Positions 1-64,000 of a DNA stretch of 64,000 bases are shown piece by piece; position 1 is the first letter of the stretch; each line of letters opens with the position of its first letter. The translations under genes and the position numbers were made by a program. The notes below the pieces were generated by a model. The model was not told where the DNA came from, made no database searches, and saw only the letters and a program-made list of their open reading frames with translations. The DNA comes from Dioscorea cayenensis subsp. rotundata (lineage: Eukaryota; Streptophyta; Magnoliopsida; Dioscoreales; Dioscoreaceae). The stretch is from NCBI RefSeq assembly GCF_009730915.1, contig NC_052486.1, positions 18,009,589 through 18,073,588 of the forward strand, read 5' to 3'.

Positions 1-97
1 GGGCGAAAAATCTAAATAAAAAATCAAACCCAAAACCCTAACAAAAAACGAGATAGAATCCATCCAACCAATAAGACAAGATGAAATCGGGTGGTAC

Positions 98-202
98 CTT
101 GCGCTTGAGGTTGTACCGGTGCCATTCCGATCGGTAGTGGAGCTTCTGCTCCGCCTCATCCACGAACTCCTTGTTGCACGCGTTGCACGTCAACCCTGGC
201 AT
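98..202 (-). CDS. REIL/ZNF622-like C2H2 zinc-finger protein, exon 1 (partial gene)
   Basis: On the minus strand an ATG at 202 opens a 35-codon exon that ends at 98 directly before a GT donor (intron from 97 leftwards). The peptide starts MPGLTCNACNKEF and ends WHRYNLKRK. It carries one C2H2 finger, C6-x2-C9-x12-H22-x5-H28. The WHRYNLKRK ending and early finger are the signature of the REI1/REIL (ZNF622) family, cytoplasmic 60S-subunit maturation factors that help recycle shuttling biogenesis factors. The rest of the gene would lie left of base 1, so whether it is intact is unknown. Two broken copies of this exon lie at 17842-17944 and 47740-47828; this one has no lesion. Family assignment is from recognition of the motif, not from a search. 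Confidence 0.7.
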
Positions 203-347
203 CTCCCCTCAGCTCGAGCTCCCTCCCGCTCTCTCCCTCTCTCGTTCTACTGCTCCAGGTCGAGAGAAAAACGAGAGAATTTATAGGTCGGCGTCGGAAG
301 AAGAAGCGGATCTAAACCACAATCCGAATTCCACCTTTAATAGCACC

Positions 348-745
348 AAGCGGATTCGGGTTAAGTTAATCAGAAACCCGTTTCGTTAGCGCTTACATGA
401 ATTAGCGGATTCGGGTAAAGTTAATTAGAGACCCGTTTCGTCAGCGCTTTTTATAACACTAATCGGATTTGGGTTAATTTAATCAGAAACCCGTTTCATT
501 AGTGCTTACATGAATTAGTGGATCCGGGTTTAGTTGATCAGAGACCCGTTTCGTCAGCGCTTTTTATAACACTAAGCGGATTCGGGTTAAGTTAATCAGA
601 AACCCGTTTCGTTAGCGCTTACATGAACAAGTGGATTCGGGTTTAGTTAATCAGAGACCCGTTTCGTCAGCGCTTACATGACCAAGCGGATTCCGGTTAA
701 GTTAATCAGAAACCCGTTTCGTCAGCGCTTACGTAACCAAGTGGC
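348..745. repeat. Tandem repeat, about 56-bp unit x 7
   Basis: Seven imperfect units lie head to tail. Each contains GCGGATTCGGGTTAAGTTAA, then CAGARACCCGTTTCGT and AGCGCTT. Alternate units carry AGAAACCCG or AGAGACCCG, and units ending in TTTATAACACTA alternate with units ending in TTACATGAA, so a dimeric (about 112-bp) higher-order period is visible. The array starts about 145 bp upstream of the REIL-like start codon. One or two degenerate units lie in the matching position beside the REIL pseudo-exons near 18063-18140 and 47930-48005, so the unit is older than the array and was amplified here. Confidence 0.85.
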
Positions 746-1665
746 TTTTAAATTACATTTGCATTAAGCCCCTTATAAAACATAATATTTAGTAATAGTT
801 TAAATTTATATAAAAAATGAAAACTCATTTCAAATCTTTGTTACACTTAAATCTTTTTTTGTTTATGTAAAAATTTTATTAAACCGCTAGATGAAGTTAT
901 ATTTATACTTGCATCATTACTAATGTATTGTTCATAAATATTGATAAATACCAATGTTTTTAAGTTATATATACCTCTAAAAATTTGTTTGATTGAGTAT
1001 ATACACTTGATAAAAGTGGATAAACCACAAATTTATTGAAAATAAAACACTGTGAAGAAGTACAGTACATATAGGAGTATATACACTTCAATAAAACCAA
1101 ATAGCATGCATACCACTTAAAATTAAATTTATTTATATGTGTGACTCTCTGCTCTATGTATTCCATTAGAATATATTATAAATTATATTAATACTGTCAT
1201 TTTTTTTTTTTTGCTTTGTTGTCTCGTCTTTTCTATTTTGTTGTCTTGTTCATTGAATAAAACTAATTTCAATTTTTTAGGGTAAATATGAATAGAATTT
1301 TTATTATTTAATATATAATAATATATTTTAATGATATATGTAGGGTAGAGAGATATGTATGCAAACAAATCAAATATTAAAAAAATATATATTCAGTATT
1401 TGGTTTTATGAAAAAATAGACATACAATTACATGAATTTTAGATGAATACAAACCAAAAACACACATATCAATATTATAAAAATGGAATATATGATCTTT
1501 GTCTCCACTAGTTAATTTTTTTTTTAAATCTTCAAATAAAAATAAATTTTATAATTAAAATTTTAACAATTATTAATGGATTATTACATAAGAGAAGTTG
1601 TACAAATATTATCTACTTGTATCACCCCTACAATATGAGAGGGGTAAAAGTTAAAAGTTTTGACA
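746..1665. other. AT-rich spacer without recognisable gene
   Basis: About 920 bp of A+T-rich sequence with homopolymer runs. I see no coding signature, structured RNA or transposon ends. Short open frames here are low-complexity. Confidence 0.6.
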
Positions 1666-1675
1666 CCTTTTCAAC
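1666..1675. repeat. Left target-site duplication of the Pack-MULE
   Basis: CCTTTTCAAC, repeated exactly at 3362-3371. Confidence 0.9.
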
Positions 1676-1913
1676 GGGTTAATTTTTCAGTTAGTCATCC
1701 AACTATAACTAATTATCACTTCGGTCACCTAACTTCAAAATGTATCAAAATGGTCACCCAACTAATAATGTCTTTCACCGGTCAGTCACCAGAGAGATTC
1801 CGGCAAATAAAATCTTGCGTGACAACCGGAATAGCTGAGTCAGCATTATTTAACCATGTCAGTAGTCTAACTTGGCTTGTCCACGTAAGAGAAACTTGCT
1901 GACTAGGGTTAAG
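1676..1913 (+). repeat. Pack-MULE left terminal inverted repeat
   Basis: 238 bp, the inverted match of 3124-3361. The same block includes CACCGGTCAGTCACCAGAGA and GCTGAGTCAGCATTATTTAA on both arms. Confidence 0.92.
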
Positions 1914-1929
1914 AACGTCAACATCCCCT

Positions 1930-3075
1930 TCACTGGCCGCCACCTTCTGCAACGCTTTGGATGATATCATAAACAACTTCATTGACCCACCTCTCCTCCG
2001 GCCCTCCGTCAATCCCCGCAACATCCTTTCCGACAACTTCGCCCCGGTCTCCGAGCTCCCCCCGACCCCATGCCCCATCATTCACGGCCGTATACCACCT
2101 TGTCTCGCCGACGGCGTCTACATCCGCAACGGCCCCAACCCTCAATATCTCCCTCGCAGTCCTCACCATCTCTTCGACGGCGACGGCATGCTCCACTCCC
2201 TCCTCCTCATCCTCCTCTTCGCCATCTCTTCTCTTCTCCCGCTTTGTCCGCACCTACGCTCCCATCCTTCCCAACGTCTTCTCTGGCTTCCACAGCTATA
2301 CCGGAGTTGTCTGGCGGTGCCGTCAGCCGCCGACTTCCTCACTCGGGTCAAATGAGCGTGACTCGGGGAACCGGCTTAACTAACACCGGTCTAAGCTTCT
2401 TCGCCGGCCGTCTCTATGCTCTCGTGCAGTCGGACCTCCCTTATGATAGGGATCCGAAACACACTCAAGAGAAATATCGGAAGAAGAACAAGGTACAAGA
2501 ACTCGGATGTTTCGTTGAATGAAGAACACATCGATATTAATTACTTGATGCTTCATACCATAACATAATTTAGAATATATAGAGTTCATACAGAGATCAT
2601 TTAGACATACTTAAACATCAAACATAAACAACAAAAAAACATCGATTAACTAGTCTCAAAGAGCAGCAAAATAAAGACCGATCAAACTTTTTGCATTTCC
2701 CATGCTTCATCAGTATTCGACTTTTATGTCTCGAACTCATTGTTAATTTCGGATCAAATCATTCTCCAACACCTTACTCCCTCCACCTTTCCACCAACGA
2801 TGGCGACATCTCCATTCTCTGCCGTGAAGACTTCTCCAGCGAACTCTTCATGGGCATGACCGCTCATCCCAAGAAAGATCCTACCACCGGCGAGCTCTTC
2901 GCCTTCCTTTACGGCCCCATCCCTCAATTCGTCACCTACTTTCGGTTCGACAAGGACGGCAACAAGCTCGCTGACGCTCCCATCTTCTCCGTTCGTGAGC
3001 CATCCTTCCTCCATGACTTCGCCATCACCGAAAACTACGCTATATTCCGCACAAGACATCGTCGCCTCACTCCTT
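1930..3075 (+). pseudogene. Carotenoid cleavage dioxygenase 4-like gene fragment (captured)
   Basis: Three segments in the Pack-MULE translate to CCD4-like protein. Segment 1 (about 1930-2200) contains NFIDPPLLRPSVNPRN, VYIRNGPNPQYLP and HHLFDGDGMLHS. Segment 2 (about 2350-2455) contains TGLTNTGLSFF and ALVQSDLPY. Segment 3 (about 2750-3075) contains MTAHPKKDPTTGELFAF and SFLHDFAITENYAIF. The family cleaves carotenoids in plastids with a non-haem iron held by four histidines. Here only the regions of the first two (TAHPK and FLHDF) survive. The frame is broken between segments 1 and 2, about 300 bp of unrelated sequence separates segments 2 and 3, and both the transit peptide and the C-terminal half are missing. 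It cannot encode an enzyme. GC content is well above the flanks, fitting capture from a coding exon. Confidence 0.85.
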
Positions 3076-3123
3076 CTGAATTGAGGACGAAGAACCAAGA
3101 AGAAAGATGATGATGTGGAAGGT

Positions 3124-3361
3124 CTTAAGCCGAGTTAGCAAGTTTCTCTGACGTGGACAAGCCAAATTAGACTGCTGACATGGTTAAATAATGCTGACTC
3201 AGCTATTCCGGCTGCCACGCAGGATTTTATTTGCCGGAATCTCTCTGGTGACTGACCGGTGAAAGACATTATTAGTTGGGTGACCATTTTGATATGTTTT
3301 GAAGTTGGGTGACCGAAGTGATAATTAGTTATAGTTGGATGACTAACTGAAAAATTAACCC
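3124..3361 (-). repeat. Pack-MULE right terminal inverted repeat
   Basis: Reverse complement of 1676-1913 with scattered single-base differences and no large gap. It is followed at once by the second copy of the 10-bp target duplication. Confidence 0.92.
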
Positions 3362-3371
3362 CCTTTTCAAC

Positions 3372-4846
3372 ACAATGGTTGAGTATTTGTGCCTATATTG
3401 TATCACAGTAAAATCTATTTCAAATCCGGGTATTTACTTATCAAGTATAAAACTTTAGTTAAAACCAAATTCATTTATTTAATGGATGAGATGGAGAGCC
3501 AAAAAAACCATCTCATTATATTATGGTGTTTGCATGATTTTTTTATTTTATTTTATTTTATTTTAATAATATTGAAAACATAGAACTCACAAAGTGTGCT
3601 GATATTATCAAGTTGAGTTGTTTTGTAATGAGTAATCAATCAATCCTGAGTAGATCTAGAATCTCACAGCAATTAACAGAGAGAATTACTCAGATTCTCA
3701 TTTAGGGTTCATTCATTCACCAAAAGAGAGTGGAAATACATTCAAGCAACCACTCTGTCACAACATTCAAGCCAAGCGTTCCATGGACCATAGTCATTAC
3801 AGATTTAATCTAAAACTCTTTTTCCTTCACTTCCCAACAAATTTAGACCTAATTGGTAAAGAAGGAAAAGAAACTCCTAATTGAAGCTTCTTTGGAAATA
3901 AAACTCAGAATGTATAAACACACAACCCAGTAGGTAGTTTCATATATACCCCTTTAAAAATCATATTTATGAATATCCTGTCAAAAGAATTTATTATTTA
4001 CTATTTAAGCCCCTAAGGTTAGATTGCCATCCCCTCATGTCTAATCAATAGATAAACATGGAGGAAAAATCGTTTTATATTTGAAATTTAATGTTTTTGG
4101 TGATGGTATATAGGACTTGTCCAAGACAATTATTAGAGATATTAAGTATGCGTCTCTTGAGGATAGGAAAAATATTAAAAATTTAAATATTATAAAAAAA
4201 ATAACTTCATTCGTACAAGAGAGGATTCACACGAATTCCAATAACTCAAAATGAAGATGTGTTAGGCATTAGCTATATGTGTGGACAATACAAGTAATAG
4301 AAAGAAAAAGTGTAGGTATGAATCTCTAGCCGGAGCACTTCAAGTGTTAAGGATTTTTTTTTTATTGGTAATTGATCGGATGTAGGAGAGATAAATATAA
4401 GTTTTTGAAGAAGATGAAAGTATTTGGTCTTTATCAATAATGTCGTAACATTTAGACTCTAATTATGTGAATAAACCCTAATAATAGATCTTAGTCATTG
4501 GGGTACAACAACAAATAATAGAGTTTTGTCGGACTGTATCCAGGACCACAAATATAATTTTCAAAGGTTTGTAAGCAAAATACCTACCTTATTTGGCCAT
4601 ATATGCAATTTTACTAGAGTACTAAATGACGAGCATAACGTACAGGCAACTTGTTCCCACATCAAGATCTTGAAGCAGCACAAACAAAAAGATTTATATA
4701 TATATATATATATATATGCAAAAATCAATTTTTTTAAAGTATAAGAGTAAGTTTCAATATTTGACTAAATATAGAGATTAAAAATGATTTTAATATTAAT
4801 TATCATAATATTAACAGTATCAACTTCTAATGCCCGTTAGTATTTT
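3372..4846. other. Intergenic spacer, no gene seen
   Basis: AT-rich sequence with no recognisable coding or transposon signature. It contains a (TA)n microsatellite at about 4697-4718. Open frames are short and low in complexity. Confidence 0.55.
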
Positions 4847-5124
4847 ATTTTTTTTGGAAAGGTGAATAAACCACTTCAATTAAAGAAAAAAAAACAGATA
4901 CAACAGTCCTCACCCACATGGGGGGAGCAAGACCACAAGCGACAGACCACTAGGTGTGGTACACCAGCTCAAAACCATCACAACAAAAACTACAACAAAT
5001 ACGCAGAGGAACAACTGGCCTCCTCCCCGATCAAAATAGCAAGAAAATCCTAACCCCTGTCAACAGGAAGAGCCTCCTCGGCCATTGGATCGTCAGCACC
5101 GTCCTCAATGCGACTACCCAGACA

Positions 5125-8100
5125 CTAAAGACTCCCGCGCACAGTCGCCATAGAATCAGAAATCTTCTCTTTGGCACCATCTGCGCAAGTTGAGAACCAA
5201 GACAGGAGCAAATGATCAATTTTGATAATAAGCACATGAACAGGCACAACAACAACATTGAAAATAAGATCATTTCTAGCGAGCCAGACAAGCCACATAA
5301 TGGCTTTCACAAGCAACTTGCTAAAGGCCCTAAACGAAGGTCGCAATAAGTTTCTCCAATCCACCCAAATGTCGCTCATTGAAATAGGAGGATCCGGTAA
5401 ATGAAACAAGTTAGCAAAGTAACCCCAGATATTTATAGTGTATAGACATCTCAGAAATAAATGATCCACGGATTCAATCCTTGAATTGCACAGAACACAA
5501 GTGGAAGTAGGCATCTTATTACATCTTCTTCTTGCTAGATTTTCCAAGGTGAGAACCTTGTTCTTCCACACCAACCAATTAAGAAGGTTGATCTTCTTAG
5601 GGCAGGAACCGCGCCAGAGAAACCCCACCACCGGGCACCTCAACCCTCCATCAATAAGGAAATTGTAAAAGGATTTCATTGAGAAGATACCATTGCTAGT
5701 CAACTTCCAACATTTTAAATCCTCACACCCTCCTCTAGCCTCCCTCACCCGATCCCTAAGACGCCCAGCTTCGGGGTTAGCCGAAAATGGAGCCTCCTTA
5801 AGAAGAAAAGCCAGCTCCCGCACGGTGCCATTGGGTAAAGAACTATTTCTGAATTCATCAGGCCACAAGTCCCTCGGCGCAACCTCGTTAAACCAGCGGT
5901 CTTTCCAAAACAGGGTCTTATCACCGGAATTGATGCCATGCACAAAACATCCTTTGAATGCCGGGAGGCAAACCGACGTACTTTTCTAAAAAGATGAGAT
6001 ATGACCCGACAAAATGGGGGAAAGGTTCCACCTAGATAACCCATAGTTGAACTGCACGACCGACGCTCCACACTAGTTAGGATCCATCACAAATTTCCAC
6101 CACCATTTTCCCAGTAACGCTAAGTTAAAGCTGTGCAGATCCAGGATCCCCGAACCCCCTGCTCTCGTGGTCGACACAAAGACCTCCAACCAACCAGCCG
6201 ATTACTTGGATGATTAATATCCAGCCCAGACCACAGAAAATCCCGCCTGATGCGATCCAATGGCTTGATAACCCAGCACGGAAGTTTAAAAATGGACATC
6301 CAATAAATTGGAAGGCCCGAAAGGACAGAATTAACCAAAGTGAGATGCCCCCCAAGGGATAGATACCGAATCTTCCATGAGGAGAGTCGTCTTTTAACTT
6401 TTTGGATCAATTCCTCCCAATCTTGTCTACGGGGCCTTCTATTTGCAATAGGGACACCGAGATAGTTGACAGGAAGATAGCCCACTTCGCAATTAAGCAT
6501 TTTCGCCGCCCCCTCCTGTGGTAGTTCACCCATCGAGCTCGAGTAGAGGCAAGTTTAGGCAAAGTTAGTTTTCAAACCCATCATACCTTCAAAGACGCAG
6601 AGGATTAACTTTACAATTTTAAGGTCCTCAATACCACTCGTAGTCAAAATCAACAGATCTTCAGCATAATGAAGATTACATCTGCTTCCGAACCCCCCGA
6701 GAGGGACACCCACCAAAATCTTGGATCTCAGCGCATGGGTGAACATCGCACTTAGCACATTGGTGACTAGGACAAAAAGAAGAGGTGAGAGAGGGTCCCC
6801 CTGCCGTAACCCCCTCTTGTAACGAATATAACCACTAGGGGAACCGTTAACAAGAATGTTAGCCTTCGAAGAAAATAGAATACTTTTAATCCAGCCAACC
6901 CACCTATCCCCAAAACCCCTGGCTTTGAGAAGGTCTAAAAGAAAATCCTAGTTCACCGTGTCAAAGGCTTTTGCAAAGTCAACTTTCAAAATATGCCCCG
7001 GAAGTCTATGTTTATGGATGCTAAAAATAAGCTCTTCAGCCGTAACAATGTTGTCTAAAATACATCTCCCTTTCATGAACGCAGACTGGTCTATGTCTAC
7101 AAGTAAAGTCATCACCTTGCTTAACCGGTTAGCCAAAATTTTAGAAAGAATTTTCAACGTGGAATTGATTAAGCTAATGGATCGGTAGTCCGCTGTCGAC
7201 TCCGGGGTGCCAATCTTAGGTATTAGCACAATATTAGCCCAATTAATTCTTTCCAGATTCACATTCCCGTGAAAGAAATCCTCTCAAAGTCGCAGAAGAT
7301 CGGATTTAATCAACTCCTAGAATTGCTTGAAAAAATGGATCGGGAATCCATCCAGTCCTGGAGCCGTATTACCTCCCAACTCAAACACATCACTCTAATC
7401 TCCTCCATCTAGAACGGAAGATCTAAGTGCTCCAAATTGACATGACTCTTGCCGATCAAAAGTTTCTGCAGGTCCACTCGGAGTCTCTACTCTCTCCTCT
7501 TACCAAACTGTTGCTGAAAGCGCGCCGAGAAAACTTTCCCAATATCCTTCGCATCTGTGACAGTAGCACCATCTTATCGGATATTAGGAATAAAATTCCA
7601 ATTTTTACAGCCATTTGCAATAGAGTGAAAAATTTCGTATTTTCATCCCCTTCCTTCAGCCATTGGACCCTCGATCTTTGCCTCCAGTATACCTCTTCTT
7701 GTCTGTGAATATCCTTTAGGTTTTCTAGCAATGCTTTCTCCTGTTGCAATTCCGACGGGGTGAGCCTACGACTTTCCTTAGCAATGTCGAGAGAATCGAG
7801 CTCCTATAAGTAAGCTAGTTTATTAAGCTTAATCAAACCAAACTCAAATTTTGCCCAATACCGTAAGTGGTTACGCAGACTCATCAGTTTCTTAGCAAGC
7901 ACAAAAGCCCTACATCCCATCGGTGACATAGAAGACCACCAAAGTGTCACCAACTCCTGGAAACCTATCGCCATTAACCAGGCCAACTCAAATCTGAACG
8001 ACCTAGGTTTGGAATTGTGAGTGCCGACCTCCAGATGAATCGGTACATGTCCGACCCTAATTGCAGAAGGCAGTTTTGAATTAACTTTGGGAAAAGAATA

Positions 8101-8687
8101 GTCCAAATATTATTGACCACAAAGCGATCCAGGTTTACCCAATTCGGTCCCAAAGAATGAGGTTCTATCAGACCGAGGTCGAACATGAATTTGTTAGCAC
8201 ATCGGAGATCAGCTAAATTCGGGGTCCCATTAAGCTTATTATCCAAAGAGAAAATTGCATTGAAGTCCCCACACACCACCAAGGGAATAATGGTGTCATT
8301 ATTACAAATGCTAAGTTCCTCCCAGAAATCTAGTTTAAGTGATCTCGCATTTGGACCATAGACCGAGGTACAACGCCACTTAAAGTTATCCAATTTGGAA
8401 TAAAATTCCACTGTCAAACTGAATGAACCCACCAAAGTTATGAACCCAGAATAAAGGCCACCATTCCATCCAATAATAATACCACCCGCCGTTCCCCTAG
8501 TTGGTAGGTAAACAAATTGATAGAGACGGCTCCGTCCGATCTCTCTCTAAATTGCCACCGGCACATTCTCCAGTTTCGACTCTTGTAAACAACAAACGTC
8601 AGCAAAATGCAAGTTTAAAAAATCCTTCACCAGGAACTGCTTAGCCGGTCTCCCAAGGCCCCTAACGTTCCAAGAAATAATATTCAT
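5125..8687 (-). pseudogene. LINE ORF2: endonuclease, reverse transcriptase and zf-RVT, broken
   Basis: The minus-strand start at 8687 gives MNIISWNVRGLGRP, the standard plant-L1 ORF2 opening of the AP-endonuclease-like domain, and is followed by an in-frame stop about 50 codons later. Further endonuclease motifs include SVYGPN and VCGDFNAI (about 8250-8370). Reverse transcriptase pieces include VLIPKIGTPESTADYRSISL (about 7160-7230), DFAKAFDTVN (about 6960) and a catalytic box read as YAED instead of YADD (about 6657-6668). The zf-RVT region with CVLCNSRIESVDHLFLRC follows at about 5440-5500. The product would nick target DNA and reverse-transcribe the LINE RNA. Multiple frameshifts, plus Asp to Glu in the polymerase box, make it non-functional. 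Confidence 0.85.
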
Positions 8688-9001
8688 AAACACTATTAAA
8701 TGTCGCGGACCTCCGAAGAGGTCTCCGCCGCCCTTGAGACCGAGGCATAATTAGCCTGTTCTAACGAACGACTATGCTTAATACAATCAAGCATGGGATC
8801 AGCAAAAGCAATACCACAAGCATCACAATAATTAGAAATTTGTGCATCAGTCCACTCAGAAATGAGGAGGGGTTTAGAAGTACCTTCAGCGCTGCCCCCT
8901 CATCCCTCTTTCTTCCTTGCTGATTTTGGCGGTTCCGCTATAAACCCAGCATCTTCAGTGAACCTAGAAGGCGACTTTTTTGGTCTCCCACTCCAACGGG
9001 A

Positions 9002-11456
9002 TCAAATATGCTGACCAACAGGTAAATACAGTAGTAGCGCCTTGAGATTACACTCAAAAGCCTTCACCAAATCCTCAGAGTCTTCCACACTATCCGAAGA
9101 CTCACCACCGTCAGAAATCATGCCTGTACCAGCCAAATCTTGCTGCTCACCCCGTCCAGAATCACTCATGGGCTTAGAAACAACCATAATCGGCACCAGA
9201 GCCCAAACACCTGCAAGGAATTGCCAACTGAAACTTGGCGGAGGTTCTAAGGTAGGGGGAGAACCAACCACAGGGGGAGCTTTACTCTCCAACACAATTC
9301 CCTCCTTCAAATCAGCCTTCCGGGGTCCCAAAATCTGGCCCGTTAGTGAGCCACACACCATCCCTGGATCTTGGCCCGAATTAGGTCGATCCACAGGATT
9401 AGACCCGATCCCCAACATTGAAGCAAGAACCGGGCCCTGGGCTGGCACAACGGGATCAAAGTTGTCCAAATTAATAAGCGAGCCCGCATGGGCCACAGTG
9501 TGATCCACATCACACATTAACACCGGATCCCCAACAAATCCACCCATTATTGCCGAATTATCCTCCTGGCCCAGTTGCATGCTAAAGCCCATCTCCGAGA
9601 CAACCGGGTCCACTAACCCAATCGCATGATCCACCTCCAAATCTCCCACCGAACCACCTTCACCACAACACGTCTGCATGTGCGCCACGTGGCCCCTCTT
9701 AGCCTCCAACTTCACGACCTCGGATACCGTTACTTCGGATTCGCCAACCTTCGCCATGTGTCCCCTCCTATCCTCCAAATTCACGACCTCGGATGCTGCT
9801 ACCTCGGACTTTCCAACCTTCGCCACCTCAGAAGGATCCCATGAATCTCCAGAACCAGTGAAAGAGCTCAGCGTGTACGGTTGTCGGACTTGCCACCGTT
9901 TGACACGTTAATGCCTCGAGCTGCACCAACGTGACTCGTCACATCCCACGATCCGAGAGCTCTCGGAGGACTGAGCCACCTCTTGTCTATCCTTATAACC
10001 CACGGACTGCCGCGTAGCGACCACCGGATCATCAACACATTCGGAATGGCCAGGCATCAACCGTAATATAGGCCGAACCTCCGTCTCACCGGCGCCGTAG
10101 ACCCCACAAGAGCTCCCTCAGTCCGTAGCTTCTCTTGCGGTCTACTATCTTCGATTCTCCCCGCACGAGAATCATTGGCAACTGGGCGAGAGCAACGCTC
10201 TATTGCCCCGCTATCGCCCCCACTCGATGACTGACCCACATGCTTCTTCTTACCCTTCTCTGTTGACGAAAACTCATGCGTGCTCCTCCTCTCAGCCGGC
10301 TGAACTTCGTTCCCTCCAGACCTCAACTCCTGAAGCACATACCTCTCGAGATCTCTTCGGAAGCCCGGGAAAGCAGTCCTCTCACCCGTGAAGATGATAG
10401 AATACCTCCTCATCTCTAGGCTAAGATTAATTTCTATTGGCAGAGTAACACCAAACTGACGACGGACCAGGACCGAGATGAAGCGTTTGTGAGGGACGAA
10501 GGCCTGAGATAGCGCCACAAGCTCCCCAACAGGTCGCAGAACCTCCGAGATGACACTCCAGCTCCACGCATGCAGAGGAAGATTCAAAATTAACATCCAT
10601 TGCCCCTCCCCTAAAGCGCGACCCTCCGCCCTAAGCTCCGTCGACCAGGGTGCAATCCTTAAGGTGCACGGACCATCCTTCGTGTTAGCAGTGAAAGCCC
10701 CCATCTTATTCACCTCCTTAACCTCCTCTCGGTTCGCAAGCAGCACAAGGAAAGAGCACTCGTTCAAAGAGGTGATGGGGCCAGCAAGATTCATGTTGAT
10801 GACGGAGGGTGCAATCTCCAGCACACTACCTTTGCTAATATAACCAGAGACCAACGAGAGCACCGCCACTTTCGCAAGCTCCTCCATGGTAGTTACCATC
10901 TCTGGAGTAAGCAGTAAAGAGATCTCTACACGTCGCGGCCGCTGATTCCTTAATGACTCCCCAGTCCTGGTCACCGGAAGAGAGGGAGTCACCTCCAACG
11001 GATTCCTGTATACCTTAGATGCCCCCTCCTGCGAACTAAGGAGTTTAGACCGCACGTGGAGGCATTTCCGATGAGGGCTTCTCCTCAGTTCCACCGAACA
11101 TCGGGCCGCCACATGCCCTACCCTGGAACATCGTAGACACACCACTTGATGACGACATTCACTCGTTTTGTGAGACGATAAAAAACAACGGCCACAACTT
11201 TTTTCAGTCAGAGAGTGAGGCCGCTTAGAACCCGCAATCGTCTTCCCCCCGCACGCTGAATCAGAGACGTGCCCTTCACCTGCTTCCCCACCGCCCTCCT
11301 AGCACCACCACCGTCCTCCGAGGATGAAGAAGACACCACCTGGGCGAATGTCATTTCCTGAACCACCACCTTAGCACTACCTTCACGCCCCCCTTCGACC
11401 CCGTCACCACCGGCAACCCCTTCGGCGCCGCCCCAGAGGTCCCCAAGCAAACTCAT
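9002..11456 (-). pseudogene. LINE ORF1: RNA-binding protein with DUF4283-like domain and CCHC knuckles, broken
   Basis: The minus-strand ATG at 11456 opens an acidic Ser/Gly-rich N-terminus. A frameshift lies near 11240, at a run of six G. The next frame has two CCHC zinc knuckles, CGRCFLSSHKTSEC and CLRCSRVGHVAARC (about 11110-11195), followed by a DUF4283-like domain (about 10440-10900) and a stop at 10057. A third open segment (9826-9002) continues the low-complexity C-terminal part, with the family motif SFSWQFLAGVWAL that recurs in the half-LINE at 33.2 kb. ORF1 proteins of plant L1s bind their own RNA. Two frame breaks rule out a complete product. Confidence 0.75.
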
Positions 11457-11551
11457 TGTTGGTTTGTACCAGTTTTTTAGTATCATATAAACACACAATG
11501 ATGAAATTTTAATTTCTATAATAATCATCCCATCATCCAATGTAGACACAC

Positions 11552-12190
11552 TAGTATTATTATTGAATTAAATATATCATCGTTATCAAATCAAAAGTAT
11601 CGTTTATTTTTAAGACAATTTTTTTATTGTTTAATATTAATAGTTATAATCACGTAAGTTTTTTTTATTGTTTGACAAAAAAGGATAAAGCCACCTCAGA
11701 GACATGCTAGATATGGAGTTAATCTCTCAACACTTGTGCCTCGACTCTATACAAACTGAATTTTAAACTTGCCTTTTTCAATAATACATGAATACACTAC
11801 GCTACGTATGAAACTCAATGTTAATAGGTCAATAACGCACGACAAATTTTTCAAAAAAATTTAAATGAGGTAAATAACGCTTCGGTAATTTGACCATTGA
11901 ACCTATGAAATTTTATTTTTAGTGTTTTCTCTGATGAACTCGTTGGGAAAACTGTTTTTATCCGGTGAACTCATTAAGGCCGCCGGGGTGAGGTCACCAT
12001 TCTCATTCTCGGTAAAAGTTCGCTGAGGTCACTCCTACCCGGAGTGAGCTTGTTGGAGGCAACTGAGGTGAGTTTGCTAAGGGAGCCGGACATGTGAGCT
12101 CAGCCCGTGCTTAAACAAGACAAGCTTTTTGTGGTATCACTGGATCCTCATGCACTCGCTCTAGACTTCATGCGAAAAGCTGTATAGGGT
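11552..12190. other. Spacer without recognisable gene
   Basis: AT-rich first half and mixed second half. No motif, tRNA or transposon end recognised. Confidence 0.5.
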
Positions 12191-12438
12191 GTTCATTTCA
12201 AGGGAACTAATGGAAATGGAGAAGTGAGGGAAGTGTAAATAAGTGAGTTTTTATAGATTCACTTATTCAACCCCCTCTATTAAAAAAAAAAAAAATACTG
12301 AAGTAGGTTTAGTTTAAAAATCCACTTCAGTTAGAAGTGGGGGAAGTGTCACTTCTTTCACTTCAATACCAATAAACATCATAAGTGAGAGAAATCAGAC
12401 CACTTCCTTCTAGTATGGCCTAATTCCGTGAAATGAAT
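12191..12438. mobile_element. Possible MITE
   Basis: About 250 bp with imperfect inverted ends: TGTTCATTTCAAGGGAACTA at the left and the reverse complement of TTCATTTCACGGAATTAGG at the right. The interior has purine-rich and AT-rich runs and no coding capacity. No convincing target duplication is visible, so the superfamily is left open. Confidence 0.4.
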
Positions 12439-12457
12439 ATATAAAAGTAAAATAGTA

Positions 12458-12711
12458 CTCTCTCCGTTTCTTTTTATTTGTTGTAAATAACCGAATCTCA
12501 CATACAAAAAAAATTAGTAATTTCACATAATTTAATAAAAATTTAGTTTTTTTTACAAAATTACCTCTAATTTAAATCTTTACATTTCTCTCTCATATAA
12601 ATTTGAAGAAGAGAATTGAAATTGAGTGTTAGGATAATTTTGGAAAAAAAATAATAAATATTTTTTGATGTTTAAAAATGACAGATAAAAAAAAAACCAG
12701 AACGGAGGGAG
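12458..12711. mobile_element. Stowaway-like MITE (Tc1/mariner type)
   Basis: 254 bp. The left end CTCTCTCCGTTTC and the inverted right end CTCCCTCCGTTCT match the Stowaway consensus CTCCCTCCGT. TA dinucleotides flank both sides (12456-12457 and 12712-12713). The interior is AT-rich and non-coding. Stowaway elements are non-autonomous and moved by mariner transposases. Confidence 0.88.
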
Positions 12712-12713
12712 TA

Positions 12714-13426
12714 TAATATTAAAGATGTTGATTTAATTAATAAAAAAAATTAAATCAAATAAGTATGGTTTTAAAATTCAAAGGATTGATTGGTTATTAG
12801 AAAAGTCAAAAAGTTTACTGAGGACGATATGGAAAATTATGTCTTCATCCAGGTGGCTGCCTTTGAAAAATCCAACATTCTTACACGTAGATGTAAGGAC
12901 TAGCAGAAAGATCTCTCGGTTCTTTCCTTAAAAAATAAAAAAAATCACAAATTAGGGAAAAAGAGTACACACAAATTTTAAAAAAAGTTCATTCATTTAA
13001 AAAGACAAACATGCATCCCCTCATCCTCATAGCTGAAGTTGAACATATATATTTTTTTTTAAGAAGTTGAACATACAAAGCGTGTGCACTCTCCGACAAT
13101 TATTATTATTTTTTAATTCATGTACGTTCCTTATTTCTATACATTTTTATTTATAAATGTGTTTTTTTTATAAAATGTGAAAAATCCCGTGGCAAGAATG
13201 CTAAGGATGTGATTCATGTGACAAGAACTAAATAGGCAAAGAACACTAAAAAATCGTTCTTTGTCATTTTCATCTAATTTTTTTTATTATACAAATGGTG
13301 ATAAAATTTATGACCCTTAAAGATTTATCATGTAAAGCTAAGCAACATATAGAAAAATTAAAACCAGTCCTGTGTACCTAAGATGATGTATATCAAAGAC
13401 CACAATACTATAACGGTAAAAAAAAA
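12714..13426. other. AT-rich spacer
   Basis: No gene, repeat unit or transposon end recognised. Confidence 0.5.
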
Positions 13427-13431
13427 ATTTA

Positions 13432-13714
13432 ATAAAAAATGGGTAAACCATTGTTTTATTGAGAAAAAGAAAAACTGAACAAGAGAACAAAACAGGAACA
13501 TAGACTAAATACAGAAGCTCTAACCAGAGGTGAAGCACTCTTAGGAACACAACAACAAACAAACGACAGAAGAAAAAAGGAAAACGAAACCAAAAAGGCC
13601 GACGAAGTCACCGCTGGAGACACAAGCCTGCTTAATCTGAAACAGGGAGTATCCTACTCCGGAGTGGTATCTTGATTCATCTCACCTGCAAGATCTGAAA
13701 CAGGGAGTATCCTA
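13432..13714 (-). mobile_element. 5'-truncated family-1 LINE, 3' tail only, minus strand
   Basis: On the minus strand the segment ends in ...TTTCTCAATAAAACAATGG, then TTTACCCATTTTTTATT, a family-1 LINE 3' end with its A-run at the left boundary (about 13420-13440). No zf-RVT coding remains. The boundaries are approximate, and a possible GGTAAA duplication is too short to be decisive. Confidence 0.55.
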
Positions 13715-13918
13715 CATGGTAAATTCTCCTACCTTATAACTCCGGCAGAGTGGAGAATATGATTCCTTCCACCAGAGCCACAGTAAACAGTGAATTAACA
13801 GTATTAATATAGCATTTATACATTATCTCTACAGTATTTTTCACAAAAAAATATATTCTAGAACCAAAGGCCTTTAAATTTTCCCGAAAATATATTCTGG
13901 AACAAGGAAAAACATGCA

Positions 13919-14741
13919 ACCCGTAATCAACTTTATCCCAATTTCTGGAAAACTAAGACTCCTAGCAAAATCACCTTATTCTGTTGGCTTGCATGGGATA
14001 ACAAAATTCTAACTCTTGAGAACCTATTCAAAAAAGGATGCAACCCTTCTGCCACTGACACTTGTACCCTTTGCCATAATAACACTGAATCAGTGGACCA
14101 CCTTTTCTTACACTGTATCTACGCTGAGCGAATCTGGTCATTCTTCAAATGTCTATTCGATACCGAAATTCTACCCTCCTCAGTATATAACATTTGGACC
14201 AATTGGATCCCCTATATTAATTCTTCCCTCAGAAATATCTGGGACATTTGTTCCCGAGCCATCTTCTGGAATATCTGGCTGGAACGCAACAACCGTATTT
14301 TTAACCAAAAAAATGTTCACAAACTGCTACAATTTATAATACTGGCTAATATGATTCTTTCTTGGATTACTCGCAGATTCGACTCCCACTCTTTGATTGG
14401 CTCGGAGGGTTCTCAGAAGATCAAGCGCTCCTTAAACTTCCTCAGCTCCGGATCCTCCGTCTGCACGCAGTGATCGGGCGCCCGATCGATCTGGGGAGTA
14501 GTCCGCTTTCCTCCTCCTCCCGAGCTGGCTCGTGCCTCCTTATGGTTGGCTCACGGCTCGGATTGCTCCTCTTTTATCTTTCTTTTTGCTTTCCTTGTTT
14601 TCCGTTATTCTCATCACCCGGTGAGGATAATGGACTCTGCTAGCTCCCTATGCTTGTTGTACTTTTCTTTTGTACTTTGTTGATTTCAGTTTGCTCCTTT
14701 TCAATAAATTTGTGGTTTATCCACTTTATTCAAAAAAAAAA
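13919..14741 (+). mobile_element. 5'-truncated family-1 LINE, plus strand, with 18-bp target duplication
   Basis: The 823-bp insert ends in CAATAAATTTGTGGTTTATCC, CACTTTATT and an A-run. It is flanked by an 18-bp duplication beginning AACAAGGAAAAACATG at 13901-13918 and 14742-14759. The coding remnant is the zf-RVT end of ORF2 (13929-14473), with LFCWLAWDNKILTLENL and CTLCHNNTESVDHLFLHC. Long target duplications and 5' truncation are typical of target-primed reverse transcription. Confidence 0.93.
13929..14473 (+). pseudogene. LINE ORF2 C-terminal fragment (zf-RVT)
   Basis: An open frame carries the zinc-binding region that follows LINE reverse transcriptases: CTLCHNNTESVDHLFLHC, then IFWNIWLERNNRIF and SQKIKRSLNFL. 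It stops at TGA just after 14470. The endonuclease and polymerase domains were lost by 5' truncation, so there is no autonomous function. Confidence 0.85.
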
Positions 14742-14929
14742 AACAAGGAAAAACATGCACACTGGAAGCTAATCTTCCAATCACAACGGCAAATAAGTTG
14801 AAAAATTGAAGCCTTTGTCCATGCGGATAATTTTCTGGTGGATGCTCATTCCGACCCTAGTCATCTACACCAAATTGTTATCGTGTTTGACTTGGCCGCA
14901 CACCAAACATTGTTATGTCATAAGAAAAA

Positions 14930-15025
14930 AACAGCAATTCTTGATGTAGAGGCAAACAGCAATTCTTGATGTAGAGGCCAACGCCAAGAAGCAGAAGAAG
15001 CAGAAGAAGCAGAAGAAGAAGAGTG
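14930..15025 (+). other. 5' UTR exon of KinA (start approximate)
   Basis: A GAAGAAGCA-rich leader (microsatellite at 14992-15023) ends at 15025 before a strong donor, GTGAGT. The KinD and KinE leaders end in the same way (42818, 51624), and all three are followed by an acceptor just upstream of the coding start (15974 here). The conserved donor and acceptor across paralogues support a non-coding first exon. The transcription start is not determined. Confidence 0.55.
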
Positions 15026-15306
15026 GTGAGTTTGATTCATTGTATGTGTTGTTATTTCCATTCTGTGATATAATTCCCATGATGTATTTTAGAAACTCAT
15101 GAATAATATGATGATAAAGAGTTCTGTTATTGATTCAGCGCAAACCATCTTGAAGATCTTGCTTTGATGGATAGAGAACAGAGGTAACTCATATGTAGAC
15201 TGTCCAATCAATACAATCTAATAAAAGCACAGAAATAGAGCAGAATGAATAACAGTCCAGGAAATCCATATAAATTTTCTTATCATACTATACTATCTCT
15301 TTCTTA

Positions 15307-15543
15307 TGAATTTTCTTTTCTTAGCATAAAGATCTAGTAGGGAGCCTGTAAGGCTTCCTTTGGTTTCTCTTTCTCTTGTTGTGTTGTCTTTCTTATATGT
15401 GTATATTTTTGTATTTCATCTTATTCTTTGTTGTCTGTCATCATTCTCCGTTAGTCCCCTTCTCAGTCAGCCTCCACTACTAGTGAATTGCTCTATCTTT
15501 TGTACCTTCTTTTGTTTTAAATGAAGGTGGTTTATCTAAAAAA
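15307..15543 (+). mobile_element. 5'-truncated family-1 LINE tail in the KinA leader intron
   Basis: Ends in TTTTAAATGAAGGTGGTTTATC plus A-run, the family-1 3' signature, and sits in the 949-bp leader intron (15026-15974). KinD and KinE have leader introns of only about 325 bp there. An imperfect duplication, ACTATCTCTTTCTT before and ACTATCTCCTTCTT after, supports a retro-insertion. Confidence 0.7.
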
Positions 15544-16027
15544 ACTATCTCCTTCTTTTTGGTTTTCAGCCTTCAAGTATGACCTTTCACCATGGCGGTA
15601 GAACTCTTCAAATCTTTTACTATTTTAGACTTCTGAATAATCTACTAGTAAAAGTCATCATAGCTTATTCATTGCAATCCTCAGAAATACCATGAGATGA
15701 GTTCTATCAATTGATTCATCATGGTTCTAATCAAATGTTGACAAAACTCACTTGCAGGATGTAGCCAGCCTTTTCAAACAATGAAACTGAATCAATGCAA
15801 GTTAAAGATGTAGGGGAAAAAAACAGAACAGTAGAAAGAATGCAGGCACTTCATTCAATTAACATAGTTTTTTCAGCAAATTATCATTGAAGCACTGCAA
15901 TATAATCCACTGCAACCTCTGGAAAACAAAAACAAGCAATAGAAATTTTGTGCCATTTTATATCTTATTAGCAGGTTATCAAGCACGTCAAATTCAATAA
16001 AGCAACAGTACTCCAAGATCAGACAGC

Positions 16028-17388
16028 ATGTCGTCCGGAGACACAATAACCGGCACAGGTATGTGAAAATAAGATGTATATATATATATATATATAGTCA
16101 TGTATTCTATATTCATCTTATTTCCACATATTTCGCAGTGGCAATAGTGGCTGTTAGTATTGTGACCATCGTAGTGGCAATTGCAATTATTAGATGCATT
16201 CAGAAGATTCGAATGCAAGCAAGGAACACATCTGCGCAGACTAGGAACACAGCTATGCAAGCAACTGCTGTATCTACTGAATCCAGACCATTGAATTCAG
16301 CAGTGGATGTGGATTCAAGCATCGACATGGTTACAATTGAGTGCTTTCTAAAGGATATAGTAAAAGAGAGACCTGTCAGATTTTCTCCTCAGAATATTAT
16401 CGATTTTACACAAAACTTTGCACAAAAATTGGGTTCAGGAGGGTTCGGAATAGTCTATAAAGGGCAGTTCCCCAATGGTGTGCAGATAGCAGTAAAAATA
16501 CTTCACAAAACTCAAGATAAAAAAGCTGAGGAGCAGTTCATGGCAGAGATAGGAACCATAGGAAGAACACACCATATCAACCTTGTTAGGCTCTTTGGAT
16601 TTTGCTTTGATAAAGCTTTGAAAGCACTTGTTTACGAGTATATGGAAAAGGGCTCACTAGATGGTTACTTGTTTGATGAGAATCTGAAGCTCAAATGGGA
16701 AAAGCTTTATGAGATTGCCATCGGAACAGCCAAGGGGATCAGATACCTGCATGAGGAGTGTCAGAGGAGGATAGTGCATTATGATATAAAGCCTGGAAAT
16801 GTTCTTCTCGATGCTAATTTCTTTCCAAAAGTGGCAGATTTTGGATTGGCAAGGCTTTGTGATAGAGATAATACCCATGTCAGCATGACAGGAGGCAGGG
16901 GAACTCCTGGCTATGCAGCACCAGAGCTCTGGATGCCATACCCTGTGACTCACAAGTGCGATGTTTACAGCTACGGAATGCTCTTGTTTGAGATACTGGG
17001 AAGGAGACGGAATCTCATTCTCGGCCAGGCAGAGAGCCAAGAATGGTTTCCGAGATGGATATGGGACAAGTTTGAAGGAGGAGAACTAGAAAGTGTCATG
17101 TTAAATTGTGGGATAGAACACAATGACAGAGATAAAGCAGAGAGGATGTGCAAGGTGGCATTGTGGTGTGTTCAATATCAACCAGATGCAAGACCTTCGA
17201 TGAATAGCATTATAAGGATGTTGGAAGGAGAGGAGGAGATCATTGCACCAAAAAATCCATTCCAATATATGATGCCATTTGATGGGAGTTCATCTCAGTG
17301 GAGTGAAAGCAGAGGAGATTCAACAAGCACAGCAACAGCAACAAATGAAAGTGAAGAGAATAGTTTGATTCATCAAAATCAGCAGTAA
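16028..17388 (+). CDS. KinA: LRK10L-like membrane-anchored non-RD kinase, A type
   Basis: Exons 16028-16058 and 16139-17388 (intron GT..AG, with a TA repeat) give 426 residues. The N-terminus MSSGDTITGT is followed by a hydrophobic membrane segment (about 11-30), a Ser/Thr-rich linker and a kinase domain. Visible kinase motifs are the glycine loop GSGGFG (109-114), lysine 130 in IAVK, catalytic loop HYDIKPGN (224-231), DFG (244-246) and APE (271-273). All catalytic residues are present except the Arg of HRD, so this is a non-RD kinase, a class common among plant immune receptors. It resembles Lr10/LRK10L kinases but has no cysteine-rich wall-associated ectodomain, and is about two thirds of the family's full length. 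It could act with a separate receptor. The start is set by the conserved exon 1 donor. A non-coding leader exon precedes it. Confidence 0.88.
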
Positions 17389-17841
17389 GACAAAAAAATT
17401 CATCCAACTTGAATGAATCTATGATTGAAATATCCAATGCTTGAGAAGGGACCTTATCTTTGCCAGGACATTTTTCAAACATGGAAATTATGAGTACAAC
17501 ATTATAAATTCTCACTGATTTATATGCTCAGAAAGTTTCTTTTTTTGCATTCCCTAACTTCTCGTATTATTTACATAGATACAGCCTCAAGCAAGCCAAC
17601 CATCTCACTGATTCTAAACTAATTAAACAACAAATTCAAATCAAACAAACAAAGAAACAACACCAAAACCACAGAGAATCAAATACATAAAACCTAAACA
17701 AGAACCAAATCCAATCAAAACTCCCCAAAACCCTATTTTATTAGAAGGCGATCATATAAACAAAAAAAATCACATCTCAAAAACCCTAACAACAAACCAC
17801 ATTGAATCATACCAAAAATGCAAGATGAAATCAGGTAGTGC
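17389..17841. other. KinA 3' flank, duplicated beside relic A''
   Basis: No gene. This stretch (ending in AAACAAACAAAG-type sequence) aligns in order with about 47310-47740, where it also leads into a REIL pseudo-exon. It therefore belongs to the segmental duplication that carried the A-type kinase and the REIL exon together. Confidence 0.7.
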
Positions 17842-17944
17842 CTTGCTCCTGAGGTTGTTGCGGTGCCATTCCAATCGGAAGTGGAGCTTCTGCTCCGCCT
17901 CATCCGCGAACTCCTTGTTCCTTGTTGCACGTTAAACCCTGCAT
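17842..17944 (-). pseudogene. REIL-like exon 1 pseudogene, copy 2
   Basis: A minus-strand copy of the 98-202 exon. The ATG at 17944 is kept, but the N-terminal stretch has lost the second cysteine of the finger and shifted frame (103 instead of 105 nt). The donor is GC rather than GT. Similarity continues into the intron side (about 17700-17840) and into the upstream side, where one to two degenerate units of the 56-bp repeat lie at 18063-18140. No later REIL exons are present. Confidence 0.85.
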
Positions 17945-18342
17945 TTCCTCAGCCCGCTCGCGCTCTCCCTCTCCGTCCAGAGAAACAAGAGGGCTTTTAA
18001 AGGTTGGTGTTGGGAAGAGAAGCGGATCCAAACTAAGATCCGAGTTCCAGCTCTAATAACTGTAAGCGGATTCGGGTTAAGTTAATCGGAGATCCGTTTC
18101 ATTATAGATTACGTAATTAAGCGGATTCGGGTTGCGTGGAGCCGTTTCAGAAGGTAGGAATATTCAGGGAATTGTGGAAAAGTGGAAGAACGAGATTATT
18201 TCATGTTACTGGGATTTTCTTTTTAAATTTAAATTATAATTAAAGGAGGCTGCCGCGGAAGACCAGTTATACATCCTTACATGTGATGGCCCCACACAGG
18301 ACTAATCAAATTTTTTTTTTTTTTTAATTTTTTGTGTGACAT

Positions 18343-18455
18343 CACTTTAGATATTGTTATGTTTTTTATCTTTTATTTCAGTTCTTTCTTATACTTTGCT
18401 ATTTTTTTATTTCTAATAAATTCATAATTTATTCACTTTATTCTAAGAAAAAAGC
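18343..18455 (+). mobile_element. Short LINE-like 3' tail
   Basis: Ends in CTAATAAATTCATAATTTATTC then ACTTTATT and an A-rich run, resembling family-1 LINE tails. A similar tail lies at about 48541-48600. No target duplication identified, so this is a low-confidence relic. Confidence 0.4.
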
Positions 18456-18477
18456 ACAATTATATATGATTTTCTTT

Positions 18478-18600
18478 AGTAGGAACTCATCCTAGTGGAG
18501 TGAAGCCAGGGGAAATTCAACTAGCATAGCAACAGCGACAAATGATGGTGAAAAAAAATAAGATTGATTCATCACAATCAGCTGTGAAACAATAAATTCA
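18478..18600 (+). pseudogene. A-type kinase 3' end relic
   Basis: About 120 bp match the last coding bases and 3' UTR of the A-type genes: the GGAACTCATC, GTGGAGTGAA and ATTCAACTAGC blocks, then GATTGATTCATCACAATCAG. The kinase domain is absent. It lies between KinA/REIL and KinB, so another A-type copy once stood here. Confidence 0.75.
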
Positions 18601-18711
18601 GAAATTCCCATTCATTTTGTTCAAATTCCGTAAATTGTATAAACTCCATATCTCTTGTCAAACAGTGTTGAATAGTCCTCTAAGCATATCAGTATGAAGA
18701 TTTATATGTTT

Positions 18712-18913
18712 TTTTTTTTTTTTTTTAAAAAAAGTGGATAAACCACATTCAATAAAGAAAAAGGGCAGTACAAAAGGAGCAGCAACTCCAACAAAAGAGA
18801 ACCACCAGGGGTGGTAAAGAAAACAAGACAATCTCAGAAAAGAAGGAAACTAAAGGAAGCACAGTTCCTTTAGAGAAACACAACACATAAGTCTACATCT
18901 CGCCCGGGGGAGT
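18712..18913 (-). mobile_element. 5'-truncated family-1 LINE tail, minus strand
   Basis: A 202-bp insert opens with a T-run and AAAAAGTGGATAAACCACAT, the reverse of the family-1 3' end. It is flanked by a 15-bp duplication, AAGATTTATATGTTT, at 18697-18711 and 18914-18928. It is non-coding. Confidence 0.9.
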
Positions 18914-18928
18914 AAGATTTATATGTTT

Positions 18929-19978
18929 CATTGTGGAGTTTTAGGCACCACAAATAATTAATATCTGACGCCATAAATTTTACATGTTGAAAAGTCCGCA
19001 GCTGCCACACATTTGATTGTCAAAATTTTGAACTAATAATATTAAATTCACAAGGACATTATCTTTGGCCATGCATGGCTGTCCTCGCGCTTGGGAAATG
19101 ATAAGTATAACATCATAAATTCTCAATTATTAACGTGCTCAGAGCTTCTCAATGAAGATGTTGGAAGGGGAGATGGAGAACAACCTCCTGGAGATAGAGC
19201 AACTCTCATGAAGACTTCATAGGTTGATAAAGTATGCCAAAGAAATTATGAGCTTATGGCTCTAAATGAATCATAAAGTATGTATTCATTCAATTTTGAA
19301 AAAAAGTGGATAAACCACATGCATTAACTGAGTATTCATTCATTTCATTAGCTAGAATCATAAAGTATGTATTCATTCATTTCGTAAAAATTGAAGGGAG
19401 TTACTGAATGAATGTGAAATAAGCAGTATAGCTTCTAATTTTACATGTTAACACACGAGCATGTTCTTCGAATGTCATGTGATCACACCACATTTCTTAG
19501 CAGTTGTAATGTTGCTATTTTTTTTTCTAACGAATATGCAACGAGCAGCTCTATTCAAGAGATTGCCAAAAGAATAGATAGATATGGAAGTGCACCAATT
19601 ACGTTGACATAAAGACCTCCTAGAAGAAATAATATCACTATCTGATTTGATGTTGCCTTTACTTCTGACCTCAAACCGCGTTTAATTGTCTACAAAGTGC
19701 TCTGAAGAAGAAATAACTTAGACTGTGTCAAATTGATGTACCATTGAAATATTAAACTCTTGCATGAATCATCTAGGAAATTTCCAATGATAACGAAGAG
19801 AAATTTTCATAACTCAAGGACTTTATATTTTAAGAGGAGTTTTCTCACGGAATTATAAATAGAGCATGATGATGCGAGTATTATAATATATCCTCAAAGG
19901 TTCGTGTGCTCAGGGCTTCTTTCTTATCCTGATTTTTCACTTCCATTTTGGAACTTCTGGAACTGCTATAGATAAAAA
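18929..19978. other. KinB upstream region
   Basis: No gene. Most of it aligns with the KinC upstream region (31.7-34.7 kb). It includes a very short LINE tail (AAAAAGTGGATAAACCACAT at about 19301-19320) lying between repeated GTATTCATTCA sequences. An AT-rich TATA-like element near 19880-19892 precedes the KinB start by about 90 bp. Confidence 0.55.
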
Positions 19979-20827
19979 ATGTCATCTGGTGACAGCACGC
20001 AGAGTAACTTTCAAGACAGTGCGCAGAGCACCTTTCAAGCATGGCTAATAGCCGTAATCGGTGAGATCCTTACCCAACCCAATCAAGTCCATTTTTCATT
20101 GTTTCATGCATATGAATGGTTCCTGCTTGACTTCACTTCTCAAATTCATCTATTTTTGTGTATGTTTGCAGTAATCTCATGTCTGAGTGTAGCTGGGACA
20201 GCTGTCGGAGCATATTTCTTATACAAGTGCTTCACAAAACATGGGTTGCCACAAATCAACATAAACAGCAATTCAACACCCGCAAATCCATCATCTGCCA
20301 CGGATGGAGATGAAAAAATGACCGCCCAAAATTCATGGATTGAAGATGCAACGGTTGAGAGGTTTCTCAATAACATTGCAAAGGAGAAGCCAATCAGATT
20401 CACACGGCAACAGCTCGCTGGCTTAACTCGCAATTACACCATTCGCCTGGGTTCTGGTGGGTTTGGGACAGTCTACAAGGGACAGCTTCCTAATGGAGTC
20501 CAAGTAGCAGTAAAGGTGCTAAACACCGGCGGTTCTGAGGACAAGAGACTAATGGAGCAGCAGTTCATGGCAGAGATTGGCACCATTGGAAGAACATTTC
20601 ATGCAAACCTTGTTAGACTCTATGGCTTCTGTTATGATTCAATTGTCAGAGCCCTAATTTATGAGTTCATGGACAAGGGATCTCTAGACACATACCTGTT
20701 TGACAAGAGCCACACCATTGCATGGGACAAGTTGCATGAGATTGCAATAGGTACAGCTAAAGCACTCTCTTACTTGCATGATGAATGCGAGCAAAGGATC
20801 ATACACTATGACATCAAACCAGCAAAC

Positions 20828-21138
20828 TGTTAAAGGATGAAGATTGTTTGATAGCCAGCTAAGCATGTTTTTCATAGACTTCCTGTTTTCCTGCTGCTGT
20901 ATATACATGATACATGGGCCCTTGTTCAGCGGGTTTTCAGCCACCATGCCACTCACGGGTTTGTAAAAGCTGCATAACCAAGAAAGTTGTATATATATAT
21001 AAGAGAGAAGTGGCTGTAAGAGATCTTCATCTTGTTCAACAAAAGCTTTCCTTCTCTATCAAAATAGAACCATCTTTTCTGCTTTTCCTGAAATATTTCT
21101 TCATTTTACTTTCATATTTTGGTTTACATTTTGTGATA
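20828..21138 (+). repeat. Copia-1 5' LTR
   Basis: 311 bp. Its last 120 or so bases are identical to those of the 3' LTR; the first 190 differ at about nine places (see findings). It contains ATATATATATAAGAGAG, a plausible TATA region. Confidence 0.92.
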
Positions 21139-21150
21139 TGGTATCAGAGA
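21139..21150 (+). promoter_or_regulatory. Copia-1 primer-binding site
   Basis: TGGTATCAGAGA starts directly after the 5' LTR. It matches the usual plant Copia primer-binding site, complementary to the 3' end of initiator tRNA-Met. Confidence 0.88.
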
Positions 21151-21151
21151 T

Positions 21152-24100
21152 ATGATGGATCAACTTGATTCAAACCAAACTTCCAACTCAAACAACACTG
21201 TCAAGACAAGTGCAAATTCTCTTGATCCAACTCATCCAAATAGCCCTTACTATATTGGAGCAAATGAAAACTCTGGAGCACTCCTTGTCACTCAGCTGTT
21301 AGATTCAACCAACTACCATGCATGGGCAAGATCAATGAAGCGAGCATTGCGCATCAAAAACAAATTGGGGTTCATTGACGGCAGTCTTACCGAACCCACA
21401 GATCCAGATGATTCCTTGATGGAATATTGGCTACGATGTAATGATATTGTTATCACTTGGTTACAAAATACTCTTTCGGTTGACATAAAATGCAGCACAT
21501 TTTATGCTGAGACTGCCCGCCAACTATGGGTTGAGCTTGAACATCGCTACGCTCAACAAAATGCGCCAAGAATCTATGAAGTCAAACAAGGAATAGCCAG
21601 CATAATGCAAAATAATGACACTGTAAGTGTATACTTCTCAAAGTTAAAAGTATTTTTTGATGAGCTTTTGAATTATGAAGCAGTCCCACAATGTTCTTGT
21701 GGAGGTTTGAAAGTAGTGGTGGAATACCAGCAAAGAGATTGGGTGATGAAGTTTCTTATGGGACTCAATGAATCTTACAAAGAACTCAAAGCACAAATTC
21801 TGTTGATCAAGCCTTTTCCTAGTCTTAATGAGGTGTATTCCATTATACAACAAGAAGAAAAGCGCAGAGACATATCTGCAAACACTCAAAATACTGAAGC
21901 TATGGCATTAATGGTGAAGGAACCAAATAAGCACATTAATATGCAAGCTTCGATTCCAAACAGAACCAGATATTATTGTTCTCATTGCAAGATGCCTGGT
22001 TATTCAGTTGAGCGCTGCTTTAAGGCAAACACAAATAAACCTATCTGCTCACATTGTCGAGTTCCTGGACACACTAGCGAAGTTTGTTACAAATTGCATG
22101 GATATCCAAAGGGACACAAGTTTCATAACAAAGCCAAGTTTTCAGGACCATATGCCCACCATGTTTCATCTGCAGCCACTTCTAAAGGAGAACAGAGCAT
22201 CAATACAACTCAGAATACAATAACACAAGAACAATATACTCATCTGATGAATTTGCTGCAACAAAATCAACCTTCAACCCACTCTACACAGTCATCTATT
22301 GTGACTAGCACAGATATGCAAATGCCAAGATTTTTTGGTATGTCTTCATGCCACTCTATTTACTCAAACAAAAGGGAGAACATGGAGGAGACTCCATGGA
22401 TCATTGACTCTGGAGCTTCAGATCACATAATTTGTGATGCTTCTTTATATAACTCTATTGGTGCCCAAGTTCATCATTTTGTCAGTTTGCCAAATGATAA
22501 AAGGATCAATGTGACACACACTGGAACCATACAATTAACAGAAAGATTGATTTTATATGAAGCTTTGTGTGTTCCATCCTTTTCTTTTAATCTTATATCA
22601 GCCCAAAGACTTGCACAAACACTAAATTGCTGCCTTGTTTTCTTACCCAATTCTTGTTTCATTCAGGACCTTTCGACTTGGCAGACGATTAGAGTGGGTG
22701 AAGTGAAGCATGCATTGTACCATCTTTTGAAAAGGAAAGTCTCCCCAACAGCATTATCTGAAGTTCTATCTCCACTAATCCAAAGACCTTCTGCTGCAGC
22801 CACAATCACACACAATGAACCTTTCAACCTTTGGCATTATCGACTTGGCCACCCTTCTCTATCTAGCTCAAATTTCCTGAATCATGTTGATGAATCAAAA
22901 CTCCTTCAAAACAAACCTTGTTTCATTTGCCCATTAGCAAAATTGCATAGACTTCCTTTTCCTCTCAGTAAACACAAGACCTTGAAATGTTTTGATCTTG
23001 TACATTGTGATGTCTGGGGGCCTTGTAATGAAGTTTCATATGATGGTTTTCGATTTTTCCTTACCTTAGTTGATGATTTCAGCAGATGTACCTGGGTCTA
23101 TTTACTTAAATTTAAGTCGAATGTGAAGACAATACTCCAAAGCTTTCACACCATGATAGAAACACAATTTGGAACCAAAATCAAGATAATCCGAAGTGAT
23201 AATGGCGGAGAATTTGACCTTAAGGAATTCTATAGCAAGAATGGAATTATCCATCATAGAACTTGTGTAGAAACCCCAGAACAAAATGCAATTGTGGAAA
23301 GAAAACACCAGCATATTCTTAATGTTGCTCGGGCATTAAGGTTTCAAAGTGGATTAGAATTGAAATATTGGAGTGATTGCATCCTGACTGCAGTGTACCT
23401 AATAAATAGAACACCTTCATCTAGTTTAAAAGCCAAAACTCCTTTTGAATTACTTTTTAAGTCTAAGCCTCTCTACAATCACCTTAGAGTTTTTTTGGAT
23501 GTCTTGCTTTCGACTCCACCCTCACCCACAATAGACACAAGTTTGATGCCCGAGCTAGAAGATGTGTATTTCGGGATATCCATTTTGGTATAAAAAGGAT
23601 ATAAGTTGCTCGATATCGAAAACAAAGAAAATCTTTACCTCAAGAAATGTAATATTTCATGAGAGCAGTCTTTCCTTACAAAGCTAACACAAAAGATATC
23701 AACTACACAGATTTGTTTGAATTGCCTTTTGTTCAAGGAGTTCCTTTAGATCAAACCATTGAAATACCAAAAACCACACTCCAAAACACCAACTGCCAGA
23801 ATGTTCAACCTAATGACATGGTTCCTCCCATTGAAAACCATCATCCACTACATGAAGGTGATTCCCCAGAATTTGTCACAAGGTCACAAGATCAAAGCAA
23901 TAACACAAGAATCCCTGCTCATTCACCAAGAAGATCCAACAGAAATAGGAAAACACCTTCTTATCTTGAAGATTTTATTTGCCAACAAGCTAGTGCTTCA
24001 CTCATTCACTCAAAGAAGTTTGCCAAGAAGAAAGATTCTCAAAAACCAGGTAGTCCTCATCCTCTTTATCATACATTATCCTATGATAACCTTACTTCCA

Positions 24101-25684
24101 AATATAAGAGTTTTGTTTCATCAATCACAACTCAAATTGAACCAAGTTCTTATCATGAAGCCTGTGAGAACCCAGAATGGCAAAAGGCTATGCAAGATGA
24201 GATAAAGGCCTTGGAACAAAATAAAACTTGGGTCCTTTGTGATTTGCCATCAGAGAAGAAACCCATTGGATGCAAATGGGTTTACAAAGTAAAACACAAT
24301 GCTGATGGAACTGTGGAGAGGTTAAAGGCCAGACTTGTTGCAAAAGGATATACACAAAAGGAAGGATTAGATTACCATGAGACCTTCTCCCCTGTTGCCA
24401 AAATGGTCTCAGTGAGAGTTCTTTTAGCATTGGCAGCAGTAAAAGGATGGTATCTTCACCAATTCGATGTAAACAATGCTTTTTTACATGGTGACTTGAA
24501 TGAGGAAGTGTATATGCAACTACCTCCTGGATATGCCACTACTAAAGAGCCTAAGGTATGCAAACTTCTAAAAAGGCTTGTATGGTCTAAAAGCGAGGCC
24601 TCACGACAATGGTATGCAAAGCTTTCAAAGTTTATCATTCAGCATGGGTTTGTTCAATCTAAGGCTGATTATAGTCTATTCACCAAGTTTGAAAATGGTA
24701 TCTTCACTGCTTTGCTTGTTTATGTAGATGACATTATAGTTGCAAGCAACAACATAACATCTATCAATCATTTAAAGTCTCTTTTGAATGCTAAGTTCAA
24801 GATCAAAGACCTTGGTGAGCTGAAATTTTTCTTGGGTTTGGAAGTTGCTAGATCAAAAAAAGGGATACATGTTTGCCAGTCAAGTATGCCCTTGATTTGC
24901 TTGTTGACTCGGGGAACCATCGGGGCCAAACTCGTCAAGCTACCTTTGGATCAAAAATCTCAAGTTGTCAAAGGAAGATGGAGAATTGATAGTCGATCCA
25001 TCCATTTACGTAAGGCTTATAGGAAAGCTAATGTATTTGACCTTAACAAGGCCGGACTTGTCATACTCGAGTGCAATTGTTGAGCCAATTTATGGACAAC
25101 CCACGAAATACTCACTTAAATGCAGACACATAAAGTACTAAGGTATATTAAAATGGCACCGGTCAAGGTCTATTCTATCCCTCCAATTCAACTCTACAAC
25201 TTGAAGCTTACGATGGCGATGGATCGGGGGCTTGTCCGAGACACAAGAAGATCCAGTAACGGGGTATCTGCATCTTCATTGGGTCCTCTTTAATATCATG
25301 GAAATCCAAGAAACAACCAACGATTGTCACGTTCCTCCGCAGGTCGAGTATAGGGCCATGGCATCTACTTGTTGTGAATTATCTTGGTTGCGGTACTTGT
25401 TCGCAGATTTCAGAGCTGAACATCCTCAAGCAGCAACATTATATTGTGACAACAAAGCGACGAATACATATAGCGACTAATCCAGTGTTTCATGAACGCA
25501 CCAAACACATAGAACTCGATTGTCACTTGGTTCGAGAGAAGATACTGGATGGAAGCTTGATTACACATCATGTTAATGACGACATTGCAATTGGCGAGAT
25601 ATGTTCACAAAACCTCTCCCTAGCTACTTATTTCATTCTCATTTGGGCAAGATGGGAGTTGATAACATCTACTCTCCATCTTGT
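21152..25684 (+). pseudogene. Copia-1 gag-pol polyprotein, frameshifted
   Basis: The ATG at 21152 opens an 813-codon frame. It holds a gag UBN2-type region (about 45-230), zinc-knuckle-like [14 protein letters not shown] with a degenerate neighbour, protease core DSGASDHI (about 419), GAG-pre-integrase [10 protein letters not shown], and an integrase with HCDVWGP, SDNGGEF and an IVERKH glutamate. The frame breaks near 23490. The next open segment (23659-25083) has the connection region and reverse transcriptase with KARLVAKGYTQKEGLDY and YVDD (24721-24732). RNase H pieces follow in two more frames, with EYRAMASTCCELSWL and HIATNPVFHERTKHIELD. It would copy and integrate the element. At least three frameshifts prevent a full polyprotein. 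Confidence 0.9.
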
Positions 25685-25690
25685 GAAAGC

Positions 25691-26002
25691 TGATAAAGGA
25701 TGAAGATTGTTTGATAGCCGACTAAGCATGTTTTTTTCATAGACTTCTGCTTTTCCTGCTACGTATATACATGATACATGGGCCCTTGTTCAGTGGGTTT
25801 TCACCACCATGCCACTCACGGGTTTGTAAAAAGTCGCATAACCAAGAAAGTTGTATATATATATAAGAGAGAAGTGGTCGTAAGAGATCTTCATCTTGTT
25901 CAACAAAAGCTTTCCTTCTCTATCAAAATAGAACCATCTTTTCTGCTTTTCCTGAAATATTTCTTCATTTTACTTTCATATTTTGGTTTACATTTTGTGA
26001 TA
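25691..26002 (+). repeat. Copia-1 3' LTR
   Basis: 312 bp, the partner of 20828-21138. It is followed directly by CAAAC and the resumed KinB coding sequence. Confidence 0.92.
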
Positions 26003-27809
26003 CAAACATCCTCCTTGACCACAACTTCACCCCTAAAGTGGCTGACTTTGGATTGGCGAAACTTTGCAACAGAGAGAACACTCATGTGAGCATGACGGTA
26101 GGGCGGGGAACTCCGGGCTATGCTGCGCCGGAGATGTGGATGATGGGACAAGTGACATACAAATGTGATGTTTATAGCTTTGGGATACTCCTGTTTGAGA
26201 TTGCAGGGAGGAGGAGGAGCTTTGATGCAAGCTTGGAGGAAGATGAGCGTTGGTTTCCAAAGTGGGTGTGGGAGAGGTACGAGAATGGAGAAATGGAAAA
26301 GGTGATGGAGACAATTGGAGTTGATGATGAACACAAGGGTGAAACAGAGAGGAAACTAATGGTGGCCTTGTGGTGTGTGCAGTACCAGCCAGAAAGAAGG
26401 CCTCCCATGGACAAGGTTGTGAAGATGTTGGAAGGGGAGATGGAGATTGTGCCTCCATTGAACCCTTTCCAGCACCTGCTTTCATCTTCTGCACCATCCA
26501 AGGATTTGTGGAGTGGCACGAGTTTGTCATCAAGTGGAGCAGATAACCAAGGACTAAGATTTCACTCTTTACAACAACAGCAACAACAACAAGAAGAAGA
26601 AGCCGCTAGATTTTACTCTTTACCCGTTTGAAAAACCACACAGTAATTACCCACTGCCCACTTCAAGTATATCAGTTATTTGTAGCTGAAACAAAAGAAA
26701 TGCATATTATTTTCTCAGTTTGTACTGGTTTTCCTTTATATTAAATCAGTGATTTATTTACTTTCCTATATATATATATATATATATGAAATGCATATTC
26801 CAAAATATACATGTTTGAAGGAGGAGAACTAGAGAGTGTTATGTTAAACTGTGGGATAGAACACAATGACCGAGATAAAGCAGAGAGGATGAGCAAGGTG
26901 GCTTTGGGGTGTGTTCAGTATCAACCAGGTTCAAGACTTTCAACGGATGGCATTGAGAGAATGTTAAAAGGAGATGAAGAGATCACTGCACCAAAGAATT
27001 CATTCCAATATATGACAGTGGCGGCTCAAAGCTTATAAAGGCCTAAAGCGCAAGCATGGAACGGGGCCTTAATTAATTAGTAAAAAAAATTTTATTAAAA
27101 AAGTCATAATATAAAACAAACAATAACAAAATGATAGACACCAAAACAAACAACAAAAAACAAATAACAAGATTATAAAATAAAGCTAGTTCAAAAAGTT
27201 CAAAAAGAAAATCCTTATTTTATATAAATTCAGAAATTGTTTAGTTGACTTGATATCATCTTTGTATCTTCAAATCACATCCATTTCTTCATGTTGAAAA
27301 AGATCATTAAGGCTAAATAATCTCACAAAACACAAATTGATCAAAAACTCCTTTTGGGAATACATCTTGAGCTTCCAAGCAATTGCAAAGGCTTCATTTT
27401 AGCTTGTAGTCTTGAAAGGAAATTTAGGACTAATTCTCCTGCAAATATAATAATATTAAAGTTATTCACAAGTACAAACCAAATTCTACTCATATTTAAA
27501 TTTTTTTGCCAAGATGTATTACTAATAAGAGTATAGAAAGTACCAGATTGATTAGATTGAATTAATTTCCTTATCTCAAGTTTGTTGTCCCTTGTAAAGT
27601 CTATAACAATTTGAAGTCCATCAAACAATGAGTTGAAAGTCTTGTTGTCGCCCAGGTTACATCTGACCTACTACAAAAACCATACATAAGTAGCTAACAT
27701 AGATTTAAAGCAAAGAGAAGCAAATCAAAGTATGCCAAATAGTCAAGATTGAATCCCATGCTATAAAGACATTTATTCTATAAAAAGAAGAATTTCTCAC
27801 TCCCAAAAT

Positions 27810-30334
27810 TTATTTAAAATTTATTTTTCTAGCCTTTTGAGATGCAAAATTATTAATTAAGTTTTTATAATCAATTTCTTCTAGCATTTGTTTTTCAATT
27901 GATAATATAGACAATCCATTTAATCTTTCTTGAGACATTGTTGATCTTAGATAAGATTTTATTAATTTCAGTTTTGAAAAACTTCTTTCAGCTGAAGCAA
28001 CAGTTATAGGAGTTGTTAACATGATTCTATAAGCAATATACTCATTTGGAAAAGAATTAAACCTTTTTATTTGATTAAGTATGTCAATTAGAGTATTATC
28101 TTCTACTTGCATGATTTCTCTTAATACTTTCAATTCAAAAAATAAATCTAAACCATCGATATCAGAGTAGCTATTATGCTTTAAGCAACATTCAAGGTTA
28201 ATGCAACATTTTTTTAAAGTCTCATTATCTAATGATTTCAATTTCTTACCACTAAATAGAAAGCCAAAAATATCTTCATATAATTTGAATTGTTCAAATC
28301 TACTTTGAAGTGAAAGAATAACATTGTCCACTATATATAAGAAATAATCAATTCGAAATGATTCTTCAATGGTCTTTGTTGTTTCACGAGTATCATAGTC
28401 ATCAAATTGTCTTTTTCTTCTTATAACACGTTTCTCACAAAATTTAGGTTCTATATTCATTTCAAATGCAATTTCTTTAGTAGACACCATAGCACTTGCA
28501 AATCCTTCTTCTCTATATTTTTGAAAAAAAGAGATAAAACCTTTTATTTGATCTATAGCAACATCAATGCACATATCTTTCGATTGTAAATTTTTGCTAA
28601 TTGAATTAATAGCAAACAATATATCATACCAAATAGTAATACCCAATAAAAACTCAAAATTTTCAAGCTCATATATTGCTAAACAATTAGCTTCACTTTT
28701 AGTTTTTGGATCCTCACTAACTTCTACTAATTTCAATAAAGCATCTCTTATTTGTGGAGTTTGAAACCCCGATAGCTTTTAACACTTTCAATACGACTTT
28801 CCCAACGTGTTTGTGATAATGGTTTAAGAGTTAAATTGGGTATAGTATCTTTTTAAAAATTTTTCCATCTTTTTAGTAGAAGAAGCAAATAATGAATAAA
28901 TACGTTGTATTACTCCAAAAAAATGAGATAGCTTTTAGTGCAAGAACTAGCCATATCACATAGCACCAAATTTAGATTATGACAACCACATGGTGTATAA
29001 AAATGACCTAGGATTTATATCTAAAATTCTCTTTTGCACTCCTTGGTGTTTTCCCTTCATATTTGATCCATTATCATACCCTTGTCCTCTTAAGTTGTTA
29101 ATATCAAGACCTATATTTTTTTATTTCATCCACAATAATTTCGAAAAAGACTTTTTTTCCACTAGTATCATGTACTTGTAAAAAAACTCTAAAAAAATGT
29201 TCTTCTATTTTTTTATTGGAGTTGATGAAACATCCACAATTCTCACAATGAAAGACATTTGCTCTTGATGACTTATATCTGGAGTATAATCAAGCATAAT
29301 CGAAAAAAATATTTTTGCTTCTAATAATAATTTTTATCTTTAATTTCATTTGCTAACAAATTTATTAATTCATTTTTGCATGTTATGCCCAAGATAATGG
29401 TTATGAATTTCATCATGTTTAATGCGTCGAATATGTTCTTGCATCACCGGATCAAATTCGCAATCATTTCAATTAGACTTAAAAAAATTTCCATTACTTT
29501 CTTGATTGATTTTTTCATTTTTTCCCCTAAATGCCAAATTATTTTTACCAAGAGTTTTTATCACAGCAATAATTCTTAATAATACATTTTTTTCCAATGT
29601 CCCCTCTCTATTAATTTGTTCTTGGACATGCTTATCAATTGTTTTTATTTTTTTAATAGCCTCATTTCTAAATCAATCCATGAACTCATATTAAAAAAAC
29701 ATGCTCATTGCTTGTTTCATGATTTTTTTAAGCTTAGTACTTAGATTTCTCCAATCATTAGTACCTTCATTAGCTAGTTTACCAATACTTGAAATAGAGC
29801 TAAACAACTTGCAACAAAAACAAAATACTTTATCTAAATCTTTGGAATAAATCAACCATCGTCTTTCATGCTTCTCTCCATTTGCCAAATTTTGAATATA
29901 ATGTGTTGCAGAAAAATGTCTCGATAATTTATCTTTTGGAAAATCTATATCAGTAACTCTAATTGGCCCTTTTTCAACTAATAAATCTCTCAAATTTGCA
30001 TTAATATTTGTCCATTGACTAGGATCGTATATATTCTTAGAAATGCAATCATTAGATTCATTCACAAGTTGGTCTTCATAAGGATCTATATTAGATTTTT
30101 CGCTAGCTTCTTCTTCTATTTGAATATCATTTAACTCAACCACATTACTAACTTGTTCATTCACTCCATTTAAAGGACATTCTTCAGGTTCTTCTATGTT
30201 TTCTAACTCTGTTTTTGCATTGCTTGTTAAAAATTTATCAATAGCACCTTTTTTTGAGATTGTATTAAAGTTTCAATTCTTTTCTTTTTTTCTTGAGTTT
30301 TTGCATAACCGGATTCATACTTTCCGGTAGACAT
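27810..30334 (-). pseudogene. hAT transposase (TTF zinc finger, DUF4371, hAT dimerisation), broken
   Basis: The minus-strand ATG at 30334 gives MSTGKYESGYAKTQEKK and is followed by a frameshift in an A-run near 30255. The next frame (30164-29691) holds the TTF-type finger region with ATHYIQNLANGEKHERRWL and VFCFCCKLF. The middle (about 29690-28740, the DUF4371/RNase H-like core) is broken by several frame changes. The last frame (28736-27810) ends with the hAT dimerisation motif, ERSFSKLKLIKSYLRSTM. Such proteins cut and paste hAT elements by their RNase H-fold DDE site. This copy cannot make a complete one. Confidence 0.85.
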
Positions 30335-30460
30335 ATTTAAAAAAACAATATAAATTAAAATAACATGAGAAGGTTAAAACAATAGAACCTGTTAACTTGA
30401 GTAGTATATATGGATAAATTGTATTTGCCTCAGAGAAAATATATGTCTGGAACTCCTTGT

Positions 30461-30535
30461 CGCCTTACGGTTGTTACTTGTGAGTCGCCTTACGGTTGTT
30501 ACTTGTGAGTCGCCTTACGGTTGTTACTTGTGAGT
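30461..30535. repeat. 25-bp tandem repeat x 3 inside the hAT
   Basis: Three exact copies of a 25-bp unit containing CGCCTTACGGTTGTTACTTG, at 30461, 30486 and 30511. It lies about 130 bp upstream of the transposase start and 600 bp from the terminus. It could hold subterminal transposase-binding sites or be part of the promoter; neither is shown by the sequence. Confidence 0.9.
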
Positions 30536-31329
30536 CAGCTGTCAGCGAGTGATGATTATCGCAAACAAGAACTCAATAGCAATGATAAAAACCTTTAACG
30601 GTATAAAAAAAATTATAATCTTTATTTATAATAGAAATTAAAAAATTTGACCGTTAGTAACTCATGCCTATATTTTTTATTTTTTTATTTTTAGGAATAG
30701 GTTGGTTAGTTGGGGAAAAGATAGAGCATTAATTATGCATTGAAGTATTTTTTTGGAAATAGATTTGTTTCTTTGGGAGAAGAAGATAAGTAGTTATACA
30801 TTATAATTTATTAGTTTTTTTATTTAAAAAAACTAGTTGATGAAAGATTTGAAATAGGTGAAATATTAAATAAAAAAATTAAAATATTAATTAATTATAC
30901 AACAAAAAAATTATTATGATTACAAAAAAATAGGATTTTTAAAAATTTTTTTAAAAAAATTTAAAAGTTAATGATGAGGCCTCAAATTTAATTCATAAGT
31001 TGTTATGGACTTGGAGTTATTATAATCATTTTGATAATTAAGATTTTAAAAACTATAGTGGTTTAATTTAAGATGAGGCCCTTGATTTTTGGGGGCCTAA
31101 AGCGATTGCTTGATCAGCTTTACCCTTGAGCCGCCACTGATATATGATGCCATTTTATGGGAGTTCATATCAAAGGAGTGAAAGCAAAGGAGATTCAATA
31201 AGTGGTCTTGCACATGAACAACAACAAATGAAAGTGAAGGGAATAGTTTGATTCATCACAATCAGCAGTAAAACAATAAATTTAGAAGGTCTTCTTCATT
31301 TTGTTCAAATTCGATATATACGAGATATA

Positions 31330-31690
31330 TACTAGATCAGTGGAGTGAAAGCAGAGGAGATTCAACTAGCACAACAACAACAACAAATGATGATACCAAC
31401 GTTCAAGTAATCTATTGGTAGTCGGATCCACATTATAACCTTTTACAAGTGGTGAGAATTTGAATCATGGATAAGAGCACATTTATGAGAATGTAAGTAT
31501 TATGTACCGGTGGTTCCAGCACTAAGTATGCGCTGACTTCACTTCCATTGAGTCCATCGAGATTTGTGCACACACCTGTTTAGTGGTCTAGCTGTATTTG
31601 AACAGTGACAAATGATGGTAAAGAGAAATTGATTGATTAATCACAACCAGCAATAAATTCAGAAATTCTCCCTTTTCAAATTCCTTAAAT
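31330..31690 (+). pseudogene. A-type kinase tail relics
   Basis: Two more fragments of the A-type 3' end: AGTGGAGTGAAAGCAGAGGA with CAACAACAACAAATGATG at about 31340-31390, and an ACAAATGATGGTAAAGAGAA segment with the 3' UTR at about 31600-31690. No kinase domain remains. Confidence 0.6.
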
Positions 31691-31699
31691 TTCCTTAAA

Positions 31700-32031
31700 T
31701 TGTATAAAGTCCGTGTCTCCTATCAAACAGTGTTGAATACTCCTCTAAGCATCAGTGTCAACATATGTTTTATTGTGGAATTTTAGGCACCACAAATAAT
31801 TAGTATTCGATGTGATAAATTTTAGGCATTGAAGATGGTACCAACTCTGCAGCTGCCACACATTTAATTGCCAAAAGTTTGAAGAAATCATATCAAATTC
31901 AGAAGGTGGACATTATCTTTGGCCATGCATGACAACCTGGGGATAGAGCACCTCTCATGACAACTTCATAGATTGATGAAGAATGTCAATGAGCTTATGG
32001 CTCTAAATGAACTAAAATCATGCATGGAGTC
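31700..32031. other. Spacer, KinC upstream unit
   Basis: No gene. Aligns with the region upstream of KinB at about 18640-19260. Confidence 0.6.
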
Positions 32032-32047
32032 AGTATTCATTCATTTC

Positions 32048-33938
32048 ATGCATGGAGAGATGAGTGGCGACGTCCGCGCTGACCTTCACGCTTGACGGCC
32101 AAGCGGTCTATTCTGCTGTGAGCTTCTCTTCTTCGCCCTGCATCAGGGACTCCTTGTGGTCTCTGGATAGTGAGGAGGGAGATATAGGCGTGTTGTCTGC
32201 ACTATTGGACCCGGCAACATGGGACGTGGAGGATTTGTTTGACCTCCACGAGACTCTCACCGACGAGGTGAAGGTACAACTAGGGTGATACATGCTGGTA
32301 GATTCTGGGGAGGCTGGACTTGATGGCACGCATGAAGAGACAAGTGAGGAGATTGGTAATCAGCAGAATGCCAGAAGCTCACCCACCATGCTGTGCTGCC
32401 TGTGCCTCGCGAGGGTGGTGAGGGGGTGTCATCGGCAGGCAATAGTCTGGGTGATCTGGGGGCGCGAAGTGTATTGCCTTGCCGGAGAGGGGCTGTGACA
32501 TACAGTGAGGGTTGCAAGACGAGGTCGGATGCCGGAATGGTTGAGCTCAGCTCCCTTCCTAACCTCGAGATACCTGCCCGGAAGCTTCAGGAGCCGGTTG
32601 AGCGTCGCTCTCGGTCGGCTGTGGTGGAGTGGTGCTCCGACGATGGCGTTGAACCGCAGATGCATCACAAACGTATGAAGAGGTTTGGAACTGATGGTCA
32701 CGTCGATCGGTGGAGAAGGACAGATGGTTCCAAGGATGAGGCTGGTCCTTCGGCGGAGGGCTCGAGAAGGCGCGGTGTCGAATGCTGGGTGGTTCACTCA
32801 GTGAGGGCCCAGAAACCAGTGACAGGTGGAGTTACGACATTGGTCGAGGTTGGCAGGGTTGACTTCAGTCAGTTCGAGGTTGCATCTCGAGAGGGGACAT
32901 GATTAGTTGATAAAGATTGTGGGCTGGGCTCGGCTTCTGTGGACCCTGTTGTCATTGATTTGGGTCCAGTGATGGAGGGTGGGTTGGCAAATGAAGTTGG
33001 GTTTTCTTCGGGCCCGAGAGGAAATTATGTGGATCCTTTATTGAGTTGTGATGTGGGCCTTTTCTCGGCCCATTCTAAGAAGGTTGAGGTTGCTAGGCCT
33101 AGAAAGGCGATTGGGCCAGGGAAGGAGGACCTTCTTCAGGAGGCTTACGAGGAGGTTTCTAAGAGTGGTGACCTGATGTCTAAGAGTGTGGAACAGGGTG
33201 TTACTGATGCCTCACCTGCTTTGTCTCCGCCGCTTGGATTTTCTTGGAAATTTTGTCTGGAGTTTGGGCTCTTGATCCAGATAATGTTCATAGGTCCTCT
33301 TATGGTGTTAGTGGACCTAACTCCAGTATAGACGATGAGAGGGAGGATGACCCCCCTGTGGATAGTGATCTGCCTGATGAGATCAAGTCTGATGATTCAG
33401 TGTTCGAGTTCGAAAGAAATTTCAGGGCTTTTATGCCTGGGTTACAGGAGAGCAGTGTTGTTGACCCAAAGGTGCCAAAACCTGGTACCAGGCGCAGTGA
33501 GAGACAGAAGATTCCCTCTTCTAAGTGGAATGAAAAGGCAGGATCTGTGGCGAAACCACCGCGCTCGGCAAAGAAGAAAGGGGCACGGGAAGACTCAGAG
33601 GAAACGATTTCAGAGTGTTCCAAAAGGAAGCTAGAGGAGCAAATTGGTACCATCAGGCGTAGTTTGGAGTTTGTGGGGCAGAGATCGGCTGAGCTTTGTG
33701 TGGGCTCGGCGGTCGAGGAGGCGCCTTCTCAGTTGGAGAGTTAGTCTTTTTGCCTATCTGGGTGGGGGTCTGCTGTGGCCCTTTTTGTTTATTATTCTGT
33801 TTGTCCGTTGTTTTGTGTCTGGGAGAGAGTCTTTGTTAGTTGTATCACATATAGTGGTCCTTCCTTGTGTTGTTGTTGTACTTTTGTTCTGCTCCGTTTT
33901 TCCCTTTTAATTGAAGTGGTTTATCCACCTTTTCAAAA
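32048..33938 (+). mobile_element. ORF1-only 'half-LINE' (family 1), plus strand
   Basis: The 1891-bp insert is flanked by a perfect 16-bp duplication, AGTATTCATTCATTTC, at 32032-32047 and 33939-33954. The KinB upstream paralogue has the motif without the insert (about 19370). It carries a family-1 LINE ORF1 C-terminal region and then passes directly to a LINE 3' UTR ending AATTGAAGTGGTTTATCCAC. No endonuclease or reverse transcriptase is present. GC is clearly higher than the surroundings. It must have been mobilised in trans. Confidence 0.9.
32064..33744 (+). pseudogene. LINE ORF1-like coding remnant in the half-LINE
   Basis: Open segments at 32064-32288, 32393-32902, 32939-33331 and 33244-33744 read as acidic, Ser/Gly-rich protein. 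The last contains FEFERNFRAFMPGL and RRSERQKIPSSKW, then SVAKPPRSAKKK. This corresponds to the C-terminal half of ORF1 in the 4.8-11.5 kb LINE (motifs SFSW...GVWAL and AEPPKSARKK). No zinc knuckle and no ORF2 are seen, and no ATG opens the first segment. Frame changes make a single product unlikely. Confidence 0.65.
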
Positions 33939-33954
33939 AGTATTCATTCATTTC

Positions 33955-34768
33955 GTAAAAATTGGAGGGAGTTACTGAATGAATGTGAAATAAGCAGTTT
34001 AGTTTCTTATTTTTAAGTTTTCAATCCTTTTTTTGTGCCCAATGCTAACGCACAAACACCCAACTCTTTTGTTCAAGACCCCTCAATTATTGTAGACATG
34101 GGTTGTTTGGTTGGGGGTTTTTTGGAGCAGTGACGAGGAGTTACGAGAGATGAAGTGTGGTTGGGAGAGTAAGGAAGATGAGTTTAGAGGGGTGTTTCAA
34201 ACCTCCAAACCCCTCATATCTCACCCCTCTATATCGGTTTTTTGTTGGAGGGGTGGAGCTATTTAAAAAAATTTTAAATTTAAATATTTATGAAAAAACC
34301 AAATTACCCTTTATCAATTTAAAAAATTACCATAATATTCTTTTTAAAACCAAATTTTATCTCTTGTATTATTTTTATTTTCTTTTTTTAATGTGATAAT
34401 TAAAAATTAGTAATAATATAATTTTTATAATAATAATAATAATATAAAAGTGATTAAAAAATCAATGATAATAGCATTAAATTAATAATAATATTATATA
34501 AATAATATTATTACTAATATTAGTATTAATATTTAAAAAGGTCCCCCATTTCGTCGCATTGTTATGTCGCTATCTCATTCAAAACGCGTTTCGTTTTGTT
34601 GAATCATCTAAGAAATTTCCAACGATAAAGAAAAATTTCCATGACTCTTGACTTTATATTTTGAGAGGACTTTTCTCACGGAACTACAAATGGAGCATGA
34701 TGATGAGGGTATTATTATATATCCTCGAAGGTCCGTGTGCTCAGTGCTTCTAACTGCTATAGATAAAC
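33955..34768. other. KinC upstream region with an unassigned insert
   Basis: Flanks align with the KinB upstream region. About 34100-34560 has no counterpart there: a G-rich then AT-rich block beginning GGGTTGTTTGGTTGGGGG. It may be a MITE, but I cannot define its ends. Confidence 0.45.
34712..34725 (+). promoter_or_regulatory. KinC TATA box
   Basis: TTATTATATATCCT lies about 50 bp upstream of the KinC ATG. The same block occurs before KinB (about 19880) and relic F (about 54036), and is conserved while the flanks drift. Confidence 0.6.
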
Positions 34769-36235
34769 ATGTCATCCACAGGCAGCACGCAGAGCACCTC
34801 TCAAGGCAGCTCAGACAGTAGCGGTCTAGTATGGATAATAATTATGATTGGTGAGATCCTTATCCAACACAATCAAGTTCATCTTTGGTTCTTTCATGCA
34901 TAGTTCCTGCTTGGGTTCCATTCTCAAATTCATCTATTTCTGTAAATGTTTGCATGCAGTAATCATAATACTGGATTTTTATTGGTAAAAGGAGTACTGG
35001 TGACAATTGGGAAAATATATTTCTTGTACACGTTGTACCAGAAACATGTGTTGCGGAAAACCAATAATTCAAATCCATCACCTGTCATGTATGGAGATGC
35101 AAATATGGTTTCCCCAAATTTATGGATTGAAGATGCAACAGTGGAGAGGTTTCTCAAACAGATTGCAAAGGAGAAGCCAATCAGATTTACATTCCCACAG
35201 CTTGCTGGCATCACTCGCAACTACACCATTCGCCTGGGCTCTGGCGGTTTTGGAATAGTCTACAAGGGACAGCTTCCTAATGGAGTCCAAGTAGCAGTAA
35301 AAGTGCTAAACACTGTAGGATCTGAGGACAAGAGACTAATGGAGCAGCAGTTCATGGCAGAGATTGGCACCATTGGAAGAACATTTCATGCAAACCTTGT
35401 TAAACTCTATGGCTTCTGCTATGATTCAATTGCCAGAGCCCTGATCTATGAGTACATGGACAAGGGATCTCTAGACACATATCTGTTTGACAAGAGCCAC
35501 ATCATTACATGGGAGAAGTTGCATGAGATTGCAATAGGTACAGCAAAAGCACTCTCTTACTTGCACGATGAATGCGAGCAAAGGATCATACACTATGACA
35601 TCAAACCAGCAAACATCCTCCTAGACAACAACTTCACCCCTAAAGTGGCTGACTTTGGATTGGCAAAGCTTTGCAACAGAGAGAACACTCATGTGAGCAT
35701 GACTGTAGGGCGGGGGACTCCGGGTTATGCAGCACCGGAGATGTGGATGATGGGACAAGTGACATACAAATGTGATGTTTATAGCTTTGGGATACTCCTG
35801 TTTGAGATTGCAGGGAGGAGAAGGAGCTTTGATGCAAGCTTGGAGGAAGATGAGCGTTGGTTTCCAAAGTGGGTGTGGGAGAGGTACGAGAATGGAGAAA
35901 TGGAAAAGGTGCTGGAGATGATTGGAGTTGATGATGAACACAAGGGTGAAACAGAGAGGAAACTAATGGTGGCCTTGTGGTGTGTGCAGTACCAGCCAGA
36001 AAGAAGGCCTCCCATGGACAAGGTTGTGAAGATGTTGGAAGGGGAAATGGAGATTGTGCCTCCATTGAATCCTTTCCAGCACCTGCTTTCAACTTCTGCA
36101 CCATCCAAGGATTTATGGAGTGGCACGAGTTTGTCATCAAGTGGAGCAGATAACCAAGGACTAAGATTTCACTCTTTACAACAGCAGCAACAACAACAAC
36201 AAGAAGCCGCTAGATTTTACTCTTTACCAGTTTAA
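34769..36235 (+). CDS. KinC: B-type LRK10L-like non-RD kinase
   Basis: Exon 1 (34769-34850, MSSTGSTQSTSQ...) has the length, start and donor of KinB. The acceptor used by KinB (34959 here) would shift the frame. An AG at 34994 restores it and gives 440 residues, although its pyrimidine tract is poor. From there the frame is open to 36235: weak hydrophobic segment, NLWIEDATVERFL linker, glycine loop GSGGFG, AVK lysine, catalytic loop HYDIKPAN (non-RD), DFG, APE and a tail with eight Gln. All catalytic residues are present. There is no ectodomain. It may be functional if the alternative acceptor is used; otherwise it is a very young pseudogene. KinB is its close paralogue. Confidence 0.75.
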
Positions 36236-36658
36236 AAAACCATACAGTAATTACCCGCAGCCCACTTCAAGTATATCAGCAATTTGTAGCTGAAACAAAT
36301 GAAATGCACATTATTTTCTCAGTTTGAACTAGTTTTTCTTTATATTAAACCAGTGATTTATCCATTTTCATATATATATAATATATAATGCATATTCCAA
36401 AATGCACATGTGAGTAACTTTTAAAGTAGCCTATTAAGTTAAAACTTCAGAACAGAGTCAGGCTGGACGTTGAGTTGCATGTGTTAAAAGTTAAGGTTAT
36501 GTGTCGAGATACGCAAGCTTCGCTTGCCTCCTATTTTGATGTAATACCAACCACCTTAGCCTTCGAATGCAGTCTTAACTCTAAAACTCTTTATGATTGT
36601 CTTCTCATGTAACTCTCCAGCTCTGCATAGACGCACAACAAATGAAAATTATAATCAA
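36236..36658. other. KinC 3' flank
   Basis: No gene. The 3' UTR-like stretch is shared with KinB. From about 36420 on it aligns with the region upstream of KinE (50200-51170). Confidence 0.6.
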
Positions 36659-37059
36659 TGTTAAGAATATATATGTTATAAATGTAAAGATAGTAATAAG
36701 AATAAAGAGCCAGAGTATTTACCAAAAACCCAAAAACCCTGAAGAATTAACTTCTTTTTCTTCTTTCTTCTTTTATTTCTCTCTTTTATTTCTCTTCTCT
36801 ATATCACAAAGTATACAAAATGAGGAGGTATTTATAGGGTTACAAGAGTTGAATGAACTGCCAGGATCGATTCGATCCGACGGTCCAAAATACCCTGGTT
36901 GGTGGAATAATAACAGTACCGACGGCTGCTACAGTACCACATGGGCGGATGCTACAGTGTTGCGGCTGATACAGTAATATCTAGAAGTTGCTATAGTAAT
37001 GTCGGCTGCTACAGTGAAATTGCTACAGTAGTCATTCATTAAAATATTTGTTTATAACA
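36659..37059 (-). repeat. Copia-2 3' LTR (left)
   Basis: 401 bp, including four to five GGCTGCTACAGTA-like short repeats near its right end. It is 80 bp longer than the partner LTR because of those repeats. Confidence 0.92.
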
Positions 37060-37077
37060 CTCCCCCTTGGATGCCTA

Positions 37078-37262
37078 CGACCAAAGGATATGCCTCGTTA
37101 AAACCTTGCTAGGAAAAACCCAGTGGGATAAAAACCTAGCTAAGGAAAAAGAGTACACTATCCTTGGTACATTTGAGGGTTACTGCCTCATTAAAAACCT
37201 TGCCTCGGAAAAACCCATTGGGACAAAAACCTTGGCGAAGGGAAAAAGAGTACAGTCTCCCA
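37078..37262. repeat. Direct repeat inside Copia-2, two copies of about 65 bp
   Basis: Two diverged copies, each containing TTAAAACCTTGC, GGAAAAACCCA and GGAAAAAGAGTACA, separated by about 60 bp. This block is common near the polypurine tract of some Copia lineages and is non-coding. Confidence 0.8.
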
Positions 37263-37558
37263 CTCAAATAAATAACTTTTAACTTATATCAGAAGTACTT
37301 ACATCCTTGAGTCTTCTCATCCCGATTTTGTGTATAAGTCTTTGATGAATGCACTTAGGAAGTGATTTTGTGAATAGATCGACTGATTCTCACCTGGATC
37401 GAATCTTTTGAACTTCAATAACGCCTTCTTTCTGGAGATCATGAGTGTAGAAAATTTTTGGTGATATATGTTTCGTTTTATCACCTTTAATATAACCTCC
37501 TTGTATTTGAGAAATACAAGCACTCGTTGTCTTCATAAATTACTCGTAGCATTTGTTG

Positions 37559-40500
37559 TTACTCGATGGTAATTTGCATGATGATCGTATATGCCCAATC
37601 ATAGATCGTAACCATCTGGCATTCACGACTTGCTTCATGGAGAGCTAGAATTTCAAAGCATGATTTGATGAAGTAGTCGTAAGAGTTTGTTTTTGTAGAA
37701 CGCCATGAGATGGTCGTACCATTAGTAAGAAAACATGTATCCAGGTCCCGAGATCGCCCTTTCGTGAGGGTCGACGGATATCCAAAGATCGCAGAAAACC
37801 TCGTGAGGCTAGATGAAGATTCTTGTTGATAGAATAAACCCAGATCTGTAGTTCCTCGTAAATAACGTAGCACATCTTTTACTCATTTCCAGTGTCTTCG
37901 TGTCGCTGTAGAACCGTATCTTGCTAGAAGATTTACTCGCAAAAAGCTATATCCGGTCCGGTATTATTTGCAAGGTACATTAATGCACCGATTGCACTTA
38001 AATATGGAGTTTCGGACCAAGAATGATCTCTCCTTCTTCCGTGGGCGAAAATGGATCTTTCTCGAACATCAAGAGTTCGTACGACCATCATGCGTACTCA
38101 GTGGATAAGCCTTCTCCATATCGAATCTCTTCACAGACCTTTTTCTCAGATAGGGTTGATTGATGCACAAATATCCCCGAGGATAAGTGCTCGATTTGTA
38201 TACCCTAGACGTAATTTGGTCTTTCCCAAATCTTTCATTTCAAATTCTTTTTTTCGAGATATGATCGTCGCAATTGCAATTTCGGAATGAGTGCCTACAA
38301 GATTTAAATCATCCACATATACTCGCTATCACAACAAAAACCGTTAGTATAACTTTTAATAAACACACATGGACATATATTATCATTTTGGTACCCTTCT
38401 TTTTATAAGATATTCATCGAGACGGTTATACCACATCCGTCCCGGATTATTTTTAACCCATAAAGAGATCTCCGTAATTTAATACGATGATAAATGATGA
38501 TTATTTGTAATGTTTGTTTTTTTCTATATCCTTCGTGGATTTTTCATATATATGTCATTTTCAAGTAATCCATACGAGATATGCTCGTGACAACATCCAT
38601 CAACCCTGCATATCTAATTTATTACTATCGCCATGGCAATTAAAAATCGAAAAGTAATTCCATCCATTACATGAGAATATGTCTCTTCATAATCAATACC
38701 ATGCATTTGAGAAAAACCTTGAGCAACCAGTCTTGCTTTGTATCTCATAATTTGATTATTTTCATTTTTTTTCTCACGAATACCCATTTATAACCGACTG
38801 GTTTTATCCCTTCTGGTGTTGGCACTATCGGCTCAAACACCTAACGTTTTGACAGAGAATTTAGCTCAGCCTGGATGGCTTCTTTCCATTTTGGCCAATC
38901 ATTTCTTTGTCGACATTCTTCAATGGATCGTGGCTCTGGATCATTATCAGTATTTATTTCTATATCTGTAGCCACATTGTAGATGAATATATCATTTATT
39001 TCGGTCTCATGCCGATTCAATCTTTGACCATCATCTACATAGCAAATTGAATTTTCAACATTTTCAGAAATATCATCCCCATTTATTCTTCATTAACTTG
39101 TTCTGAGGGTTTTAAAATTTCCTCTCCCTCTTTACATGGGAGATCCTTTTCTTTATTTTTCTGCTTCCTTTTTCTAGGAGCTGAATCTTTAGCGCCAATT
39201 GGTCTTCCACGTTTTTGTCGTGGTTTATTTTCTACTTGATTTTCTTTCAATGGATTCTTAGGAATCTCAATTCTTGCAGGAGCATCGGGCAGTCGGTATA
39301 TATGATTTGGTTATCATTTTTAGTATCAGTGAATGCATCGGTATTTCATTTGCAATATTTTTGCAATTTAATGATCCTTTGAACTTCAAGTTCACATTCA
39401 TTGGTACGAGGATCATATGTATGTAATCGTGATGCATTCCAATCAATTTCTTTTGGCTCATTTTGAGTGATCATTTCTCCCCCTAATGCAGGGAAGATAG
39501 ATTCCATCACTTTAATACGTGTGAAATATAATCCTGAGGATATACAGGGAAAGCTTTCAAGTACACGTTTTGGCATGAAATAACTTGTGTAATATAAAGA
39601 TATTCTTTTCCTTCCTTATCAACCGCTCTCTAAATGATATCCATTGAGACGTATATCTTTAAAAGCTTAAAAGGTTCCTCCTAGACTTAGGGGAATAGAG
39701 AGCATTTTTTTCATCCGCAAGGATGTTCCATTTGGCAACATCAATCGCCGCTTCTCCGAACCTTCAACCGTGTCTGATGACCCTGCTATTGTGGCTATAC
39801 ATGCCTTTCTCATTGATAAGGATATAAAATATATTTTTCTTGTGAAAATAGTATGCGTTGTCCCCTGAATCAATAATGCATTCATCATCGACCATATTCT
39901 AACAAAACAAAAAGAAAAAAACATAATTTAATAAAAACATAAAGACATATTACAAACTAGTCTATAAGGAAATCGACATATCTAAATATGTATTTTTCGA
40001 TTACATTTAAATTATTTATGGAATTATCCTCAATTGGATCAACTATGTGGTTGTCGCCAGAAAATTTGTCTCAATATCTTTACCTTTCTTATTTTTTTAA
40101 GTGATTCTTGGTAAAGATGGACAAAAATGTTTTTGGGGTCCCTGCAAATTTCGGACCAACGACCTTCCGAGCCACGACGATAGCATGTATCTTTCTTTGT
40201 CTCTAACCCCATCTTGTGGCTTTTGTTGCTTCGTTGATGTACATCAATTCATTATCGCGTGGTCCGATATTATTTCGCCCCCACCATGACAGCGTGAGTC
40301 CTCGACCACCCTCGTCCACCACGGTTTTTTAAAACCAAGATCGCAACCACGCCCATCTTCTTTGCCCAAAAATTAATTTCCGGCGAGTGGTCGATCCGGA
40401 TGGTCGAGATTGATGATTCTCGCATCAACAATTCATTGTTTTTGCTCCGCCACAAGGAGACAAGAAATTAATTCGAGAATTTTTGTAAAAATTCTTTTTC

Positions 40501-40978
40501 TCTATATTGTTGTTGTAATATAACATTTCGTGCGTGAAATGTTGTAAATGTTTTCTCGAGCATCATTTCTTCTGTTAATGTTTCTCCACAGAGACGTAGC
40601 ACTGAAACAATTTTAAATAGCTCGGAATTATATTCTTGCACGCTTTTAAAAATCTTGAAACCCCGAGGCTTGACCAATCATTGCGTCGTTTGTGTGCAAG
40701 TAGACCATTCCGAGATGTTCAAATCTCTTTCGTGGGATAACCACAATTCCCCGTGGATCCTCAATGGTCAAGTATTCATTCTTCGAGCCATCATCAATAT
40801 GATGCCTTATAAATATTAAGGCTTTCGCCTTATTATCACTAGGCTCATTGTTATTAGTCTCAATAGTTTTACTCAGGTTTCTTGCTTTCAGATGGAGCTT
40901 GATATCGAGGCTCCAGGATATATAATTGCTCCCCGAGATTTGAAGGGCCTCAAATTCTCTTTTTGCAATATTTGTCAT
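37559..40978 (-). pseudogene. Copia-2 gag-pol remnant lacking integrase
   Basis: The minus-strand ATG at 40978 opens gag (MTNIAKREFEALQISGSNY), which continues in another frame with VQEYNSELFKIVSVLRLCGE (to 40468). Protease-like sequence with TTHTIFTRK and MLPNGTSLRMK lies at 39924-39667. Next comes the region that normally follows integrase, with IDWNASRLHTYDPRTNECEL (39576-39346). The integrase core between these is absent. RT/RNase H pieces follow leftward, ending with GTTISWRST and ILALHEASREC (37870-37560). At least eight frame breaks are present. It cannot function. Confidence 0.8.
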
Positions 40979-41049
40979 TTTCTCTTCAAAATAATAATAT
41001 AGCAAGTAATTAGAATAGAGTGTACAGAATAAAATATAAATCATACATA

Positions 41050-41165
41050 CTGTTTATGTATATGGGACTGTTTACATATACGGTACCGTTTATATATGAT
41101 ACTATTCATATATACGGTACTGTTCATATATGACACTATTCATATATACAGTACTATTCATACGA
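41050..41165. repeat. Short tandem repeats in the Copia-2 leader
   Basis: About three units of roughly 36 bp, with ACTGTTCATATATGACAC and TATTCATATATACGGTAC, between the 5' LTR and gag. They are non-coding. Confidence 0.75.
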
Positions 41166-41711
41166 TGCAATTATTGCAGCATTGGGAATAAAAATTTGTT
41201 TGAAAGTGATTATAAGTTAAAAGGGAAGAAGAAGTAAAAGATAAGTGAGAGAAGAAAGTAGGGGGCCGACGGAGAGACTCGAAGGGGCCGGCGGAGTTGG
41301 GCGACGGGGAAGAGAAAAAGGGCCCGGCAGATTTTTACCTGATTTTGTCAACGATCGCCAAAATCGGAGGGTCGCCGCGAAAACTTAGAAAAGATGATGT
41401 TTGATAATTTGGATTTGGTGGAAAACTTCATTGTAATAATAATATTATTGTTTTTGTTGTTTATTTTAAAAGTACTGGTAATATTAGCCTTAGTGGCTTT
41501 AGTACTGTATGTTTTTTATGTATGCTTCTAAGAAAACCCTATGTATGGTTGATTGAAATTATGTAATAATAAAATGTATGGTTTGCTAGTATTATATTAC
41601 CTGTCGAACCTTCCTGCATTCAGTGTTAGAAATAGATTCCACATATATAATATATATATTATATAAGCCAAAGAAAATTAAAATCATATTAGCAAATTCG
41701 TGCTGATAACG

Positions 41712-42032
41712 TGTTAAGAATATATATGTTATAAATGTAAAGATAGTAATAAGAATAGAGAGCCAGAGTATTTACCAAAAACCCAAAAACCCTGAAAAAT
41801 TAACTTCTTCTTCTTCTTTCTTCTTTTATTTCTCTCTTTTCTTTCTCTTCTCTATATCACAAAGTATACAAAATGAGGGGGTATTTATAGGGTTACAAGA
41901 GTTGAATGAATGGCCAAGATCGATTCGATCTGACGGTCCAAAATACCCTGGTTGGTGGAATAATAACAGTACTGGCGGCTGCTACAGTGAAATTGCTACA
42001 GTATGCGTCCATTAAAATATTTATTTTTAACA
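41712..42032 (-). repeat. Copia-2 5' LTR (right)
   Basis: 321 bp. Same ends as 36659-37059, but it lacks about 80 bp of the short-repeat tract. The inner neighbour reads CGTTATCAGCACGAA on the minus strand, in the primer-binding position. Confidence 0.92.
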
Positions 42033-42278
42033 ATCAACATATTATTTAATTGTATCAAGTTGAACTTGGTGGAACTTAGTCTCCTCCTGTTGCTTTTAAA
42101 TTTTGGGTTGGATTAATTAATATTTGTTTCATTTGTAATAATAGTGATAGAAGAAGAAGACGTATTGCCCATATTTTTTAATAAAAAAACTTTCAAAGGA
42201 CATGAAAAAGAAAACCTATATTTTAATTGTTTGGTGTTCCAATCCCAAAAGTCAGCAAATTGAAAATTGACTGCCTAT

Positions 42279-42592
42279 TATTTATTTATTTATTTATTAA
42301 AAAAATGAATGAACCCTATTCATTAGACATAAAGAAAAAGTAAAACAACTAAATACAACAACAGATACGCAACCAACACAGAGGAACACAACCAAAACAA
42401 ACAACATAATATAATATATAGTCCACTAAACGTGGAGCAAATAAGAAGATAAAACAAAATACAGACATGTCCACTTCTAGAGAAGAGAGGATGTTCTTAG
42501 GAGTCTCAAGGTGTAAGCACTAAGAGGTGCTAGCCAACACTACTCTTAACCATCAGGGACTACTCAGCTCACCTCTCCTGGGGTCTGCAAAC
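42279..42592 (-). mobile_element. 5'-truncated LINE-like insert upstream of KinD
   Basis: A 314-bp insert opens (plus-strand view) with an ATTTATTTATTTATT run and AAAAAAATGAATGAACCC, like a reversed LINE tail. It is flanked by ACTGCCTAT at 42270-42278 and 42593-42601. The KinE upstream region lacks it. Confidence 0.75.
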
Positions 42593-42689
42593 ACTGCCTA
42601 TGCGTATGTTGTGAAGGTCCAAGAAGGCTGCCCGGAAGAAAAGAAAAGTATTGTTTATATTTATTATTTGGCATCAAGTTGGCCCTACT

Positions 42690-42818
42690 CAACGCTCAAC
42701 AACTTTATCTTTCTTTGTCCTTAATTGACTTCCCACCAAACATTAATTGTTATGTACACAGAGAAAAGAAGTGCGATTGTTGCAGAGAAGAACAAGAGGA
42801 AGAAATAGTAAAAGAACC
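42690..42818 (+). other. 5' UTR exon of KinD (start approximate)
   Basis: An AG-rich leader ends at AAGAACC before the donor GTGAGT, with its acceptor at 43145. The KinE leader has the same sequence and structure. A TATA-like TTTATATTTATT lies upstream at about 42654-42665. Confidence 0.5.
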
Positions 42819-43155
42819 GTGAGTCTAATTCTCTGTATATCCCTGCTATTTCAATTCTATAGTTATAATTCTTATCATGTTACAGAAATTCATGAATTAC
42901 AATAAAATTAAATAAAAAAAAAGATGTTATTGAAATACCTTGGAAATGATTGACACTGCAGAAACTGCATCTCAATCATTAGAAGTATTTAGCAGCATGT
43001 TATCATCAAGTACCTGCAGTAAAATTCACTACTGAGATAATACGAGATCAGTTCTATCATTGATTCAGTTTGATACTACTTATAGATTGTGTTTGCATTC
43101 ACATAGTAGCAATACAAAAAATTCATGTCATTTTTCTTATAGCAGGCTATTGAAA

Positions 43156-44472
43156 ATGTCAAATACGCCGACCAACAGTACTCCCTCAGGCTCGGATACG
43201 AGCAGCACGTCTGCTGGAGCAACAGCAGCTACCATCGGTACTTTGCGAAAAAGAATTGTATATCTCTAGTTATGTGCTCTGAATTCTACTTATTTCTGCA
43301 TATTTTCTACAGTATCAACCATAGTTGGTGGTATTGTGATCATTGTTATAGCTATTGCAATTATCAGATGCATTCAGAAGAACAGAATGCAAGCAAGGAA
43401 CACATCCGTGCAGACAACCAGTGAATCCGCTGTGAATGAGGATTCAAACTTCGACATGGTTACAATCGAGCGGTTTCTAACAGATATAGTAAAAGAGAGG
43501 CCTGTCAGATTTACTGCTCAGAATATTATAGATTTTACGCAAAACTTTGCACAGAAACTGGGTTCAGGAGGTTTTGGGATAGTCTACAAAGGACAGTTCC
43601 CCAATGGTGTACAGATAGCGGTAAAAGTACTTCACAAAACTCAGGATAAAAGAGCTGAAGAACAGTTCATGGCAGAGATAGGAACCATAGGAAGAACATA
43701 CCACATCAACCTTGTCCGGCTCTACGGATTCTGCTTCGACAACTCTTTGAAAGCACTTGTTTATGAGTACATGGAGAAGGGATCGCTGGACGGTTACTTG
43801 TTCGATGAGAATCAGAAGCTCAAATGGGAAAAACTTCATGCGATTGCCATTGGAACAGCCAAGGGGATCAGATACCTGCATGAGGAGTGTCAGAAAAAGA
43901 TAGTGCATTATGATATAAAGCCGGGAAATGTTCTTCTGGATGCTAATTTCTCTCCAAAAGTGGCTGATTTCGGATTGGCAAGGCTTTGTGATAGAGATAA
44001 TTCTCATGTCACCGTGACAGGAGGCGGGGGAACTCCTGGCTATGCAGCACCAGAGCTCTGGATGCCATATCCGGTGACTCACAAGTGCGATGTTTACAGC
44101 TATGGAATGCTCTTGTTTGAGATACTGGGAAGGAGACGGAATCTCATTCTTGGCCAGGCAGAGAGCCAAGAATGGTTTCCGAGATGGATATGGGACAAGT
44201 TTGAAGGAGGAGAACTAGAAAGTGTCATGTTAAACTGTGGAATAGAACACAATGACAGAGATAAAGCAGAGAGGATGTGCAAGGTGGCACTGTGGTGTGT
44301 TCAGTATCAACCAGATGCAAGACCTTCAATGAACAGCGTTGTGAGGATGTTGGAAGGAGAGGAAGAGATCATTGCACCAAAGAATCCATTCCCATATATG
44401 ATGCCATCTCAGTGGAGTGAAAGCAGAGGAGATTCAGTTAGCACAGCAACAACAACAAATGAAAGTGAATAA
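43156..44472 (+). CDS. KinD: LRK10L-like membrane-anchored non-RD kinase, A type
   Basis: Exons 43156-43237 and 43313-44472 give 413 residues. The N-terminus (MSNTPTNSTPSGSD, rich in S/T/A) leads into a membrane segment (about 28-47) and the kinase: GSGGFG (111-116), lysine 132, HYDIKPGN (226-233), DFG (246-248), GGGGTPGYAAPE. All catalytic residues except the HRD arginine are present. The start differs from KinA and KinE: KinD has ATG where they have ACG, and ACG where they have ATG. The tail is shorter than in KinA and ends at a stop within TNESE. No cysteine-rich ectodomain is present. Signal output at the membrane is inferred from family. The gene appears intact. Confidence 0.88.
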
Positions 44473-45209
44473 AATAGTCTGATTTACCAAAATCAGCAGT
44501 AAAACTGTAAATTCAGGAAATTCTTGTTCATTTTGTTCAAATTCCATAAATTCTATAAACTCCATCTCTCTTTCCAAACAGTGTTGGATATTTATAAAAA
44601 AAAAAAAAAGTGTTGGATAGTCCTCTAAGCATCAGTCTCAACTGTCAAGAGATGTTTCATTGTGGAATTTTAGACACCTAAAAGACTAAAAGTGTTAATA
44701 TCTGAAGTGATACATCAAGGACGTGAACAAGTCTGCCGCTGCCACACATCTTTGGCCATGGCTTTACTCACATTTGGGAAATGGTAAGTATAACATCGTA
44801 AATTCTCAAAGATTAATGTGCTCAGGGAGCTTCTCAGTGAAGATGTTGGCAGGGGAGATGGTGAACGATTTGTGGAGATAAGAATACCTTTTTCATGAAG
44901 ATTTCATAGGTTGATCAAGAATGTCAGTGAAGTCAAGAAACTCCAAATGTATTAGAATAATGTACTTAACATTCATACATTTCATAAAAATTGGAGGGAA
45001 TCACTGAGTAAATGTGAAATAAATCCTGTTTTTTAGTGGCCAATGGTAACACTTCTCATTCAGTGATGTCCCTACGTCCTACAAGCAAACGTCGTTGAGT
45101 AGTTGTAAAGAAGGTATTAATTGAACCGTGTGTAGATGCACAAGAAAATTCCAAATCTGAAGAAGAGAGATTTCCACATCTCAAGGACCTCACCTTTTGA
45201 CAGGAGTTT
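44473..45209. other. KinD 3' flank
   Basis: No gene. It aligns with the KinE 3' flank (53312-54000). It contains an 18-bp A-rich insert (44591-44608) between two copies of AGTGTTGGATA that is absent downstream of KinE. Confidence 0.65.
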
Positions 45210-45745
45210 GCTCCTACTTGACTTCAATTCTCACATTCATCCATTTTTGTGAGTGTTGTCTTATTCTTGGGAGCAGTTGGGACAGCTGTATTTTGTATAC
45301 AAGTACCTCATGAAACATGAGCTGCAAGTCAACAAAAAAAAAAAGTAATTCAACACGCATGAATCCATCCTCTGCCACGAGTGGAGCTGCAAGAAGGAGC
45401 GCCCTAAATTTAAGGATTGAAAATGCACCGGTGGAGATGATTGGAGTTGTGACAAACACATGGGTGAAACAGAGAGGATGCTAATGGTGGCCTTGAGATG
45501 CGTGCCGGACCAGCCAGAAAGAAGGCCTCCCATGGACAAGGTTGTGAGGATGTTGGAAGGGGAGATGGAGATTCTGCCTCCATTGGTCCCTTTCAAGCAC
45601 CTGCCTACATCTTTTGAACCGTCCACAGATTAGTGGAGGGCCCGTTTTCATCATTAAGTGGAGCAGCTGACCGAGGACTAAGATTTTACCCTTCACAACA
45701 ACAACAACAACATCATGCTAGATTTTACTCTGTACCCCTTTGAAA
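45210..45745 (+). pseudogene. Relic G: B-type kinase with the whole catalytic core deleted
   Basis: Keeps the B-type exon 2 opening (LGAVGTAVFCIQVPHET-like, frameshifted) and the linker to the start of the VERFL motif. It then jumps, within a shared GGAGA, to the C-terminal lobe end (MIGVV...ERMLMVAL) and the Gln-codon tail. About 800 bp, from before the glycine loop to past APE, are gone. Stops and frame changes are present. It lies directly downstream of KinD, as KinB lies downstream of KinA. Confidence 0.85.
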
Positions 45746-45882
45746 AACCATACAATAATTACCCACTGCCCACTTCAAGTACATCAGTAATTTGTAGCTG
45801 AAACAAATGAAATGCATATTTTAAAATGTATACGAACATATTTGGAGGAGAACTAGAGAGTGTTATTTTAAATTGTGGGGAA

Positions 45883-46874
45883 TGTTGGGGATTGGATCAC
45901 TCTACCAATGAGAACCCGGAGCAATGTTTGAGATTTTCAGGATAAAGTATTGTTGATAATATTGTTTATGTATATAGCAGCAGGACTATTTATGTATACG
46001 GTCAAGCATGTGGACGTATACCGGTCCGCACAGTTCTCCACATAGTTCTCAGGACACGTTGTGCGGCCTCCTGTGCGGGCACACACTTGCCTGCAAGGTT
46101 CTCCGGTTGCCTTATACGGCCTCATATGTAGGTGTATTTTAGTCGTATGGCTCCCAAGTTATGTTGTGTAACCTCCTATGCAAATGTAAATCTGTATGAT
46201 TGTCCGTATGACTCTCTAAACCTTCAAACAAAACTCCAAAACACTTCAAACCTTTTTTAAGGTTAGTATGAGACGTAAAACAACAAAGCAAGCTAACAAC
46301 AAGCTTTTAGCATGAAAACCCCCTCTAAATCGAGGGAAAAAAACCACATGACTCCTTAGAACCTTTTAAATACTTTTACAATGTATCAACAATAGGATTA
46401 CAATCTTCACAATTCTGGACACAAGGTAGAGGTTCATAACAAGATGAGCATCATCAACACAAGATGGATTCACAAGAGACAACTTCAAGAAAAGATCTAG
46501 ATCTCAAAAACAATGAGTATCACAACAAACACCAACAAAGAGATCAAAGAGGGATCAAACCGATAGATTTGTAGGGCAACTTGCAAGGATTCTCTTCCTC
46601 AAATCAGCGCTAAATCCGGCTTGACTTCGCCGTCCGATCATCTTGCAACCCAACTTCACCTCCTTCTTCTTGTGCTCTTTTCTTTCTCTCTTCCTTTCTC
46701 TTTCTCACCTTCCTTTCATCTCTAACTATAGCTCTGCAGCCTATTTTCTTCACCTAATTGGTTTTCTAGTTTTGCCCTTGTCCATTGTTGATATATATAT
46801 ATATATATATATATCTTAGGTAATGAGCTGAAGCCCGACTTAATTCCCAGCCCTCAATGGGGCTGAACCCAACA
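45883..46874 (+). mobile_element. Solo LTR, 992 bp
   Basis: Ends TGTTGGGG...CCCAACA form an inverted repeat with TG..CA termini. GATAG follows the right end; the left flank is altered, but the second copy at 62271 is preceded by GATAG. No internal coding region lies between the ends, so the element recombined to one LTR. It contains a (TA)n tract at about 46790-46812. Confidence 0.85.
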
Positions 46875-47025
46875 GATAGAACACAATGACCGAGATAAAG
46901 CTGAGAGGATTTGCAAAGTGGCTTTGTGGTGTGTTAAGTATCAACCAGGTTCAAGACCTTCAATGGACTGCATTGTGAGAATGTTAAAAGGAGATGAAGA
47001 GATCACCACACCAAAGAATCCATTC

Positions 47026-47042
47026 CAATATATTATATGATG
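47026..47042. other. Candidate hAT excision footprint
   Basis: CCAATATATTATATGAT stands where KinA and KinE read CCAATATATGATG. This is the 8-bp duplication ATATATGA twice, minus three central bases, at exactly the site occupied by the hAT in relic A'. Confidence 0.65.
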
Positions 47043-47166
47043 CCATTTTATGGGAGTTCATATCAGTGGAGTGAAAGCAAAGGAGATTCAACTAGTGGTC
47101 AAGCACATGAACAACAACAAATGAAAGTGAAAGGGAATAGTTTGGTTCATCACAATCAGCAGTAAA

Positions 47167-47739
47167 ACAATAAATTTAGAAGTTCTTCTTCATTTTGTTC
47201 AAATTTGATATATACTAGATATGTTCCGTTGTAGAAATACAGGAAACACAAATAATTAATATCTTAGTAACAATCAGCAGCTGCCACACATTTGACTATC
47301 AAAAACTTGAATAAATCTCTGATCAAAATATTTGATGCTCAAGGACGACCTTGTATTTGGCCAGGATTTTTCTCACACTTATTAGAAATGAAAAGTATAA
47401 CACCACAAATTCCCAATGTTTTATATGCTCAGAAAGCTTCTTTCTTTTTGCATTCCCTTGTCAGAACTTCTCAAATATTCACATAGATATAGGCTCAAAC
47501 AGGTCAACTATCTCTATTCTAAACTAGTTAAACAATAAATTCAAATTAATCAATCAAACAAACAAACAACATCAAAACCAAATAAATTCAAATAAAAATG
47601 AGCACCAAATACAACTAAAGCTCCTCAAAATCCTATTTTTTTCAGAGGCGATCATATAAATAAAAAAATCAATCTCGGAAACCCTAATAACAAACGACAT
47701 TGAATCAAACCAACAAGACAAAATGGAATCGTGCTGTAC
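47167..47739. other. A'' 3' flank
   Basis: No gene. Aligns with the KinA 3' flank (17390-17841) up to the REIL pseudo-exon. Confidence 0.65.
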
Positions 47740-47828
47740 CTTGCGCTTGAAGTTGTAGTGGTGTCATTATCACCAGTAATGCAGCTCCCGCTCCGCCTCG
47801 TCCGCCAAATCCTTGTTGACATTGCCAT
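47740..47828 (-). pseudogene. REIL-like exon 1 pseudogene, copy 3
   Basis: A minus-strand copy of the 98-202 exon, 89 nt long instead of 105 owing to deletions. The first cysteines are lost and the frame is shifted. The AAG|GT donor (47737-47742) is kept. A (CT)n tract follows at about 47836-47861 and degenerate 56-bp-repeat units at about 47930-48005. Confidence 0.82.
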
Positions 47829-48593
47829 CTCCTCAGCTCTCTCTCTCTCTCTCTCTCTCTCTAGATCGAGAGAAGGATGAGAGAAAGACGAGGGATAGAG
47901 GGGTTGGTGTCGGGTGGGGAACCGGATTTGGGTAAAGTTAAACACGTTTCGTAAGAGATCCAATAACCAAGCGAATTCAGTTAGGTGAATAATAGATCCG
48001 TTTTAGAAGGAGCGAATATTGGATGACCAAGTTAAAGAATGAGATTTTTTCAAGATTGCTAAGAAAGTTGTATATTTGATTTATAATTGAAAAGTTTTAA
48101 CTTCGTAATTTTTTTTTTTTTTTTTAATGCAGTTATGATTCATCCACTTTATTAAAAAAAATTAACTTAATCAATAGTTTTAAAATACTAATTTTAAATA
48201 TTATTAAAATTAATCACATACTTTCATTTTGGTTATTTGCAACCTAGACGACGAAATAGAACAAGTGAAAGCACACGATATTTATTATCGAATGCAACAT
48301 TAACTTCTTATGTACTTCTTCCACCATAGAGGAGAATTCTCATGTTCAAGTTTTTTGAACTCTTGACAGTTGCCCCTAATTAGAAAAAACCCAAAGCAAC
48401 CATACATGGATGTCATTGCAAGTAGCTACGATTTTTTCTCCTGGTGTTTCAGTCCCTATTATCATCAATCATGAAGAGATAATTGGATAACTAATCACTG
48501 CTTGTGGTCACACCCAGTTTTATTACCTAGTATACTTTGTTTTATATTTTGTATTTTGTACTGATTTTATTTTAATAAAGTTATGCTTTATTC
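47829..48593. other. Spacer with LINE tail relics
   Basis: No gene. LINE-like 3' ends are visible at about 48110-48165 (GATTCATCCACTTTATT plus A-run) and 48541-48600 (AATAAAGTTATGCTTTATTC). Both lack coding sequence. Confidence 0.5.
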
Positions 48594-48601
48594 ACTTTGA
48601 T

Positions 48602-49824
48602 ACTATAATTAAAGAAAATTAGTTTAAGGGTATCCCACATGGAACCTTTACCACAATCAGTGTATGAGACGTTCCAACTTCTGGAATAGCATTCTTCACA
48701 CCCTTCCAGCATATAGGCATAATCTTTGCTCCATCGTCCATAATGGGGCTATGACTCTCTTCTTGTTGGACAATTGGGTGGAGGGATGCGCTCCGAGAGA
48801 TAAATGACCTCTTTTTTTCCATTTAGTTCAAAACAAGGAAGAGTCCATCAGGGAAATTGCAACTAGACTTACAATAAATCCCACGACGGATTTTACTATT
48901 TTTTCCCTGGTGGCTAATTTTTTCAATTTACATGCTTAACTCGACAATGATGAGAGGAGATGGAAACTATCGTTGAATGGACAGTTTTCTGTCAAAACTT
49001 TTTACAATTTCCTAAATGATGGGGGCATCCAGTGTCGCATAACCCCAATTATCCTGAAAGGTGGATGTCATAAAAAGATAAGCCTCTTTAACTGGCTTGC
49101 TTGGGAAAACAAGATCCTAACTCTAGACAACTTAGCTTTGCGTCGATGTAACCTGTTACATTCAACGACCTGTGTTATGTGTCATGCTAATGTTGAGACT
49201 AGTGATCGCCTTCTCCTCCACTGCCCTATGACTTCTTACATCTGGAGCCACTTTGGCAATCTTTTCAAAGGTCTAGATTCCCCTCGGAGTCTCAAAGATC
49301 TTTGGGGCCTTTGGAGAAGGAATGTTGCTAAACACCTTTTATTTTTCTGGGATTTTCTTGTGAAGGCCATCACTTGGAACATTTGGCTTGAGCTAAATGC
49401 TCGCATTTTCACTTCAACTTGTATGTTAACTGTCTCTATTATTCAAAAGATTGATCGTTTGGTTCTTATGTGGTTGTCTGCAGAGCCTGTGGCCAAAAAG
49501 GCCAAATTAGATGAGCCGATGTCCAAGATCAATCGGAACCTAGAGTTCCTCACTGCCAACAATGAGGAGCATTTGGTCCCGATGGTAGGTCCTCCACCCC
49601 TGGCGAGTGATAGTGTTGTCCTCTGTGTTGTGGGCTTTTAAAGGAGTGCCTCTCCTTTAGGTCCTTTTTCTTTTTTTGGTGGTCTCTCCTCTGTTTTCCT
49701 TTCCCACTTCTGGTGGGTGTTGTTTTGTGGTTGTTTGATCTGCCCCTTGGGGCTTATACTCCTGTTATGTTCATTTTCTGTCTCTTTTGAATGAATGTGG
49801 TTTATCCAAAAAAAAAAAAAAAAA
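48602..49824 (+). mobile_element. 5'-truncated family-1 LINE, plus strand
   Basis: About 1.2 kb ending in TTGAATGAATGTGGTTTATCC plus an 18-A run. A possible 8-bp duplication, ACTTTGAT (48594-48601 and 49825-49832), would set the limits. The coding part is the C-terminal region of ORF2. Confidence 0.75.
48656..49641 (+). pseudogene. LINE ORF2 C-terminal fragment (zf-RVT)
   Basis: An early part reads RRSNFWNSILHTLPAYRHN, then a stop. The frame is open from 48973 to 49641: FSVKTFYNFLNDGG, LFNWLAWENKILTLDNLA, CVMCHANVETSDRLLLHC and AITWNIWLELNARIF. This is the post-polymerase zinc-binding region. The endonuclease and polymerase were lost. Confidence 0.8.
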
Positions 49825-49825
49825 A

Positions 49826-50303
49826 CTTTGATGCTTAAATTTCCTTCTGTTTTGAAAAAACAAAATTTAACTTCATAGTTCATCCCATAAAAAAAAATTT
49901 CTTCCCATTAAAATTTTATAATTGCACAAGTATTTGAAAATAATGAAATTAACTCATATGGTATAAATTAAATTTATAAAATAGATGGAATTTTCAGTTC
50001 ACTTAGGTAGATTAGTGACCTTCGCTATTTCCAAAATTTTAATTGGATAGTTTTTTGAGAGACGAGGAACCTTTTTGAGTTTTTATGGAAATAAATAAAA
50101 GCAGCCAAAGGTTTTTATTTTAAATAATAAATAACAAATAAATTTGGATGGGTTATAAAAAAGTACACCAAAAAAATAATAATAAATAAATAAATAAATA
50201 ATCTGTGAAGTTTAAAATTCAGAACAAAGTCAGACAATACGTTGAGTTGCTTGTATTAAAAGTTATGTGTTGAGAATCTTGAGATATGTAAGCTTTGCTT
50301 GCC
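49826..50303. other. AT-rich spacer
   Basis: No gene seen. From about 50190 on it aligns with the KinC 3' flank. Confidence 0.5.
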
Positions 50304-51062
50304 TTTTTTAGGTAAATGTGGATAAACCACATATTTATTGAAAAACTAAAGGACAACAATACAGAAGGAAGCAAGATGCTAGAGCCCTTCACCGAAGTGA
50401 GAAAAAGGCAAAATATTACAAAAATAGAGGAGCAACAAAGAACAATCATCGAAAAATAAACACCTGACCGACGAAAGGCGCCGTCCCTGGAGTCGTAGGT
50501 CCGTCCAGGTTAGAAAAGAAGGAGGATTACTCCTGTGCAATGCCAGACGCCGAGTTACCGACCTGGTGGAAAACTCTTTCGTTAAGGAAGTTGAGTGAGC
50601 GCTTGATTTTTTGTGAAGCATCGGTGTTGGATTGCAGGTGACTGTCTGAATCTGTAGATAACCATGAGAGAAGCATGTTAGCAGATCTAAAGATGACAAT
50701 GTAAGACGGTAAAGCTTTTAGCTGAAATATGCGGGAATTTCTTTCTAGCCAAATGTTCCACAAAATAGTTCAGGAGATGAGATCCCCGATGTGTCTGGAA
50801 GGGGAATCAAGAGATTGTAACCAAGATGTCCAAAGGTTTTGCATTGAATGAGGCGTGGTAAAAGGATTAAAAATGTGTGCAAAAAATTCCCATAAATGAC
50901 TAGAGTAGGGGCACTCAAGAAAAAGATGATTTAAATTCTCTGAGGCTTGATGACATAGGACATAGGTATCAGTGGAATTTTGGAAATTGCAACCTCTCTT
51001 GAAGAGGTTATTTAAAGTGAGAATTTTATCCTCCCCAGCAAGCCAGCAGAAAATACCAACCA
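50304..51062 (-). mobile_element. 5'-truncated family-1 LINE, minus strand
   Basis: Left end in plus view is a T-run followed by AAATGTGGATAAACCACAT, the reversed family-1 tail. The minus strand carries a zf-RVT remnant (51063-50527): FCWLAGEDKILTLNNLF, CHQASENLNHLFLECPYSS, MWNIWLERNSRIF. KinC's 3' flank shows the sequence without the insert. The target duplication is not clear. Confidence 0.82.
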
Positions 51063-51489
51063 CCTATTTTAATGTAATACCAACCACCTTAGCCTTCAAA
51101 TGCAGTCTTAACTCTAGAACTTTTTATAATGTCCCTCATTTAACTCTCCCCCCACATAAAAGCACAACAAATGAAAATTATAACCAACTAATTATTTAAT
51201 GTCTCCTGTTGCTTTGAAATTTTGGCTTGGATTAAATAATATCTGTTTGATTTGTAATAATAGTGATAGAAGAAGAACAAGAAGAAGTATTGTCCATATT
51301 TTTTAATAAAAAACACATTCAAAGGACATGAAAAAGAAAACCTATATTTTAATTGTTTAGTGTTACAATCCCAAAAGTCAGCAAACTGAAAATTGACAGA
51401 CTATGCTAATCTGGTGAAGGCTCGAGGAGGCTACCCGGAAGAATAGAAAAGTATTGTATATATTTATTTGACATCAAAATGGCCCTACT
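51063..51489. other. KinE upstream region
   Basis: No gene. Aligns with the sequences flanking Copia-2 upstream of KinD. A TATA-like TATATATTT lies at about 51457-51465. Confidence 0.55.
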
Positions 51490-51624
51490 AAACACTTGTC
51501 AACTTTATCTTTTTTGTCCTCGAATGACTTCCCATCAATCATTAATTGTTATGTTCGCTGAAAAAAAGAGATTCAGTTGTTGATGCAGAGAAGAACAAGA
51601 AGAGGAAGAAATAGTAACAGAACG
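51490..51624 (+). other. 5' UTR exon of KinE (start approximate)
   Basis: The leader ends at AACG before GTGAGT, with its acceptor at 51945. Unlike KinD it contains an ATG (51583) that would open a short upstream reading frame, out of frame with the kinase after splicing. Confidence 0.5.
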
Positions 51625-52009
51625 GTGAGTCTAAGTCTCTGTATATCCTGTTATTTCAATTCTTTAGCCATGATTCTTATCATATGTTTCAGAAATTCAT
51701 GAATTACAATAAAAGAAAAAAAAGGAGTAATTAAAACATTTGGAAATGATTGGCACTGCAGAAACTGCATCTCAATCATTAGAAATATTTAGCAGCATGT
51801 TATCATCAAATACCTGCAGTATAATTCACTACTGAGATAATATGAGGCCAGTTCTATCATTGATTCAGTTTGATCCTACTTATAGATTGTGTTTGCATTC
51901 ACAAAGTACCAAAACAAAATCTTCATATCAATCTTCTTTTAGCAGGCTATTGAAAACGTCAAATACATCAACAACAAACAGTACTCCTTCAAGCTCTGAT
52001 ACGAGCAGC

Positions 52010-53311
52010 ATGTCATCAGCAACTTCCATCGGTACTATGCGAAAATGAATTGTATATCTCTAAATATGTGCTTTGAATTCTACTCATTTCTGCATATTTT
52101 CTACAGTATCAAGCGTAGTTGGTAGTATTGTGACAATTGTTGTAGTTATTGCAATTATCAAATGCATTCGGAAGAACAGAATGCAAGCAAGGAACACATC
52201 CATGCAGACAACTAGTGTATCTGTTGTGAAAGATGAAACAAACATCAACATGGTTACAATCGAGCGGTTTCTAGCAGATATAGTAAAAGAGAGGCCTGTT
52301 AGATTTACTACTCAGAATATTATAGATTTTACTCAAAACTTTGAACAGAAATTGGGTTCAGGAGGTTTTGGAATAGTCTACAAAGGACAGTTACCCAATG
52401 GTGTGCAGATAGCGGTTAAAGTACTTCACAAAACTCAAGATAAAAGAGCTGAAGAGCAGTTCATGGCAGAGATAGGAACCATAGGAAGAACATACCACAT
52501 CAACCTTGTTCAGCTCTACGGATTCTGCTTCGATGACACATTGAAAGCTCTTATTTATGAGTACATGGAGAAGGGATCGCTGGACAGTTACTTGTTCGAT
52601 GAGAATCAGAAGCTCAAATGGGAAAAACTTCATGAGATTGCCATTGGAACAGCCAAGGGGATCAGATACCTGCATGAGGAGTGTCAGAAAAAGATTGTGC
52701 ATTATGATATAAAGCCTGGAAACGTTCTTCTCGATACAAATTTCTCTCCAAAAGTGGCTGATTTCGGATTGGCAAGGCTTTGTGATAGAGATAATTCCCA
52801 CATTAGCTTGACAGGAGGCAGGGGAACTCCTGGTTATGCAGCACCAGAGCTCTGGATGCCATACCCTGTGACTCACAAGTGTGATGTTTACAGCTACGGA
52901 ATGCTCCTGTTTGAGATACTGGGAAGGAGACGGAATCTCATTCTCAGTCAGGCAGAGAGCCAAGAATGGTTTCCGAGATGGATATGGCACAAGTTTGAAG
53001 GAGGAGAACTAGACGGTGTTATGACAAACTGTCGGATTGAACACAGTAACAGAGATAAAGCAGAGAGGATGTGCAAGGTGGCATTGTGGTGTGTTCAGTA
53101 TCAACCAGATACAAGACCTTCAATGAACAGCGTTGTGAGGATGTTGGAAGGAGAGGAAGAGATCATTGCACCAACTAATCCATTCCAATATATGATGTCA
53201 TTTGATGGGAGTTCATCTCAGTGGAGTGAAAGCAGAGGATATTCAACTAGCACAACAACAGCAACAAATGAAAGTGAAGCGAATAGTTTGATTCACCAAA
53301 ATCAGCAGTAA
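52010..53311 (+). CDS. KinE: LRK10L-like membrane-anchored non-RD kinase, A type
   Basis: Exons 52010-52031 and 52107-53311 give 408 residues. The N-terminus is MSSATSIV; the membrane segment spans about 9-27; the kinase has GSGGFG (91-96), lysine 112, HYDIKPGN (206-213), DFG (226-228), APE (253-255), then the S/T-rich tail ending LIHQNQQ. The position used as start by KinD is ACG here (51956), so the first in-frame ATG in the spliced exon is 52010, homologous to the KinA start. An ATG at 51842 lies in the leader intron and would only matter if that intron were retained. Non-RD kinase with all other catalytic residues intact and no ectodomain. A short upstream ORF in the leader may lower translation. 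Confidence 0.86.
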
Positions 53312-54136
53312 AACTGTAAATTCAGGAAATTCTTGTTCATTTTGTTCAAATTCCATAAATTCTATCAACTCCATATCTCTTTCCAAACAGTGTTGTATAG
53401 TCCTCTGAGCATCAGTCTCAACTATCAAGAGATGTTTCATTGAGGAATTTTAGGCACCACAAATTGTAAATATCTGAAGCAATACATCAAGGATGTGAAC
53501 AAGTCTGCGGTCGCCACACAACCAATTTGCAAGGAGGACCTCATCTTTGGCCATGGCTTTACTCGCATTTGGGAAATGGTAAGTATAACGTCGTAAATTC
53601 TCAAAGACTAACGTGCTCAGGGAGCTACTCAGTGAAGATGTTGGAAGGGGAGATGGTGAACGATTTGTGGAGATAGAGTACCTTTCATGAAGATTTTCAT
53701 AGGTTGATAAAAAATGTCACTGAAATCATGAAACTCCAAATGTATTAGAATGATGTCCTCACTACTCATACATTTCATAAAAAATTGGAGAAAATCACTG
53801 AGTAAATGTGAAATAAATCCTCTTTTTTAATGCCCAATGTTAACACTTCTCATTCAGTGATGTCCCAACCTCAGACAATCAAAACGTGTTGAGTCGTTGT
53901 AAAGAAGGTATTAATTGTACTGTGTGTCTGCACAAGAAAATTCCAAATGTGAAGAAGAGAAATTTCCACATCTCAAGAACCTTTTGACAGGAGTTTCCTA
54001 ACAGAATTAAAAAGAGAGTATGATGATCAGGATGCTATTATATATCCTCTAACAAGGTTTCTTTGTGGTCTGTGTCTCCTTCTTTTCGTGATCTTTCACT
54101 TCCATTCTACAACTTCTGAAACTGCTATGCATAAAA
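53312..54136. other. KinE 3' flank and promoter of relic F
   Basis: No gene. Aligns with the KinD 3' flank. The B-type TATA block CTATTATATATCCT lies at 54036-54049. Confidence 0.6.
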
Positions 54137-54421
54137 ATGTCATCTGCAAACAGCTTAGAGGACTTTATATGGCTGATCGGTGAGATCCTTATCCAAACCA
54201 ATCAAGTTCATCTTCCATTCTTTCACACATAGTTCCTACTTGACTTCAATTCTCACATTCATCCATTTGTTGTGTATGTTTGTAGTAATCTCATTCCTGG
54301 TTGCAGTTTGGAAAGCTGTAGGCGTGTATTTTGTATACAATCACCTCATGAAATGTGAGTTGCCTCAAATCAACATAAACAGTAATTCAACACCCATGAA
54401 TCCATCATCTGCCATGGATGG

Positions 54422-54585
54422 TGTTAGATTTATATTTTTGGTACTAGTGGGCCCTATATGGGCTTTATATGAGCTTAGGGGTTTTATACTAAGAAGTCTC
54501 AAGACTTAGTGGTTCAACCCCTATATTTATATATAAATCCATTACGCTTCTATCACACAACCGATGTGGTACTATATTTCCAACA
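54422..54585. mobile_element. Short LTR-like insert (possible solo LTR of a small element)
   Basis: 164 bp with TGTTAG...CCAACA ends, interrupting relic F where KinB and KinC read through. Flanking pentamers are GATGG and AGTGG, so any target duplication is imperfect. The interior has GGGCCCTATATGGGC and no coding capacity. Confidence 0.6.
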
Positions 54586-55789
54586 AGTGGAGATGCAAGA
54601 AGGACCACCCTAAATTCATGGAGTGAAAATGCAACAATTGAGAGGGTTCTTAATAGGATTGCAGAGGAGAAGCCGATCAGATTCACACTCCAACAGCTCG
54701 GTGGCTTCACTCACAACTACACAACTCGCTTGGGTTCTGGTGGGTTCGGGACGGTCTACAAGGGACAACTTCCAAATGGAGTCCTAGTAGCAATGAAGGC
54801 GCTGAACACCGGAGACAAGAAACTAATGGAGAAGCAGTTCAAGGCAGAGATTGGCACCATTGGAAGGACATTTCATGCAAACCTTGTTAGACTCTATGGC
54901 TTCTGCTATGATTCAATTTTCAGAGCCTTGGTCCATGAGTACATGGACAAGGGATCTCTAGACACATATCTGTTTGACAAGAGCCACACCATTGCATGGG
55001 AGAAATTGCATGAGATTGCAATAGGTACAGAAAAAGCACTCTCTTATTTGCACCATGAATGTGAGCAAAGGATCATACACTATGACATCAAACCGGCAAA
55101 CATCCTCCTATACCACAACTTCACCGCTAAAGTGGCTGACTTTGTATTGGCGAAGCTTTGCAACAGAAAGAACACTCATGTGAGCATGTCTGGACGGCGT
55201 GGGATGCCGGTGTACACAACACTGGAGATCTTGTTCATGGGACAAGTGACATATAAATGTGATATCTATAGCTTAGGGATACTCCTGTTTGAGATAGCAG
55301 GGAGGAGGAGTATCTATGATGAGAGCTTGGAGGAAGATGAGCATTAATTTTCAAAGTGGGTGTGGGAGAAGTACAAGAACGGAGAAATGGAAAAAGTGAT
55401 GGAGACAATTAGACTTGATGACGAACACAAGGGTGAAACAGAGAGGATGCTAATGGTGGCCTTGAGGTGAGTCCAGGACCAGAAAGAAAGAAGCCTCCCA
55501 TGGACAAGGTTGTGAGGATGTTGGAAGGGGAGATGGAGATTCTGCCTCCATTGATCTCTTTCCAGCACCTGCCTTCATCTTTTGCACCATCCACGGATTC
55601 GTGGAGGCGTTTTCATCATCTAGTGGAGCAGTTGATCAAGGACAAAGATTTTACCCTTTACAACAACAACAAGATGCTAACATATAGGCGGGGAGTTGTT
55701 TGTGCCTTGTCCGGTCTCGCTCTCTGTGTGCATCCTCGTCCTTGCGTGCTCCTATTCCTTCCTCTCTGCATAACCCTCAGCTTTAGGAG

Positions 55790-57361
55790 AAATTGAAGAG
55801 CTCTTCCTCCTCCTTTGTTAAGTTGGATGGTGATTCCCTTTCTCGTGCTCACCAAAAGTTCCAAAATGCTTTATTTGGGAAGTTTTTCGGCAAATCTCCG
55901 CCATTCGATCAAGTGAAGAAGGCTCTGATGGGCATTTGAGCTGCCTACGGTGATGTTCAAATCTCGGATCTCCATGGGTTCTTGCTAATCGGGTGTGCTT
56001 CTCATGAGACTATACAGTGCCTTCTCACTGACGGTCCTTGGTCCCTCAATGGTTTAACCCTTCAGTTGACTCCATGGCAACCTTTCTTTGAGCCGGCCTT
56101 CACTAAACTCACTTCTGATGTGATTTGGGTTCAACTCCATAACTTGTCGGTTGAGCTTTGGGATGGTGAGTCGCTTGACACTATTATTGCTCACCTGGGT
56201 AATCTTGTGAAGGTTGATGATCTTACTATCTCTTTCGAGATCCAAGTACGCTAGAGTTTGTGTTGAAATAGATCTCTCCAAGCCCCTTTGCCGTAGCTTT
56301 TGGGTCGCAGACGACTCACATCAAGTGTTTGTTGTAGTTCTCTATGAAAGACTCCCTATGTTTTGCTATTCCTGCGGTGTCATCGGACATGGATCCAAAT
56401 CTTGTCTCACTTAACAATAGCCGGGAACGGTCGAGCTTCTCCACTATTTCGAGACTCTCGAGGGCCGGCGGTTAGCTCAATCCGGACCGAGGTTGTTGTT
56501 AATGAAGGTATGGAGATGGATTCGGTTCCTGATAATCCTCAAGATCTGCAAAATGCTCATGTTCCTTCTGATGATTCTGAGTTTGGTTCTTGGATGATCT
56601 TTTCTCGCTGGCACAGTCGTGCCCGGAGCCGTGGAACGGGGTCTCGCCTCTGTCTGGCTTCTGTTGGCCCTGCAGCCGAGGAGAATACAGTTCCTGCTCT
56701 ACCCCATAACATCCCATCCCAAGGCACGTGGGTAGGCGTGAAAAGTCATGGGCTTGGTGGGACTTCTGTTTCTCGAGCCTCCCGTTTCTATTACTACAAT
56801 ACAGATGGCGTCCTGATGGAGGATTCCCCCGTCCCGATGCCCTTGACCGTTGAAATGCATGTCTCCCTGCCTCCTAGAAACTTTAACTTTGTAGAATCTT
56901 CTGACAAACGAGCCTCTTTTTCAAATTCGGAACAGGTTCCAAGTCCTTCAGCTGTTTCCAAATCTCTCATGGTCCCAGGCGCTGATAGTGCTCCCACATC
57001 CCCAGGCCCTTCAGTTCCTGTCATGCGTGCTGGGTCGCCACCATCTGTCATTCGATCTTCTATCTTGTCCCCCTCTATTCCTTCTTTTTCTTCTCCTGTG
57101 AGTCCTCATTCTATGGCAGTAGACCGTGTTCTCTCTGCCATGAATGGGGATCACTCGGACGGGAGCGATACAGGAGATGGAGATGATTCGGAAGACTCAG
57201 CTGAGGACATGTCGGATGATGATGATGAACCTGATGACTCCATGACTCTTGTACAGTACCAAGAGGAGTCTCAACGGGAAAACCTTATTCTAAAAGGCTC
57301 GCATGTAGCTGGTTCTTCTCTGAAGAAGGGAAGACTTGAATGTGGGGAGCCTAGCTCTTAA
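55790..57361 (+). pseudogene. Family-2 LINE ORF1: DUF4283 and CCHC knuckle, broken
   Basis: DUF4283-like segments are FGKFFGKSPPFDQVKKAL, an in-frame stop at 55937-55939, then LLIGCASHETIQCLLTDG and WQPFFEPAFTKLTSDVIWV. The zinc knuckle CYSCGVIGHGSKSC lies near 56365-56410 and is followed by a stop. A low-complexity Ser/Pro/Asp-rich C-terminal part runs to 57361. A one-base shift occurs near 56240. The family binds element RNA. This ORF1 is distinct from that of family 1, which has two knuckles upstream of its DUF4283-like domain. Confidence 0.8.
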
Positions 57362-57457
57362 TGCTTGCCTCCTAGGCCATTATCTTTTTCCTCCCTGTTC
57401 TTATGGAAGTCTTTTTTCCAACAGTTCTTTGTCTTTTTATCTTATCTTATTTAATGA

Positions 57458-60400
57458 TGAACTCTAAGATTATTTGCTGGAATTGTAGGGGGATCTCCTC
57501 CAGAATCACCTATGTCCGTATTCTCAGTCTGATTCGGTTTCACCGTCCTGCAATTATTTGCCTAGTTGAAACCCGCGCCAATGCCGCCAGAACCGATCGT
57601 TTTTGTGCTAGGTTCGTCAGGAATTGGGAGTGGGCTGCTCTTCTGGTGGATGGGTTCTCGGGAGGTATTATCGTCCTTTGGGCTAACCACCTCGGACAGG
57701 TTTCCCCTGTAGCTATTTCTCCAGGGCTCTTCATCTTGTTATTTCCTCTAATCTTAATGCTAGTTGGATTATTTCCGTGATTTACAATTCTAATAGACTT
57801 GCTTCTCAGCATGCTCTTTGGAATGAACTCTCCAAGATCTCTGTTATAAGGCTCCCTTCGCTTATTATTGGTGATCTTAACACTATTGTTGGCCATAATG
57901 AGCATCGGGGAGGTTCCTTTCTATATTACTCGCGTAAAGCCTCTGTTTTTTCTGATTTTATTGATGGCAATAATCTTTTTTATCTTAACTTTTCTGGTTA
58001 TAAGTTTACTTGGTGTAATAATCAAACGGGTCTTTCCAGGGGCTGGGCCTGTTTAGATCGCGGTTTGGTTAATTCAACTTGGTTATCTATCTTCTCCGCT
58101 TACTCCTTAATTCATTTGCCGCGTATTTCTTCTAATCATGCTCCTCTTCTTCTCTTTGTGTCCTTATTTCCTCCTCGCCGGAGAAGTATGTTTAGATTTA
58201 ATAATTATTGGCTTGAGTACTTGGGTTGTCTTGAGGCTGTCAAGGAGGCCTGGTCATGTTCTCCTAATTTAAACCCCATGCATTCCTTTACCCATTTATT
58301 ATCTCGTGCTCGTTCTAATCTTTCTAAATGGAAATCTTGTGTTCTCACTCCTCTTGATGTTGCCCTCAGGGAGTCTGAAGCTGCTATTCGATCTCTGGAA
58401 GAGGATGATTCCTCTGACATTGTGGATACTTCTAGACTCCTGGAGAATTATAACAGGTTTGCTCTTCTTCAACGTCTTAATTCTATGAGATGGGCTCTGC
58501 GTGCTCACTTATTATGGCTTAAGGATGGTGATCAAAACACTGCTTATTTCCATAACATTGTCCGCATCCAGTCTTATCATAACTATATCTCTCAAGTTTG
58601 TGATTTGAATGGTAACAATGTTTCGGACCAGCATGATATTCATTCCTTATTTGTCAATTTTTATGCTAACCTTTGGTCTGATAATTCTAACAGTAATTAT
58701 CCCTATTTCTTTATGTAATGTTTGCTTCAAAATTGTGACTAAGATCTTAGCTAATCGTCTTAAGATTGTTCTTCCTAAGCTCGTTAGTCGAGAACAAGTT
58801 GGTTTTATTCTTGGTCATTGCTCGTTTGACAATATTATTGCCTTGCATGAGATTGTTCATTCGATGAAGCAAGATTTTAATAACCCCCCTAGGATGCTAG
58901 CTAAAATTGATATCGAGAAAGCTTATAATATGCTTAGTTGGAGTGCAATTCCTGCCACTCTAACTAAAATGAACTTCCCTAACAAATGGATCTCTTGGAT
59001 TAATACTTGCTTTAGGTCGAGTTATTTCTCTCTTCTTATCAATGGCTCCCCCTCTGCTTGGATTTCTTCCTCCTGTGGAGTCCGCCAAGGGGATCCTATT
59101 TCTTCCTACCTTTTTATCCTAATTTCTTAAAATCTTTCTTCTATTCTTAACTGAACTCTATCTACTGGTTTGATCCCTGGTTTTCACTCTCATCTTGCCT
59201 ACAATTTTAATCACCTCATATATGTTGATGATTTGGTCATTATCACCAGAGCTTCTAGGTTAGCTGCTAGAAACATCAAGCTTTGTCTTGATATTTATGC
59301 CAATTTGACTGGTCAAAATGCTAATATTGCCAAATCTGCTATCTATCTTCCTTCTTGGTTTAATTCTAGAGTGGCTAAAAGCATTAAATCTATTCTTAAT
59401 TTTGATCTTGCCTCTTTTCCTCTAAATTATCTGGGAATTCTGATTTCTCCTAAAAAAGCTTAATGTTTCTAGTTTCAAGCCCATAGTTGACAGGATCTCC
59501 CGTACAGTTTCTAGATGGAAGCACTCTAAACTTTCTCTTGCAGCTAAAACCATGCTCATCAATTCCTCTCTTTTCGCTATTCCTGTCTATTATCTTTCTG
59601 TTTTACCTATCCCTGATTCTATTCTCAAGGAGATATCCAAGATTGTTAGGCATTTCTTTTGCCATAAGGGTGGCAATGGAAAGGGCATCCTTGCAGTCTC
59701 TTGGAGTCAAATTACTGAACCTAAGTCTCTGAGAGGGGTCTTGCTCTTCGGAATCTTCTCATTGCCAAGCATTCTCTTAAAGCTAAGCATGTATTCACTC
59801 TTCTGAACTCCATTGATGTTATTTGGGTTAACATTGTGTAACTTAAATATGGTTGTTTTAATCATTGGATTGATTGTGTGCCTCGTAATTGTTCCTAGTT
59901 TTTTAAAGGGCTTTGTCATACTGCTGCAACTATTAAGCCTTTTTGCTGGATCAAAACCGTGAATCCTTTATGTACTTCATTGCTTTATGATCCATGGTGT
60001 TTTGAGATTCCTCTTGCTTTCAAACCTACCTTCATTAATATACATCTTATTTTGGAATCTATACCTTGCTCTGATCTTTGCTCTGATAATGATTGGAACT
60101 TTCATAGCCTTGTTAATCTGTTTGGGTCTCATGCTTATTATGAGATTAGAGCTAGACTGGGGCATATTGATTTTCTCTGTAAAAATCAGTGGGTTTGGGC
60201 CCCTTCTGGTCGATCTCATAAAATTGCTACGAATGTGTACCACTTTCTGAATCTAAACATTCATAATGCCTCCTGCTGGTCTGGGTGGAGGAAAATATGG
60301 CATCTCAAGGTTATGCCTCGGGTCAAGCACTTTCTTTGGCTTCTATTCAATGGGAAAATTACTACTGCTAAGTTTCCGTACTCTATTAACTTAGGTCCCA

Positions 60401-61897
60401 GAAGGATGTGTATTTTTTGCAATCTCACTTATGAGTCCTCTGAGCACTTATTTTCTCAATGTTGTAAAGTCCAGGGCCTCTGGAATCACATCTCTACACT
60501 TATTTCCAAACATATTTTTTTTCCTGATGGGCAGGGACGGAACCAGGACTTGATGGTAGAGGGGGCTGAAGCCTAAAGGCAAAACAAAATAATAAAAAAT
60601 AAAAAAATAATCTAACAAAATAATTATTTTAAATGAAGAATAATGTGCTAATATAACCAAAATTTGAATACATATATTAAAAAAAATATAAATTATAATT
60701 TAAAATTTTGTTATTACCGATAGAAAATATATGAGATTTTCAATAATTCAACTAATAAGAATACATCTCAAGTTTGTATTTTTTTTAAAATATGGTAAAA
60801 TTGATCCTCCTCACTACAAACAACCAAACTATTGTTTATAAAAAAAAAACTTTTGTTGTTTCACTCTAGCATATATATATATATATGTTAGGCCTCATGA
60901 TCAATTCAAACTTTTTTTAAATTACTAAAATTTGTATATAAGATTTATTTTATTAAAATTTTGAAATAATAGTAATTTTTAAATTAAAAAATAAAATGTG
61001 AAAAAAATGCACCAAGTGGGATTTGAACTTGGGTGGATCAAAAGATCCCAAACCTTATGGATAAACCCACTAACCACTCAAGCACACCCACACTCCACAC
61101 TTTTATATGCCCACATATTGTATTTTATATGAAATTAAGTATAGAAAAATCAAAAACCACCAAATCTTATATTGTTTAAAAAGTATTTTCTCCGACGTCA
61201 AGGAGGGCTTCAGCCCCTGCTAGCCCCCCTTGGTTCCGCCCCTGCTGATGGGTTCATTTCTAGCGGCTGGCTTTCTCATTCGCGTCTTCCTTCCAGGTGT
61301 AAGGCTCTTATTGCATTGACTGCTTGGTATGTCAGGGAGGCTAGATGTGATGCCTTTTTCAGGGATGTTAAGCCTAACTTCGTTCATATTGCTCACAAGG
61401 CTATCTCCCAAGCTAACGTTATGAATTATGTTGGTAACTCTGTGTGCAGGAAGATCTTAATTAAAAATTTCTGTAATCTTGATGGTCCTTTCCTGTTTGC
61501 AGCTTTAGTTTGGAACGACTCTACTCAAGTTTGTCATGGTGCTTTCTTCTTAACATATTCTAATTTCAATGTCTTCCTTGCAGGTCGTCTTCTCGACACT
61601 GCTGATTCTCAGCTTGCTGCAAACCTTTGTATCCTCAATCTTGCTCTTCAACAAGCCTTTGATTGTTCCTACCAGGTTCAGACTATCTTCATCACTAGTC
61701 CCAGCATCGTGGACCTGCTTTCTTCTCTCAATCACGTCTGTTCCTGGAGGCTGCGACATTGGATCATCAGCATCAATCACCTCCTCCTCTCCGTGGGATC
61801 TCCTTGTCTTTGCATTGTTCCTCGTGCATGGCTGAATGTTGTTTTTAAATTTGCCAATTCTGGTCGTCATCTTCATCAACTGTCTATTTCACTCTAG
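57458..61897 (+). pseudogene. Family-2 LINE ORF2: endonuclease, RT, zf-RVT, RNase H, broken
   Basis: The ATG at 57458 (MNSKIICWNCRGI) opens the endonuclease, with ICLVETRAN and LIIGDLNTIVGHNEHRGG. About 130 residues of the polymerase N-terminus are missing at about 58695. The RT continues with PISLCNVCFKIVTKILANRL, CGVRQGDPISSYLF and YVDD (59221-59232). zf-RVT motifs (59959-60530) include RMCIFCNLTYESSEHLF. The hAT interrupts at 60532. The rest (61245-61897) is a plant-type RNase H-like domain beginning near ALVWNDST. Several stops and frameshifts are present. Confidence 0.85.
60532..61244. mobile_element. Non-autonomous hAT, 713 bp, nested in the LINE
   Basis: Terminal inverted repeats CAGGGACGGAACCA and CAGGGGCGGAACCA (one mismatch) with a shared subterminal GGGGCTGAAGCC. 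A perfect 8-bp duplication, CTGATGGG, lies at 60524-60531 and 61245-61252. The interior is AT-rich without coding capacity. Removing it rejoins the LINE frame (SKHIFFPDG ... FISSGWLSHS). Confidence 0.93.
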
Positions 61898-62227
61898 CCA
61901 TGATCTTCCTCACTAGTTGATGAAGATTTTTGCTAATGCAGGCTTCTCTTTTTAGTTTTAGTTTTTATTTTTGTCTTTTTTCTTTTTTTGTGTAATTTAC
62001 TACTTCTCTTGTCTTGGCTTGTACCTCTTAACATTTTGTAAACCTTTATTTTTATTTTAATAAAATAGCTCTATGAGCTCTTTCCCAAAAAACAAAACAA
62101 GAAGATGCTAGATTTTACTCTACCCTTTTGAAAAACCATACAGTAATTACCCACTGCCCACTTCAAGTACATCAGTAATTTGTTGTTGAAACATATGAAA
62201 TGCATATTCCAAAATGTATATAGAACA

Positions 62228-62270
62228 TGTTTGGAGGATAACTAGAGTGTTATGTTAAACTATGGGATAG
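62228..62270 (+). pseudogene. Relic A''': A-type kinase tail fragment
   Basis: GTTTGGAGGATAACTAGAGT continues the junction seen in A' and A'' and runs to ATGGGATAG, where an LTR starts. The part beyond the LTR is outside the window. Confidence 0.8.
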
Positions 62271-62620
62271 TGTTGGGGCTTGGATCACTCTACTAATGAG
62301 AACCCCAGAGCAATGCTTGAGATTTTCAGCAAAAATATTGTTCATAAAACTGTTTATGTATGTTGTAGCAGTACTGTTTATGTATACAGTCACATATATG
62401 TGTGTATACCGGTCCACACAGTTCTCATGACACATTGAGCGGCCTCTTGTTCCGATGAACACTTGCCCGTGAGGTTCTCTGGTTGCCTTATACGGCCTCG
62501 TATGCAGGTGTAGGTATTCTGACTCGTATGACTCCCAAGTTGTGTTGTGTGACCTCCTATGCAGATGTAAATCTATATGCTTGTCCATTTGACTCTCTAA
62601 ACCTTCAAACAAAACTCCAA

Positions 62621-63393
62621 TCCATTATTGTTGTGTCTGCTTGGCTTATTTGGAAAACAAGGTGCAATCTCATCTTCCAGAACGCGCCTTTGGATTGCAT
62701 TGCTTTATTTTCACAAGCTGTGGCTCATGTCAGGGAGTACTCTTACAATCAATCTTCTGTTATTGGCAGAAACCTTCTAATTAATAATTTCTCTTCTGCT
62801 GATACTCCATTCTTGTTTGTCAATGCAGTCTGGAATCTTGAATCTGTCAAGTCTGGAGTTGGCTTTTCCATCTCCAATTTCAATTCAAGCTTTGTTCTTG
62901 CCGGTTGTGGTCCAATGATCGCTGACTCATATATTGAAGTTGAAGCCTGCGCCCTTCTTTTTGCGTTGCAGAGTATTCTGAGTCAGAGAATTTTATGCAA
63001 GCAGATTTTCCTAACTAACTACGATCTATTATCTGCCATCAACCAGGATTCCCGGCTTGCTGATTGGCGTCTTGCGACATTGATAGATAATAATCATAAT
63101 ATTCGCTTTCATCTGGAAGAGCTCATGTTTCCCCAGATTCACATCATTCCTCTTCGTTGGTTGAAGTCTGCTGTGGATTTGGCCATCTTTGGTTCCAGCA
63201 AGCATGCTATGATCCTGTATCATCAAGGAAGAGACCTTCCACATTGACTTATGAAGCATTTTGTTTAATGCCTTCTTTACTTTTGATGTATGTTTTCCCT
63301 CCTTTTCCCAGGTTTTCAGCGTCTTTGTAATCTCTAGTTAGTTGTTAGTCTCTTGGTTTTTGAATAAATAGCTTTCAGAGCTCTTTTTCCCCA
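62621..63393 (+). mobile_element. 5'-truncated family-2 LINE, RNase H end
   Basis: 773 bp flanked by AAAACTCCAA (62611-62620 and 63394-63403). The 3' end, GAATAAATAGCTTTCAGAGC and TCTTTTTCCCC, matches the family-2 LINE. Confidence 0.9.
62623..63247 (+). pseudogene. LINE C-terminal RNase H-like domain, truncated
   Basis: An open frame reads IIVVSAWLIWKTRCNLIFQ, FLFVNAVWNLESVKSG, YIEVEACALLFALQSIL and LTNYDLLSAI, ending HHQGRDLPH. The spacing of Asp/Glu-containing motifs is that of the plant RNase H-like (RVT_3) domain found at the end of some L1 ORF2 proteins. The frame runs into upstream LTR sequence by chance. Everything before the RNase H was lost by truncation. Confidence 0.8.
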
Positions 63394-64000
63394 AAAACTC
63401 CAAAACAGTTCAAACCCTCCTTAAGTGATAGTGTGATATGTAAACCAGCAAAACAAGCTAACAACAAACTTTTAGCATAAAAAACCATGGGACTCCTTAG
63501 AGCCTTTTGAATCTTTTCACTATATATCAACAATAGGATTACAATCTTCACCTTTCTACACACAAGGTAGAGGTTCATAACAAGATTAGCATCATTAACA
63601 CAAGATGGATTCACAAGAGATAACTTCAAGAAAAGATCTAGATCTCACAACAATGAGTATCACAACAAACACCAAATAAGAGATCAAAGAGGGATCAAAC
63701 CAATAGATTTGTAGGGCAACTTGCAAGGATTCTCTTCTCCAAATTGGCGTTAAATCCGGCTTGACCTTGCCGTCCGTCTTGCAACCCGGCTTCTTCCTCC
63801 TCCGGCTTCTTCTTGTGTTCTTTTCTTTCTCTCTTCCTTTCTCTTTCTCACCTTCCTTTCATCTCTAACTATAGCACTGCAGCCTATTTTCTTCACCTAA
63901 ATGGTTTTCTAGTTTTGCCCTTGTCCATTGTTGATATATATATAAATATATATCTTAGGTAATGAGCTAAAGCCCGACTTTATTCCCAGCCCTCAATGGG

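Follow-up and report, generated by a model that had tools for sequence, protein, structure and literature searches.

Does the short transposon-like element in this window carry exons of a carotenoid cleavage dioxygenase 4 (CCD4) gene, or one captured stretch that was broken later, and could it still act on the gene from which the piece came? The window is the whole stretch of DNA that was analysed (64 kb, 38.5% G+C). The element and its ends are as follows.

1676-3361: the element, 1,686 bp, defined by its arms and the flanking duplication
1666-1675: left target-site duplication, CCTTTTCAAC, identical at 10/10 positions to 3362-3371 and adjoining the left arm
3362-3371: right target-site duplication, CCTTTTCAAC, adjoining the right arm
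1676-1925, plus strand: left terminal inverted repeat (TIR), 250 bp
3112-3361, minus strand: right TIR, 250 bp
1694, 1724 (AGTTAGGTGAC) and 1753, minus strand: subterminal 11-mers of the AGTTGGRTGAC type in the left arm
3274, 3303 and 3333: subterminal units in the right arm

The two arms align without gaps and are identical at 235 of 250 positions (94%), with the outermost 54 bp perfect, and BLASTN of one arm against the other gives E = 5e-109. They are the sole inverted pair of at least 60 nt in the window (seed 12, distance limit 20 kb). A sequence-only reading of this DNA had described inverted ends of 238 bp; the repeat is real and the arm is the same, but its length is 250 bp, the earlier cut having preceded the last three mismatches (240, 242 and 245). 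The perfect 10-bp duplication described there was found again and abuts both arms. A fixed 10-bp match is expected by chance about once in a million, a figure that comes from arithmetic and not from a control. "Precise to the base" is a fair description of the ends of the element, but it does not extend to the ends of the capture.

The near identity of the arms had also been taken as a sign of recent movement. When LTRs insert they are copied from a single template, which is not the case for the arms of a DNA transposon. Because these arms are not reset at transposition, arm identity gives no date for the move. Moreover, mismatches affect 15 of the 250 arm positions (6%; 9 transitions; K2P 0.063), and the argument for recent movement was rejected.

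Each arm contains three subterminal units, spaced 29-30 bp apart and starting with AGTTGGGTGACC or a variant of it, which could be candidate transposase-binding sites. The patterns AGTTGGRTGAC and AGTTRGGTGAC have no occurrence in the window outside the arms. A search with a 22-base TIR pattern returned 0 matches in viral and 0 in prokaryote contigs, which is uninformative for a plant element, and a literature search with a TIR 12-mer gave no transposon paper among its matches, as judged by title. Just upstream of the element, at 336-732, lies a tandem array of about 6.9 copies of a 55-bp unit.

What lies between the arms was compared with a provisional Arabidopsis CCD4 (AtCCD4) sequence, which served as the reference for phmmer and for tblastn against the window. 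Along 1930-3047 the interior aligns in order with about residues 80-347 of this reference (tblastn).

1930-2202, plus strand: CCD4-like stretch, AtCCD4 residues 80-169, first frame (tblastn, 64% identity)
2231-2317, plus strand: CCD4-like stretch in the second frame, matching residues 178-215 (tblastn, 47% identity, E = 7e-4) and showing an apparent 9-residue gap
2319-2443, plus strand: CCD4-like stretch to ...SDLPY, third frame (tblastn and frame reading)
2775-3047, plus strand: CCD4-like stretch, residues about 258-347 (tblastn, 59%)

A tblastn match of residues 196-258 at 2250-2444 has 40% identity; the two middle matches overlap in different frames, and the frame-shift points are therefore approximate. 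The last match, as tblastn gives it, covers residues 249-347 at 2748-3047 (59%), and its first few residues fall in an insert that is treated below. Over its two best stretches the piece is thus about 59-64% identical to the AtCCD4 reference. The CCD4 match starts 4 bp inward of the left arm's inner edge and stops 64 bp before the right arm. The Pfam family RPE65 (PF03055) matches 1939-2208 with E = 1.4e-15 and 2628-3107 with E = 5.9e-19, while at 0.001 Pfam had no match for the two middle interior pieces (2196-2345, 2346-2519). Elsewhere in the window, tblastn gave no CCD match with E below 1.

With the AtCCD4 reference, phmmer gives 120.8 and 116.9 bits; maize VP14 reaches 65.5 and 65.7 bits, and a solved CCD1 53.9 and 71.5. 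Since VP14 and CCD1, both solved relatives, score below CCD4, CCD4 is the likeliest source, ahead of NCED and CCD1, a judgement made from one provisional reference and not from a tree. Third-position G+C in the aligned CCD4 codons is 72%; for comparison, four kinase ORFs of the window have 39-47% and one copia ORF has 33%. None of the 250 aligned CCD4 codons is an in-frame stop. Under simulated neutral change, however, 13% of runs were free of stops at 0.2 substitutions per site and 4% at 0.3; simulations were so often stop-free that the age bound is too loose, and a capture date from the absence of stops was dropped.

Judged against the provisional reference, the captured piece is a pseudogene: its frame shifts twice, and there is an apparent gap of 9 codons. 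In contrast to CCD4, it spans only about residues 80-347, is frame-shifted and interrupted, and presumably holds two of the four iron-binding histidines. The last two would lie beyond the end of the match, so that the piece is not expected to give an active enzyme. Four conserved histidines are described for the CCD enzyme (PMC9387305), and the element does not encode an intact enzyme of this kind: the match ends at residue 347 of the AtCCD4 reference and contains two frame shifts.

The segment between the CCD4 match and the right arm may have another origin.

3048-3111: 64-bp tail, perhaps a LINE scrap, sharing RRLTPSEL with the minus-strand ORF 7459-7803

The tail and this ORF (window 7738-7770) have 8 residues in common and are alike at 19 of 24 bases (tblastn E = 1e-4). 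A match at the level of RRLTPSEL was reached by 1 of 3,000 shuffles; it was noticed after the fact and is a hint only. A LINE scrap may thus have been caught in the element too. LINE-like remains occupy 5128-8546 on the minus strand, with matches to zf-RVT and, in two pieces, to RVT_1; a weak endonuclease match there stays under the Pfam cut-off.

The break between the third and fourth CCD4-like stretches is where the reading as exons and the reading as a single stretch part.

2444-2771: nested insert, probable solo LTR, 328 bp, TG...CA, 33% G+C
2439-2443: left copy of CCTTA, the duplication around the nested insert
2772-2776: right copy of CCTTA, the duplication around the nested insert

The AT-rich insert starts with TGATAGGG, ends with CTCCAACA and sits between ...SDLPY and YSLHL.... 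When its 328 bp and one CCTTA (333 bp together) are removed, a single frame, SDLPY-SLHLSTNDGDI, is obtained that is colinear with CCD4. Within a box set by the protein match, one single solution with TG...CA ends and a 5-bp duplication exists among 625 start-end pairs. Control boxes elsewhere in the window hold at least one such solution in 8 of 2,380 cases, so the pattern is uncommon and not decisive alone.

Solo LTRs of plant retrotransposons have TG...CA ends, a 5-bp duplication and a length of a few hundred bp. The insert is like them in each of these features, although no element related to it is present in the window. Based on its TG...CA ends, the CCTTA duplication and the restored frame, we read the insert as most likely a solo LTR, left by an element that landed within the captured piece.

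It is unlikely that 2444-2771 is instead a different small transposon, a further captured genomic piece or a parent-gene intron. Such an origin would agree with the lack of a second copy of the insert within the 64-kb window. A small inverted-repeat element could be hinted at by GATCCGAAA, which lies near the insert's left end and has its reverse complement near the right end, at unequal distances from the two ends; the two are paired in the fold. The insert was not retained as a structured RNA (z = -1.07; equal or better folding was seen in 15 of 100 shuffles). Pack-TYPE elements with pieces from several loci are known (PMC8903248), and multi-exon CCD4 genes have been termed canonical (PMC13386687), which would favor a second captured piece and a parent intron, respectively. 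However, the CCTTA duplication lies exactly at the break in the CCD4 match, the ends are TG and CA, and the frame is restored by excision. As an intron the insert was set aside, since GT-AG or AT-AC ends are absent at 6/6 equivalent cut positions. CACTA elements end in CACTA...TAGTG. Their duplications are also 5 nt long (PMC8903248), yet the insert is without such ends.

With the insert read as a solo LTR, the three CCD4 segments of the sequence-only reading keep their CCD4-like content, as seen by RPE65 and tblastn, and lose their standing as exons. They are best understood as a single captured stretch that contains two frame shifts, an apparent 9-codon gap and an insert. Published descriptions of gene structure in the family differ: CCD4 is described as lacking introns in Dendrobium, Arabidopsis and rice showing similar profiles (PMC9387305), and a Bixa paper describes CCD genes with one exon and with several, the multi-exon form being called canonical for CCD1 as well as CCD4 (PMC13386687).

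Could the captured stretch act on its parent? Silencing of the parent CCD4 by putative small RNAs from the element is possible. In maize, donor genes of elements that include Pack-MULEs are silenced through siRNAs (PMC13317346). It is very unlikely, in our view, that the element is a working regulator, in which transcripts from TIR promoters would give rise to small RNAs, reducing the parent CCD4 and increasing pigment. In its favor, the two 250-bp arms might base-pair if transcription read through the element, and Pack-MULE interiors are said to be driven by TIR promoters (PMC3310237). On the other hand, silencing requires close identity between fragment and parent, and captured fragments are usually reported to be non-functional (PMC13317346). 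We see extremely little chance for the more elaborate form of this idea, in which the nested LTR would add a promoter or terminator to a transcribed source of CCD4 small RNAs, and the presence or absence of the insert would tune the parent CCD4 and pigment.

The class of the element is indicated by its structure. MULEs have duplications of 9-11 bp and TIRs that are typically 100-500 bp long (PMC3310237), and Pack-MULEs are described by these duplication and TIR lengths together with a gene fragment and no transposase (PMC3310237, PMC8903248). The element is alike in each of these respects: its duplication of 10 bp lies in the 9-11 bp range, its TIRs are long (250 bp), its gene fragment is of non-transposon origin, and no transposase was found inside it. 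The four interior pieces scanned in Pfam included none that matched a transposase (two matched RPE65, two had no match), in agreement with the earlier statement that none is present inside; the Pack-MULE structure proposed there is likewise supported. In tomato, Pack-MULEs of 1,000-1,200 bp are the most abundant (PMC3310237), and the 1,686-bp element is near their common sizes. It differs from the described Pack-MULEs in that it also carries the probable nested solo LTR. That the element is no MULE but some other long-armed element, for example a foldback element with a chance 10-bp duplication, would suit the result that no Mutator transposase was found in the 36 ORFs scanned by Pfam of the 97 ORFs of at least 90 aa in the window outside the element, but the 10-bp duplication, the 250-bp arms and the captured gene piece agree with MULEs as described (PMC3310237), and we give this reading next to no weight.

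Several other features were observed in the window. A protein-kinase match at 19976-26628 is seemingly split by a copia-type element: 19976-20830 corresponds to the first half of the kinase profile and 25867-26628 to the second, and the matches in between are to gag, integrase and reverse transcriptase. Five further protein-kinase ORFs (15943-17385, 34946-36232, 43270-44469, 52064-53308 and 54493-55344) share one orientation and are perhaps a tandem array. The stretch 27813-30536 is very AT-rich (ORFs of 26-29% G+C), and contains a hAT dimerisation match and a perfect 25-bp repeat of 3.1 copies (30459-30536). Rfam at gathering scores gave 0 matches in the window, and the number of tRNAs was 0. 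The matches to retroelements, hAT and protein kinases, taken with the plant CCD4 match, suggest that the window is plant nuclear DNA.

Taken together, we consider it likely that the element is a Pack-MULE with one continuous CCD4-like stretch, which was moved in trans, was hit by an LTR element after its capture and is now inert or silenced. By its structure it is a non-autonomous Mutator-like element with a CCD4-like stretch (about AtCCD4 residues 80-347), flanked at this site by the 10-bp duplication of its insertion. A Mutator-type transposase supplied from elsewhere would have moved it. Once the stretch had been captured, and before or after the element arrived at this site, an LTR retrotransposon would have landed in it at the Leu-Pro-Tyr codons, and recombination between its LTRs would have reduced it to a solo LTR, as suggested by the TG...CA ends, the flanking CCTTA copies and the frame regained on removal. 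The nesting suggests the order: capture, insertion and finally LTR-LTR recombination. At present the element would most likely be inert or silenced, giving at most small RNAs from putative inward TIR promoters.

A literature search found no paper that joins a Pack-MULE with a carotenoid cleavage dioxygenase, and the portions of text returned for CCD4 with Mutator-like elements contained none on Mutator-like capture of CCD4. The element is of an ordinary kind; its nested insert is the new detail, and it corrects the reading of the segments as exons. The finding extends the genes seen in Pack-MULEs to the carotenoid pathway, and it illustrates that a gap in captured DNA need not mark an exon border but can stem from a later insertion. 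If small RNAs against CCD4 were made from it, the element would be a candidate pigment locus.
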